Assembly (NCBI GenBank): GCA_022414725.1
Contig: CM039463.1
Location: 79,174,742 to 79,238,741 of the forward strand
Source: Microglena sp. YARC
Taxonomy: Eukaryota; Chlorophyta; Chlorophyceae; Chlamydomonadales; Chlamydomonadaceae
Direction of reading: 5' to 3'
Length of the DNA stretch: 64,000 nt
A model generated the notes under the pieces. That model saw only the letters and a list, made by a program, of their open reading frames with translations. It did no database searches and was not told the DNA's origin. A program made the position numbers and the translations under genes. This document shows positions 1-64,000 of this stretch, one piece after another; position 1 is the stretch's first letter; every line of letters begins with the position of its first letter.

Positions 1-2110
1 CCTGAGTCGATTTGGTGGTCAACCACTACACTGATTACGTAGACGAACCCGTTCGAATTTCGTAGAGGGGTCGTCGGTAGCCCAGAAAGATCGGGGTAGG
101 GGCGAATTATCGGGGATCCATCGGGGACGTAAGCCTGGAGTAGTATGGACACGTGGAACGTAGGGTGGATGCGTCAGCCCTCGAGGAGGTCGATGGTCGT
201 GGTCGTTTAGCGTCTGGGCGCTGTCGATCCTCGGAAAGGCCTGTTTCGCACAGTCCAAGGCGTTGGTCACATACCATGTTGAACCCTAGACACCGCCTGA
301 GGGCTGTCAGAAGGGAGTATCGTGTCGGGAGGTTGGAGAGCGACTCGTGTGAAGCAATAATCGGATGCAATTGGTCTCAGTTGGTAAGGCGGTCGGGATT
401 GCCATCGGGGTCAGCGTGCGTGCGCTGTCGTTCGGAAGGGAGACTTATGAGGGGTGATCAGTCCCTGTTTTGTCCCTGGTTCGTTTTCGTTGTGTGTACG
501 GTTCGTTGTGTGTGTTACGGACCTGGCCAGGTATATTTTTCGTGGATTCAGACCCCTCTGATTTTGGTAAGCCCACGTATGGGGAGCGGTTGTAGCGTGC
601 CTTGGCAGCGCTCGTGTGAAGCCTTCACCGATTGGCACGAATGACAGGATCGAACGTAATCGTTAACATCAAGGCGAATCGTAGGCCATCAGTACTAACG
701 GCCAATAGAGTTGAACGTGCGTTCGAACCCCGGGTGCCCGCCACACTGGGTATAATGGAAGGCGAACAAGATGCGACTCTTGAGGGCGTTGCCATTTGGG
801 ACCACGATCTGCGCCGCGGATGCTGAACGTTTAGAGCGGCCTGAACCAACACAGGAGCCAACGGGGCGTAGGGTAAGGTGTTGCGTGTTTCGGGAACACC
901 GGAACCAAGAGTCACGTTCGGACGCGAGCAAAATATCGGGGAAATTTTCACGAGGGTGGATAGGGTCGAGTCGTTCCACGGAGAAAAAATCATGTATTGC
1001 TTACGTGAAAGCCTCGGGCTTGCTTACGTGAAAGCATCGATTGATGTGCGAGGTAGACCAGTGGTTCGTGATCAGTATCGATTTCGAATTCGCCTGTACA
1101 TTCTTCGAGATAGCATCGCCATTCCTTAAGCGCGAGTTTTCGAGATCTTGTGGGAAGGGAAAGCAATCGGCCAACCCTCCTGAAGGAGAACGCCCCCCGG
1201 CCCTCGATGGAAGCGTCCGTGCGTGACAGATCGAAATTGTTACGTTGGATCGGGGTGGGCAAGCAGAGGAGCGTTGGTAAGGCTTTCGTTTATAGCGTTG
1301 AAGGCACTTTGACAGTCTTGGGTCCAGGCCGCCGCAAAACCTGATCCCCGTAGTCCGGCGTTCCGTTACCCAAGGGCTTGCCTGCCAGCGTTAAATACCA
1401 ACCCACGGGTCGTGTCGATTTTTCAATCGCGGTCAGAGGGGGTGCGAGTGCGGGGTACACTAGTGGAACGGTTGTACATGCTTCGAGCAGGTCGGAGTCG
1501 GGCAGGCGTGACTGCCCTGACGTGCGTTTTGTTGACTCGATTGCCATCCCCCGTGAGCACGTGGCCGAGATACTTCACTTCGGGAGTTCGGGTTGGAAGA
1601 ATCTGCCTGTTTCGGGTAGGACCATTCGGTTGTCCCTTCGTGTTCTGCATAGTCTACTGAAGAGAAGTATGTCTTCCAACTAAACGACGATGAATATGCC
1701 AATGAAATCTCGGGAGCTGTCTATCATGAAGGCCGATGGGGCGATGGCGAGTCCGGACGGCAGGACTTTCTATACTATTACTCGTGGGGGGGAAAATGGG
1801 CTGACGAAGCCTATCGTGACCAAGTCATGGACTTGTTGTTGAACCTCGAGGAGGCCAGCGGGAGACACTCGGTGTCCGCGTGAGGATTTCAGAGATGCCG
1901 CCAGTGATGGGGCAAACAAACGAGGTATCCCGTCGAAGGACCTGTATTCGTTTTGCATGGGGATTTCCGGAAGTTGAACGATTCCCAATTGAACAATCTC
2001 AGCTCGAGCTTCGTTCACTTTGCTGCACTCGGGGAAGTCGACAGATCGCTAAATGCGTACGAGCGCAGCGGAATGCACGCGGAACGCACGCGGGGTACGC
2101 GATTAGTCAT
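1..2110 (-). pseudogene. Ty3/gypsy (chromovirus-like) pol remnant, left arm
   Basis: Minus-strand fragments in several frames match Ty3/gypsy pol in the expected order. From high to low coordinates these are: RT start (VSPAGLLEVQQQVHDL near 1,850-1,900), RT palm end with VV-stop-LED at 1,680-1,682 where YxDD is expected, RT thumb (VKYLGHVLTGDG), RNase H with FEIDTDHEPLVYL near 1,060, and the integrase HHCC zinc region (HPGFERTF near 730, then CHSCQ). Many frameshifts and stops make this a dead copy. It has one extra base near 870 relative to the right arm, which breaks a frame left open there. The element continues off the left edge. Confidence 0.85.
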
Positions 2111-2170
2111 AGCTAGTTAATGACTAAGAACTTCTAAGCCCTATACCCGCGTCGCCTGTAGCTCGGAATC

Positions 2171-2456
2171 CTGAGACATTTCGCCTACATTTAGCCAAGG
2201 CGGATTGTCGTCGAAATGTCTCAGACTTCTGAGACATTTCGCCTACATTTCGCCAAGGCGGATTGTCGTCGAAAAGTCTCAGACTTCTGAGACTTTTCGC
2301 CTACATTTAGCCAAGGCGGATTGTCGTCGAAATGTCTCAGACTTCTGAGACTTTTCGCCTACATTTAGCCAAGGCGGATTGTCGTCGAAATGTCTCAGAC
2401 TTCTGAGACATTTCGCCTACATTTAGCCAAGGCGGATTGTCGTCGAAATGTCTCAG
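2171..2456. repeat. Five 58-bp hairpin-forming tandem repeats (left arm)
   Basis: CTGAGAC occurs at 2,171, 2,229, 2,287, 2,345 and 2,403, giving an exact 58-bp period. Each unit begins CTGAGACATTTCG (or ACTTTTCG) and ends CGAAATGTCTCAG (or CGAAAAGTCTCAG), so single units or neighbouring half-units can fold into 13-bp stems. The central part holds CCAAGGCGGATTGTCG. The same five units with the same variants in mirrored order are at 38,094-38,379. Confidence 0.95.
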
Positions 2457-2460
2457 ACTT

Positions 2461-3157
2461 CTACCACTACCGGAAGTGTTTTTTCTGCTTGTGGACCGGT
2501 ACACAGCAGAGTTTGTCTTTCAGTGTACCCCGGCCTGCAAACAATGGGTGATAACATGTTTAAAAGTCATAAATGTTTTGAGTGACTCAGTCTAACTAGT
2601 GCTTGGGATAGTTACACCAGTTAACAGACATCATGCTGACTGATGTCTTGTGGGGAAAGGATTGTATTGCAAATAAGGATGCAGTGATTCACACTGAATG
2701 ACGTAAGCAAGCCAGGAGCCACTCTTACTAAATGAATTTTAATATATGAAGGTCGAAATATTATTACATGCTATTGGTGCACTAAATTAGTTACTTGTTA
2801 TAGCTTGTCAGTGGGTTGTACTACCTGGTGTGAGGGTGATAATGTGTTTGGAGTTAATGAGAGTGGTGTTGTGCATAGTATATGAGCAAGTGTGAGTAAT
2901 GCTAGCATGTGTGTGAATTGATCAAGCTAGTGTAGAGTAAGAGGTACTACCTCTGCCTTCCCGGGACCGTTCGTGTGCGGAATGATAACTCACTACAATG
3001 CGATTGATGTCAGAATGTGAAAGAATTGTAACGCAACTGAAGGTGCGCGAAGGGCAGTGCGAATGGCAGTGCCAGACGCTAGAAGCCTTTCTGACTGAAT
3101 TAGCTTTAAATTAGCGTGTTTGGATGTCGTTGTTGTACTCCACTCAGGGAACCGACC
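2461..3157. other. No gene seen (left arm)
   Basis: Ordinary-looking intergenic sequence without a supported reading frame. It is mirrored at about 37,395-38,093 in the right arm. Confidence 0.5.
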
Positions 3158-3607
3158 GATTATCTGAGGAGTATCTAGATACGTACCTGCTTATTTCAAA
3201 TTATTATCTCAGATATTTATCTCAGATACCATGATATCACAGATACCGGTGCATAGATACTGATATCTGTAGTATCTAGATACTGCTTAGAGAGTATCTA
3301 GACAATATCTAGATACGGATATCTGTGTTTCTAGATACTGCTTAGAGAGTATCTAAACAATATCTAGATACGGATATCTGTATTTCTAGATACTGCCTAG
3401 AGAGTATCTAGACAATATCTAGATACGAATATCTGTACTTCTAGATACTGTTTAGATAGCTTCTACACAATATCTGAAACCGTACATGCGCCTGTATCTG
3501 TGGTAGCTAGATAACATCTAGATAGTATCTGTACAATATCTGAGACAAATATCTGAGATAATAATTTGAAACGAGCAGATACGTATCTGGATGCTCTTCA
3601 GATAATC
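3158..3607. mobile_element. Foldback/MITE-like element with long inverted ends (left arm)
   Basis: The ends are inverted copies of each other over about 70 bp: GATTATCTGAGGAGTATC at the left and, in reverse complement, GATTATCTGAAGAGCATC at the right, both continuing to TTTCAAATTATTATCTCAGA. The interior is a tandem array of about 60-bp units built from TATCTAGATA and GATATCTG palindromes. No coding potential is seen. This copy is about 25 bp shorter than the right-arm copy at 36,920-37,394; the missing part lies in the palindromic interior. I did not find a clear target-site duplication. Confidence 0.75.
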
Positions 3608-4104
3608 TCGAAATTGTATTACAACTTGTTCATGGTGATCATTAAATCATCCCATGAGTTAGTTTACATAAATATGAAGTAAAGTTGTGCTTCTCAACAA
3701 CTTGATAGATAGGTAGCTTCAATTAAACACCATTGTACAGGCAAAATTACTTACTACTAACGTAAACCTCACTCGTAACATTTCTAACTCATATGGCCAA
3801 AAATAAATCAACAAATTATAATAAGCAAGCAACCACACAAATTACGACCACACCTCATCCTACCAGTTGTACAATTTGTGATATCTGCATGGCAGTGCAT
3901 TCATCCATTAGATTGTCAGCAACGCAACTAGCTACAAGACACATACTTCTTATTTGGGAATTATATGCTTAGGGCGCACTAGCTACTATCTTTATGAGTA
4001 ATAAAGTCTCACGAGATCCCATCCTTCAAGACTCAAGAGTGCCAAACAGCTAGCCTCTATATAGCAGCTAGCCCTTCTCCTACACTCCAGTCCTATCTAG
4101 CTAT
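3608..4104. other. No gene seen (left arm)
   Basis: AT-rich spacer between the foldback element and the last exon of the minus-strand gene. Only short scattered frames are present. It is mirrored at about 36,424-36,919. Confidence 0.5.
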
Positions 4105-4539
4105 TTACCCCCTGCCCCCTTTTCGTCCTGCCGCTGCCCCCCTTTTCTCTCGGCCTGCAGGTTTTGCAGCAGCTGCAGATGTATCCAATCCGTAGATGTC
4201 AGATAGATCCAATCCGTCCACGCGAGCTGCCTTCTTCTTTGCTGGGCTTGTGACCTCCTCATTCATGGCAGTCTCCGTTTCATTGCCAAGCGCTGGAAGG
4301 GCCAAGCTATTGCCACGCGCTACATGGCATCAAGTTGCCTTCATAATACTCAACCAAGTCCCCCACGTCCCCATGGAAGCATCCTGGAGCCTAAGCACCT
4401 GAATAAGGCATATGGGAAGTTTTTTCATGTTGGAATTGTGAATCACATATGTTATGTCAGTAAATTAGGCACTAATTGAGTCAGTCATTCAGCTAGTTAG
4501 TCATCGATATGTCAGTCTGGTAGCTTAAAAAAAGTAATA

Positions 4540-4700
4540 ATAACGCCTGGTGCGGTGGGGTGGTATTTAGGGAAACCCGTCGTACGCGGGCAGAGAACGG
4601 TCTACCACCTCGACTGGACAAGCTACCATTACGGTTGTCAACGACCTGCAACGCTCAGAGCGACCGTAGGGGGAATGGAACCCCCGACCCGCTTCGTTTT
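4540..4700. repeat. Dispersed element sharing ACCAGGCGTTATT-type end (left arm)
   Basis: The segment resembles, in reverse orientation, 59,138-59,240: both have blocks around TGGTAGC-TGTCC, CCGTTCTCT and ACCAGGCGTTATT in the same order. It is mirrored at about 35,830-35,990. It may be a diverged short non-autonomous transposon; boundaries are unclear. Confidence 0.35.
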
Positions 4701-4815
4701 AGCAATTTTGGTGTACTCAGGGAGCTAGATATACATTTGGAACGAGCAGTTCGTCAGCTGGCTACATGAGTGGGGGGCAGGGACCAACAATGGATGGCAG
4801 GCAATATACCATACA

Positions 4816-4816
<1 letters not shown>

Positions 4817-4864
<48 letters not shown>

Positions 4865-4870
4865 GGGGGG
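4817..4870. repeat. Poly-G tract (47 G, then A, then 6 G)
   Basis: An uninterrupted run of 47 G, within an intron of the minus-strand gene. The mirrored tract at 35,687-35,709 has 23 C after an earlier interrupted C run. The length difference may be biological or a basecalling artefact. Confidence 0.95.
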
Positions 4871-5264
4871 CAGGTTGTGGGACCAGCAATGAAGGTCAGG
4901 CTATATAGACGGGGGGCAGGCTATATACACGAGGGCAGCAGGCTATATACAATTCATGTATGACTAACCGCGTACTGCATGGTTGACTCACGGAACGAAG
5001 TATCAAAAAAAATGCAATTCCAATGATGCCCATGGGCAAGCAAGAGTGCAAGATGTATCCTACCTTTCAATGGTTGCGCCATTAACCTCTGGGAGACATC
5101 AATAGCCTCGGTGTCCCACCTAGCAAAGACCACGTCCTTCCACTTGGTCTCTCCTTCCTCGGCAAAGGTAATGAGCCACAACAATGCCTGCCTCTTCCTC
5201 CCCTCCAGCCAATCAGTTTTCGTCTTCTGGTTCCCATTTCGGTGGGAGATTTCCCTACATAAAT

Positions 5265-5575
5265 GAGGGGCCAGATGAGCTGAGTGAGATGTTGTGAGTG
5301 ATGAGAAGCGCTGTGTGAACATATGAGCTGAGTGAAGATATTATAACAAGGGGGGGGGGGGCGATGAAATGAGTCAGATGCTCTGATTGATGAGCTGAGC
5401 TGAGCGAGATACGCCAAGTGAGAAGATAAGCTTAATGGGATGCGCTTAGTGAGATGCGCTGAGTGATGAGATGAGCTACGTAATATGCGCTAAGTGATGA
5501 GATGAATAGAGAGATGAGATGAGTGAAATTCGCTATTTTGCAGGGCTTAGGGATGAGATAAGCTGAATGAGATGA
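5265..5575. repeat. Degenerate GATGAG/CTGAGTGAGAT minisatellite in an intron
   Basis: Short words such as GATGAGCTGAGTGAGATG recur with variation between the exons at 5,064-5,254 and 5,824-6,058. The mirrored tract is about 34,970-35,285. A 12-G run interrupts it at about 5,350. No coding role is evident. Confidence 0.6.
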
Positions 5576-7275
5576 GCTGCACTGCAAATTTAGACTGTCT
5601 TTGGCACCCTTGCCACCCCGCTGCAGACCCCCCCCCCCACCACCACCACCACACACACGCACGCACACACAAAATGCACCCTTTAAACCTAAATAAAAGG
5701 ATCCTAAGACCCTAGCAAATTAGCAATGCTAATTGTGATATGCTGAGTGATAAGATGAACTGAGTAACAAGAGCTAAGTGGGCCAATGATGAGATATAAT
5801 AAATAAATAAGAGCTGATCTTACCTTGTGATGGCGGCCGGTATGGCTTCATTGCAGGCTTGGCAAGTTCATGGATCCCAGTCCCAAACTGGGCCACGGCC
5901 TGCATCATTACATAGCCTGCTTAGGCCTTGATCGACCAAATGCAGACTGCCCCCCAAACTTTCATCTTCGGCTCTGAACTGTTGCCTGTGGCAGCACTCT
6001 TCAAGACATTGTATCCAGTGGTGTCATCAATAGGCACGAACGAGCCTCCATCAAGTGCCTGCAACATGCACGTGGTTGGAGAGTGTGTAAGATGTGATAT
6101 TGATTGGCTTACCAACCGGCAGACAGACTGAATACGTGACTGATTCACTAAGTCACTGACTCACTTCCTGATTGACAGACTCGGTGACTGGGTGACTGAC
6201 ATACTGACTTACAAAAAAACTGACTTGTTGCCCGACTGCCTGTCTAATTGCCTGGCTGGTTAGTTGGCCTTGCCACTGCTGCTGTGCAAAACAGATCACC
6301 GATCTAGGCAGCTGCATGGGAGCTCCACAGGTCATCTTATTAGGTTGGTGCATGCAATGTACATACATCAAACAGGGATAAGCTCTACATAGCATCTGTC
6401 ACACCTGCAATCTAAAAACAACACTTAAACTCCAGAGATCACCAGACTACAAGGCAGCTGCATGCAATCTGAACCCCGTCGCTAATTTCAGGTGGACTGC
6501 TATACAGATAGCAGATCACAAGGAGGCTAGGCAGCTGCATGGCAGATCGACACATCCTTTCATCAGGTTGGTGCTTGCATTGTACATACAGTAAGCACTA
6601 TCAATGAACTCATACCTGTCCGATGAGTTTTGTGACCACAGTGCTGACACTTCAATTCCAGAAGTCCCAGGTCCAGAGATCTCTTGCTCCCTGAGCTTTT
6701 CCTCGATGACGAATGCTTCTCAGGAGGAATCTCGGACTTGACAGGGGACTTCCTAGAGGACAGCTTCTCAAGCGAGCTGGCTTGCACCTAAGCATGTAGA
6801 TCGAAGAGCAAATATGAATCACACCCAATTTGAAATGTACCGGTATGGGGACTGTAACTAACATGCACAGATGCGTGGCGACGGATTGCGCAAAATACCC
6901 TACCCTCGATACAGGAGTCTTCGAGCAAAGAGCACCACGATTTCTTGGCCCAGTCTGCGGCCGGCAACTTAAGCTCCGTTGTAGCATCTCCCAACAGCGT
7001 CTTCTGGATCGACGTGAAATGCGTCGGGGGTCTTGGATGGGCTCCAGTTCATATGAAACACGAGCTTGAGTGGATCCGGAAGGAAGAAGTCAACCAAGTT
7101 GAGAGGTTAGCATACGAAGGGAATATGTCTGCAGGTGTTGATTCACTGATCATCAAAGACGAATTGGGAAGAAGGGATGAAAGGAAGATAATAAGCGCCT
7201 ATCGGCGGTGGTCAAGTTTGACCTAGTCTGATGAATTGAAAACTGCCGATCCGACGCACTCAACTGAGTGGGAGC

Positions 7276-7509
7276 GTGTGTGTTTGTTCGCCCAATTTTG
7301 AATGTGTTAGGACCAAAGGCCAGTTGGGGGGTTACATGGGGGTTATCACGGTACATTGGTCGTTTCGATTGAATGGTCCGTTCGCCCACTGCCAATTCAA
7401 GTATGCCGGGACGAAAACTGCCAGTACATCATACTGGCTTGGATTGTTACATGGCTATTCCTATGGCTTCTCTTTGGTATATCTTCCAATTAAAAGTATA
7501 TCAGTGTAA
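7276..7509 (+). other. Open frame in spacer, unrecognised
   Basis: A 77-codon frame is open on the plus strand and also in the mirrored right arm (33,079-33,287), but the two copies differ in start region and length. No motif is recognised. Because the inverted repeat is recent, openness in both arms is weak evidence. The following stretch to about 8,100 shows no supported gene. Confidence 0.2.
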
Positions 7510-8119
7510 TATGTAACCAGGGATCAGACTAATTAAAATAAGCAGACGAAAATAAAGTACAAGTTTAAACTTAATCATTCAAATGGTTGAGTTTTTAGCT
7601 TCTATTTCATCAGTCTTTACCTTTTCTGATTTCTATGTCTTTAAACATTGCTAAAGATGGCGAGCAACTATAAGCAACCCATAGCCGTGTACTTCAGGTC
7701 GGGGTGGTAAAACCAATTCAACAAAACTACTTATTATCTGCCATAGGAACAACGTTAGTTCCGTTTTTTTTCTTCCGGTTGACTACCCAAAATACATAAT
7801 GATAATAAGGAGTATGCATGTAACAATCAAACCCAATAGTTTATACTACCCGTGTCCATCCTGGCATACATAGCTTATAACTTGAAAGTGAAGTTCTTTA
7901 CATTGATCGCCGTACGTAGTGGGCAGAAACATTATTACCAATTCAAATCGAACAAGAAGATTCTGTACTCCCGCGATTTGCTTTGGCACCCTCTCCTAAC
8001 TGTAGACAAAATATAATACTGTATGTCTCCTTTTGCGGTTTCAAGGGACTAGCTACGTAGCGTGAAAGGGTTTGACCTGATCGATTACACTGACAGTGTG
8101 ACGCCCAAGCCAACATATT

Positions 8120-8370
8120 GTCGGTCACACCTGCAATCTAAATACAACACTTCAACTCTACAGATAGATCACTAGAATGGAAAGACAGCTGTGCTTGCAA
8201 TCTGAACAAGACGCAAATTCAGCTGGACTTCTGTACAAATAGCTGAGCGCCAGGCTGAGCAGCTGCCTGGCAGCTACACAGATAATCCCATGTGGGGTGC
8301 CTGCAATGCATAGGCAGTAAGCGTGGGAGACGACGTTCTACATTTCGTCGGAAAACACCTGCAATCTAAA
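8120..8370. repeat. Single satellite-A-type unit (left arm)
   Basis: One isolated unit begins CACCTGCAATCTAAATAC and contains ACTTCAACTCTACAG, CAGCTGCCTGGCAGCT and TGCCTGCAATGCA. It is an outlying relative of the tandem array that starts near 8,900. Its mirror is about 32,215-32,480. Confidence 0.7.
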
Positions 8371-8634
8371 TATTGGCAAGATTAAGTATTGGCAAATGTC
8401 GTTTCCTTAAAGTGGGTTTCAGAAAAGCATGGAAAACAAACTTGGCAAAGGGGCCTATGGCTTTGACTGTCTCAAGCTCATACCCGAATCCAGTTAGCAA
8501 AGGGTCTTATGTTATTGTTACATTACCTTGTTACATGTTCTCAAAGTAGTCTACCCAAGCTTGCTGTAAAACCATGTGACAATTTAAATCAGGAGCACTA
8601 ACCTTCTAGGGCCTAGTAAGCCAGACCGATACAA

Positions 8635-8666
8635 GTCTCCAGCCAGTCAAATTGCTGGCTGGAGAC
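8635..8666. repeat. Perfect 12-bp-stem hairpin (left arm)
   Basis: GTCTCCAGCCAG and CTGGCTGGAGAC flank an 8-nt loop. The sequence from the hairpin's second half into ACACGTAACCAAATTCA closely matches the end of the 33-bp tandem array near 63,054-63,090 and a single copy near 60,005-60,040. The mirrored hairpin is at 31,906-31,937. Confidence 0.85.
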
Positions 8667-8869
8667 ACGTAACCAAATTCAAGGTAAAGTACAAGCTCAC
8701 AAAGAAGTCTGCCTAAGCTTGCTTAAAATAAACCATGTAGCAATTCAAATCAGGAACATTTTACTTGCTAGGGCTTAGTAGACAAGGTACCATGGTAACC
8801 GTAAATTGGCAAAGTCCAACCACCTGGAGTGGTCTTAAGCTGGATACCTAGTACCTGTTTGGCAAAGGG

Positions 8870-10190
8870 TCGTTTCCCAAACCGTTCGCCAATACATAAG
8901 GCTCGTACAGTACAACAACTCTACAGATCACTAGACTGGAAAGGCAGCGGCCTGCAATCTGAACACGCCGATTATTAAGCTGGACTGCTATACTTATAGC
9001 TGAGCGCCAGGCTGGGCAGCTGCCTGGCAGCTCCACAGATCATCTCATCAGGGGGGTGCCTGCAAGGCACAGGCTGTAAGCGCGGGAGACACTCTACATA
9101 TTGTTTGGCCACGCCTGCAATCTAAATCACAACCACTTCAACTCTACATATCACTAGAATGGAAAGGCAGCAGCCTGTAATATGGCACGCGCTATATTAG
9201 CTGGACTGCTATAGCAAATAGCTGAGCGCCAGGCTGGGCAGCTGCCTGGCAGCTCCACAGATCATCTCATCAGGGGGTGCTGCAAGCACAGGCTGTAAGC
9301 GCGGGAGACGCTCTAATCATATCTGTTGGCCACGCCTGCAATCTAAGTAAACACTTCAACTCTACAGATCACTAGACTGGAAAGGCAGCGGCCCTGCAAT
9401 CTGAACACGCGCTTATTAAGCTGATGCTGTACAATAGCTGAGCGCTAGAGCTGGGCAGCTGCGGCAGCTTCACAGATCATCTCATCAGGGGGGGCCTGCA
9501 AGCACAGGCTGTAAGCGCGGGAGACACTCTACATATCGTTGGCCACGCCTGCAATCTAAATAGGCAACACTTCAACTCTACAGATCACTAGACTGGAAAG
9601 GCAGCGGCCTGCATCCTGAGCACGCGCTTATTAAGCTGGACCTGCTGTACAAATGCTGAGCGCTATCGCGGGCTGGGCAGCTGCCTGGCAGCTCCACAGA
9701 TCATCTCATCAGGGGGTGCTGCAAGGCACAGGCTGTAAGGGCAGGGGAAGACCTCTACATATCGTTGGCCAGCCTGCAATCTAAGTACAAGCTTCAACTC
9801 TACAGATATAAACTGGAAAGGCAGCGGCCTGCAATCTGAACACGCCGCTTATTAAGCTGGACTACTGTACAAATAGCTGAGCGCCAGGCTGGCCGCTGGG
9901 GCCTGGCAGCTCAGAAAAAACACAGATCATCTCATCAGGGGGGTGCCTGCAAGGCACAGCTGTAAGCGGGGAGACGCTCTACATATCGTTGGCAACCCTG
10001 CAATCTAAATACATCACAAAACTCTACAGATCACTAGAATGGAAAGGAGCGGCCTGCAATCTGAACGCGGTGAAGGACACCACGCTTATTAAGCTGAACT
10101 GCTGTAACAAATAGCTGAGCGCTAGGCTGGGCAGCTGCCTGGCAGCTCCACCAGATCATCTCATCAGTGGGGGGTGCCTGCAAGGTACAG
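8870..10190. repeat. Satellite family A array (left arm)
   Basis: About six units of roughly 220 bp. Each contains GCCTGCAATCTAAAT, ACTTCAACTCTACAGATCAC, TGGAAAGGCAGCGGCCTGCA, AGCTGAGCGCCAGGCTGGG, CAGCTGCCTGGCAGCTCCAC and CAGGCTGTAAGCGCGGGAGA. Units differ by many single-base indels, which looks like uncorrected long-read noise or old decay. The right arm has only about three to four units (30,885-31,650). Confidence 0.9.
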
Positions 10191-10440
10191 GCACAATGCT
10201 AATGCATGCAGCTACACATGCAATCCTTTCAAACGGTTAGTGAGTTTGGGAATAGGCGATGCCATACATATGCCCAGCATCGCTTGGTTGGCATCGAGCA
10301 ATGTAGGAAGGCACTTGTCGGATGGGCAAGACGCAAGCACCAACTTCATTTGTTAGGCTTCCCGGCAGTACCGGGTACAGTTGGTCCTGAATGTCATGAG
10401 GATCAAAACTTTGTATCAAGGGCATGGTAGCATCTGTACA
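10190..10440. other. Junction between satellite families A and B (left arm)
   Basis: About 250 bp that do not follow either satellite consensus closely. A short open frame lies on each strand with no recognised product. I see no equivalent intact segment at the A/B junction of the right arm (about 30,850-30,900), so this may be an insertion or loss specific to one arm. Confidence 0.4.
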
Positions 10441-11900
10441 TCATATTGTCTGCCACGCCTGCAATCTAAAACAACACTTCAACTCTGCAGATCAACCAGA
10501 CTAGGCAGATGCCTGCAATATGAGCCAGTGACTAGTTCAGCTGGTCGTCTAACAGTGCATATAGCAGGCCACTGAACTAGCAGCTGCCTAGCAGCTGTTA
10601 TATCATATACAAAAGGTTGGCGCCTGCAAATGGACAGACCATACGAGCTGGAGCTGCTGTACATATCGTCTGCCACGCCTGCAATCTATAACACAACACT
10701 TCAAACTCTGCAGATCACCAGACTAGGCAGATGCTGCATATGAGCACATGACTAGTTCAGCTGGTTGTATACAGTGCATATTGCAGGCCACTGGACTAGC
10801 AGCGTGCTAGCAGCTGTACATATAATATACAAAAGGTTGGCGCCTGCAATGGACAGACCATACGAGCTGGAGCTGCTGTACATATATTGTCTGCCACGCC
10901 TGCATATCTAAACACAACACTTCAAGTCTTCAGATCACCCAGACTAGGCAGTGCCTGCAATATGAGCAGTGACTAGTTCAGCTGGTCGTCTACAGTGCAT
11001 ATAGCAGGCCACTGAACTTAGCAGCTGCCTAGCAGCTGTAGTATCATCATATACAAAAGGTTCGCGCAGATGCAATGGACAGACCATAAACGGAGCTGGA
11101 GCTGCTTGTACATATCGTCTGCACGCCTGCAATCTAAAACACAACACTTCAACTCTGCTGATCACCAGACTAGGCAGAATGCCTGCAATATGAGCACATG
11201 ACTTGTTTCAGCTGGTGTCTACGGTGCAATATAGCAGGCCAGCTGGACTAGCAGCTGCCTAGCAGCTGTATATATCATATACAAAGGTTGGCGCCTGCAA
11301 TGGACAGACGCATACGAGCTGGAGCTGCTTTTGTACATATTGTCTGCCACGCCTGCAATCTAAACACAACACTTCAACTCTGGCAGATCACAGACCAGGC
11401 AGATGCCTGAATATGAGCCAGTGACTAGTTCAGCTGGTCGTCTCAGTTACATATAGCAGGCCACTGGACTAGCAGCTGCCTAGCAGCTGTAGATATCATA
11501 TACCAAAAGGTTGGCGCCGCAATGGACAGACCAAACACGAGCTGGAGCTGCTGTACATATTGTTCTGCCACGCCTGCGCGATCTAAACACAACACTTCAA
11601 CTCTGCAGATTGCCCAGTCTTAGCAGATTGCCTGCCCACATGAACACATAAAAATTCGCTTAGAATGCTGTAGCGTATTGTAATCACTAGATTAGCAGCT
11701 GTACATATAATCTAAAGAAGGTTGGCGCCTGCATGGACAGAGCCATAGAGGCTGGAGCTGCTTTCTTAGCATATTGTTGCCATGCCTGCATCTAAACCCA
11801 TCATAACTCTGCGATCGCGCAGACTAGACGTCTTACTGAACATAAGACCACTAATTCAGTAGTTTGTATGTATAAGATACATAGATTGGCTGTGTACATA
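10440..11900. repeat. Satellite family B array (left arm)
   Basis: About six to seven units of roughly 220 bp with ACGCCTGCAATCTAAACAC, CTCTGCAGATCACCAGACTA, GACTAGTTCAGCTGGTCGTC, CAGTGCATATAGCAGGCCAC, AGCAGCTGCCTAGCAGCTGT and TTGGCGCCTGCAATGGACAG. It shares its first half with family A. Units become increasingly degraded after 11,560, toward the assembly gap. Confidence 0.9.
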
Positions 11901-12053
11901 TAATATCAAGGTTGCTCCGCTGCATTGACCAGACAGAAGAGCTGGAGCGGCTCGTCATAGCGCCATGCCACGCCGCAAGAGGAACACAGCACTTCAACGC
12001 GACGAGGCCCACACGAGGCAAGCGGAGCCGGCACGCTAGAAAACAGTACAACT

Positions 12054-12082
12054 GGGGGGGGGGGGGGGGGGGGGGGGGGGGG
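12054..12082. repeat. Poly-G tract at edge of gap
   Basis: Twenty-nine G, followed by TCGGGG, directly next to the N run. A comparable C run (24,911-24,932) borders the satellite in the right arm, so the break may mark the inner end of the arm or a homopolymer that stopped assembly. Confidence 0.9.
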
Positions 12083-12088
12083 TCGGGG

Positions 12089-13088
12089 NNNNNNNNNNNN
12101 NNNNNNNNNNNNNNNNNNNNNNNNNNNNNNNNNNNNNNNNNNNNNNNNNNNNNNNNNNNNNNNNNNNNNNNNNNNNNNNNNNNNNNNNNNNNNNNNNNNN
12201 NNNNNNNNNNNNNNNNNNNNNNNNNNNNNNNNNNNNNNNNNNNNNNNNNNNNNNNNNNNNNNNNNNNNNNNNNNNNNNNNNNNNNNNNNNNNNNNNNNNN
12301 NNNNNNNNNNNNNNNNNNNNNNNNNNNNNNNNNNNNNNNNNNNNNNNNNNNNNNNNNNNNNNNNNNNNNNNNNNNNNNNNNNNNNNNNNNNNNNNNNNNN
12401 NNNNNNNNNNNNNNNNNNNNNNNNNNNNNNNNNNNNNNNNNNNNNNNNNNNNNNNNNNNNNNNNNNNNNNNNNNNNNNNNNNNNNNNNNNNNNNNNNNNN
12501 NNNNNNNNNNNNNNNNNNNNNNNNNNNNNNNNNNNNNNNNNNNNNNNNNNNNNNNNNNNNNNNNNNNNNNNNNNNNNNNNNNNNNNNNNNNNNNNNNNNN
12601 NNNNNNNNNNNNNNNNNNNNNNNNNNNNNNNNNNNNNNNNNNNNNNNNNNNNNNNNNNNNNNNNNNNNNNNNNNNNNNNNNNNNNNNNNNNNNNNNNNNN
12701 NNNNNNNNNNNNNNNNNNNNNNNNNNNNNNNNNNNNNNNNNNNNNNNNNNNNNNNNNNNNNNNNNNNNNNNNNNNNNNNNNNNNNNNNNNNNNNNNNNNN
12801 NNNNNNNNNNNNNNNNNNNNNNNNNNNNNNNNNNNNNNNNNNNNNNNNNNNNNNNNNNNNNNNNNNNNNNNNNNNNNNNNNNNNNNNNNNNNNNNNNNNN
12901 NNNNNNNNNNNNNNNNNNNNNNNNNNNNNNNNNNNNNNNNNNNNNNNNNNNNNNNNNNNNNNNNNNNNNNNNNNNNNNNNNNNNNNNNNNNNNNNNNNNN
13001 NNNNNNNNNNNNNNNNNNNNNNNNNNNNNNNNNNNNNNNNNNNNNNNNNNNNNNNNNNNNNNNNNNNNNNNNNNNNNNNNNNNNNNNN
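12089..13088. other. Assembly gap (1,000 N)
   Basis: Exactly 1,000 N, a conventional placeholder, so the true distance is unknown. It hides the left boundary of the viral block and whatever lies between it and the left arm. The long frames that appear to cross it are artefacts. Confidence 1.
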
Positions 13089-13099
13089 TATGGGTGAAT

Positions 13100-16000
13100 T
13101 TTGAGTCGACAGTCTGATTCCCAGAGATTTGCGCCAGAGTAGATATATATACCTACGGATAATGACCATTAGCAAGTAAAAGTCATCTACAAAAGCTAAT
13201 TCGATCCGATTTATTATTTTGCTACCTTGAAATGTTAATCGCAGTTGGAAACTAGACATTGATCATGGAATTCCTTAATTCTGGGAAATGATTCTTGGTC
13301 AATAAGCCGGTGTTAATGCTCGTTATATCTACTTACCCGTGCTTAGAACATTACACCCGGTTCGACTGCTAGTCCAATAGCTTGTAGGGATTTACAGGAA
13401 CGATTAGTTAATTGAATTAGAATTTCCATCGAATTTAAAGTGGTTTTCCCTGTCAATGCTGTCCAGGTGCCATTAAAAATTTGTAATAGTCCCATTGATT
13501 CGGAATCCTGTTGCATTAACATATCCCATTAACATCCCAATGGGTAAGCCGGATTCTGTTTACCCTAATCCTCTAACGAGCATCAGCATTAGCGGCAATA
13601 AGTGTACAATGGTGCTCCCATTTCTATGCCACCCAGCTGTGTTTTTGCAGAATACCCCCCATATTGTTATAGTCTTGCCGTAAATTTGATATCACCATCC
13701 GCTTCTGAATTGTCAATTATATCACCCCATGCATTTCAATAAACATCTCCAAGAGATCGTAAAATTACCCCATGTATTGACTACAGCTGGTTTGTTTGTC
13801 AAATCGTTATAATTCCCAAAAAACCAGAAATGTCGCAGCCAGTACCATACTGCTACACCGTTTTGTATCAAGATCTGATTTTGCATTTATAGTGCCATCA
13901 ACGTCTAATAGTATGATGGTGTTGTATTCGGGTACCTTGTATTCCGACGGATCCATTATCGGCCTTAGTCATTCGAGTCAAAGGTTCCCGATAGCTGGAG
14001 CTTGTTCTAGTTTAAAAAGCTAAATTTACCACCCTGATATTCTCCGAGCAACTCCTTTATGATTACAATTGCCCCGTCATCAGGTGTATCTGCCACGCCA
14101 AATGCCTGTTAATCCACATGAAAACGCCATTCCCATGTTTCCCTGTGATAGTTCCAAGATCGAACATCATCAAATTTATTATATTCATATATAGTCGCGA
14201 ACTATCCGATAAACGTTAGAAAAGACTGCAACCGCCACTCCATCGAGAAGATTTCAGAATTGGGCCGGTTCCTATTCCACAATGTAATGACTCCAGAATG
14301 ACCTAAATACAACCAAGTGCCTTGATGTACTTGGTGCAAGGGAGCAAAATTAAGATCCGCATAATCACCGAAAATAATAATTGGTTTATCGGTTAAGGAT
14401 AAAAAGAAAGGGTCGCTTATACGACTTGGAAAACAGGTCGGTCGGTGTTTGCAGAAACTATTATAATTCTCCATCGAAATAAAACGGCGTTTATTGGCGT
14501 TAAAAAACGTAATCTCCATTAAAAGCAGGATGTTGCCAATTTCCACACCATTTACCCTGAAAACCCATACGTATTGATATCGCCAATAACATCGAGTGCA
14601 TATCCTGGGTTCGCATACCAACTCCAATACAGGTGCCCCACTTTCGGTTGAGCCGCATTATCTGGTGTCACCCAGGACGGATCCTAATTTATACCAGATC
14701 CATTCCTGCGCCAAATTGAAGTTCTTTTTATCATTCTGACCTGACATAAGACTGATCCAGAATTATGTAACAGTTGTAATCCCCATACTGACATTTTTGA
14801 GTTCTGAATTAACGCCACTTTAAATTTTGATGGCAGAGATTGTTATGTTCCCGAATGTGTTTGTATTCGTTGAAGTGGCGTGAACCATTAACCAAAATTG
14901 ACATTAGACAGTTGAGTAGAACCAACGACATGCCAAAGCATACCCTGGTGGTTTGTTGTACCAATCCAAGATGACCGGTATCCAATAACCACTCATAAGC
15001 GGTTGTGAGTCTCTGAAACCTAGTTTCCAATTAAAGCCAGAGTTTTGTTTATTAGAAGCTCTTGTCAATGCACAAATGTCATGTCTTCCAGCGCTTTCAA
15101 TGACCATTGCGTAAATTCGATCTAATTGTACAATGTTATCAATCGTAATAAAACCGCATTTTAATAACTGGGTTTTTGTTTCGCCTGAACAGAGGATGTT
15201 TCCAACCACGTCCCAAGGGCCTGGGACGGATTCTGGGTACCTTCCCTAACGAGCATCTGCCGTTAGTGACTAAGCTGCGTATATGTGGGACCCAGTCCTA
15301 TGCACGAGTTGTGTTTTGCAAGTACTCCCCATCACTATTAAAGTCTGTTTGTAAAATTGATATCACCATCGCTTATATTGTCACCTTAGCACCAGTGCCT
15401 TAATGACTCTCCCAGAGATCGTAATATTCCCCATTATTGACTACAGCTGGTTTGTGAAGATTCGTTATATGACGCCTGAAAATAGTGTGGTTTTCCAGTC
15501 AAGGTACGCGTCATGCTCCATGCGAACAGCGCTGATAGGATTTCCTCCGACTCTAAGAGATCCGTACAATTCACGTCCCCAGAACATCCAATGCGTAAGC
15601 ACGGAATTCAGTAAGTTTATACCGTAATGAGCATCTGCCAGTTGAGTGACATAAGGTGCTATATGTAGGGACCCAGTCCCTCTATGCCACCAGCTGTGTT
15701 TTTGCAAATACCCCCCATCATATTAAAGTCGTTGTAAAAATTGAATCACCATCGCTTTATAATGTCAACCCTGCACCAGTGCTTTATGACATTCTCCATA
15801 GATCGTAATATTCCCCCATTTATTGGGGACTAACTGCTGGGTTTATTTGTCAGATCGTTATAATTGACCCCTGAAAATAGTTGTGGTTGCCAGTCAAGGA
15901 AGAGTTAATACCCTATCAAATAAGGCGGGTTTATCTGTAATATCAGCCAATGAGCCGTGGTGAATCCTTCAATTGCGGTAGGTTAATTGACAGCACTAAC

Positions 16001-16250
16001 AATTTTATTACTGATGGAAACAGACTGGTACTTGGCATTAAACTGCTGCATTTGATGAAATTCAGTCTTTTGGATACATGTAGTTAGATACAACACCTAA
16101 TTGCGAACTGAATACAATACCAAAAACTTGTGTTTGAAACACAACCTGAGGGGGAAAAGACAACCTAGTGCCTATCCTGATTAGCAGTTGCCCCTAGGTT
16201 TTGGCAAATGACGCAAACATCATTAGCTCCGTTTCTCATACTTATTTGCC
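13100..16250 (-). pseudogene. Fibre/tail-fibre-like virion gene, frame-broken, with tandem modules
   Basis: The minus strand, read in shifting frames, contains the repeated words of viral fibre proteins: NYNDLTNKP at 15,839-15,865 and again at 13,788-13,814, SLADITDKPALF near 15,912-15,955, PGYALDVIGDINTYG near 14,563-14,620 followed one frame away by VFRVNGVEIG, and GYVNATGFRINGT near 13,490-13,530. An imperfect module of about 380 bp recurs near 13,740, 15,410 and 15,790. NYNDLTNKP-type and PGYALDVxGDIN-type motifs are known from phage and algal-virus fibres that often end in an intramolecular chaperone domain; I do not see that domain, and the 3' end may be in the gap. The role would be host attachment. 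Numerous frame breaks mean either a pseudogene or poor consensus. It is convergent to the unknown left end and divergent from the capsid genes. Confidence 0.65.
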
Positions 16251-16260
16251 TGAACCCTGG

Positions 16261-16563
16261 TTATTTGTGTGGCTGTCCAAATATATATTTGACTGCGAAT
16301 ACATTAAGTTCATGGAACATATAATTTATAACAATGAGAACAAGGAAAGTTGTTAAAAAATTAACAGTTAAGAACAAATCCAAAATCACATCAAGCTTAT
16401 TCTGCAAGAGTAAGAATATTTCATCAACCGACGCGTACCATCTATAAACATTAAAATTATCAGCCGACAGGACACAGCTAGAATGCATAAGGGTATAATC
16501 AATTTGAAGTTGCCATAAATCCGCACAAACCCCACGATAATGGTCGTCAGATGTGACCAACAT
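16261..16563 (-). CDS. Small hypothetical protein with membrane segment
   Basis: A 100-codon minus-strand frame upstream of the fibre region. Its C-terminal third contains LDLFLTVNFLTTFLVLIVIN, a good hydrophobic helix. I recognise no family. It could be the N-terminal part of the fibre gene in a shifted frame or a separate small membrane protein. An alternative overlapping frame at 16,386-16,580 is also open, so the choice is uncertain. Confidence 0.3.
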   Translation of the reverse strand: MLVTSDDHYRGVCADLWQLQIDYTLMHSSCVLSADNFNVYRWYASVDEIFLLLQNKLDVILDLFLTVNFLTTFLVLIVINYMFHELNVFAVKYIFGQPHK

Positions 16564-16599
16564 TCAGCTGTGGAAACCACTGGTTCAAATCTGTTCAGA

Positions 16600-17069
16600 C
16601 AAACAGCAAAAAAAACAACAACCCCAAACAGGATACATCAAGTGGCGTCAAGTGGTTTAATCAGCCGTAAGAGAAGGAAATCTTTTCCCCAATTAAAACC
16701 GTTCTAGAGAGACATGGATTCTCCCTTTTTGCCGTTCAACTACGCCAAATGTGTCGGAATCAGAAATCCCGCGGGAAGTGTCAGGCTTCCAGGACAAGTT
16801 CCTAGAAAAAAACATGGATGATCTCAACAAAAAATAAAAATGTTTGATTCCAAACATGAAAAAGTTGGAACTTCTGCCACAATCAAAAACTAGATATAAT
16901 AGCTATTTGCTACGAAAGAATGGCAAGGGAGAAACAATGATCCCAAGCATTGGCAAAATCCTTTTGAATCGACCAGCAGTCCTCTCATCATTACAAACAA
17001 ATTTACACTTATCTGAAGGGTAAAATAAAAAAACATTTTTATTATTTTTCAAAAACAATACTTATAACA
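16600..17069 (+). promoter_or_regulatory. Intergenic region upstream of capsid genes, likely promoter
   Basis: An AT-rich stretch with no supported gene apart from a short frame near 16,712 (MDSPFLPFNYAKC). The last 60 bases before the capsid start are strongly AT-rich (AAAAAACATTTTTATTATTT) and end CTTATAACA-ATG. The divergent arrangement with the minus-strand fibre gene makes a shared promoter region plausible. No specific promoter motif is claimed. Confidence 0.35.
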
Positions 17070-18258
17070 ATGTTCGGCTTATCCAAAAATCTGCAGTATC
17101 TGGTGAAAAAAATACAGAATTATTCGCGGGCGACTAAGCGATTAAGTACGCTCAATTCCACGACTGCAACGAATTCCCGCGTGATAACCGTAGATCTTCC
17201 TTCAAACTGCTTGGTAGATAGTGATACGTTGATTATGCACTTCAATGGGAAAACTGATGTTGGTGGATTTGCAAGAAACATAGAGTCGATAATTTCCCAA
17301 GTGGATTTAGAGGTGAATGGAATGGTTGTTTCGGGTTGCTCAAATTACAATCAACTATTTAATATCATTGCTGATAAGAGTTTTGGAGAAGATGCGCACA
17401 ATCGGAGAAAGATCGTACAAGGAGGAGGGGACGCATCAGCTGGCCCATCTGCTGAAGCACCATATTCCATATCTAACTGGTTGAGTCTTAACAGCTTTCA
17501 ACCGTCTATCCTTGATACTACACTATTAGGACAGGTCCGACTACGAATTCAACTTTGACGGAGCAAAATTGTTTAGTCGGGAGGAGGAACCTTCAACACT
17601 ATCAGATATTTTATTCAGTGTCGATGACAATCTCCATTGAACGACGGGATTTTTTGACTCCTGCATAACGCAATTCTTATCGAGTGTGGAGGCGGTATAC
17701 GAGCTAACTTTCCGAAATTATTTCAGTTTTAGCAGCGCGGCAACTTCCTATAGTCAATCAACTAAATTTAGTGTATCTTCTCAATCCGTCAATAGGGCGT
17801 GGGGGACTTTTGTGGCACAGAGTTTAGCCATCAGGTGGGCTTGATGGAGTTACAAAATCAAGTAACACCTTCACAAGAAAAGCGACTGGAATGGGAAGCG
17901 CGCAATTTAATTTAAATGGCGTATACACGCCTGATTTCCGTGCGAATCCGGGTCAGTGTTTTGCCCTAACGCAGTCATCATATAATCAATTACAATCGGC
18001 AGATGGAGGTTCCCACCCGTATTTGGATAATTATACTAAATGGAGAGACAACTTTTTTTGCCTAAGTTGCAAGTTTTGCCACAACGATGATTCGTTCCTA
18101 TCTGGCGTGTACACCAGGGGCAATTCAAGCATAGGGTCATTTGACACTCGGAGCATAGGTGGTGCGGCTGGTCAGAATCGCTGACAGCCTTGTCTTTCAT
18201 CGAATGTGGTTCCATGTTAAGGATAGGAGCTGGAAGACAATTGGAATTAGTACTCTAA
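17070..18258 (+). pseudogene. Polinton-like virus major capsid protein (double jelly-roll type), frameshifted
   Basis: The N-terminal 162 codons are open and carry the PLV major-capsid pattern: LPSNCLVDSDTLIMHFNG, then NIESIISQVDLEVNG and YNQLFNIIADKSFGED with NRRKIVQ. Downstream, other frames continue the same protein: RNYFSFSSAATSYSQSTKF and SVNRAWGTFV near 17,710-17,810, NLNGVYTPDFRANPG near 17,915, YLDNYTKWRDNFFCLS near 18,020, and a last segment with ECGSMLRIGAGRQLELVL ending at a TAA at 18,256-18,258. The family forms the icosahedral shell. Total length of about 396 codons is short for a double jelly-roll, so part may be missing. At least three frame changes are needed; they may be mutations or consensus errors. 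Confidence 0.8.
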
Positions 18259-18313
18259 ACTGTTTGGTTAGCTTTGCTAACAAAATATAAAACATATCTA
18301 ACAATAATATAAA

Positions 18314-19423
18314 ATGAACCCTGTACCAAAACACATTACAAAGGTGTTTTGTTTTGAGGCAATCGGTGATACTATTTTTTCCCCCAAAAGTCAATGCGTA
18401 TTCGAGATAAATGAAGGGATTTGGGATTTGAACAGCGCGAAGATAATGTTTACAATGAATTCATTAGGAGTCGCTCCACGTGGGATCGGATGTATGATCA
18501 GCACTCTTTCAGTATATTTTGATGATGTATTAATTCAAACAATAAATGAGTATAATCATTTGGCTAGGATGGATGGACGTACATACTCGCTCACACAAGC
18601 CTCGACTAATATCTTTGGAGAATAATCAAGCAGTCGACATTGTTGCAGAGATAGATCGGATACGTTCGTGGATTGATAAATTCATGGTTTCCTAGGAACT
18701 AAGGACTGTATTTGTTTAAAGGCAAAATCAGAATCGTTATTGAGTGGGCAGATTCTGTGGTGCTGTTAAGACAAAATGTATCTGTTGGATATGAAATTGT
18801 AAAACCAACGCTCATTATCAAAAGTGAAATAAAAGACAACGTATCCGATAGAATTGAATTCGATAATTTCACCAGTCAATTTCAACTCAATGAATCCGAA
18901 AATCAAACAACAAATATATTTGTTGGATCACGTGACATTGAATATGTATTGGCTACTTTTTTACAGTACGATTATTATAAAAAGGTGTCCACACAAGACT
19001 GGAACGGTACAAGCTACTTTTTTAGTCATGGATTAAAAGAGATTCATCTTAAAAGTAATCCAGTTTATGTAGGTTTTAGTATTAACAATATACCTCTCGC
19101 AAATCATCCTATTCCTTATGATAAAGCAATAGAATACATGGATTTCATATTCGATAACGACAATCGTGCGATTGAACACCTCATGACGCACACAGTGGAC
19201 GGGACATTATTGTTGAGATTTCCCCCCAACGATCACATCTTACCAATGGGCATGCGGGCTCCCTATTGATATAGAGAATGAAGGAGATATCAATTATGAT
19301 ATTTCATTTTATTCAAACGGAAACAATAATATAAAAAATTACTCACTTTTATTCGTGAAATACAACAGTCTTCTAGAATTAGATAATGACGAAACGGGTT
19401 CAAAATATATTTACACGAAGTAA
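18314..19423 (+). pseudogene. Second capsid-like protein of the PLV, frameshifted
   Basis: Three blocks in different frames read as one protein of about 370 codons: 18,314-18,625 (with WDLNSAKIMFTMNSLG and YFDDVLIQTINEYNHLARMDG), 18,712-19,269 (with GKIRIVIEWADSVVL, VGYEIVKPTLII, FLQYDYYKKVSTQDWNG, SHGLKEIHL) and a C-terminal block ending at TAA 19,421-19,423 (DINYDISFYSNGNN, SLLFVKYNSLLELD). The layout of beta-rich segments resembles the first capsid gene and other jelly-roll virion proteins. I infer a major-capsid paralogue or a second shell component, but this rests on pattern, not strong signature residues. It starts with ATG after an AT-rich gap of 55 bases, probably its own promoter or a read-through unit. 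Confidence 0.55.
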
Positions 19424-19431
19424 TATATAAC

Positions 19432-19635
19432 ATGAACAAATATATGTTACCTCTCTGCATCGAGTCCTGGCCTAAAAAAACACAGTACAATCAACCAGCA
19501 ACAAACTTTATTGGCAGACGAACAATACGCACACCCTTACATGAATCAGACCTACTATGGGGAAGACCGATCCCAAGGAAGCCTCTTGCCGTTAAAATTC
19601 TTATAACATTGCCTGTGTCTCTCAAATTCCAATAA
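19432..19635 (+). CDS. Small hypothetical viral protein
   Basis: A 67-codon ATG frame just after the second capsid gene. No domain is recognised. A second frame over the same bases (NQQQTLLADEQYAHPYMNQ) also looks protein-like, so this could be another frameshifted gene rather than the frame given. It lies in the same direction as the capsid and ATPase genes. Confidence 0.3.
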   Translation: MNKYMLPLCIESWPKKTQYNQPATNFIGRRTIRTPLHESDLLWGRPIPRKPLAVKILITLPVSLKFQ

Positions 19636-19699
19636 ATTATTTGTAAAACCTATTTAATTTTTCTAATTAATTCTAATCTTTTCTAATGTAAAATCACAT

Positions 19700-20209
19700 A
19701 TGGAGAATATAGAAGAAGATAACAACATATTAGAAGACATTTCAGTAATACCAGTCAAAGCTAAACGGGTTATGTCCGAGAAACAGAAAGCATCATTGGC
19801 TATCGCCAGAGAAAAAGCTTGGGCGAAGAGACGGGAATTAGGAGAGATTACACGACAGGAGAAAGAACTGAAGATTCAAGAGAAACAAGTCAAAAAACAG
19901 GAAAAAACGGCAGAAATGACACGTCGCAAAAACACTGTCTTTAAAAAGCTGAAGAAGGATGTGGTTGTTGCTATAGACAGTTCAGACGAAGATCAACAGA
20001 TTGTAACAAATTCTCAATCAGACGAAGAAGAAGAAGAACAGATATCAAAATACATTGAAAAACGTCTGAAGGTCACCAAAGCTAGGCCAACAATATCTCA
20101 AACACTTACTCAAGAAGATACAGTACAACTCCTTAGGGAAAAAATATTAAACGAGGGCAAACGAGTCGCTTACCAATCACTCTTTCCTGGTCACACATGT
20201 CCGTTTTGA
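19700..20209 (+). CDS. Charged coiled-coil virion/DNA-associated protein
   Basis: Intact 169-codon frame from ATG at 19,700. Residues about 25-75 are very rich in lysine, glutamate and arginine with heptad-like spacing (MSEKQKASLAIAREKAWAKR, then EKELKIQEKQVKKQEK), predicting a long helix or coiled coil. An acidic patch follows (SDEEEEEQ near residue 113). Comparable lysine-rich proteins beginning with an EKQ-LA-AREKA motif are common beside the capsid and ATPase genes of PLVs and Polintons; their function is not established. A role as nucleic-acid-binding or scaffold protein is inference. It is preceded by a very AT-rich 60 bases that could be a promoter. Confidence 0.6.
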   Translation: MENIEEDNNILEDISVIPVKAKRVMSEKQKASLAIAREKAWAKRRELGEITRQEKELKIQEKQVKKQEKTAEMTRRKNTVFKKLKKDVVVAIDSSDEDQQIVTNSQSDEEEEEQISKYIEKRLKVTKARPTISQTLTQEDTVQLLREKILNEGKRVAYQSLFPGHTCPF

Positions 20210-20234
20210 TTAATATTCTACAATGTAATTAGTG

Positions 20235-21094
20235 ATGAATATTGTTGAGAACGCAGTAGCAAATTTCAGTCATAAACCACTCTAATACAAAGCAAACAAG
20301 TATCCACAGTCCCTCAATTCAGCTCTGCCACGTAATTATTTTGTGTCACTCCTAGTCGGCTCCAGAGGAAGTGGGAAGACGTACAGTCTCTGCAAATTAT
20401 TGAAACAATACGAGATTTATGGATTTAATGACAAACAAGATATGAGAGTTATAGTAATTTCCCCGACACATGATGCCAATCCTGTATTTAATTGCTTGAA
20501 AATTGATCCAAATGATATCATTTCAGAATATTCAGACTCCAAACTTTAGAAGTGATTGAAAACATCAAACTAGAAAAGGAAAATACAGAAGAATGCAGAA
20601 GGCAGATGATTGTTTATTCCAAGTTTATGAAAGGCAACATAGACGGACTGTCGTTTGAAGAAATCGATTTCCTTGAGAGAACTGGATACCAACGACCTAC
20701 ATGCAAGTACCCAAACGGTTGTGTGGTATATCTCATATTGGACGACCTTGTTGGCAGTAGTGCGTTTAAATCTGTTGGTAAATCAGCCTTGACTAATTTG
20801 GTTCTCAAGAACAGACATTTGGGTATAAACATAATGATTTGCACCCAGAATTTGAAAGCAATCCCTAAGTCTATCCGAACCAATACAAGTCTTTTTGTGT
20901 TATTCAAATTTGCCAGCACTAAGATATTGGAAGATTTGTATGAAGAAGTAAGTAGTTCTATTACTATACAGAAGTTCGAATCACTCTATCTGCACGCAAC
21001 GGAAAACGAACATGATGCACTTGCAATGGATTTTAGACAAGACAAAAGCCAAAGGTTCAAAAAGAATTTTGACATCATTCTCAGCTTACAGTAA
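20235..21094 (+). pseudogene. A32/FtsK-HerA-type genome-packaging ATPase, one stop and one frameshift
   Basis: Walker A is GSRGSGKT near 20,361-20,384, Walker B is VVYLILDDLVGS near 20,720-20,757, and the sensor region reads GINIMICTQNLKAIPKSIRT near 20,824-20,883, all typical of the packaging ATPases of PLVs, Polintons, virophages and NCLDVs. It would pump viral DNA into capsids. From ATG at 20,235 the frame meets TAA at 20,283-20,285 and then continues in the same frame (NYFVSLLVG) into Walker A. Near 20,540-20,552 the frame shifts, and the rest is open to 21,094. Length of about 285 codons fits the family. One stop plus one shift may be errors. The centre of the giant palindrome, near 20,270, falls in this gene. 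Confidence 0.85.
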
Positions 21095-21122
21095 AATTAT
21101 TTTTCTGAATTATTGTTAAACA

Positions 21123-21374
21123 ATGGCGGCTATCACAAATGAATATAGACAGACCAATGATTATAAGTATCTTAAATCAGCAGTATTGGATTTGTCACCC
21201 GGACTGCCGGAATACTTAGTGGATTCGTGCATTTCCCTACATATTGCTAAACCACTCATGTATAGGGACAAAAAGCTTCTACGGAAAGATATGAATAAGC
21301 AGAAAAAACCGGTTTCAAACGAGGTATTGGAAGGTTTGGTCACTGTAGAAAATGAAAAATATACAGTAATATAA
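21123..21374 (+). CDS. Small hypothetical viral protein
   Basis: Intact 83-codon frame from ATG. It contains LPEYLVDSCISLHIAKPLMY and a basic stretch (RDKKLLRKDMNKQKK). It starts 28 bases after the ATPase stop, and its own stop directly abuts the next ATG (TAA-ATG at 21,372-21,377), indicating a compact viral transcription unit. I recognise no family. Its place between ATPase and minor capsid genes suggests an assembly role, which is inference. Confidence 0.6.
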   Translation: MAAITNEYRQTNDYKYLKSAVLDLSPGLPEYLVDSCISLHIAKPLMYRDKKLLRKDMNKQKKPVSNEVLEGLVTVENEKYTVI

Positions 21375-21776
21375 ATGGCTTGGCAGAGAGTAACGTTATT
21401 TAGCTCATACAATACATCAACACAGAACTACCAATTAAAACTAAATTGTGACCTGCCATACAATGAAAAGGGGTACCAGCTGGCTGTCGAATCATTTACC
21501 ACAGCGAGTAAACCAGGGCCGTTCTGCATGAGTGCAAATGGGATCTTCGCACAAACCTCTTTTGATAATTCAGTGAATGGAGAGAGAACCAACTTGCTTT
21601 TAGGGGGAGAAACGCACAGTATCGTTAAGACAATTTCGAGCAATACGCTAGGTCACAAGCTAATCCCGTCTCTGAAAAATCAACAATTAAATATAACAGT
21701 CTATGACGCCAATGGAAATCTGTATGTAGGATTCCCAAACTTCATACTATCAGTTATTATCTATGAAATTATATAA
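21375..21776 (+). CDS. Minor capsid/penton-like jelly-roll protein, candidate
   Basis: Intact 133-codon frame. Beta-rich sequence with no long helix: an N-terminal strand pair (NYQLKLNCDLPYNEKGYQLA), a central loop with SANGIFAQTSFDN, and a C-terminal LKNQQLNITVYDANGNLY followed by FILSVIIYEI. This strand pattern resembles single jelly-roll minor capsid proteins that sit next to the YxSSQ-RTSGTPDNF protein in PLVs and related elements. It overlaps the next gene by one base (TAATG at 21,774-21,778). The exact vertex or cement role is not established from the sequence. Confidence 0.5.
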   Translation: MAWQRVTLFSSYNTSTQNYQLKLNCDLPYNEKGYQLAVESFTTASKPGPFCMSANGIFAQTSFDNSVNGERTNLLLGGETHSIVKTISSNTLGHKLIPSLKNQQLNITVYDANGNLYVGFPNFILSVIIYEII

Positions 21777-22594
21777 TGGCGCCCATTGTTGTCAAAACTC
21801 AATTAATATACATCAGCTCACAATACAGAACATCTGGGACACCAGATAACTTCACAACAAGTCTACCTGCAGGGATCTTACATAACGAATTCGGTGGTCG
21901 TACTGAAATAACCGTTACGGATTTAATAATCAATAGATGTTTCTATAGTATTAGGGCGAGTAACAATGACTTCAGTGTTGTTAATAATGGGACAAAGACA
22001 TCCGTTAGAATCCCTGTTGGAAACTACGACCTGGATCAATGGTTAGCAACACTTAACACTTTACTACCAGGCTGGACCATTAGCCACAATGAGATCAATG
22101 GATTATGCACTTATAACACACCTGGTCCAAATTATGGGTTTGAAATTCAAAAGATAAAAGTTCAATATTTATTTGGGTTCCTCCCACATGATAAGCCAAT
22201 TGGATCACAGATTATTAGTTCTTCCCCATTGCGTCTGAACCTAGAAAGTTTTCTGACAATTCATCATAACCTCCCAAAGGTAACTAACTCGGCTGTGAAT
22301 AATTTCCGTCAAACCAATGCACAGGAATCAGATGTATTAATAAGGGTTCCGGTTAACGTCCCTAGTTTTGCCAACATCATTTATCAAAATGTGAATGACG
22401 ATTTTAGCTTCTACACCAGTGCGTCTCACGTGTCAGAACTGGAATTATCAATCAAGGATGAACACAAAGACGAGATAGGACCTTTTCCCTACGACTGGAG
22501 CATTACTTTGAGGATAGATTATGAATCCAAAAACGATCCTATAGAATCGATTTTACATTACATTACATTACATTACATGTTAAAGTCTACTTGA
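21776..22594 (+). CDS. Minor capsid (penton-type) protein of PLV
   Basis: Intact 272-codon frame beginning with ATG overlapping the previous stop. The N-terminal IYISSQYRTSGTPDNFTTSL followed by ITVTDLIINRCFYSI and RIPVGNYDLDQWLATLNTLL is a recognisable signature of the minor capsid/penton proteins of PLVs, adintoviruses and virophage-like elements. The C-terminal YDWSITLRIDYES matches their final beta strand. It would occupy capsid vertices next to the major capsid protein. The last codons run into a CATTA pentanucleotide repeat (22,555-22,577), so the true C-terminus may have been altered. Clear start and no internal break make it one of the best-preserved genes here. Confidence 0.75.
   Translation: MAPIVVKTQLIYISSQYRTSGTPDNFTTSLPAGILHNEFGGRTEITVTDLIINRCFYSIRASNNDFSVVNNGTKTSVRIPVGNYDLDQWLATLNTLLPGWTISHNEINGLCTYNTPGPNYGFEIQKIKVQYLFGFLPHDKPIGSQIISSSPLRLNLESFLTIHHNLPKVTNSAVNNFRQTNAQESDVLIRVPVNVPSFANIIYQNVNDDFSFYTSASHVSELELSIKDEHKDEIGPFPYDWSITLRIDYESKNDPIESILHYITLHYMLKST
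22553..22577. repeat. CATTA pentanucleotide repeat
   Basis: About four to five copies of ACATT/CATTA at the 3' end of the minor capsid gene, encoding HYITLHYM-type residues. Confidence 0.85.
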
Positions 22595-22599
22595 CACCG

Positions 22600-22832
22600 C
22601 GAGGGTGTATGAGACTCTGTGCTTTAAACAAAAAGAAAAAGCACCCACAAAGCAAAAAAACCCATTACATCAGGGGTGTGTCGAGGACAAACAAACCAAA
22701 CTCCCAACCACCGTTTTGGTGGCGTAGGTATTAAAACCCTTAGAGCAGGACCCAGATCTCAACCACTTACAGTGGCGGAGGTAAGAAGCTAACAAATGAG
22801 AAGTCTCAAGAAGAAAAAAAAGGGATAATAAA
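22600..22832. other. Spacer with short hairpins, no gene seen
   Basis: It contains a small inverted repeat ACACCGCGAGGGTGT just after the minor capsid stop and ACCACCGTTTTGGTGGC near 22,710. They could act in 3'-end formation of convergent transcripts, but this is a guess. Confidence 0.35.
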
Positions 22833-23063
22833 TTACGGTGCCACTAAGCAGTCCAGGGCTTCCTGTCTTGCTCTTCTACAAGTAGAAAGATAGTCGGCTA
22901 GGTTGCTCCAAAAAGACTTAGTGCCATTTCCATTCATAAAGGTTCTGAATGTGGAATCGCAGAATTCCACATTCCATACGGTTAAGTCGGTATCCTCATG
23001 GACATGCCTATAAATATCTGTAAACAGATTCTGGTAGCGGAGGCGAATATCATTATAAAAATA
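22833..23063 (-). CDS. Unrecognised minus-strand frame without ATG
   Basis: Seventy-six codons open from just after a TGA (23,064-23,066) to TAA at 22,833-22,835. Composition looks protein-like: YQNLFTDIYRHVHEDTDLTV, CDSTFRTFMNGNGTKSFWSN and CRRARQEALDCLVAP. A run of eight T (A on the minus strand) directly upstream could hide a frameshift joining it to the frame at 22,982-23,173. An 11-bp-stem hairpin (22,947-22,974) lies inside. It is convergent with the minor capsid gene. No family is recognised. Confidence 0.35.
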   Translation of the reverse strand, partial: YFYNDIRLRYQNLFTDIYRHVHEDTDLTVWNVEFCDSTFRTFMNGNGTKSFWSNLADYLSTCRRARQEALDCLVAP

Positions 23064-23154
23064 TCAATTTTTTTTAGTTTATCAATTTTGAAAAACCTAA
23101 ACGATAAAATTACCTTACTTGCACTGAAATAAATATCCAGGGCTATTATATAAT

Positions 23155-23460
23155 ATGGGCATCTTTGATTCAATCAAATGGAGTTGGACGCGCAATTGGC
23201 TCATTTGGAAACGTAGTGAGAAGGGTAGCTGATTTTGGGGGCAATGTAGCCCGGAAGGTAGGTCAATTCTCTATACAGCTGTCTAACGGCATATAGCGGT
23301 ATAAGCGGACATGTTGGGACAAGGAGGCGGTAGCAGACCGGGATCAGAAGTGTAGGAAAGCGCGTTACATGGTTTTTCAACCGGAAGCAGAGAAAAATCC
23401 TGTCTAAAGCTAGCGGAATCGGGAGAGTAGCTCAGGGAATAGGCAAAGTCATGATGTAGC
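23155..23460 (+). pseudogene. Glycine-rich amphipathic (pVI/pX-like) small virion protein remnant
   Basis: ATG at 23,155 starts MGIFDSI. One frame over, from 23,174 to TAG at 23,294-23,296, the sequence reads GVGRAIGSFGNVVRRVADF and then GGNVARKVGQFS, a repeating glycine/valine/arginine pattern. A further block near 23,410-23,455 reads SGIGRVAQGIGKVM. Short proteins with such repeats occur in PLVs, Polintons and adintoviruses and are compared with adenovirus pVI or pX, which act on membranes or condense DNA. Identification is by composition and gene context. At least two frame breaks make this copy non-functional as written, unless they are consensus errors. Confidence 0.55.
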
Positions 23461-23494
23461 GGGGTTCCGCTAACCAACAGTCAGTCGCTTCGCT

Positions 23495-23545
23495 CATGAC
23501 TTCCTCTTGACTTCCTCTTGAACTTCCTCTTGACTTCCTCCATTC
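23495..23545. repeat. Short GACTTCCTCTT tandem repeat
   Basis: Four imperfect 11-12-bp copies of ACTTCCTCTTG lie just after the last viral fragment. This may be the approximate right edge of recognisable viral sequence; I saw no terminal inverted repeat. Confidence 0.75.
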
Positions 23546-24190
23546 CTCCTCCTGCGAAGTAGCGGGGGGCGGAACGGTAACCGGTATATTCAGTCGCATC
23601 CTGCGCGGAGAGTAGAAAGGTGTAACAAAGTGTAATGAATCGTATTTTGTTCGTATTTTGTCGTATTAACAAATAATTTCGACGAGTTGCAGGCAGCAAA
23701 CGGCGAGACTGTATTCGTCTGCAGGCACAGTAAAACCTCCCTTGGAAAGAGTGCAGTCTACAACCATGCTCAACCCAAGAAGTGCCAATTCGCAGGTCTA
23801 CGTCAAGCGCTACTGGAGGAGCACTAAGTGCTGAAGGTGAAGATCCCGTGCTGGTGGGCTTGGGACTGGGGAAGGGGGGCGAAGGGAACGGGAATGGTGG
23901 TGGTGGAGGGGGGGGAGGCTGTGGTGGGTTGGGGGAGGCTGGGGTCGCTGGGGGGAGATGGAATCTGTGGGTGGGTGGGGGCAGAAAGGGCAGCTGTGGA
24001 GGCTGAGTGGTGCTGGGAGCAGCATTGGTGGTGCTGGAAGTTTTCGGGTGGTGCAGGCGGCAGAAAGGTGGCACATATTTGGCTGCCTGGAGCATTCGAC
24101 ATCCAACTGCAGGGGAAAAGGAGGGAGGGGGGGGGGAGGGGGGGGGGGGGGGGACTCTAGAGAGATCTCTGGTAGCAACCACATACCAGT
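23546..24190. other. G-rich spacer with proline-rich shadow frames
   Basis: G-rich on the plus strand (runs near 23,905-23,920 and 24,120-24,153), so all minus frames are proline-rich. Near 24,067-24,120 a plus frame reads HIFGCLEHSTSNCRGK, which resembles a retroelement zinc knuckle lacking two cysteines. No gene is called. Confidence 0.4.
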
Positions 24191-24762
24191 TTAAAACTCA
24201 CGACCTCCTGATTTCACAGCCCCGGCGCAATACAGCCAACTCGCTCGCAACATAGAGACATGTTGCGTGACCTGCCTCTCCACTGACAAATATCTCCCCC
24301 AACCCACCTATCTGCTGCAACACCCACGAGCACGCACGCACAAAAATCTCATCTGCACCCCCCGCACATACAGGCAGCTTTGGTCGCCTTACTCTTTCAT
24401 ATGCATTCCCCTCCACCACAAACACACTACCCACCTCACATACATACGCACACTACCATGCACTCCTCAGCTAAACGCCACACCGCAGATATCCTGCATG
24501 ACCTGCATCTCTACTGCCCCCCACCCCTTCCCCCTAAAAATAATCCCCACACATTCCCATGTGCTCTTTACCTCACCAACACCCCACACCACATAAACAC
24601 ATATTGTTGAGACCCACCTTCCTATCACATCCACCCTCGTCTGTCCTCTCTCGCCCACCCCCCACACACCCAAAGATCACCACCATGCATAAACACACGC
24701 AAATACTGTTTTGACCCACAATAACATTCATCCCCCCCCCCCCACACACACACACACACACC

Positions 24763-24793
<31 letters not shown>

Positions 24794-24957
24794 AACCACC
24801 ACCACCACTACCACCACCACCACCAGATGCAGACACACCCCTACACGCCCAACCACCACCCGGGGGCCACCAACTGCACACAAACGCACACGCAAATAAC
24901 TCTGTGACTTCCCCCCCCCCCCCCCCCCCCCCTCCTCCCCAACTCCAACCCCACCCA
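24190..24957. repeat. CA-rich simple-sequence region ending in poly-C
   Basis: C/A-rich DNA with a (CA)n tract at about 24,745-24,800, CCA repeats near 24,800-24,825 and 22 C at 24,911-24,932 next to the satellite. Reading frames here are low complexity and not genes. Confidence 0.7.
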
Positions 24958-27900
24958 GTTATGTGTTCATGCTGCAGGCAGATGCCTAGTCTGGCAATCT
25001 GCAGAGTTGAAGTGCTGTGTTAATATTGCAGGTGTGGCAATCGATATGAAGAGCAGCTCCAGCTCTTCCTCTCTGTCAATTGCAGGCGCCAACCTTTGTA
25101 TATTATATGTACAGCAGCCAATCTAGTGAATCCTGTGATACATACAAGATTCTAGCTGAATTAGTTGTGTGCTTATGTTGCAGGTAGCTGTCTAGTCTGG
25201 CCGATCTGCAGAGTTTGAGTGATATGTTTAGATGCAGGCATGGCAGACAATATGTAGAGCAGCTCCAGCTTGTAATGGTCCTGTCCATTGCAGGCACCAA
25301 CCTTTTTTTAGATTATATGTACAGGTGCTAATCTAGTAATGTACAATACGTACTGCATTCTAACTGAATTTAGTTATGTGTTCATGTGGCTGGGCAATCT
25401 GCTAAGACTTGCAATCTGCAAGAGTTGAAGTGTTGTGTTTAGAATTTCAGGCGTGGCAGACAATATGTTCCCGCAGCTCCAGCTCGTATGGTCTGTCCAT
25501 TGCAAGGCGCAACCTTTTTAGATTATATGTACAGCTGCTAGGCAGCTGCTTGTCCAGTGGCCTGCTATATGCACTGTAGACGACCAGCTGAACTAGTCAC
25601 ATCGTGCTCAATATTCAGGCATCTGCTAGTCTGGTGATCTGAAGAGTTGAAGTGTTTGTGTTTAGATTGCAGGCGTGGCAGACAATATGTACAGCAGCTC
25701 CAGCTCCGGATGGTCTGTCCCATTGCAGGCACCAACATTTTGTATATTATATGTACAGCTGCTAGGCAGCTGCTATTTCAGTGGCCTGCTATATGCACTG
25801 TAGACGACCAGCTGAACTAGTCATAGTGCTCATATTGCACGCATCTGCCTAGTCTGGTGATCTGCAGAGTTGAAGTGTTGTGTTTAGATTGCAGGCTTGG
25901 CAGACAATATGTACAGCAGCTCCCCCAAAGGCCCCCTGGTCCAGTTGGCGCTAACTACACTCTGCCTAGATCTGGTGCTCATGAAGACCTGAAGTGATTG
26001 CAGGCGCCACCGTCCCCACTGCTCGCACCTTCCAGCACTCGGCCAATATCACATCTATTGCTGCTGCTCAGCTGCTTGTACATGGCCTGCTATATGCACT
26101 GTAAGACAGTGCTAGTCATGTGCGTATCAGCATCTGCCAGTAACTAAAAGTCATGTTCTCATATTTGCAGCATCTGCCTACTGAAGACTTGAAGTGTTTT
26201 TGTGTTTAGATTGCAGGCGTGGCACAATATGTACGTGCAGCTCCAGCTCGAATGGTCTGTCCATTGCAGCACCAACCTTTTGTATATTTATGTGACAGCT
26301 GCTGGCAGCTGCTTGTCCAGTGGCCAGCTATATGCACTGTAGACAACCAGCTGAACTAGTTCATGTGCTCATATTGCAAGGCATCTGCCTAGTCTGGTGA
26401 TCTGCAGAGTTGAAGTGTTGTGTTTAGATTGCAGGCGTGGCAGACAATATGTAACAGCAGCTCCAGCTCGAATGTTTGTCCATTGCAGGCGCCAACCTTT
26501 TTTATATTATATGTACAGCTGCTAGGCAGCTGCTTGTCCAGTGTCCTGCTATATGCACTGTAGACGACCAGCTGAACTAGTCAATGTGATCATATTGCAA
26601 GCATCTGCCTAGTCTGGTATCTGATTAGACTTGAAGTGTTGTGTTTAGATTGCTGGCGTGGCAGACAATATGTACAGCAGCTCCAGCTCGGTATGGTCTG
26701 TCCATTGCAGGCACCAACCTTTTTGTATATTATATGTACAGCTGCTTAGGCAGCTGCTAGTCCAGTGGCCAGCATATATGCACTGTAGACGACCAGCTGA
26801 ACTAGTCACTTGCAGCGCATCATATTGCAGGTTGTGTTTAGATTGCATCTGCAGCTAATCTGATTGCAAGCGCCAACCTTTTTAGATTTGCAGAGTAGCA
26901 GCTGAAGTGTTGTGTAGACGACCAGAACTTAGAACTTGCAGGCGTGGCTGGTGAGACAATGTTGTCATGTACAGCGCTGGCAGCTATGATACCAGCTCGA
27001 ATGGTCTGTCCATTGCAGGCACCAACCTTTTGTATATTTATATTTACAGCTGCTTGGCAGCTGCTTGTCCAGTGGCCAGCTATATGCACTGTAGACAACC
27101 AGCTGAACTAGTCATGTGCTCATATTGCAAGGCATCTGCTAGTCTGGTTGATCTGAAGACCTTGAAGTGTTGTGTTTAGATTGCAGGCGTGCAGACAATA
27201 TGTACAGCAGCTCCAGCTCGAATGGTCTGTCCATTGCAGGCGCCAACCTTTTTATGATTATATGTACAGCTGCTAGGCAGCTGCTAGTCAGTGGCCTGCT
27301 ATATGCACTGTAGACGACCAGCTGAACTAGTCACTTGATCATATTGCAAGGCATCTGCCTAGTCTGGTGATCTGAAGACTTGACGCAGTGTTGTGTTTAG
27401 ATTGCAGGCGTGGCAGACAATATGTAACAGCAGCTTTCCAGCTCAATGGTCTGTCCATTGCAGGCACCAACCTTTTTTGTATATTATATGTACAGCTGCT
27501 AGGCAGCTTGCTATTTCTCAGTGGCCAGCTATATTGCACTGTAGACAACCAGCTGAACTAAGTCATGTGCTCATATTGCAGGCATCTGCCTAGTCTGGTG
27601 ATCTGAAGACTTGAAGTGTTGTGTGTTAGATTGCAGGCGTGGCAGACAATATGTACAGCAGCTCCAGCTCGAAATGTTCTGTCCATTGCAGGCGCCAACC
27701 TTTTTTATATTATATGTACAGCTGCTAGCAGCTGCTTGTCCAGTGTCCTGCTATATGCACTGTAGACACCAGCTGAACTAGTCATGTGATCATATTGCAG
27801 GCATTCTGCCTAGTCTGGTGATCTGAAGACTTGAAGTGTTGTGTTTAGATTGCTGGAGCGTGGCAGACAATATGTACAGACAGCTCCAGCTCGGAATGGT

Positions 27901-30880
27901 CTGTCCATTGCATGGCACCAACCTTTTGTATATTATATGTACAGCTGCTGCTAGGCAGCTGCTATAGTTCCAGCTGTGATATGATTCAGTAGACATCTGC
28001 CCTGAACTAGTCACGTGCATAAATCATATTGCATATTCAGGGCATCTGCCTAGTCTGCAGAGTTGAAGTGTCTTGTTTAGATTGCAGGGCGTGGCAGACA
28101 ATATGTACAGCAGCTCCAGCTCGAAATGGTACCGTCTTGTCCATTGCAGGCACCAACCTTTGATATGATATGTACAGCTGCTAGGCAGCTGCTGCTTCAG
28201 TCAGCACCTGCTATTGCACTGTAGACGACCAGCTGAAACTAGTCACATTGCTCATATTGCAGCACTTGCCTAGTGCTGGTAATCTGCAGAAGTAGTTTGA
28301 AGTGGTTGTGTTTATTTTCAGTGGCCAGACAATCCAATATGCTACAGCAGCTCCAGCTCGAATGGTCTGTCATTGCATTGGCGCCATTTTTTAGATTATA
28401 TGTTACAGCTGCTAGGGCAGGCTGCTAGTCTGGCCTGCTTGGGTATGAACTAGTTTCATAAGGCATCTTGCCTAGTCTGGTGATCTGAAGACTTCACAGT
28501 GTTGTGTTTAGATTGCAAGGCGTGGCAGACCAATATTGTAACAGCAGCGAGGATGGTGCACAGACCAACCTGTAATTATATGTACAGCTGCGCTAGCACT
28601 GCGTGGCCTGGTCAAACCAGCTGAGACTCACTAGTCCATGTGCATATTGCACGCATCTGCCTAGTCTGGTGATCTGCAGAGTTGAAGTGTTGTGTTTAGA
28701 TTGCAGGCGTGGCAGACAATATGTACAGCAACAGCTCTCCAGCTCGAATGGTCTGTCCATTGCAGGCGCCAACCTTTTTAGATTATAGTACAGCTGCTAG
28801 CAGCTGCTTGTCCAGTGCCTGCTATATGCCACTGTAGACGACCAGCTGAACTAGTCACGTGCTCATATTCAGGCATCTGCCTAGTCTGGTGATCTGAAGA
28901 CTTGAAGTGTTGTGTTTAGATTGCAGGCGCAACGTGGGCAGACAATTATGTACAGCAGCTCCAGCTCGAATGGTCTGTCCATTGCAGGCACCAACCTTTT
29001 GTATATTATATGTACAGCTGCTAGGCGCTGCTTGTCCAGTGGCCAGCTATATGCACTGTAGACACCAGCTGAACTAGTCATGTGCTATATTGCAGCATCT
29101 GCCTAGTCTGTGGTAATCTGCAGAGTTGAAGTGTTGTGTTTAGATTGCAGGGCGTGGCAGACAATATGTACAGCAGGTCCAGCTCGAATGGTCTGTCCAT
29201 TGCAGGCGCCAACCTTTTTAGATTATATGTACAGCTGCTAGGCAGCTGCTAGTCCAGTGGCCTGCTATATGCACTGTAGACGACCAGCTGAACTAGTCAT
29301 GTGCTCATATTCAGGCATCTGCCTAGTCTGGTGATCTGAAGACTTGAAGTGTTGTGTTTAGATTGCAGGCGTGGCAGACAAATATGTACAGCAGCTCCAG
29401 CTCGAATGGTCTGTCCATTGCAGGCACCAACCTTTTTATATTATATGTACAGCTGCTAGGCAGCTGCTTGTCCAGTGGCCAGCTATATGCCATGGTAGAC
29501 GACCAGCAACCAGTGAACTAGTCATGTGCTCATATTGCAGCATCTGCCTAGTCTGGTGATGCAGGTTGAAGTGTTTGTGTTTAGATTGCAGGCGTGGCAG
29601 ACAAATATGTAAGCAGCTCTCAGCTCGAAATGGTCTGTCATTTGCGGCGAACCTTTTTAGATATAATGTACAAGCTGCTGGCAGGCCTGCTATCGCGTTG
29701 GCCTTGCTATATTGGCACTGGAGACGACAGTGAACTTCACAGTGCTCATAATTCAGGATTGCTAGTCTGGTGATCTGAAGACTTGAAGTGTTGTGTTTAG
29801 ATTGCAGGCGTGGCAGACAATATGTACAGCAGCTCCAGCTCGAATGTCTGTCATTGCAGGCACCAACCTTTTGTATATTATATGTACAGCTGCTAGGCAG
29901 CTGCTTGTCCAGTGGCCAGTATATGCACTGTAGACAACCAGCTGAAATAGTCATGTGCTCATATTGCAGGCATCTGCCTAGTCTGGTGATCTGCAGAGTT
30001 GAAGTGTTGTGTTTATATTGCAGGCGTGCAGACAATATGTACAAAAGGCAGCTCCAGCGTCGGAATGTTCTGTCAATTGCAGGCGCCAACCTTTGTATAT
30101 TATTATGTACAGCTGCTAGGCAGCTGCTTGTCCAGTGTCCTGCTATATGCACTGTAGACAACCAGCTGAACTGTTCAGTGTGGTCATATTGCAGGCATCT
30201 GCCTAGTCTGTGATCTGAAGACTTGAAGTGTTGTGTTTAGATTGCTGGCGTGGGCAGACAATATGTACAGCAGCTCAGCTCGGATGGTCTGTCCATTGCA
30301 GGCGCCAACCTTTTTATATTATATGTACAGCTGCTCAGGCAGCTGCTAGTCCAGTGGCCTGCTATATGCACTGTATGAACGACCAGCTGAACTAGTCACT
30401 TGCTCATATTGCAGGCATCTGCCCTAGTCTGGTGATCTGCAAGAGTTGAAGTGTTGTGTTTAGATTGCAGGCGTGGCAGACAATATGTACAGCAGCTCCA
30501 GCTCGAATGGTCTGTCCATTGCAGGCGCCCAACCTTTTTAGATTATATGTACAGCTGCTAGGCAGCTGCTTGTCCAGTGGCCTGGTATATGCTTACTTTA
30601 GACAACCAGCTGAGCTAGTCATGTGTTCAAATTGCAGGCATCTGCCTAGTCTGGTGATCTGAAGACTTGAAGTGTTGTGTTTAGATTGCAGGCGTGGCAA
30701 ACAATTATTGTACAGCAGCTCCAGCTCGAATGGTCTGTCCATTGCAGGCGCCAACCTTTTGTATATTATATGTACAGCTGTGCTAGGCAGCTGCTAGTCC
30801 AGTGAGCCTGCTATATGTACTAGTAAGATTGACGCAGCTGAAACTAGTCATATTGCAGGCATGCTGCCTAGTCTGATGAC
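24958..30880. repeat. Satellite family B array (right arm)
   Basis: Roughly 25-28 tandem units of about 220 bp in the opposite orientation to 10,440-11,900. Typical words are TTAGATTGCAGGCGTGGCAG, CAATATGTACAGCAGCTCCA, ATGGTCTGTCCATTGCAGGC, GCTGCTAGGCAGCTGCTTGT, CACTGTAGACGACCAGCTGA and CATATTGCAGGCATCTGCCT. Units carry many one-base indels, and a few (25,930-26,200; 26,820-26,990; 28,390-28,620) are scrambled, consistent with assembly from noisy reads. Confidence 0.9.
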
Positions 30881-30884
30881 TTTG

Positions 30885-31650
30885 CAGAGTTGAATCTGCC
30901 CAGCCTGGCGCTCAGCTATTTGTACAGCAGTCCAGCTGAATCAAGCGGCGTGTTCAAGGTATTGCAGGCCGCTGCCTTTCCAGTCTAGTGATCTGTAGAG
31001 TTGAAGTGTTGTATTTAGATTGCAGTCGTGGCCAACGATATGTAGAGCGTCTCCCGCGCTTACAAGCCTGTGCCTTGCAGGCACCCCCCTGATGAGATGA
31101 TCTGTGGAGCTGCAGGCAGCTGCCCAGCCTGGCGCTCAGCTATTTATAGCAATCGCTGAATTTGTGCGGCGTGTTCATATTGCAGGCTGCTGCCTTTCCA
31201 TTCTAGTGCTCTGTAGAGTTGAAGTGTTGTATTTAGATTGCAGGCGTGGCCAACAATATGTAGAGCGTCTCCTGCGCTTACAGCCTGTGCCTTGCAGGCA
31301 CCCCCCTGATGAGATGATCTGTGGAGCTGCCAGGCAGCTGCCAGCCTGGCGCTCAGCCTATTTGTATAGCAGTCCAGCTGAATTTGCGGGTGTTCATATT
31401 GCAGGCTGCTGCCTTTCATTCTAGTGATCTGTAGAGTTGAAGTGTTGTATTTAGATTGCAGGCGTGGCCAACGATATGTAGAGCGTCTCCCGCGCTTACA
31501 GCCTGTGCCTTGGAGGCACCCCTGATGAGATGATCTGTGGAGTGCCAGGCAGCTGCCCAGCCTGGCGCTCAGCTATTTGTATAGCAGTCAGCTGGATTTG
31601 CGGGGTGTTCATATTGCAGGCTGCTTGCCTTTCCATTCTGGTGATCTGTA
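30885..31650. repeat. Satellite family A array (right arm)
   Basis: About three and a half units of about 220 bp, inverted relative to the left-arm array, with TCTCCCGCGCTTACAGCCTG, GCCAGCCTGGCGCTCAG and AGGCTGCTGCCTTTCCA. It has fewer copies than the left arm's roughly six. Confidence 0.88.
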
Positions 31651-32214
31651 GAGTTGTTGTACTGTACCAGCCTTATGTATTGGCAAACGGTTTGGGAAAC
31701 GACCCTTCGCCAAACAGTACTAGGTATCCAGCTTAAGACCACTCCAAGTGGTTGGACTTTGCTAATGTACGTTTACCATGGTACCATTGTCTACTAAGCC
31801 CTAGCAAGTTAAATGTTCCTGATTTGAATTGCTATATGGTTTTATTTTAAGCAAGCTTAAGCAGACTACTTTGTGAGCTTGTACTTTACCTTGAATTTGT
31901 TACGTGTCTCCAGCCAGCAATTTGACTGGCTGGAGACTTGTATCGGTCTGCCTACTAGGCCCTAGAAGGTCTAGTGCTCCTGATTTAAATTGTCACATGG
32001 TTTTACAGCAAGCTTGGGTAGACTACTTGAGAACATGTAACAAGGTAATGTAACAAGAACATAAGACCCTTTGCTAACTGGATTCGGGTATGAGCTTGAG
32101 ACAGTCAAAGCCATAGGCCCCTTTGCCAAGTTTTGTTTTCCATGCTTTTCTGAGAACCCACTTTAAGGAAACGACATTTGCCAATACTTAATCTTGCCAA
32201 TATTAAGGCGCGTA
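31651..32214. other. Unique spacer between satellite A and the single A-type unit (right arm)
   Basis: Mirror of about 8,370-8,890. It contains the 32-nt hairpin at 31,906-31,937 and near-duplicate phrases such as GGTTTTA-AGCAAGCTT at about 31,838 and 32,001. No gene is seen. Confidence 0.5.
31906..31937. repeat. Perfect 12-bp-stem hairpin (right arm)
   Basis: GTCTCCAGCCAG, an 8-nt loop, then CTGGCTGGAGAC. Mirror of 8,635-8,666. Confidence 0.85.
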
Positions 32215-32480
32215 CGTATTAAGATTGCAGGTGTTTCGACGGAATGTTAGAACGTCGTCTCCCACGCTTATTGCCTATGCATTGCAGGCACCTCCCACAT
32301 GGGGATTATCTGTGTAGCTGCCAGGCAGCTGCTCAGCCCTGGCGCTCAGCTATTTGTAGCAGAAGTCCAGCTGAATTTGCGTCTTGTTCAGATTGCAAGC
32401 ACAGCTGTCTTTCCATTCTAGTGATCTCTCTGTAGAGTTGAAGTGTTGTATTTAGGATTGCAGGTGTGACCGACAATATG
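32215..32480. repeat. Single satellite-A-type unit (right arm)
   Basis: Mirror of 8,120-8,370: one isolated unit ending in TTGCAGGTGTGACCGACAAT. From here to about 33,480 there is no supported gene except the unrecognised frame at 33,079-33,287 (minus). Confidence 0.7.
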
Positions 32481-33481
32481 TTGGCTTGGCGTCACAAACT
32501 GTCAGTGTAATCGGATCAGGTCAAACCCTTTCACGCTACGTAGCAAGTCCCCTTGGAAACTGCAAAGGAGACACACAGTATTATATTTTTTCTACAGTTA
32601 GGAGAGGGTGCCAAAGCAAATCGCGGGAGTACAAGAATCTTCTTGTTTGATTTGAATTGTTAATAATGTTTCTGCCCACTATGTACGGCGATCGAATTAA
32701 AGAAGAGATACTTCACTTTCAAGTTTATAAGCTATGTATGCCAGGATGGACACGGGTAGTATAAACTATTGGGTTTGATTGTTACATGGATACTCACATT
32801 ATGTATTTTGGGTAGTCAACCGGAAGAAAAAAACGGAACTAACGTTGTTCCTATGGCAGATATAAGTAGTTTTTGTGAATTGGTTTACCACCCGACCTGA
32901 AGTACAGGGCTATGGGTTGCTTATAGTTGCTCGCCATCTTTGCAATGTTTAAAGACATAGAATCAGAAAGGTAAAAGACTGATGAAGAAGCTAAAAACTC
33001 AACCATTTGAATGATTAAGTTTAAACTTGTACTTTATTTCGTCTGCTTATTTTATTTAGTCTGATCCCTGGTTACATATTACACTGATATACTTGTAATT
33101 GGAAGATATACAAAGAGAAGCCATAGGAATAGCCATGTAACAATCCAAGCCAGTATGATGTACTGGCAGTTTTCGTCCCGGCATACTTGAATTGGCAGTG
33201 GGCGAACGGACCATTCAATCGAAACGACCAATGTGCCGTGATAACCCCATGTAACCCCCAACTGGCCTTTGGTCCTAACACATTCAAAATTGGGCGACAA
33301 ACACACGCTCCACTCAGTTGAGTGCGTCGATCGGCAGTTTTTCAATTCATCAGACTAGGTCAAACTTCCACGCCGATAGGCGCTTATTTCTTCCTTTCAT
33401 TCTTCCAATTCGTCTTTGATGATCAGTGAATCAACACCTGCAGACATATTCCTTCGTATGCTAACCTCTCAATTGGTTGAC

Positions 33482-36423
33482 TTCTTCCTTCCGGATCCAC
33501 TCAAGCTCGTGTTTCATATGAACTGGAGCCCATCCAAGACCCCGACGCATTTCACGTCGATCCAGAGACGCTGTTGGAGATGCTACAAGCGGAGCTTAAG
33601 TTGCCGGCCGCAGACTGGGCCAAGAAATCGTGGTGCTCTTTGCTCGAAGACTCCTGTATCGAGGTAGGGTATTTGCGCAATCCGTCGCCACGCATCTGTG
33701 CATGTTAGTTACAGTCCCATACCGGTACATTCAAATTGTGTGATTTCATATTTGCTCTTCGATCTACATGCTTAGGTGCAAGCCAGCTCGCTTGAGAAGC
33801 TGTCCTCTAGGAAGTCCCTGTCAAGTCCGAGATTCCTCCTGAGAAGCATTCGTCATCGAGGAAAAGCTCAGGGAGCAAGAGATCTCTGGGACCTGGGACT
33901 TCTGGAATTGAAGGTGTCAGCACTGTGGTCACAAAACTCATCGGACAGGTATGGTTCATTGATAGTGCTTACTGTATGTACAATGCAAGCACCAACCTGA
34001 TGAAAGGATGTGTGATCTGCCATGCAGCTGCCTAGCCTCCTTGTGATCTGCTATCTGTATAGCAGTCCACCTGAATTAGCGACGGGTTCAGATTGCATGC
34101 AGCTGCCTTGTAGTCTGGTGATCTCTGGAGTTTAAGTGTTGTTTTTTAGATTGCAGGTGTGACAGATGCTATGTAGAGCTTATCCCTGTTTGATGTATGT
34201 ACATTGCATGCACCAACCTAATAAGATGACCTGTGGAGCTCCCATGCAGCTGCCTAGATCGGTGATCTGTTTGCACAGCAGTGGCAAGGCCAACTAACAG
34301 CCAGGCAATTAGACAGGCAGTCGGGCAACAAGTCAGTTTGTTTGTAAGTCAGTATGTCAGTCACCCAGTCACCGAGTCTGTCAATCAGGAAGTGAGTCAG
34401 TGACTTAGTGAATCAGTCACTATTCAGTCTGTCTGCCGGTTGGTAAGCCAATCAATATCACATCTTACACACTCTCCAACCACGTGCATGTTGCAGGCAC
34501 TTGATGGAGGCTCGTTCGTGCCTATTGATGACACCACTGGATATAATGTCTTGAAGAGTGCTGCCACAGGCAACAGTTCAGAGCCGAAGATGAAAGTTTG
34601 GGGGGCAGTCTGGATTTGGTCGATCAAGGCCTAAGCAGGCTATGTAATGATGCAGGCCGTGGCCAGTTTGGGACTAGGATCATGAACTTGCCAAGCCTGC
34701 CAATGAAGCCATACCGGCCGCCATCACAAGGTAAGATCAGCTCTTATTTATTTATTATATCCTCATCATTGGCCCACTTAGCTCTTGTTACTCAGTTCAT
34801 CTCATCACTCAGCATATCACAATTAGCATTGCTAATTTGCTAGGGTCTTAGGGATCCTTTTATTTAGGTTTAAAGGGTGCATTTTGTGTGTGCGTGCGTG
34901 TGTGTGGTGGTGGTGGTGGTGGTGGGGGGGGGTCTGCAGCAGGGTGGCAAGGGTGCCAAAGACAGTCTAAATTTGCAGTGCAGCTCATCTCATTCAGCTT
35001 ATCTCATCCTAAGCCCTGCAAAATAGCGAATTTCACTCATCTCATCTCTCTATTCATTCATCACTTAGCGCATATTACGTAGCTCATCTCATCACTCAGC
35101 GCATCTCACTGAGCGCATCCCATTAAGCTTATCTTCTCACTTGGCGTATCTCGCTCAGCTCAGCTCATCAATCAGAGCATCTGACTCATTTCATCGCCCC
35201 CCCCCTTGTATAATATCTTCACTCAGCTCATATGTTCACACAGCGCTTCTCATCACTCACAACATCTCACTCAGCTCATCTGGCCTCATTTATGTAGGGA
35301 AATCTCCACCGAAATGGGAACCAGAAGACGAAAACTGATTGGCTGGAGGGGAGGAAGAGGCAGGCATTGTTGTGGCTCATTACTTTGCCGAGGAAGGAGA
35401 GACCAAGTGGAAGGACGTGGTCTTTGCTAGGTGGGACACCGAGGCTATTGATGTCTCCCAGAGGTTAATGGCGCAACCATTGAAAGGTAGGATACATCTT
35501 GCACTCTTGCTTGCCCATGGGCATCATTGGAATTGCATTTTTTTGATACTTCGTTCCGTGAGTCAACCATGCAGTACGCGGTTAGTCATACATGAATTGT
35601 ATATAGCCTGCTGCCCTCGTGTATATAGCCTGCCCCCCGTCTATATAGCCTGACCTTCATTGCTGGTCCCACAACCTGCCCCCCCTCCCCCCCCCCCCCC
35701 CCCCCCCCCGTGTATGGTATATTGCCTGCCATCCATTGTTGGTCCCTGCCCCACTCATGTAGCCAGCTGACGAACTGCTCGTCCAAATGTATATCTAGCT
35801 CCCTGAGTACACCAAATTGCTAAAACGAAGCGGGGTCGGGGGTTCCATTCCCCCTACGGTCGCTCTGAGCGTTGCAGGTCGTTGACAACCGTAATGGTAG
35901 CTTGTCCAGTCGAGGTGGTAGACCGTTCTCTGCCCGCGTACGACGGGTTCCCTAAATACCACCCCCACCGCACCAGGCGTTATTATTACTTTTTTTAAGC
36001 TACCAGACTGACATATCGATGACTAACTAGCTGAATGACTGACTCAATTAGTGCCTAATTTACTGACATAACATATGTGATTCACAATTCCAACATGAAA
36101 AAACTTCCCATATGCCTTATTCAGGTGCTTAGGTCCAGGATGCTTCCATGGGGACGTGGGGGGACTTGGTTGAGTATTATGAAGGCAACTGATGCCATGT
36201 AGCGCGTGGCAATAGCTTGGCCCTTCCAGCGCTTGGCAATGAAACGGAGACTGCCATGAATGAGGAGGTCACAAGCCCAGCAAAGAAGAAGGCAGCTCGC
36301 GTGGACGGATTGGATCTATCTGACATCTACGGATTGGATACATCTGCAGCTGCTGCAAAACCTGCAGGCCGAGAGAAAAGGGGGGCAGCGGGCAGGACGA
36401 AAAAGGGGGCAGGGGGTAAATAG
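33482..36423 (+). CDS. Unidentified multi-exon gene, right-arm copy
   Basis: Candidate exons: about 33,500-33,663 (DPETLLEMLQAELKLPAADW, ending SCIE before GTAGGG), 33,776-33,948 (after CTTAG; serine/lysine-rich; before GTATGG), 34,497-34,730 (after TTGCAG; ALDGGSFVPIDDTTGYN; before GTAAGA), 35,298-35,486 (after ATGTAG; FARWDTEAIDVSQRLMAQPL; before GTAGGA), and 36,125-36,423 (after ATTCAG; AKKKAARVDGLDLSDIYGLD and a glycine/lysine-rich basic end). Consistent GT-AG borders and protein-like composition argue for a real spliced gene. However, the third exon changes frame after GGGGGG and the fourth has an in-frame TGA, and the left-arm copy differs by single bases at other places. It may be a decaying duplicate. 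The basic tail suggests nucleic-acid or chromatin contact, which is inference only. No family is recognised and the 5' end is not found. Confidence 0.5.
33990..34300. repeat. Intronic units related to the satellites
   Basis: The intron between the exons ending 33,948 and starting 34,497 holds one full and one partial unit with the satellite words GCAAGCACCAACCTGATG, CATGCAGCTGCCTAG, TTTTTTAGATTGCAGGTGTG and ATTGCATGCACCAACCTAAT. These look like founders of families A and B. The mirror is about 6,240-6,600. Confidence 0.6.
35681..35709. repeat. Poly-C tract in intron (right arm)
   Basis: An interrupted C run, with 23 C after the last T; the partner of the 47-G run at 4,817. Confidence 0.95.
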
Positions 36424-36919
36424 CTAGATAGGACTGGAGTGTAGGAGAAGGGCTAGCTGCTATATAGAGGGCTAGCTGTTTGGCACTCTTGAGTCTTGAA
36501 GGATGGGATCTCGTGAGACTTTATTACTCATAAAGATAGTAGCTAGTGCGGCCCTAAGCATATAATTCCCAAATAAGAAGTATGTGTCTTGTAGCTAGTT
36601 GCGTTGCTGACAATCTAATGGATGAATGCACTGCCATGCAGATATCACAAATTGTACAACTGGTAGGATGAGGTGTGGTTCGTAATTTGTGTGGTTGCTT
36701 GCTTATTATAATTTGTTGATTTATTTTTGGCCATATGAGTTAGAAATGTTACGAGTGAGGTTTACGTTAGTAGTAAGTAATTTTGCCTGTACAATGGTGT
36801 TTAATTGAAGCTACCTATCTATCAAGTTGTTGAGAAGCACAACTTTACTTCATATTTATGTAAACTAACTCATGGGATGATTTAATGATCACCATGAACA
36901 AGTTGTAATACAATTTCGA
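36424..36919. other. No gene seen (right arm)
   Basis: AT-rich spacer downstream of the multi-exon gene, mirror of 3,608-4,104. Confidence 0.5.
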
Positions 36920-37394
36920 GATTATCTGAAGAGCATCCAGATACGTATCTGCTCGTTTCAAATTATTATCTCAGATATTTGTCTCAGATATTGTACAGAT
37001 ACTATCTAGATGTTATCTAGCTACCACAGATACAGGCGCATGTACGGTTTTAGATATTGTCTAGAAGCTACCTAAACAGTATCTAGAAGTACAGATATTC
37101 GTATCTAGATATTGTCTAGATACTCTCTAGGCAGTATCTAGAAATACAGATATCCGTATCTAGATATTGTTTAGATACTCTCTAAGCAGTATCTAGAAAC
37201 ACAGATATCCGTATCTAGATATTGTCTAGATACTCTCTAAGCAGTATCTAGATACTACAGATATCAGTATCTATGCACCGGTATCTGTGATATCTAGATA
37301 CTATCTAGATAGTATCTGTTCGGTATCTGAGATAAATATCTGAGATAATAATTTGAAATAAGCAGGTACGTATCTAGATACTCCTCAGATAATC
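36920..37394. mobile_element. Foldback/MITE-like element (right arm)
   Basis: Inverted partner of 3,158-3,607 but about 25 bp longer: the block CTATCTAGATAGTATCTGTT near 37,299 is absent from the left copy. Ends are GATTATCTGAAGAGCATC and, inverted, GATTATCTGAGGAGTATC. The interior consists of TATCTAGATA-type palindromic units. Confidence 0.75.
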
Positions 37395-38093
37395 GGTCGG
37401 TTCCCTGAGTGGAGTACAACAACGACATCCAAACACGCTAATTTAAAGCTAATTCAGTCAGAAAGGCTCTAGCGTCTGGCACTGCATTCGCACTGCCCTT
37501 CGCGCACCTTCAGTTGCGTTACAATTCTTTCACATTCTGACATCAATCGCATTGTAGTGAGTTATCATTCCGCACACGAACGGTCCCGGGAAGGCAGAGG
37601 TAGTACCTCTTACTCTACACTAGCTTGATCAATTCACACACATGCTAGCATTACTCACACTTGCTCATATACTATGCACAACACCACTCTCATTAACTCC
37701 AAACACATTATCACCCTCACACCAGGTAGTACAACCCACTGACAAGCTATAACAAGTAACTAATTTAGTGCACCAATAGCATGTAATAATATTTCGACCT
37801 TCATATATTAAAATTCATTTAGTAAGAGTGGCTCCTGGCTTGCTTACGTCATTCAGTGTGAATCACTGCATCCTTACTTGCAATACAATCCTTTCCCCAC
37901 AAGACATCAGTCAGCATGATGTCTGTTAACTGGTGTAACTATCCCAAGCACTAGTTAGACTGAGTCACTCAAAACATTTATGACTTTTAAACATGTTATC
38001 ACCCATTGTTTGCAGGCCGGGGTACACTGAAAGACAAGCTCTGCTGTGTACCGGTCCACATGCAGAAAAAACACTTCCGGTAGTGGTAGAAGT

Positions 38094-38379
38094 CTGAGAC
38101 ATTTCGACGACAATCCGCCTTGGCTAAATGTAGGCGAAATGTCTCAGAAGTCTGAGACATTTCGACGACAATCCGCCTTGGCTAAATGTAGGCGAAAAGT
38201 CTCAGAAGTCTGAGACATTTCGACGACAATCCGCCTTGGCTAAATGTAGGCGAAAAGTCTCAGAAGTCTGAGACTTTTCGACGACAATCCGCCTTGGCGA
38301 AATGTAGGCGAAATGTCTCAGAAGTCTGAGACATTTCGACGACAATCCGCCTTGGCTAAATGTAGGCGAAATGTCTCAG
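38094..38379. repeat. Five 58-bp hairpin-forming tandem repeats (right arm)
   Basis: Mirror of 2,171-2,456, with the same 286-bp length and the same order of the CATTT/CTTTT stem variants. This shows the arms were duplicated after the array formed. Confidence 0.95.
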
Positions 38380-38439
38380 GATTCCGAGCTACAGGCGACG
38401 CGGGTATAGGGCTTAGAAGTTATTAGTCATTAACTAGCT

Positions 38440-40758
38440 ATGACTAATCGCGTACCCCGCGTGCGTTCCGCGTGCATTCCGCTGCGCTCGTACGCATTTA
38501 GCGATCTGTCGACTTCCCCGAGTGCAGCAAAGTGAACGAAGCTCGAGCTGAGATTGTTCAATTGGGAATCGTTCAACTTCCGGAAATCCCCATGCAAAAC
38601 GAATTCAGGTCCTTCGACGGGATACCTCGTTTGTTTGCCCCATCACTGGCGGCATCTCTGAAATCCTCACGCGGACACCGAGTGTCTCCCGCTGGCCTCC
38701 TCGAGGTTCAACAACAAGTCCATGACTTGGTCACGATAGGCTTCGTCAGCCCATTTTTTCCCCCACGAGTAATAGTATAGAAAGTCCTGCCGTCCGGACT
38801 CGCCATCGCCCCATCGGCCTTCATGATAGACAGCTCCCGAGATTTCATTGGCATATTCATCGTCGTTTAGTTGGAAGACATACTTCTCTTCAGTAGACGA
38901 TGCAGAACACGAAGGGACAACCGAATGGTCCTATCCGAAACAGGCAGATTCTTCCAACCCGAACTCCCGAAGTGAAGTATCTCGGCCACGTGCTCACGGG
39001 GGATGGCAATCGAGTCAACAAAACGCACGTCAGGGCAGTCACGCCTGCCCGACTCCGACCTGCTCGAAGCATGTACAACCGTTCCACTAGTGTACCCCGC
39101 ACTCGCACCCCCTCTGACCGCGATTGAAAAATCGACACGACCCGTGGGTTGGTATTTAACGCTGGCAGGCAAGCCCTTGGGTAACGGAACGCCGGACTAC
39201 GGGGATCAGGTTTTGCGGCGGCCTGGACCCAAGACTGTCAAAGTGCCTTCAACGCTATAAACGAAAGCCTTACCAACGCTCCTCTGCTTGCCCACCCCGA
39301 TCCAACGTAACAATTTCGATCTGTCACGCACGGACGCTTCCATCGAGGGCCGGGGAGCGTTCTCCTTCAGGAGGGTTGGCCGATTGCTTTCCCTTCCCAC
39401 AAGATCTCGAAAACTCGCGCTTAAGGAATGGCGATGCTATCTCGAAGAATGTACAGGCGAATTCGAAATCGATACTGATCACGAACCACTGGTCTACCTC
39501 GCACATCAATCGATGCTTTCACGTAAGCAAGCCCGAGGCTTTCACGTAAGCAATACATGATTTTTTCTCCGTGGAACGACTCGACCCTATCCACCCTCGT
39601 GAAAATTTCCCCGATATTTTGCTCACGTCCGAACGTGACTCTTGGTTCCGGTGTTCCCGAAACACGCAACACCTTACCTACGCCCCGTTGGCTCCTGTGT
39701 TGGTTCAGGCCGCTCTAAACGTTCAGCATCCGCGGCGCAGATCGTGGTCCCAAATGGCAACGCCCTCAAGAGTCGCATCTTGTTCGCCTTCCATTATACC
39801 CAGTGTGGCGGGCACCCGGGGTTCGAACGCACGTTCAACTCTATTGGCCGTTAGTACTGATGGCCTACGATTCGCCTTGATGTTAACGATTACGTTCGAT
39901 CCTGTCATTCGTGCCAATCGGTGAAGGCTTCACACGAGCGCTGCCAAGGCACGCTACAACCGCTCCCCATACGTGGGCTTACCAAAATCAGAGGGGTCTG
40001 AATCCACGAAAAATATACCTGGCCAGGTCCGTAACACACACAACGAACCGTACACACAACGAAAACGAACCAGGGACAAAACAGGGACTGATCACCCCTC
40101 ATAAGTCTCCCTTCCGAACGACAGCGCACGCACGCTGACCCCGATGGCAATCCCGACCGCCTTACCAACTGAGACCAATTGCACCCGATTATTGCTTCAC
40201 ACGAGTCGCTCTCCAACCTCCCGACACGATACTCCCTTCTGACAGCCCTCAGGCGGTGTCTAGGGTTCAACATGGTATGTGACCAACGCCTTGGACTGTG
40301 CGAAACAGGCCTTTCCGAGGATCGACAGCGCCCAGACGCTAAACGACCACGACCATCGACCTCCTCGAGGGCTGACGCATCACCCTACGTTCCACGTGTC
40401 CATACTACTCCAGGCTTACGTCCCGATGGATCCCGATAATTCGCCCCTACCCGATCTTTCTGGGCTACCGACGACCCCTCTACGAAATTCGAACGGGTTC
40501 GTCTACGTAATCAGTGTAGTGGTTGACCACCAAATCGACTCAGGACTCCTTCGCTACTTCGTACAGTGCCTGCACTCTGATCACGTCCATACGTGGGAAC
40601 TCGAATCCGACCTCGCTGTTCCAAACGCTCCCATCGAGGTCCCACGGTCCGGTCCGCCCCTGCACTCGTCACGAGGATTCGACAGACACCCCTGACGAGT
40701 ACGTCCTACGACAAAGCACACGACTCCAGGAGAAGTCGCGAGCTAGAGAGGGGGGAAA
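38440..40758 (+). pseudogene. Ty3/gypsy (chromovirus-like) pol remnant, right arm
   Basis: Domains appear in order with many frame changes: RT start near 38,660-38,760 (VSPAGLLEVQQQVHDL), RT palm end with DFIGIFIVV-stop-LEDILLFS, the stop being TAG at 38,868-38,870 in the YxDD position, thumb near 38,960 (VKYLGHVLTGDG), connection (CQSAFNAINESLTNAPLLAH near 39,235), RNase H (DTDHEPLVYLAHQ near 39,470), integrase zinc region (HPGFERTF near 39,815 and CHSCQSVK near 39,915), and a C-terminal chromodomain-like stretch ending HTWELESDL near 40,600. Only about 330 bp separate the zinc region from the C-terminal region, so the integrase core is largely deleted. A polypurine tract (AGAGAGGGGGGAAA) sits directly before the LTR at 40,759. 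Confidence 0.88.
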
Positions 40759-41079
40759 TGTGACAGTGAGATAACGATCCGTCACCTGCGCTACCTCGAG
40801 GTGGCGACGACTTCCCCGAGGAAGGGGAACTGACGTGACCTGTCGGACGGTTCGAACCGATAACCAGGTCCGCGCCTTACGTCCGCGCCCTACACGCGCC
40901 CTTCAGACGGTTCGAGGACACCGGAAGTCTAACTCGAATAGACGGGTTTATCGGTAAACCACGGGAGAATGTATGAGAGTTAAGCCCGAGCTTAACTCTC
41001 TAGGCCAGAAAACAGAGAGGTTCAAATCCTTTCTCTCCTGATACTTTATATCAAGCTAAGACGTCTTTCAGACGTCACA
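40759..41079 (+). mobile_element. Probable 3' LTR of the gypsy element
   Basis: The segment begins TGTGACAG directly after a purine-rich tract and ends GACGTCACA, giving the usual TG...CA with a short inverted terminus (TGTGAC/GTCACA); length 321 bp. No second copy is seen in the window, so the 5' LTR is lost or outside. It contains an internal inverted pair GAGAGTTAAGC and GCTTAACTCTC near 40,975-41,005. Confidence 0.6.
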
Positions 41080-41890
41080 GCAGGTGAGAAAATATCAGAA
41101 TAACAAGCTGGACGTTTTTTCCGTTGTCCCAAGCACCTGCTTTTTAACTTGCCGATGGGAGCAGCGCCCCCTCAGATATTGCTTGCAATGGCAACGAGAG
41201 CAATCTGTCTGAAAATTGTGCCAATCGGCTCCCATTGCTGGTGCTGAAGATGCGCTGACGAGCCCGAGGGATTGCGCTGCATGCAACTCGAGCTCTCTCA
41301 ACCACCTGCTCATTTTGGCGCTGTTCTGTCCAGCGCAGAAATTTTAGTTTCCGGAAAACTGTCTGGACATGTCTAGCGATGAGCCTCAGTCCTGCCTGGC
41401 GAGGCTGCCTCGTCTACCTGGGAAACCCACCCACCCCTGCGCGAAGACTCGCCTGTGTCGAATACACAAATTTACACCAACGGAAATCATATGAGGGGCT
41501 GCATGAGGCTCCTGCCTACAGCCAACGCAGGTTTTGCGCAACGAGAAGTAACGAGAAGAAGCACCATGGACCGATACGCGTTGGATGGCCACTTTCAGAC
41601 CGAGACCAAGGAGGATCAGAAGGCCGGGAAATGAGTTTCTGTGGGGGAGCAAGACGAAAGCGATGAAGTTTTGTTTGCAACCTGGAAAATGAGAAGCTGT
41701 TTCGAAAGGGACTTCGCCGTTCGAAATCGTATCATACAGGGTCTGGGTCGAAATCGTAGGACCCCCTCCTCGTGTCACCCCTCCCCTCTATCTGGGACAC
41801 CGAACCTGAACACCTTAATGATGCCGGACCATCCACTCTGACTGACAGCCCTGACCAGAGGGGTCCCTCTGGCCCTGACACTGTGCCGAC
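41080..41890. other. No recognised gene
   Basis: GC-rich spacer with short frames on both strands; none shows a recognisable motif. It lies between the LTR and the first MITE. Confidence 0.4.
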
Positions 41891-42130
41891 TTAGGGCGTG
41901 TTTCCACAGAGACTGTTCCCTTGCCGCGAACTCCCAAGTTAACCCTAACGGGGGCCAGGTCAGCATTTTTTGTTTCCACAGGGGTATTCGGGGTCTCCTC
42001 GGGGGTCTTTCCGGCGATCCAGGTAGGCGATCCAGGTCGGCGATTTGTCATCCTGGGGATATATTTAAATATTTCGTATTATTTAAAAAGGCGACGGTTT
42101 CAAGGCAGAAACGAGCGAAAAACAGGCATT

Positions 42131-42182
42131 GCCGCGAAGACTTCCAGATGGGGGTCGACCCCCATCTGGAAGTCTTCGCGGC
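42131..42182. repeat. 52-bp perfect palindrome inside MITE 1
   Basis: GCCGCGAAGACTTCCAGATG runs on through GGGGGTCGACCCCC to the exact reverse complement, without mismatch or spacer. It could extrude a cruciform. A perfect palindrome of this length is unusual unless recently formed. Confidence 0.97.
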
Positions 42183-42494
42183 TTTCCGGGTGACACATCA
42201 GTAATTCCCCCGAAATCCACGTATGCAGCGTGACACAAAAATACAACAGCACGTACAATCTCTGCGTTGTGAGACTTCTATTGCTTCCACACCAAGATTG
42301 TCTTTGTTTCGCTGCAACTATTATTTGTTAACAACTGTTATGATAATCGATAATCGCTCTTCTTCGAGCATGGAGACGTCTGCTGATCTCCCCGATTTGG
42401 CGCAAAACCGAGATCTAGAGAAGTCCGCCTCCATCGTCGGGGGAGCAAGTGATGCGCAGCTACATGCCGATCCAGGGAAGTCTACCTCAAAAAG

Positions 42495-42640
42495 TAAAGG
42501 GAGGAAGGAAGGGAGGAAGGAAGGACGGGAGGAGGACGGGAGGAGGAAGGGAGGAAGGAAGGACGGAATGAATGAAGGAAGGAAGGAAGGAAGGAAGGAA
42601 GAAAATAAGGAGGGAAGGAAGGAATGAAGGGAGGGAACGC
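42495..42640. repeat. GGAAGGAA purine microsatellite
   Basis: Imperfect (GGAA)n/(GGAAG)n tract within MITE 1; overlapping lysine/glutamate- or phenylalanine/serine-rich frames are by-products. Confidence 0.95.
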
Positions 42641-42928
42641 ACTGCGGCGTGGGTATGTATGGAGACGGATGGAGACTGCTTAGAACAAACGGAAGACGGC
42701 CTGATCCAGTAGCGAAATGACCAGTGGAAACAAAAAAGGACGTGAACGTGGCCTGCCTTGCCGTGGCAGACAGCGTAGGGCAGCGTGGCACCAGAATGCC
42801 CCGGGGAATGCCCAGCTGTTCACCCCAACGATTCCGGGGAATCCACGTAGATGAAAATTCGCTGCCAGGTAGATCCCCGAACCCCAATCCGGGGAAGGCC
42901 CAAACCCGTTTGTAGAAACACGCCCTTA

Positions 42929-43916
42929 GGGCGTGTTTCCACAGAGATTTTTCACGTGCTCTGAAGCCTCCGTGAGCCCTCGGAGGTGCCAGGTCAGCAG
43001 GTCGTGTTTCCACAGGGGCATTCGGAGGCTCCTCGGAGCCTCCTCGGGAGTGCCGGGCACGCGACAGGTAGGCGACCGGTAGGCGATTGGTCATCCCTAG
43101 GACATATTCATATATTTTCGAATAGTTTGAAAAAGCGGTAGTTTCACGTCGAAAACAGTCGAGAAACTGGTATTCTCGGAGCTCTGCTCCGACCTGCCCC
43201 CCCCCCATGTCGGAGCAAGACGCTCGGAGGACCCTGTTCTCCGAGCACGCCACGTAGGCAGGGACAAACGAAAAACACAGCAGTACGTACTGCACCTCCT
43301 TGATTGCTGCATTTCTGAGAGCTGCACCAGAGCAGCAGAAGTTTTCCGAAACACTCGCAAGTGAACTGTATTACTCGCAACTCGAAAACCCACCGTAGCA
43401 CCGATGAATTTGATGCGCAACTACTGGGACAGGGAGAAGGAATGAACGAACACAACGATTCGATTGGATGATGTGGCCACTTTTCGAGAAACTCGCAAAT
43501 GGACTCTATTACTCGCAACTCGATAAACCACCGTAGCACCGATCAATTTGATGCGCAAATACTGGGGCAGGGAGAAGGAATGAACGAACACAACGATTCG
43601 ATTGGACGATGTGGCCACTTTTCGAAATACTCGCAAGTGGACTCTACTACTCGCAACTCGAAAAATCACCGTAGCACCGATCAATTTGATGCGCAAATAC
43701 TAGGGCAGGGAGATGGAAACTAGAAAACCAACGTGGCATCAGCGAGGCAACAGATTGGCCGGGGATTGGCCGGGGATCGGCCAGGCTAGCAGGCGATTGG
43801 CCAACCTGTCCACCCCGAGGATTCCGAGCACGTCCACGTAGATGTCACACCACTGCCACGGAGGCTCCCGAACCCCGGCTCCGAGCACGCGAAAAAATCT
43901 CTGTGGAAACACGCCC
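42929..43916. mobile_element. PIF/Harbinger-like MITE 2
   Basis: A 988-bp element with perfect termini GGGCGTGTTTCCACAGAGAT at the left and the exact inverse (ATCTCTGTGGAAACACGCCC) at the right. It is flanked by TTA at 42,926-42,928 (shared with MITE 1) and 43,917-43,919. The interior holds about 135-bp tandem units at 43,345-43,722. No transposase is seen. Confidence 0.85.
43345..43722. repeat. About 135-bp tandem repeat inside MITE 2
   Basis: Nearly three units, each with ACTCGCAA-TGGACT, ACTCGCAACTCGA, CACCGTAGCACCGATCAATT, GATGCGCAAATACTGGG and GAACACAACGATTCGATTGG. Frames run through the repeats on both strands but are not recognised. Confidence 0.9.
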
Positions 43917-44059
43917 TTAGCAACCGACTCTGCCTCCCCATTTGGCAACCGGCCCACCCCGCCTGACACAGTACCAACTGTGCCCCCCCCCACCCCACCC
44001 GCCCCACTCCCGCCCCCTCAGGCCATTGTACCAGCCGAGACCCTCCTCCCGTACATCAC

Positions 44060-44690
44060 TCTGTTCCCCTGAAACCGACCCATCCGACCAACACTGGCTA
44101 GTCCATGCATGGACAATTACAATCCCACTGGCTAATGTTTATTCGGACCTCTTGGCAGATGCTGAAGTCTCCATTTTAGGTAACACTGGTGCATCCCATA
44201 AATTTGGCACCTGCGTATGGCCCAGCGTGTGGGACTCACAATTACATCATACCCCCTACCTTCTGTCTCCCTTGCCGGCGGTCCGCAGACCATACCGATT
44301 ATTGGTCATGCCATTGCAAAACTCCAACTTGGTAACTTCACCACCAAACTCCGAATCTAAATTCTAAGCACACCGTCCACAACATTTGACCCCATCTTAG
44401 GTAATTAATTCCTTCGCCAACATAAAGCCCGTATTGACATGAGTGCACAGACATTAACACTTCGCCACCAAAGTGGCTCAGACTTCACAATATCCTCCGT
44501 TTCAAAAACCCGATTTGACTCTGGTCCAGCTGTCATGCAACACGCGCTTGCCCATTTCTTGGCTTCCTTTCCCTCATCCGACACACCGCAAATGATCACC
44601 GCCAAGGGCGCCCGTAAACTAATCCACCAAGGATGCAGTTCCTTTCCTTTTTTGGTACAATCACAAGACAAAGACAAAGACTAGATGATG
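44060..44690 (+). pseudogene. Retrotransposon aspartic-protease region fragment
   Basis: A plus frame near 44,160-44,210 reads EVSILGNTGASHKFG, close to the retropepsin-like (D)TGASH motif with N in place of the catalytic D. Farther on, FDPILGN and FLRQHKARIDMSAQTLTLRH near 44,385-44,470 match the ILGMDWL-xxH-A-ID-xxxTLTL end of gag-pol proteases of Ty3/gypsy elements, with an in-frame stop at the catalytic-loop edge. The last 81 codons (44,439-44,684) are open. It lies directly upstream of the hAT fragment and may belong with the RT fragment at 46.9 kb, interrupted by other insertions. Confidence 0.55.
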
Positions 44691-44751
44691 TACAGATACT
44701 CACAGCAGGCGATAAAATAAAGATTTCATTCGTATCCTGAAAATTTACTGT

Positions 44752-45333
44752 GTGAATACCAAGGATGCACCCTCAAGGGCTCACAAGTTATTCGACGTCG
44801 TACCAGACCTGTACAACCAGATGCGAAAAGAGTTATTGGAAATGAAGGCAGCTCTTAGAGCCAAAGCTAACATATTGGGCAGTACCCTAACCATCCGCAC
44901 TGCATTCCAACAAATGCAGGGCCACGAGTCTGATACATTCCCTCACTTAGAAAGATTTGTGCACATGTTGTTAGTGATCCCCTCACACACATCTGATGTT
45001 GAGAGGGGATTCAGCATCCACAGATTGATTAAGGGTAGACTGCAAACCAAGTTGAGAGCATACACAGTCGACGCTCTCATGAGACTCAAATTGAATGTTG
45101 TATCTGCCACTGAGTTTGACTACACCGGGGGCTCCGACATGTTTGAGAACCTCGTACATGGCAGCAAGCTACCAGGACGTACAGTGGGCCTGATGGAGAG
45201 GGTATGCAGCGAGTTGCAGCAGAAATGCTATGCTGATATCATAGACGAATTTCCAGCGGAGACCATTATATTCAGTGACAAGGAGGAGGAGGAGGAGGAG
45301 GAGGAGGAGGAGGGTGATGAGGAGGAGAGTTAG
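44752..45333 (+). CDS. hAT-family transposase C-terminal region with acidic tail
   Basis: A 193-codon open frame. Residues about 60-115 (FPHLERFVHMLLVIP, SDVERGFSIHRLIKGRLQTK, VDALMRLKLN) match the hAT C-terminal dimerisation domain, where the (S/D)xERxFS core and the following basic helix are diagnostic. The N-terminal BED finger and RNase H-like catalytic part are absent, so it is a truncated transposase or an exon of one. The start is not an ATG context I trust (GTG/TTG-like), so the frame may extend by splicing. The end is a run of glutamates from a GAG microsatellite (45,280-45,310) terminating in EEES. A domesticated protein is possible but unsupported. Confidence 0.65.
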   Translation: MNTKDAPSRAHKLFDVVPDLYNQMRKELLEMKAALRAKANILGSTLTIRTAFQQMQGHESDTFPHLERFVHMLLVIPSHTSDVERGFSIHRLIKGRLQTKLRAYTVDALMRLKLNVVSATEFDYTGGSDMFENLVHGSKLPGRTVGLMERVCSELQQKCYADIIDEFPAETIIFSDKEEEEEEEEEEGDEEES

Positions 45334-45385
45334 TGGGAGGAGGAGGAGGAGGAGGAGGAGGTAGAGGAGGTAAAGGAGGTAGTGC
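45280..45385. repeat. GAG trinucleotide-rich repeat
   Basis: Two GAG/GGA blocks around the hAT stop codon, the second followed by GTAGAGGAGGTAAAGGAGGT. Leucine-rich minus frames here are by-products. Confidence 0.95.
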
Positions 45386-45399
45386 AGGCAGTTGACCCC

Positions 45400-46181
45400 C
45401 TCCACCCCCCCGTCGATGACCAAGACGCATTTTGGGCCTCGTGTGTTCCTTAAATCCTTAGACAGTTTAGCCAATCTAGACTTGCCCATCTGGGCTTTAA
45501 TTTGCCTACTTGGGTATATGATGCCTCTTTCCTTTGTCTCTTGTGCGATACCCACGTGAGATGTAGGAAAGAACATTGTAAGCCCTATTGTATGCAGACC
45601 TGCTAGGTATTGAATACACGCTCTACTTCTCCCACCGTAGTCGGACTCATTGCGAGCAAGCCGAAGGAGAGTATAGTGTCTGACAATGTCAGGTTCTATA
45701 ACTAAGTACTCTGGTGTTGTCAAGGGCATCTTTGTTGCTACCCTCGCTGAACTTGACCAGAGGGCTGACCTCCCCCCACCCTTCCTTATTCCCGTCTCAA
45801 GAGACAACCTGTCTCAGCTTCTGAACAACAAACCGCCCCTTGCTAGAGTGGGACCACTGGTGTACCATATGTCCATATCGGTCAGTTAGCTGTCTTCCTT
45901 GCTGGTGCCTCCAGCACCCTAGCCCAACAGTGGGATATATGCTATCAGTCTGCAATGGTAGACGCCCATGTCAAGGCCATCACCGAAAAGCTGATGGACC
46001 CTATTATCCTGACGGGGCGTGATACCAAGCCACTTATTTGAATTGATGCCGTCTGCATGCCTTGGAACTCCTATGACGTGGGGCTCATAGCTTTTTATCC
46101 ACCCAGAATACCTCAATGCCCACGACCTTTCGATCAGGTCCTCAGCAGGCTAACTAGAGAGGTGAAGGCAGATGGATTCTG
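45400..46181 (+). pseudogene. Unrecognised coding-like fragment, frame-broken
   Basis: Three plus-strand segments look protein-like: near 45,490-45,600 with CLLCDTHVRCRKEHC (zinc-like cysteine/histidine spacing), 45,686-45,889 with GIFVATLAELDQRADLPPPF and LLNNKPPLARVGPLVYH, and about 45,893-46,181 with ASSTLAQQWDICYQSAMVDA and AVCMPWNSYDVGLIAFYPP joined across one TGA. A minus-strand frame at 45,420-45,807 is also open, so strand choice is uncertain. Context suggests a transposon-derived gene. No family is named. Confidence 0.3.
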
Positions 46182-46435
46182 AAGTGCTTAGTTTACATCT
46201 GTGCTGAGTTTCGAAGCCTATCGTTCTTCCATCAGCTTGAAGATTTTGGCTTGCTACAACCACTTCTTGTGCTCCCCTTGCCCTCTCTAGGTTGGTTAGC
46301 TAGGTCGGTTCCATTCAACCCTCTACACTTTAACATTTTGTTTTCAAGAATTCGTACAGTATTATTACTCTTTGTATACTGTACCGTGCATATTGAGTAA
46401 TAACTCAGTGCCACCTTGTAAGACAATTTGTAACA

Positions 46436-46680
46436 GGTTTCCACCTCCACCCCCCCCACCCCCCCCCCCCCACACACACCCACAAGAGTCTCCCTGGCAC
46501 CCCACCAGGTCACCAGCAGCACAAGAAAAGCGCTGGAAAAAAAAGGTTGCGCGCTTAAAGCGCATTTTTTTATAGCGCTTTTTTTATTTTAGGCTTTTGG
46601 AAAGCGCTGCGTTTTTTGCCTCTGCGCTTATAGCGAGATTTTTTTTTCTCCAGTAAGCTATAGCGCTGGTCAAATTGGCC
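46436..46680. repeat. Poly-C run and AGCGC-rich palindromic tract
   Basis: C-rich run at about 46,440-46,470, then 46,524-46,670 with repeated GCGCTT/AAGCGC words separated by T and A runs, ending TATAGCGCTGG and starting AAAAGCGCTGG; perhaps a degenerate short MITE. No gene. Confidence 0.5.
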
Positions 46681-46879
46681 AATTGAAGTACCCTGATCAC
46701 AACCATCTATCAGTTCAGGACCACAACCTGACCACACATCCGACCACCGTCCCCAATCTGGCACAATCCCATGTGACATACCGTCTCAGACTGACCATGT
46801 AACACTCAACAATTTGACTGTTTAGCCTTAATAACCACTGGAACATGCCCACGCTGCAGCTCTCAGTACCCTTACCGAC

Positions 46880-47575
46880 TCTTACACTGACATTTTCACC
46901 GAAGTCCCTGGTTTACCCCCTTTTCGTGACCAGATTGATGAACTCATTCCTCTCCGACCGAACATCCCGAACATACCGTACCGAAATTGCTACCGCATGA
47001 GTCCAATAGAAATGTCTGCAGTCAAGACAACCGTTGCCGATGTCCTGTCCAAAGGATAGATCCGATCTAGTTTATCTCCATTTGGCTCCCCCGTGCAGTT
47101 CGTACCAAAACCTGATGGTTCCCTCCGTTTGTGCATCAACTACCGGCCAGTACATTCACTCACAAGTCCGAAACCGATACCGATACTCGTACCGAAACCG
47201 ATACAGATACCGATACCGATACCGATACCGATACCGATACCGATACCGATACCGATACCAATGCCGATACCGATACCGATACCGATACCGATACAGATAC
47301 CGATACCGATACCGATACCGATACCGATGCCGATGCCGATACCGATGCCGATACCAATGCCGATGCCGATGCCGATGCCGATACCGATGCCGATGAAATT
47401 CGTTGGTCATATTGTTGGAAATGGACACCTAAAGATGGATCCCTCCCAAACAGATACAATAATATCCTGGCCACAACCGAAAACCGTTGCCGACCTCCGA
47501 TCCTTCCTTGGACTTTCAAACTATTTCCGGACATATACCTGGGTGATATATCTGAGACGGATACCATGGGGATCT
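46880..47575 (+). pseudogene. Ty3/gypsy reverse transcriptase with core replaced by CCGATA microsatellite
   Basis: Upstream part near 46,900-47,150: PPFRDQIDELIPLRPN, YRMSPIEMSAVKTTVADVLS, a stop, SPFGSPVQFVPKPDGSLRLC and INYRPV, the N-terminal half of a Ty3 RT. After the CCGATA tract the protein resumes at about 47,395 with KFVGHIVGNGHLKMDPSQT and TVADLRSFLGLSNYF, the thumb/connection. The palm segment with the catalytic YxDD box (about 80-100 residues) is absent. The frame is open from 47,093 to 47,581 straight through the repeat as (IP)n/(MP)n. The element cannot be active. Confidence 0.85.
47187..47395. repeat. CCGATA/CCGATG hexanucleotide microsatellite
   Basis: About 35 copies of CCGATA, grading into CCGATG toward the right. 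Because six is a multiple of three, every frame stays open (IPIP, DTDT, RYRY; SVSV on the minus strand). Confidence 0.98.
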
Positions 47576-47579
47576 GAGT

Positions 47580-47740
47580 AAGGCTGATTGATCGGGGGTA
47601 GATCTCAGGCGGATCTGAGTGAGGCTGATTGATCCGAGACGGATCCCAGGCGGATCTGGGTGTTGCTTATTGATCTCATACAGAGATGAGGCTGATTTGA
47701 GGCGGATGTGGGGCTGATCTGAGCTGTTGGGCTGACATTT
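47580..47740. repeat. Degenerate GATCTGAG/GCTGATTGATC repeat
   Basis: Short imperfect copies of GGCGGATCTGAGTGAGGCTG follow the RT fragment. Confidence 0.8.
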
Positions 47741-48074
47741 CATCGGTTTCGGGGTAGTCCGGAAGGTCGGGGTAGTGCACTATCGGAGAGTTCGGTGAGG
47801 TGGTAGCGTAGAGATGGTGGAGAGTAGGGGGGGGGGGGGGGGGGGGGGGGTCATGAATCATGACGGGAAGGATTGGTGGTCCAAGTCGGTAGATTCGGCG
47901 TCTGAAGTGTTCGGTGGCCAAGTCAGGCTTGTCATACGGATAGCTTTTGATCGCACCATAAGGTGGAAGCATAAGTTGGTAAGGATATAATGGACATAGT
48001 GGTATTTCGGCATTATCGGTACATATGACATATGTAGGGGTATCAGGCACCAAGTGAAGTAGTATACCATCCAT
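47676..48074 (-). other. Open minus frame, unrecognised
   Basis: A 132-codon frame interrupted by a proline run from a C/G homopolymer (about 47,827-47,850). The segment before it (VPDTPTYVICTDNAEIPLCP) is not low complexity, but no family is recognised. Probably fortuitous or transposon-derived. Confidence 0.2.
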
Positions 48075-48099
48075 ATCGGCAGGGTTTTTCTTTTGAGCG

Positions 48100-50290
48100 A
48101 TGTGTCGCTATTAGCCCATCGCTTTCGAGATTGGCCTAGCGATGAAAGCGGTTTGAGCGATGCAGCTAGATCTGGCCAGCCCAGCAGACCCAGCCAGGGA
48201 ATTCAGGGATCTACAAAGGGGCCGGACTGTGGGACGCCGCCCCCCCATCGCGTCCGGACTCCTCCCTCCGGACTCCTGCTCCCCGGGGGGCGAGGGGCCT
48301 CCGCCCGCCCTGCGGTACAAGTCGACAGCACTCAGAAGCGCCGGTCGACGATAGAGTGAGAAACTGTGCAGCTTCCTTTCCCAACAAATGCTCCAGCAAC
48401 TGAAAAAAGCGCATGAGGGTCACGGGAGTTTAAGGCGTCGGAGGGGGGGGGGGGGTGGGGGCCTATTCTAGGGGAGAAGCTTTACACTTTTTCACCCGTT
48501 TCTGCTTCTGGACATTTTGAACAAGGCAATGGCAAGTGCGCGATGCGGTCAATTCGTCAGGCCGTTAAGTGACTTTGCGAGTTGTATTGTTGCATGCGAA
48601 GAAAGATGCGCTCTTTCCCGGCTATTTCCTGCTCATCGCGTTGCTTCTGAACCGTTCTCCCAACGTTCGTGCATGTAAAGACAAATGCGCCCTGGCGCTT
48701 TCCTCCTCATTACGCTGCCTCGCAGCCGTCCTATCAATACATGCATGCATGCATCTAACTTTCCTCCTCATTGCGCTGCCCCGTAGCCGTTCTGTCAATG
48801 CATGCATGCATCTAACTCGCGGCCCCCAATCAATCCCCCAAGCAATCCTGCAGGCATTATGCTTTCCCCCTCGGCGATCTTGATGTAGACCATGATGCCT
48901 CGCCGCTCAGAGGGCGGTGCTCCTGGCGCAACTTAGCGCACTCGAAGTCCGCCCACAGTGCGGTAGCGTCTCAAGCGAATGCTTTTGCCACACGCATGCA
49001 GTGCGGGTGCTCAGGGCTGGAGCCCGCGTACCCCAAGCGCTATCAGTCGCCGGGGCCTCACATGCTGCCATGTGCCCTAATTATATTAACTCCAACCTGG
49101 GCTAACTAACTATGCATGAAGTGTTTCTAAAACCACCCAGAGACTCAGCCCATGCTTTAGTCCCAAACTATATTGAGCATTCGATGCTTGCTATGTCCTT
49201 CTAGCCTTAGTTGGTAACCCTACATATAGGATAAATGTTATCATATTTAATTATAACTGTGTACCATACATTGAAATTTCACGATGTAAATACGCCAGGC
49301 TTGCTTCGTCTCTCTTTCTAATCTCTGTCTCCTTTTGTCTCTGTCGTGTCCAAGTACTATATGACGAAAGGTTTAGCCGTTAAATACAGTTTGCATTCTG
49401 GTTTATTTATAGTCGGTCCTTGCTATTAACTAAATTGCAGAAGGGAGGTTGCATAGCTGATTTAAGAATACAGCTTGAACTTAACGTAGGTTGAATACAT
49501 GTAGCCTTAAATCTTACTGCCGGACTTTCCCTCGGAGTTTCCCTCGAGAGGAAATAATCAAAAACCTGATTCCCAATCTGATAGCAAAATGGTTCTTGTC
49601 GATCTCAACATTATCTAATGTGAAATCCAGAAGTGGAAGGCCATGCGAAGTTACCCTTGTTTATCCTAGAATGTCAGAAATGATTGGGCCTAGTCTCTTT
49701 CCAATATTCCATTGTTTGGATACTTGTTGCAGTTTCCTGCTAGCTCCATTAGCCTGCCACTGGGCTAACCCCGAAGGTTGCAGCTGTAGTGGAGTGCCTA
49801 TCATGTCAACATTCAGACTCAATAGCTAGCTCCAGGCTACGGTCAAGGACTGGGAAAGGGAGCTGACTAGAAGCTGCTACATATAGCACAAGGGAATCTG
49901 TCTCCATCGATATGAATGCTACAAGTAATACCGGTAGATTAATTGTTTTGGTAACGTATTCATCTTTACCAACTTTTAAGTTTGTTTTTAATGCCGCTGA
50001 CAGCGAGCAACCAAATTGCAGTCTGGAGCCATGTAAACAAGTGAAAGTTCAAGAATGATAATGCACAGACTTCTGGTCAAACAAGTCAAAAATCCAGAAG
50101 GTTCAAGTCTACTCCCCCGAACGTAGATATAATTGGTTTTGCTGGTAGTCAATGGACTGTAGTAGTTTCTAAGCTAGGTCAAACAAGTCATAAGCATGTC
50201 CCTTGCAAAATTGGAGGCCGATAATAGGTGAGTGAAACGGGGCTAGTATGAAGCATGGCTTTGATTCTAGGCTGTTATTTGCAGCATTTA
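48100..50290. other. No recognised gene
   Basis: Includes a 48,445-48,465 G run, three imperfect copies of a segment around TTTCCTCCTCATTGCGCTGC (48,600-48,830) with CATGCATG words, and a 112-codon plus frame at 49,491-49,829 with no motif. The 49,100-50,290 part is AT-richer and unremarkable. Confidence 0.45.
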
Positions 50291-50294
50291 TGCA

Positions 50295-53140
50295 GGTCCC
50301 CTGAATCACAGCTGCTGCCCCCCCCCCCCCCCCACCCGCCCCGCCCACTAAGCAATGTTCACTGAAACAACAGCTGCCCCCCCCATCCCCCCACCAACTG
50401 AACACAGCTGCCCCACCCCACCCCACCCCACTGAACCACAGGTGCACTGAACCTCAGCTGCCCCCCACGCCTCCCCCCACCCCACTGAACCACAGGTGCA
50501 CTGAAGCACTGCCCACCACCCCCTCCCCACCCCACTGAACCACAGGTGCACTGAACGTCAGCTGCCCCCCCCCTCCCCCCCACCCCCACTGAATCAAAAG
50601 GTGCAGTGAAGCACAGCTGCCCCCCCCCCCCCCACTGAACACACAGGTGCCACTAAACCTCAGCTGCCAACCCTCCCCCCCACCCACCCCACGACCACAG
50701 GTTGCAGCTGAAAGCCACAGGCTGGCCCGCCCACCCCCATCCCACTGAACACAGGTGCACTCTGAACTCAAGCTGCCCCCCCCCCCCCAGACACACACCC
50801 CCACCCCACTGAACACAGGTGCCAACAACCTCAGCTGCCCCCCCCCACCCACCCCCAACCCACTGAACCAAGGTGCCACAACCTCAGCTGCCCCCCCCCC
50901 AACCCCACTGAAACCACCCCACGAACGCGGCCCACCCGACTGAAACAGGTGCATGAACTAGCTGCCCCACCCCCCCACACACACAACCACACCTGATACG
51001 AACCACAGGTGCACTGAAGCCATCAGCTGCCCCGCCCAACCACCCAACCCTGAACCACAGGTTGGCAAGGTGCCACTGAACCTCAGCTGCCCCCCCACCC
51101 ACTGAACACAGGTACTGATGACCTCACTCAACACAGCTTGCCCCACCCCCTCCCCATCCTACTGACACAGGTTGAACTGAAACCAGTGCCCCCAACCACC
51201 ACTGAACAAGTGCACTGAGCCAGCTGCCGCCCCCCCCCCACATGAACAACTGCCTCCACCCCCACCCCATGAACACAGGTGCACTGAAGCACAGCTGCCC
51301 CGAGATCACCCACCCCACTGAGCCGCAGGTGCCACCCACCCCACCTGAACCACAGGGTGCACTGAACCACAGCTGCCCCCCCCCACCCACTGAACCACAG
51401 CTGCCCCCCCCCACCCCACTGAACCAGGTGACTGAAGCAACAGCTGCCCCCCCACCCCACTGAACACATGTGCACTGAACCACAGCTGCCCCCCCCCCCC
51501 CCACTGAACCACAGTGCACTGAACACAGCTGCCCCCCCCCCCCACCTGAACCACAGGTGTGCAACCCAAGCTGCTCCCCCCATCCCCCCCCCACCCCACT
51601 GAACCACAGTGCACTGAACTAGTGTCCCCCCCACCCGCCACCACTGAACCAGAAACCAGAGCCTGACCCACTAAACTCACTGAGAACGCTGCCTGACGGC
51701 CACCCACTGAACCACAGTGCCCCCCCCACCCCACCCCCACTGAACCACAAGCACCCCCCCACCCCTCCCCCAAACCCACTGAACCACAGGTGCCCCCCCC
51801 ACTGCAAGAGTGCCCCCCACCCCACTAACCACAGGCCAACCATGAAACAGCTGCCCCCCCCCACCCCCCACCCCCGCCACCCCACTGAACACAGGTGCAC
51901 TGACCACAGCTGCACTGAAACCACAGCTGCCCCCCACCCCCTCCCTCCCCCACCCCACTGGCTGCCCCCATGAACCCAGGCTGCCACTGAAACACAAGCT
52001 TGCCCCCCCCACTTGAACCACAAGGTCCCCTTCAGCTGACCACCCGGTGCACTGAACCACTGCTCCATGCCCCCCACCCTCTGAACCAAGTGCCCCCACC
52101 GTCCCCCACACAGAACAGCCTGAACTCAGCTGCCCCCCACCCCCCCCCACTGAACCATGAACACACACTGAAGCACAGCACCGTAGTGCCCACACTGAAT
52201 CCACACTGCCCCCCCCACGCCCACCCCATGAACCAAACAGGTGCACTGAAGCACAGCTGCCCCCCCCCACCGACCCCACCCCACTGAACCACAGGTGCAC
52301 TGCTCCCCCCAACCTCACTCAACCTCACGCTGCACCCCCCCACACCACACCCCCACCCCACTGAACCACAGCACTGAAGCACAGCTGCCCACCCCCCCAC
52401 CCCACTGAACCACAGTGCACTGAACAGCTGCCCCCCCCCACCCCCCCACCCCACTGCAACCACAGGTGCACTGAACCTCAGCTGCCCCACCCCACCCTGA
52501 ACCACAGGTGCACTGAACTTCAGCTGCACCCCCCCCCACACACACACACACCGACCCCACTGAACCACACGTGCCACTGAAGCACAGCTTGCCCCCCCAC
52601 CCCCCACCACTGAACCACAGGTGCACTGAACCTCAGCTGCACCCCCCCCCCCCCACACACCCCTTTTCCTACACACACACCCCGGACTGAACCACAGGTG
52701 CACTGAAGCACAGCTGCCCCCCCCCCACCCCCCCCACCCCACCCACTGAACCACAGCGTGCACTGAAGCACAGCTGCCCCCCCCCACCCCCCCCCCCACT
52801 GAAACCACAGTTGCACTGAACCTCAGCTGCACCCCCCCCCACACACACACACACCCCACCCCACTTGAACCACAGGTGCACTGAGAAGCCACAGCTCCCC
52901 CCCCCCCCCCCCGGCGCCCGCCCCCACCCCACTGACACAGGGTGCACTAAGGCTAGAGCCACAGCTGCCCCCCCACCCCCCACCCCACTGAACCACAGGT
53001 GCACTGAAGCACAGCTGCCCCCCCCCCCCCCCCGCACCCCCCACTGACCACAGGTGCACTGAACCTCAGCTGCCCCCCCCATCCGCCCCACCCCCAAAGC
53101 ACCACAGGTGCACTGAACCACAGCTGCCCCCCCCACCCCA
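50295..53140. repeat. 2.8-kb C-rich minisatellite
   Basis: More than 50 imperfect units of about 45-55 bp built from ACTGAACCACAGGTGCACTG, AAC(C/A)TCAGCTGCC and a run of 7-16 C, often with CCACCCCA or CACACACA. All G is on the minus strand, so minus frames read as glycine/tryptophan/valine-rich (GSVGWGG-type) and plus frames as proline-rich. The strong strand asymmetry and G runs could form quadruplexes. Length and phase of C runs vary greatly. Confidence 0.97.
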
Positions 53141-53660
53141 CTCTACTGAAACACAGCTCCCCCCTATCCTCTGAAACACAGATGCACCCCTAGTCCTAAC
53201 ACAAGAACTATACTGGTGATGCTTGGCATGGCGCCGGCGGCGGTCTGCAAGAGTGCTTTCTGCAAAAGCAAAAACTCTTTGCCAGACAAAGCGGCCTCAC
53301 CCACCGTCACCTCTGGATGTGCCACCTGCATGATGGTGTGTATACATAAGTCTTCCATATCACAATCGCAAAACTTACTCACTTAAACACATACATGCAG
53401 CCCCCCCCCCCCCCCCCCCCCCCCTCCTCGATCCGTCCACCACACCCAACACACAAAATCTTTCTCTCTCTTTGGTATAACATGGACTCAGACTAGCGCC
53501 AGATGTGTATACAGGCGGGCACTAGGGAGACGCAATCATCATTATTAAGCATGGATCTTGATCATAGTTACCACCTGCAGGCTCCTCAAATGAAAAAAGT
53601 ATCCGAAACATTGTGTAAGTGTTGAGATTTTTATGTTACACGTACTGTTACTTTGTTTTT
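53141..53660. other. Spacer with poly-C run, no gene
   Basis: Contains 24 C at about 53,401-53,424. A 72-codon minus frame at 53,164-53,382 (ILVLGLGVHLCF end) has no recognised domain. Confidence 0.5.
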
Positions 53661-53669
53661 GATTTTTAG

Positions 53670-53850
53670 TTTTTAGCACAGCCCAGCACAACAGCGAGCA
53701 GCACATTTCAGACACAGCACAGTTCAGCACAACACAGCAGCACAGTTCAGCACAACACAAGCAGCACAATTCAGCACAGCACAGCAAACCAGCCTTGTTC
53801 AGCACAACACAGCAGCACAGATCAGCACAACATAGCAGCACAGTTTGATC
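53670..53850. repeat. CAGCACAACACAG-type minisatellite
   Basis: Variants of CACAGTTCAGCACAACACAG repeated about eight times; cysteine/leucine-rich minus frames are by-products. Confidence 0.9.
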
Positions 53851-54079
53851 ATTGTTAACTCCAAGGGTGGGGCTAATCGTGGGCTAACAATGACTTTAGG
53901 GCGGGCTAATTGTGACTCCACTACTCCAGGGGTGGCTATTTCTGGGGGGTAACGTTAACAACAGGTGGAGAGTGGGGGTAGGCAAGCCAAGTTTACATGA
54001 TAATGGTAATACATGGATGTTTAGTGTGTGAGTGGTTGGTGGATGCGAGAGTGATGATGGTGCTGGGAGCAGTCATAGT

Positions 54080-54810
54080 GTGTGTGTGTGGTGTGTAAAA
54101 AGAGAGAGTGTTGGTTCTGTATCCCTCCACCTCCTCCATGCACGTCCCTCCACCCGAGTTACATGGCTGCATCCCCAACCAGCATGCAGTCACCGTCCCT
54201 TCGCACACAATGCATGCCTCTTGCCCTCCACATGCATGGCACGTCCTCCACCCAAGTACATGGCTGCATCCCCAAATGCATGCACGTCCCTCCACCCACG
54301 CACATGGCTGCATGCCACCACGTGCATGCACGTCCCTTGTCGCCACACATGCATGGCTCCTGCCCTCCACTTGCATGCACGTCCCTCCACAAACGCCCAT
54401 GCCTAATCAACCCCCCAAAGGCATGCATGTCCCTCCAACCCCGAGTGCATTTGCTGCATGCCCCCCACGTATGTGCACGTCCCTCTACAAACATGTAATT
54501 GCTTCCTGCCCCTGCATGCAAGCACGTCCTCCACCCAAGTTCATGATTGCATCCCCACCACCATGCACATGCATGCACGTCCCTTCACACACATGCATAC
54601 CTCCTACCTACCACAAGCATGCACCTGTCCCTCCACGAACACCCCATGCCCTAATTATTCCCAAATGCAGGGCACTTCCCTCCACTTTCAGTGCTGCACA
54701 TGCATGCAAGTCCCTTCGCACACATTGCATGCCTCCTGCCCTACGACATGCATGTGAGTCACTCCCACAAACACCCATGCATAATCATCGCCCAAAAGCA
54801 TGCTCGTCCA
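54080..54810. repeat. CATGCA-rich minisatellite
   Basis: Recurring phrases CATGCACGTCCCTCCACC, ATGGCTGCATCCCCA, TGCATGCCTCCTGCCCTCCA in imperfect units of about 60-120 bp. Open frames on both strands are by-products. Confidence 0.88.
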
Positions 54811-54829
54811 GATGACGTGGCCAGTGAGG

Positions 54830-56110
54830 TGTTGTTGTGAAGATTGTCGAGCAGAAACTTTTAACTTAAAATTCGAACGACGAACATACCTTGATCTTCC
54901 TCAAGCGGGACTCGTAGCAGCGACAGTGGAAGCCGCGTATTAATCTTCGCTTTTGCCTCGCCAAGCTCCTGAATCTACTTCCAGCTCAAATCAGCATTCT
55001 TCACAGCTCCATCGTCGCGAAGCTAGCCCGAACCCCTCCATTAACTTCGTCTGGCGAATTGATTGCTTAAACTGGGGATAATAGAGAAAAAATAGAGAAA
55101 TTACGAAAAATCAGGGCTTCAGAGTCATATGGAAGTTTGTGATGATGTCCGGACTGCCTTTCTGGGATTCTGGCCGTGACTAGTCCGCGGGACAGTCCGG
55201 GCCCCCCCTTCTACACCTATTTCCAGTCCGTTTCCCGCCTGTATCTACAGGATCTGGCCTGGACTGGGCTGGGCAGTCACCTGCCTGGAACATTCCCAGT
55301 TCCAACCACTACTACTAGAACCTAGAAACCCTGACACGACCGTTACGAACACAACAGGCCGAGGGGTCGCTTCGATTTCCATTCAATTTTGCTTCCCTAC
55401 AGTGAGATTGTCAATTCCGGCATTTAACACATCCGTATCCACTCGGATGATCAGTGTAGTTGCTCCCCCTTAACAGGGTCGTGGCCAGACAACTCCGTTG
55501 AGGCCCAATCTCTTCTCCTCCTCCTGCGCTATCATTCTTCCTCGCTCACTTACTGCTTTTCCATCCCGGAAATCATAGTCTTGGCCAAACATCAGTCGCT
55601 TATGAGCGCTCATTCTGAAGCTTGTCCTCCACGACTATTACAACTGCTGCGGTTCAATTGAATGCTTGACGCCCATTTTTCACTCGCAACGTGAATAAAG
55701 CTCTGACTGGACAAGCTAATGTCAGCCAATGCTTTGCACTGGGCGAGAATGCGTTCCCTTGTGCTCGCTGTCGGCATTAACGCCTGACAATTTCGTACGT
55801 CATGCTGATTGTTCCCATACCTCTCCATCCACGAGTCAGCTCTGACTGACAGTTGCTCCCACCTGTTTCCTCCAACCCTTTCATTCCAGCGCGGGCATAG
55901 CTGATGGGCATCGCATTTATTCCTGCTGCGATGTGTTTGCTTTGTAGGAGCCGACCTACTGTTGGGTTGACGAGTGGGTGGGGTCCCGCTCGCGAGATGC
56001 TGCGCCCAACATGCTCCCCCGTTGCTGTTTCCCTTGCATTCTCACTTCGAAGGCAAACCTGACAGGAACGCGGGGAGGAGCCGAGGAGGTCCAGCCGTTC
56101 GGTACGACCC
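54830..56110. other. No recognised gene
   Basis: Non-repetitive sequence. A minus frame at 55,610-55,828 (NQHDVRNCQALMPTASTRER) looks moderately protein-like but matches nothing I recognise. It ends at a poly-C run. Confidence 0.4.
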
Positions 56111-56170
56111 TGACCCCCCCCCCCCCCCCCCCCCCCCCCCCCACCCCCCCCCCCCCCCCAAAAAAAACAA
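56110..56170. repeat. Poly-C runs followed by poly-A
   Basis: Two long C runs separated by A, then A7; proline-rich frames are by-products. Confidence 0.95.
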
Positions 56171-56439
56171 AATAAGGCCCAAATGGAAAATAGCGATAAA
56201 CAGCTAGAATCTAACAGGTCCAGATGGCTCCGGAACCATAATAGCTATAGGAGGGGGGGCTCAAAAACGAAAAGAAAAAACCTGCATATCGGGGCGGAGG
56301 AGGTGCTCGGGGATGGTTGTCAATAATCGCTCCTCATCCCGGGATATATACATCGGCATTGTATTTATCTGGCGGAGGTGCCTGTCAGTGATCAACCCGA
56401 CAGGACTACGATCGGACTACTACAAGTTCACTTTCCGTT

Positions 56440-57020
56440 GTGGCATGGTTGGATGTCACATTCGGTTTCAGGTTCAGTTTCGGGTTCAGAGTGCAGGTTT
56501 GGGTACGGGTTCGGGTGTGGAAGGACGGGGGAGGCCGCAAGTTAGGCGAGGAGTGGTGCATATGTGAGCAGTTTTGGTAGCCTCAAAAGTGGCGGTATGG
56601 GCATCAGTCCATTATAATCGGTTTGAGGGGCCTGTGATGAGAGTGTCAACGGGCCTGCCACAAGGCTAGAATATCCTTTGCTAGCCCTCAGATCCATCTC
56701 AGATCTTGTCTCAGATTCCCTCAGCCTGAGCCTACCTCAGCCCCCGCTCACTCTGACCTGTCTTTTCCTCAATCCAGCCATGATGCTTGGATCCCCAAAC
56801 CAAATCTGCCAATTTCTATGCTGAACATCTGAACATCTTATATTTTAAATTCTGATCTTCTGAACATATGACACATATGAATATCTGAATATCTGACACA
56901 TCTGAACATCCGACACATTTGAACGTCTGATGCTAAATCTGAATCTGATACTACCGGTATCTCCCGATATTCCTCCAACCGAAACAATTGCAGTAAGAGA
57001 CCTTGATCTTTCTAATTGCC
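56440..57020. repeat. Degenerate short repeats (GGTTCAG, CTCAGATC, ATCTGAACATC)
   Basis: Three neighbouring tracts of imperfect short repeats: GGTTCAGTTTCGGGTTCAG near 56,470, CTCAGATCTTGTCTCAGATT near 56,700, and TCTGAACATCTGACACATCT-like words near 56,825-56,930. Confidence 0.65.
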
Positions 57021-57049
57021 ACCAAGCCCTCTGTGAATTCTGATGCTAG

Positions 57050-57290
57050 CTTGAGGGTACCACTTTTGACCTTATACACGCCCACTGTCCTTTGATTTAC
57101 CTGCTAGAGCATGAATTATTCAGCCCCAAACAGACACGATGGATGGCATTTTCCTTCCGATTTGGGTACACAGTGAAACACATTCCTGGCTAAAACAATG
57201 TTGCCGAGCCCCTTTCCCGACACCCGGCCTATGGCAGTGCCATTGTTGCACAAGGTCAGACACTGCCCGACCCACCATCAGCCGAGCAAT
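57050..57290 (+). pseudogene. Ty3/gypsy RNase H end fragment
   Basis: Plus frames read HCPLIYLLEHELFSPKQTRW, MAFFLP, then one frame over FGYTVKHIPG-stop-NNVAEPLSRHP near 57,160-57,225. This matches the conserved RNase H end HxxLxYLL...LSPRQARWxxFxxxFxFxVxxIPGxxNVVADxLSR of Ty3/gypsy pol. One frameshift and one stop are present. The fragment runs directly into an ACCGACTA minisatellite, like the CCGATA insertion in the RT fragment at 47 kb. Confidence 0.75.
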
Positions 57291-57309
57291 AAATCCTCTT
57301 TCGGTACAC

Positions 57310-57605
57310 AACCTTATGTACCGACTATATACCGACTATGGCCGACTGTACACCGAATTTACCGACTACACACCGACTATGACCAATTATATACCGAATA
57401 TACCGACTATACACCGATTATACACCGACAATGACCAGTTATACACCGAATGGACCGACTATACACCGACTATGAGCAGTTATACACCGAATGTACCGAC
57501 TACACTGATTATACACGGACTATGACCAATTATACACCAGATATACCGACAGCCGGTATACATCCATTATATACAAACTTTGACCAGGTATACACCGACC
57601 ACACT
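57310..57605. repeat. ACCGACTATAC minisatellite
   Basis: Imperfect repeats of ACACCGACTATGACCAATTAT and shorter ACCGA-containing words; tyrosine/threonine/aspartate-rich plus frames (TDYTPTM) result. Confidence 0.93.
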
Positions 57606-57689
57606 GAACACACCCAGTTCTCCAGGTACCAGAGCTTCATGCAGACAGCAACCCCGCGGACGTGGTTGTCTGACAGGGGGAGCACTTGT

Positions 57690-57960
57690 AGTAGCCTGGC
57701 CAACCACCGACACGGACGACCGACCACTGACTCCCGACCAGCTACCACACACCGACTACCGACCAGCTGGCACCGACACTGCTACTAATCACACATCACA
57801 CACACCGACTACCGACCAGCTAACACATAGTGGCTACCGACCATCGACTACACCCCTGGCACCGACCACACATCACACATCACACATACCGACTACCGAC
57901 CACCTCCCGATTCCGATTCCGATTCCGATTAGTATATAAACCGAAGCCGAACTCCTGGAG
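57690..57960. repeat. CCGACCAGCTA / CCGATT repeats with TATA-like end
   Basis: ACCGACTACCGACCAGCTA repeated about four times, then CCGATTCCGATTCCGATTAG followed by TATATAAACC at about 57,930. The latter could be the promoter of an LTR or gene starting near 57,960, but no product is identified downstream. Confidence 0.6.
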
Positions 57961-58690
57961 GTCAGTCTACGCGCACTGAGTATACTTTGGTATATCGAGG
58001 AGGTGGGGCACCTAGCGACAGACCAGGCAGACTTCGTAAGTTCGTAAATTAGGAGGGACCCACGCCCACGCCCACGCCCAAACTAAAGACGGCGAGCCTG
58101 GGAGGGGCCCATACGTACTACTTCCTCGCCACTTGCGGCTAGGAGCTCGCCTCTTCTGCGCCTTCTTCTTTATTCTCGTCCATTGTTCAATCTACACCCA
58201 TCCATTCGGCTCTTCTTCTTCCCCTTTGCCACGACTCCTGCCTAACTGGTTTCGAATCGACCTGCTCTTGCTTGCAATTCACGCTTCGAGCTTCCAGAGC
58301 CCAATGACTTCCTTAGCACCTGCATCTTCTGGAGTCTGCTTCTTCTTGCAATATACCGACCTCTTCTACTCAGTGCCTAGGAGGAGCTGCAGCTTCATTG
58401 GTCGATCTGGCTGAATGCACATGAATATATACACATAGCACAACCAAATACATCCTGCAGCTGGAGGGGCTGGAGGGGCATGGTGTAAAGGGGGCAATCC
58501 CGTAAGCCGCAGCTGGGGAAAGTCACCATGGCAGACATAGCAAGTGTCACTCTGTTCTCAAATCATATTACATGAGATTAGTATAATGACCGTCCATCAC
58601 ATGTCCTAGTTCAGTCAGATCTCCTTGTGTCATCCAAAACATGAGTATGGTTGAAACCCTAAAACCTTTACCTGTTACCTACCGACCGTT
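57960..58690. other. No recognised gene; possible 5' region of a retroelement
   Basis: Follows the TATA-like motif. A 93-codon frame at 58,133-58,414 starts with TTG, is hydrophobic at first (LFCAFFFILVHCSIY) and has no recognised family. Confidence 0.3.
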
Positions 58691-58714
58691 TAGAACTTTG
58701 AACTGTCTATATAT

Positions 58715-58746
<32 letters not shown>

Positions 58747-58888
58747 CATAAATGTATCGTTAAAAAGATGCTCATGATAACTTTACTATTAAAAATAAAG
58801 TCATATTACAACTTTCCTTTTAATCGTTAAGAACTTTGAACTGTCTATATATCCCCCCCCCCCCCCCCCCCCACCGCCCCCCCCCCCC

Positions 58889-58926
<38 letters not shown>

Positions 58927-59030
58927 ATAAATGTACCGATAAAAAGATGCTCATGATAACTTTACTATTAAATATAAAGTCATATTACAACTTTCCTTTT
59001 AATCGTGAAGTAGAGTTTACGATTAAAAGG
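58690..59030. repeat. Tandem duplication with poly-C cores, related copy at 60,195-60,345
   Basis: AACTTTGAACTGTCTATATA, a long C run, CATAAATGTA-CG-TAAAAAGAT and CTTTCCTTTTAATCGT occur at 58,691-58,830 and again at 58,831-59,010. A diverged third copy without the C run is at 60,195-60,345 and continues with the same GTTTACG and GATGTATCC words. Confidence 0.85.
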
Positions 59031-59137
59031 GGCTACAGGGATACATCCATCAAAATTGATGTATCCGTACAGCCACATAAATTGGCCACGTTGCTGTCAA
59101 TCTCCCTTTAGCCATATTGGCCACGTCGCTGTCATCT

Positions 59138-59240
59138 GCCATGGTAGCACTGTCCGGGTATAGGGAGCAGCCCGTTCTCTACCGCCTCAAGACAGGGCTA
59201 CCTTCATACCACGCCCCACCAGGCGTTATTGTTTTTTACT
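59138..59240. repeat. Diverged copy of the arm element ending ACCAGGCGTTATT
   Basis: Shares ordered blocks with 35,876-35,990 and, inverted, 4,540-4,700. Confidence 0.35.
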
Positions 59241-59330
59241 GGCCACCCCTTGACTGCAACATAAATTTGAATGGACAGAACAAATTTGAATACACGGTTA
59301 GCAGTGCAATGTGACCCTAACAAATATAAC
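59232..59330. repeat. Dispersed repeat, first copy
   Basis: GACTGCAACATAAATTTGAA, then GAACAA and AGCAGTGCAATGTGA. Partner copies at 59,335-59,410 (partial) and 60,365-60,440. Confidence 0.7.
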
Positions 59331-59406
59331 TTGGCTGCCCCTGGAATGCAACATACATTTAAATAGGTAGAACAATGCACAGTGAGCAGTACCCCTGGAC
59401 TGTAAC

Positions 59407-59472
59407 ATACATACATACATACATACATACATACATACATACATACACACATACGTACATACACACATAAAC
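59407..59472. repeat. (CATA)n microsatellite
   Basis: About 15 copies of ACAT/CATA with CACA variants at the end. Confidence 0.98.
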
Positions 59473-59734
59473 ACACAGCAATTTAGGCCATGTACTCCTG
59501 TACATCCCAAGCACCCACTCTACCCAGGTGCATAAACTCTGAGGACCTGGACAAGTCTTTCAACTGTCCAACCCCCTTAGTATGCTCCCTGCACATAAAC
59601 ACACTTCTGCATGCACTGCACGGCCACCCTGGGTGCCACTAGCATCTTTTGGGCCCCCCCCAAAGCAACTTCAGAAGACTCCATCGTAACACCCCATAAA
59701 CACCAGGTACATCTTGTTGATCTTGTTGATCTTG

Positions 59735-59990
59735 TTAATTGTTTGATTGATTGATTGATTGATTGATTGTTGCTTGCTTGTTGATTGGTTGTTGGTTGTC
59801 GGTTGTTGATCGGTTGGTTGATTGATTGATTATTGACTAATTGTTGATTGATTGATTGTTGCTTGTGGGTTGGTTGATTGGTTGTTGGTTAGTTGTTGCT
59901 TGATTGATTGATTGATTGATTGTTGCTTGATTATTGATTGATTGTTGATTGGTTGCTGATATTGATCTTGTTGTTGGTATTGTTGATTTA
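59735..59990. repeat. (GATT)n/TTGGTTG simple repeat
   Basis: GATTGATTGATTG and TTGGTTGTTGG tracts leading into one copy of the CAAATTGCTGACTGGAGCC unit at about 60,005. Confidence 0.95.
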
Positions 59991-60063
59991 AGACAGCAAC
60001 CAACCAAATTGCTGACTGGAGCCTCGGAACCAAAGTCCATTTTTGTTTTCGTGTGTGTGTATA

Positions 60064-60065
<2 letters not shown>

Positions 60066-60125
<60 letters not shown>

Positions 60126-60190
60126 GTGTGTATACTGTATATATATGTGTGTAAACTGTATATATATGTGTGTACACTGTATACATATAT
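60066..60190. repeat. (TC)n followed by TATATATGTGTG repeats
   Basis: About 22 TC dinucleotides, then TA repeats and three ACTGTATATATATGTGTG-like units. Confidence 0.98.
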
Positions 60191-60364
60191 GTCCGCCCCG
60201 AAAAATTTACAGATAAAAAGATGCCACGTCGATACCTTTCCTATTAAAAGTAAAATTATAATTAAACTTGACTATAAATCGTGAAGTAAAGTTTACGGCT
60301 TACAGGGGCTAGAGGAATACATATATCAGTATTGATGTATCCCTCTAGCCTTTCTGACAACCCC

Positions 60365-60440
60365 TGGACTGCAACATACATTTGAATTGGAAGAACAATA
60401 TACGGTGAGCAGTGCAATGTGAGCCCACCAAATATGAGTT
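60365..60440. repeat. Dispersed repeat, second copy
   Basis: GACTGCAACATACATTTGAA and GCAGTGCAATGTGA match 59,232-59,330, indicating duplication of this block together with the neighbouring GTTTACG/GATGTATCC unit. Confidence 0.7.
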
Positions 60441-60449
60441 GGCTATATT

Positions 60450-61160
60450 GTCTACTGCGAATGAAGTTTCTGCGGGACGAAAGGTTTATCGAAGACCCCA
60501 CCACAAGGTTGGAGGCTGCACTTCAGCCTTAGCCTCGAAATTTGCTGGAATAGCAGTTCACCTTGACTTCTTCTCCCACTTCGCCTCCCAAATGTTGTAG
60601 CACCAATATGCAAATACCATATTTTGGCTACCTCACAAGAAAGCAAATACCACAGTACCAGTGTTCTCCCTGACCCCAATCCCGCCTCCCAACTTGAGAA
60701 TTCGCCCCCCAATCACAAATCAAAATCTAACTTCAAATGTTTGGCTCTGTGTACCGCTGTACCGCCTCCCATAACATGCCATCACCACGAGTTGTAAGGG
60801 AAGATGTGCACTTATGGTATGAATACTTTTTATTTTGACGAAATTAGTTTCGGGCGCAATAGACCCATATTCAATACTTCCAAAAAAGGCGATTCAATTC
60901 AGGAAACCCCATGGTAATACAATGAGCATATTTCAAGGGACCTAGTTCCCACCACCAAAGCAAACTCAAATTTGAGTTTATATACATTGAACTAATGTGA
61001 TTGGGCAACTTAACACCATTTTTGTTTGCCTTTGGACTGGAGGTCATAGGCTTAAAACATCCGATTCATGCCGAGCCAGACTTAGGTACCTATCTAGATA
61101 GTTTAGTTTCAATAGTTACGTCTAAGTTTTCATAGTTAATTTTTTTGTTTGAGTGCATTT
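60450..61160. other. No recognised gene
   Basis: Non-repetitive spacer; no frame with a recognised motif. Confidence 0.45.
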
Positions 61161-61164
61161 TTGA

Positions 61165-62725
61165 TTTTTTATAATTGTTGATCTTGTTGATCTTGCTGAT
61201 CTTGTTGATCTTGTTAATCTGGTTGATTGTTGTTGATCATGTTCATCTTGTTGATTGTTGTTGATCTTATTGTTTATCTTGATGTTGACTGTTTTTAATC
61301 TTGTTGTTGATCTGGTACATTGTTGTTGACCAGATCTGGTTGACTGTTGTTGATCTTGTTGTTGATCTGGTTGATTGTTGTTGATGTGATCTGGTTGATT
61401 GCTGTTGACTTTGTTGTTGATCTTGATGTTGATCTGGTTGATTGTTGTTGATGTGATCTGGTTGATTGCTGTTGACTTAGTTGTTGATCTTGATGTTGAT
61501 CTGGTTGATTGTTGTTGATGTGATCTGGTTGATTGCTGTTGACTTTGTTGTTGATCTTGATGTTGATCTGGTTGATTGTTGTTTATGTGATCTGGTTGAT
61601 TGCTGTTGACTTTGTTGTTGATCTGGTTGATTGTTGTTCATGTGATCTGGTTGATTGCTGTTGACTTTGTTGTTGATCTTGATGTTGATCTGGTTGATTG
61701 TTGTTCATGTGATTTAGTTGATTGTTGTTGATCTTGTTGTTGATTATTTTTTGATCTGGTTGATTGTTGTTTATGTGATTTGGTTGATTGTTGTTGATCT
61801 TGTTGTTGATTTTATTTTATATGGTTGATTGTTGTTTATTTGATTTGGTTGATTGTTGTTGATCTTGATGTTGATCTTGATGTTGACTGTTATTGGTCTT
61901 GTTGTTGGTCTGGTTGATTGTTGTTTATGTGATCTGGTTGATTGCTGTTGATCTTGTTGTTGATTGTTGTTGATCTTGATATTTTTGCTGATCTGGCTGA
62001 TTGTTGTTGACCTTGATGTTGATCTTGATCTTGATGTTGATGATGACTGTTGTTGATATTGTTGTTGATCTGGTTGATTGTTGTTGATGTGATTGATTGC
62101 TGATGATCTTGTTGTTGATTGTTGTTGACTTTGATGTTGATGTTGATGATGACTGTTGTTGATATTGTTGTTGATCTGGTTGATTGTTGTTGATGCGATC
62201 TGATTGATTTCTGTTGATCTTGTTGTTGATTGTAATTGTTGATTGTTGTCGATCTTGTTGTTGATGTGATCTGGTTGATTGTCTTTGATCTTGTTGATTG
62301 TTGTTGATCTTGTTGATTGTTGTTGATCTTGTTGTTAATCTAGTTGTTGATGTGATCTTGTTGATCTTGTTGATTATAGTGCTGTTGATTGTTGTTGACT
62401 GTGTTGATCTTGTTGTAGATCTTGTCGTTGATGTGATCTTGTTGATTGTTGTTGATCTTTGTTATTAATTGTGTTGATGTGTGTTGATCGTGTTGTTGAT
62501 TGTTTTTGTTTTTGTTCTTGTTGTTGATTGTTGTTCATGTGATCTGGTTTATTGTGATTTTGTTGATCGTTGTTGATGTGATCTGGTTGATTGTGAGCTT
62601 GGTGGTTGTTGTTGATCTTGTTGATTGTTGTTGATCTTGTTGATTGTTGTTGATATTGTTGAATGTTGTTTATCTTGTTGTAACTGCTCCTGTGATCTGG
62701 TTGATTGTTGTTGATCTTGTTTATC
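61165..62725. repeat. 1.55-kb GTTGAT-rich minisatellite
   Basis: Imperfect higher-order units of TTGATCTGGTTGATTGTTGT, TGATGTGATCTGG, GCTGTTGACTTTGTTG. Purine/pyrimidine composition is almost C-free on the plus strand. Asparagine/glutamine-rich minus frames are by-products. Confidence 0.97.
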
Positions 62726-63075
62726 ATTGCTGACTGGAGCCAGACAGCCAGCAGCCAAATCGCTGACTGGAGCCAGACAGCCAGCAGCCAAATCGCTGAC
62801 TGGAGCCAGGGGGCAAGCAGCCAAATTGCTGACTGGAGCCAGACAGACAGCAGCCAAATTGCTGACTGGAGCCAGACAGCCAGCAAACAAATTGCTGACT
62901 GGAGCCAGGCGACAAGCAGCCAAATCGCTGACTGGAGCCAGACAGCCAGCAGCCAAATTGCTGACTGGAGCCAGACAGCCAGCAGACAAATTGCTGACTG
63001 GAGCCAGGCAACAAGCAGCCAAATCGCTGACTGGAGCCAGACAGACAGCAGCCAAATTGCTGACTGGAGCCACGT
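62726..63075. repeat. 33-bp tandem repeat (about 10.5 units)
   Basis: Units of exactly 33 bp: GCTGACTGGAGCCAGACAGC followed by CAGCAGCCAAATC or variants. Both strands stay open as 11-residue repeats (SQTASSQIADW on plus, APVSNLAAVCL on minus) because 33 is divisible by three. The array ends in GGAGCCACGTAACCAAGTTC, which matches the sequence beside the 8,635 hairpin. Confidence 0.97.
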
Positions 63076-63114
63076 AACCAAGTTCAGTTTTATTTTGTTT
63101 TGCACTTGAGAATT

Positions 63115-63440
63115 GTCTAGTCTGTACCATCCAGGTTGGCTCTACCAGCCAGGTTGGCAGTACCATCCATGTTGGCTGTACCGGCGGGGTTGGCAGTACC
63201 ATCCAGGTTGGCTGTACTGGCGAGGTTGGCAGTACCATCCAGGTTGGCAGTACCATCCAGGTTGGCTGTACCATCCAGGTTGGCTGTACCGGCGAGGTTG
63301 GCAGTACCATCCAGGTTGGCAGTACCATCCAGGTTGGCAGTACCATCCAGGTTGGCTGTACCGGCGAGGTTGTCCGGACCATCCAGGTTGACTGTACTAT
63401 CTAGGTTGACAGTCCTATTCAGGTTGGCTGTATCGGCGAG
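63115..63440. repeat. 18-bp tandem repeat (about 18 units)
   Basis: Units CAGTACCATCCAGGTTGG and CTGTACCGGCGAGGTTGG alternate. Six-residue repeats (LAVPSR on plus, TANLDG on minus) keep both strands open. Confidence 0.97.
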
Positions 63441-63545
63441 ATCAGACACCCCACCGTGACTCATGCATTTGGTCAGGGTCCTTACAGAATCAGATTTGCC
63501 AACTGCACCAACTGACATGTTATCTGCAAGTAGAATATAGGGTAG

Positions 63546-63548
<3 letters not shown>

Positions 63549-63612
<64 letters not shown>

Positions 63613-63790
63613 GGGGGGTGAAGGCTAGGGGGCGTGTGTATGTGTGTGTGTGTGTGTGTGTGGTGTAGGGGGGGGGGGGGGGGTGAAGGGTAGGGGCGTG
63701 TGTATTTGTGTGTGTGTGTGTGTGTGTGTGGGGGGGGGGGGTGAAGGGTAGGGGCGTGTGTATTTGTGTGTGTGTGTGGGGGGGGGGGGA
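63549..63790. repeat. (TG)n blocks separated by poly-G and TGAAGG-TAGGG
   Basis: Three to four repeats of a long (TG)n, a G run of 9-19 and GTGAAGGGTAGGGGCGTGTG. Confidence 0.97.
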
Positions 63791-64000
63791 CAGGGCACTA
63801 AGGGGCTGATATGGAGGTAAGGGCCTGATTGCATATGCTGGGTTGGGTTTATGTCTATACAATATATGTAAACGATATTGTACTTGGCAACCCTAGTTGA
63901 ATATGTTGGATTGGGACAGGGCACCAAGGGCCTGTTATGGAGGTAAGGGCCTGATTGCATACGTTGGGCTGTGTTTATGTCTTTGTAATATATGTAAACG
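63790..64000. repeat. Direct duplication, 126-bp period, at window end
   Basis: ACAGGGCACTAAGGGGCTGA at 63,790 recurs as ACAGGGCACCAAGGGCCTGT at 63,916. Both copies continue to GTTTATGTCT and ATATATGTAAACG. The second copy is cut by the window edge. Confidence 0.9.

Follow-up and report, generated by a model that had tools for sequence, protein, structure and literature searches.

A 64,000-nucleotide stretch of the genome of the green alga Microglena sp. YARC, hereafter the window, very probably carries the capsid-gene half of a degraded provirus belonging to a high-copy family of endogenous Polinton-like viruses (PLVs). The window element is one of well over a hundred relatives in this genome, some of them far less damaged. 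An endogenous algal PLV had been proposed in a preliminary description of the window; the proposal is supported by the predicted fold of a relative of the major capsid protein MCP1, a Pox_A32 match, terminal inverted repeats (TIRs), 6-bp target site duplications (TSDs), and host genes of the CP29 type. An alga as host is borne out by 118 Chloroa_b-bind matches, with one exon matching CP29 chains (green-lineage type) best.

The capsid module of the window copy

Homology with other copies in the same genome spans positions 13094-23478, in agreement with the block previously delimited at 13090..23480, and terminal-repeat remnants reach 23667 (Table 1). As had been claimed, the block is unlike its flanks in composition, with a GC content of 0.390 against 0.482 on the left and 0.495 on the right; none of 149 right-flank windows of equal size falls below 0.460, the lowest value. 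The stop-start junctions reported at 21372 (TAAATG) and 21774 (TAATG) are both exact. The left half of the element, with the integrase, the replicase and the left TIR, is absent from the window, hidden by the scaffold gap, and the outer part of the right TIR was looked for at the window copy and not found. The window copy is a pseudogenised half-element.

The second major capsid protein, the minus-strand fibre genes, the penton insertion, the 1000-N gap and the high copy number had gone unmentioned in the preliminary description. An inverted repeat (window 1-9663 versus 40544-30908), which continues only partially into the 4 kb preceding the window, lies outside the element and was dropped as a part of it. 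An Rfam search gave no match and a tRNA search found none.

Table 1. Features of the element and its surroundings, in window coordinates
Feature	Position	Strand	Basis or remark
Scaffold gap	12089..13088	.	run of exactly 1000 N
Two degraded tail-fibre genes	13117..16395	-	tblastn with L013 fibre ORFs; all three minus frames
Basic 200-228-aa protein gene, broken	16316..17024	+	tblastn, three frames, 31-36%
MCP1, double jelly-roll major capsid protein (predicted), broken (frames 3, 2, 1)	17067..18255	+	tblastn
MCP2, diverged second major capsid protein, broken (frames 2, 1, 2)	18314..19420	+	tblastn; hhalign
Charged coiled-coil-like protein, open frame, ATG at 19700	19682..20209	+	open reading frame; tblastn
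A32/FtsK-type packaging ATPase (predicted), one frameshift near 20546	20229..21091	+	tblastn; profiles
84-aa open frame; stop abuts next start (TAAATG)	21120..21374	+	open reading frame
133-aa protein, open	21375..21776	+	jelly-roll-like by eye only
Penton (minor capsid) protein, candidate, residues 1-259 of 275	21776..22555	+	tblastn; 96% identical to L014
523-bp insertion in penton 3' end	22556..23078	.	tblastn; repeat search
Penton, last 17 residues, past insertion	23079..23129	+	tblastn
Glycine-rich pVI-like protein, broken over three frames	23128..23456	+	tblastn; name by appearance
Right TIR, inner part	23458..23667	.	sequence comparison

The morphogenesis genes named earlier are present, but not all of them are intact: the PLV-type major capsid gene is spread over three frames, the ATPase gene is split by a frameshift, the conserved penton gene is interrupted, and the glycine-rich pVI/pX-like remnant is broken over frames. 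The predicted model of an MCP1 relative, 76% identical, is a double jelly roll of the kind expected of a PLV and matches giant-virus and virophage capsid proteins (VIA-align); the best Z score, to PBCV-1, reflects a common fold, not membership. By sequence, the MCP1 profile found no match among solved structures. The protein database holds 55 relatives of MCP1, and the MCP tree is confined to 3 sequences from this genome plus 51 relatives from that database. MCP2 aligns with the MCP1 profile (hhalign probability 96.3, E 1.7e-9, 328 columns, from a shallow MCP2 profile with Neff 1.3), and the penton, included as a control in the same comparison, gave no match. The structure prediction for MCP2, from 3 rows, reached a pLDDT of only 27.7.

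The putative A32/FtsK packaging ATPase is recognised by profile: the intact copy L013 passes Pox_A32 with 28.9 bits over a cut-off of 22.8, and the copy from subfamily B scores 21.6 bits, just below it. The 3' piece of the window gene matches the phrog_2666 terminase (E 8.2e-7); by sequence, the ATPase had no match among solved structures. The fibre genes encode repeats of the type DYADLNFAP / YNDLTNKP. In the window the match stops at residue 467 of the 567 in the L013 fibre ORF, which has a Peptidase_S74 domain (PF13884) at residues 468-522 (45 bits over a cut-off of 22); in the window this C-terminus would fall at the gap.

The penton is a candidate assigned by position and appearance; this conserved 275-aa protein, in the right place, had no profile match and no relevant solved-structure match, the best (E 0.027) being an amyloid-precursor-binding protein that we judged irrelevant. 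The pVI-like and 133-aa proteins, likewise assigned by position and appearance, gave no profile match. Of the penton insertion, 256 bases (22560-22815) are a young repeat with 40 full-length scored matches at 99-100% identity, the window's own included, among 1248 candidates.

Copies of the family in the genome

At 69-100% identity, the penton alone recurs at no fewer than 142 sites of this genome, which excludes a chance origin. MCP2 has 136 matches and the integrase 142 places, with many open frames. All four complete copies are flanked by a 6-bp TSD; one (TACCCA) lies in plainly non-repetitive sequence and the other three in short repeats. All four also carry TIRs, whose left and right copies are identical in 321/321, 309/321, 400/470 and 198/202 columns, the last two figures referring to repeats that differ in extent or to a partial comparison. 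By coordinates these copies measure 16.0, 16.0, 13.5 and 13.6 kb, compared with the 14-40 kb published for TIR-bounded PLV units; the two shorter ones fall just below that range. Values of dN/dS are low: the 133-aa protein, compared with L013, has a dN of 0.013 and a dS of 0.372, and the penton a dN of 0.022 and a dS of 0.194.

Replication and integration cassettes

The putative retroviral-type integrase, recognised by weak matches to rve (E 0.0023) and rve_3 (E 0.044), both below cut-off, together with the 6-bp TSD, agrees with the strict definition of Polintons/Mavericks. Solved-structure matches of the integrase by sequence were unrelated proteins and were set aside.

A Tlr1-like helicase combines a pPolB palm in which the first Asp of DTD is changed, an SF1 helicase and an HNH or GIY-YIG end. 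The replicase motifs fit the description in PMC11071308. Palm-like motifs (DINKHY, KGIPNELSGLFGKK, VKTD) are found by pattern in both replicase types, which are about 40% identical; the helicase part resembles the SF1-type AAA_30/AAA_19 (E about 4e-5, below cut-off), and the Cys-rich end matched by pattern in copy L031 only. The PolB palm and OTU-like parts, read by eye against the published description, are putative and had no profile match, and the helicase had no match among solved structures. A search for homologues of the replicase returned a single protein, which covers 30% of the queried region at 96% identity.

The separate protein-primed DNA polymerase B (pPolB) of strictly defined Polintons varies within the family: the ORFs of L031 and L013 contain no DNA_pol_B_2 match, PF03175 detects the enzyme in the variant L036, and the window's own replication half is missing from the assembly. 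DNA alignments reveal alternative replication cassettes beside similar capsid modules in this one genome, and relatives appear to have exchanged the genes for DNA copying and insertion and kept the same shell genes. We consider it reasonably probable that the PLV capsid module serves as a shared chassis, joined through recent and repeated recombination to no fewer than three different replication-integration cassettes (one built on a canonical pPolB and an integrase of its own, the other two of Tlr1-like type), the joints lying, in the two examined, within conserved sequence that separates the fibre genes from the replicase 5' end. If so, the genome is a natural record of the interconversion of PLVs, Tlr1 elements and Polintons.

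In the working model that we infer, which extends to virion formation, the mode of replication and any dependence on a helper giant virus, the retroviral-type integrase would insert linear DNA, giving rise to the 6-bp duplications, and the Tlr1-like replicase, in which an SF1 helicase would be joined to a protein-primed PolB palm, would copy the DNA, with canonical pPolB doing so in some members. MCP1 and MCP2 would build the shell, the A32 ATPase would package the genome, and S74-matured fibres borne on pentons would mediate attachment.

Alternative readings and known systems

The family might now be a purely intragenomic, Polinton-style transposon that keeps its capsid genes passively and makes no virions. 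The abundance of copies, one or more of them very young, would suit this reading, as would the outcome in IMG/VR, where neither the ATPase, nor the MCP alignment, nor any of three MCP relatives queried singly found a relative; DNA and protein comparison with phage records found none either. We nevertheless regard it as unlikely, given that capsid genes are open in many copies, the S74 domain of the fibre is retained, MCP1 has its relatives in the protein database, and the proteins of subfamilies A and B remain alike (identical residues: MCP1 298/391, ATPase 211/286, penton 218/275, MCP2 181/300) despite a penton dS of 2.7 (dS was not calculable for MCP1, ATPase and MCP2). It is simpler to suppose that virions were under selection in the recent past.

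That the window copy is truly intact, its frameshifts being assembly errors in a noisy consensus, is improbable. Stop codons in such elements were often assembly artefacts, according to PMC10120064, and both a scaffold gap and numerous repeats occur in this region; sequencing noise, however, has to contend with the penton insertion, the undetected outer TIR, fibre genes broken over all three frames, and the many other copies that are open in the same assembly. It is more doubtful still that the block is a virophage (Maveriviricetes) or a giant-virus fragment instead of a PLV. The fold matches of MCP1 to capsid proteins of both groups speak for such an origin, but a best score to PBCV-1 does not amount to membership, and a single TIR-bounded element, 13.5-16.0 kb long, combines two MCPs, a putative Tlr1-like replicase, an RVE integrase and an S74 fibre. 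A weaker point against it is that Pfam found no cysteine protease in the 30 fragments and ORFs scanned, a suitable profile being possibly absent.

The family brings to the known endogenous PLVs a green-algal system of high copy number that is partly intact, and its complete loci with TIRs and TSDs allow asking whether proviruses still make particles or respond to giant viruses. Polintons, PLVs and Tlr1 elements have been told apart by their type of polymerase; in this one genome that type differs between capsid modules that are alike, and the interconversion of these classes therefore becomes directly testable. Among the hosts of comparable elements, Monoraphidium neglectum is also a chlorophyte.

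The M. neglectum PLV resembles this family in its algal host, PLV-type MCP, RVE and a protein-primed DNA polymerase as in L036, but a single element is reported there (PMC4642659), compared with at least 142 places here, and all four complete copies here have the putative Tlr1-like replicase. The Tlr1 element of Tetrahymena thermophila (PMC11071308, PMC4642659) has, as this family appears to have, an RVE integrase and a large Tlr1-like helicase that replaces a separate pPolB, as well as capsid proteins and a packaging ATPase; GIY-YIG is reported there (PMC12721341), whereas the C-terminus here looks HNH-like by eye, and the green-algal host, the two MCPs and the S74 fibres are on the side of the present family.

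Related recombination has already been described in PMC12220804 and PMC8547959. The cryptophyte PLVs (Bulzu 2025, PMC12220804) share lineage-specific expansions, rve-INT with 6-bp TSDs, S74 fibres, SF1 helicases and, in some, two adjacent MCP genes, and their conflicting pDNAP and MCP trees are read as modular exchange; here, by contrast, aligning the DNA of closely similar modules from a single green-algal genome makes the exchange visible. EMALE02 of Cafeteria burkhardae (PMC8547959) is also a recombinant endogenous element with one genome half swapped. There, however, a virophage-like element probably gained PLV-like capsid genes in exchange for its capsid half, whereas the PLVs described here have their capsid halves in common and differ in the replication-integration half.

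The window copy and its host

Mapping of the window by tblastn with proteins from other copies of the element (fetched as stretches designated L) indicates that the genes for the fibre, the basic protein, the major capsid proteins MCP1 and MCP2, the ATPase, and the pVI-like protein are frame-broken, and that open frames are present for the coiled coil, the 84-aa and 133-aa proteins, and the greater part of the penton. A gap of exactly 1000 N cuts the element off on its left side, and therefore the integrase, the replicase, and the left terminal inverted repeat (TIR) are missing from the window. The penton gene carries an insertion, 256 bases of which have at least 40 full-length scored matches of 99-100% identity, the window's own included, among 1248 candidates; the repeat inside this insertion is a recently active mobile sequence of the host genome. 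With its frameshifts, this insertion, and the absence of the outer TIR, the window copy looks dead.

A long inverted repeat, with 98.7% and 94.8% identity in its two main blocks, surrounds the element and also encloses a satellite array. In the 4 kb that precede the window (entry L035), there are inverted copies of window positions 40545-41079 (96%) and 23672-25162 (92%), which rule out a simple flipped haplotig as the source of the long repeat; it is either a segmental duplication or a scaffolding error.

The window lies at G000:C2:79174742-79238741 in an assembly that comprises 568,105,699 bases in 2390 contigs. This assembly contains at least 118 matches to PF00504 (Chloroa_b-bind) and a CP29-like exon, the translation of which (P0001) matches CP29 chains with E-values down to 2.1e-88; both place the host among the photosynthetic eukaryotes of the green lineage. 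The structures matched include 6kac, from Chlamydomonas, and the lower-scoring 7pi0, from Dunaliella; we infer that the host of the element is a chlamydomonadalean alga.

Locations of the element, its genes, and accompanying features
Feature	Location	Strand	Remarks
Part of window matched by other copies	window 13094-23478		
Terminal-repeat remnants	reach window 23667		
Insertion in penton gene	window 22556-23078		523 bp
Long inverted repeat	window 1-9663 vs 30908-40544		
Satellite array	window 24.9-31.5 kb		~220 bp per unit
Lengthy simple/tandem repeat runs	window 61190-63793		TTGATCTTG-type, 33-bp, 18-bp, GT arrays
Integrase (other copies)	first gene from left TIR	minus	weak rve/rve_3 matches
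Replicase (other copies)	after integrase	minus	two abutting ORFs, 992 + 330 aa (L031, L013)
Basic protein (other copies)	after replicase	minus	96-110 aa
Fibre genes (other copies)	after basic protein	minus	Peptidase_S74
Capsid block (other copies)	after fibre genes	plus	
Integrases with Asp motifs	L034:9005-9817, L031:6423-7028, L036:7976-8869		GIVDRFTRTLK, GIVDRATRTIK
DNA_pol_B_2 frame	G000:C1:109195174		open, 514 aa
DNA_pol_B_2 frame	G000:C1:109441997		open, 585 aa
DNA_pol_B_2 frame	G000:C2378:29657		open, 755 aa

Family size and complete copies

Genome-wide counts are lower bounds because scoring was limited to the best candidates: there are at least 143 matches to the penton (405 candidates, 142 scored), 136 to MCP2 (384 candidates, 131 scored), and 143 to the integrase (541 candidates, 142 scored and tabulated), some rows being fragments of a single gene. 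In many of the integrase rows, the frame is open over about 360 aa. When pentons at least 85% identical to that of the window are assigned to subfamily A and those below 85% to subfamily B, the 142 tabulated places divide into 57 A vs 85 B.

Ten copies (5 A and 5 B) were fetched in 20 stretches, with extra upstream stretches for four (2 A and 2 B). Both ends were seen in these four copies, with lengths of 16.0, 16.0, 13.5, and 13.6 kb; the terminus is 5'-AGTAAGTATGG in both A copies and 5'-AGTTAGTGG in both B copies. Perfect 6-bp duplications flank all four (TGCATG, GTCGTC, TACCCA, and CTCCTC), among which TACCCA is the strongest target duplication because the other three are, or sit in, short repeats. 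Left and right TIRs agree at 321/321 and 309/321 positions (10 gap columns in the latter) in two copies, at 198/202 over a part in another, and at 400/470 (57 gap columns, the repeats being unequal in extent) in the remaining one. Such near-identical pairs imply a very recent date for at least one insertion.

With respect to selection, the window penton and that of another copy (L014) share 250/259 residues (dN 0.022, dS 0.194), and the 133-aa protein shares 130/133 residues with that of A-copy stretch L013 (dN 0.013, dS 0.372). Comparisons of A with B give a dN of 0.21-0.34 and, for the penton, a dS of 2.7; for MCP1, the ATPase, and MCP2, dS was not calculable (returned as -1).

The fibre matches Peptidase_S74 with 45.0 bits in L013 and 44.1 bits in L019, a B copy (cut-off 22). 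The integrase matches rve (E 0.0023, L031) and rve_3 (E 0.044, L034), both below the cut-off. By eye, in each of the three integrase types, the DDE triad seems to carry Asp where the catalytic Glu is expected. The replicase, with SF1 helicase matches slightly below the cut-off, contains, by pattern, the motifs DINKHY, KGIPNELSGLFGKK, VKTD, and GFAGCGKSY and a Cys-rich HNH-like end. As described in two papers (PMC11071308, PMC12721341), the Tlr1-like helicase combines a pPolB palm, in which the first Asp of DTD is changed, with an SF1 helicase and a GIY-YIG or HNH end, and its N-terminal domains, ahead of the palm, can include vOTU. The replicase fits that description. Searches for profile or structure matches to the palm returned none in its support; the motifs suggest a putative pPolB-type palm.

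Apparent exchange of cassettes between subfamilies

DNA alignment in element orientation exposes a joint in L027, a copy with a B capsid. Its first 2867 bases are 98.2% identical to L031, the upstream part of an A copy, and positions 2868-4285 are 89.9% identical to L013, the next part of the same copy; from 3636 onward, L027 is 98.6% identical to L019. Given this split alignment, L027 combines a replicase shared with A copies and a capsid block shared with B copies, the change-over being located near the replicase 5' end. The replicases of other B copies are 39.7% (L025, 861 residues, single frame) and 34-42% (L019, in pieces) identical to the A-copy replicase. The A-type terminus is also present at the right ends L022 and L028, downstream of L021 and L027. 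The L027 joint is the solid case of module exchange.

Pairing the 142 pentons with the 142 integrases on the opposite strand, 6-40 kb apart, yielded 69 pairs: 17 A with A-type, 35 B with B-type, 9 A with B-type, 7 B with A-type, and one B with an outlier. These counts are only suggestive, because the integrase types are set by our own 90% and 80% cut-offs, decay can blur the types, and the 40-kb reach may pair neighbours.

A third cassette carries pPolB. PF03175 (DNA_pol_B_2) has at least 17 matches in the genome, nine of which have an A-type penton 10-36 kb away on the opposite strand; by eye, the other eight have no listed penton inside 60 kb, and the three open frames tabulated from among these eight may belong to other elements. 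One pPolB place near an A-type penton, L036, was fetched in part. Its MCP1 is 97.7% identical to that of L013 over 311 residues, its basic protein 89%, and its fibre matches the S74 fibre through the last residue. Beyond the fibre lie a pPolB in pieces, which has exonuclease-type motifs (by eye) and a foreign insertion, and then an integrase 48-53% identical to the others; DNA similarity to L013 stops within the small basic gene (L013 1163). This integrase type occurs in at least 13 places at 91% or more, L036 included (11 in a single piece, two in two pieces). By eye, and among the listed pentons, an A-type one lies on the other strand no more than 40 kb away at 11 of these 13 places, a B-type one at none of them.

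Relatives and comparison with known elements

In an MCP tree of 54 rows, which consist solely of three from the host genome and 51 of 55 database proteins (those >330 aa), host B joins the database protein P0002 (support 100/99), separate from host A (L013 and L036, support 100/99). The tree is compatible both with two separate invasions and with P0002 coming from an organism related to the host. The sole organism-named MCP1 relative in the database is Tetrabaena socialis TSOC_004216, with 42% identity.

The RVE integrase most likely inserts linear DNA, as shown by its footprint, the 6-bp duplications, and replication would rely on the protein-primed polymerase-helicase or, in the L036 type, on pPolB. 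Judging from gene content and published relatives, MCP1, MCP2, and the penton probably assemble the capsid, the A32 ATPase is predicted to package the genome, and S74-matured fibres may mediate attachment.

Endogenous PLVs are widespread in protists, including chlorophytes (PMC10120064), Cymbomonas being a chlorophyte case (PMC10675990), and RVE, target duplication, double MCP, S74 fibre, SF1 helicase, and modular exchange have all been reported for PLVs (PMC12220804). The family is therefore of an already known type; what is distinctive here is the fine resolution at which cassette exchange can be seen.
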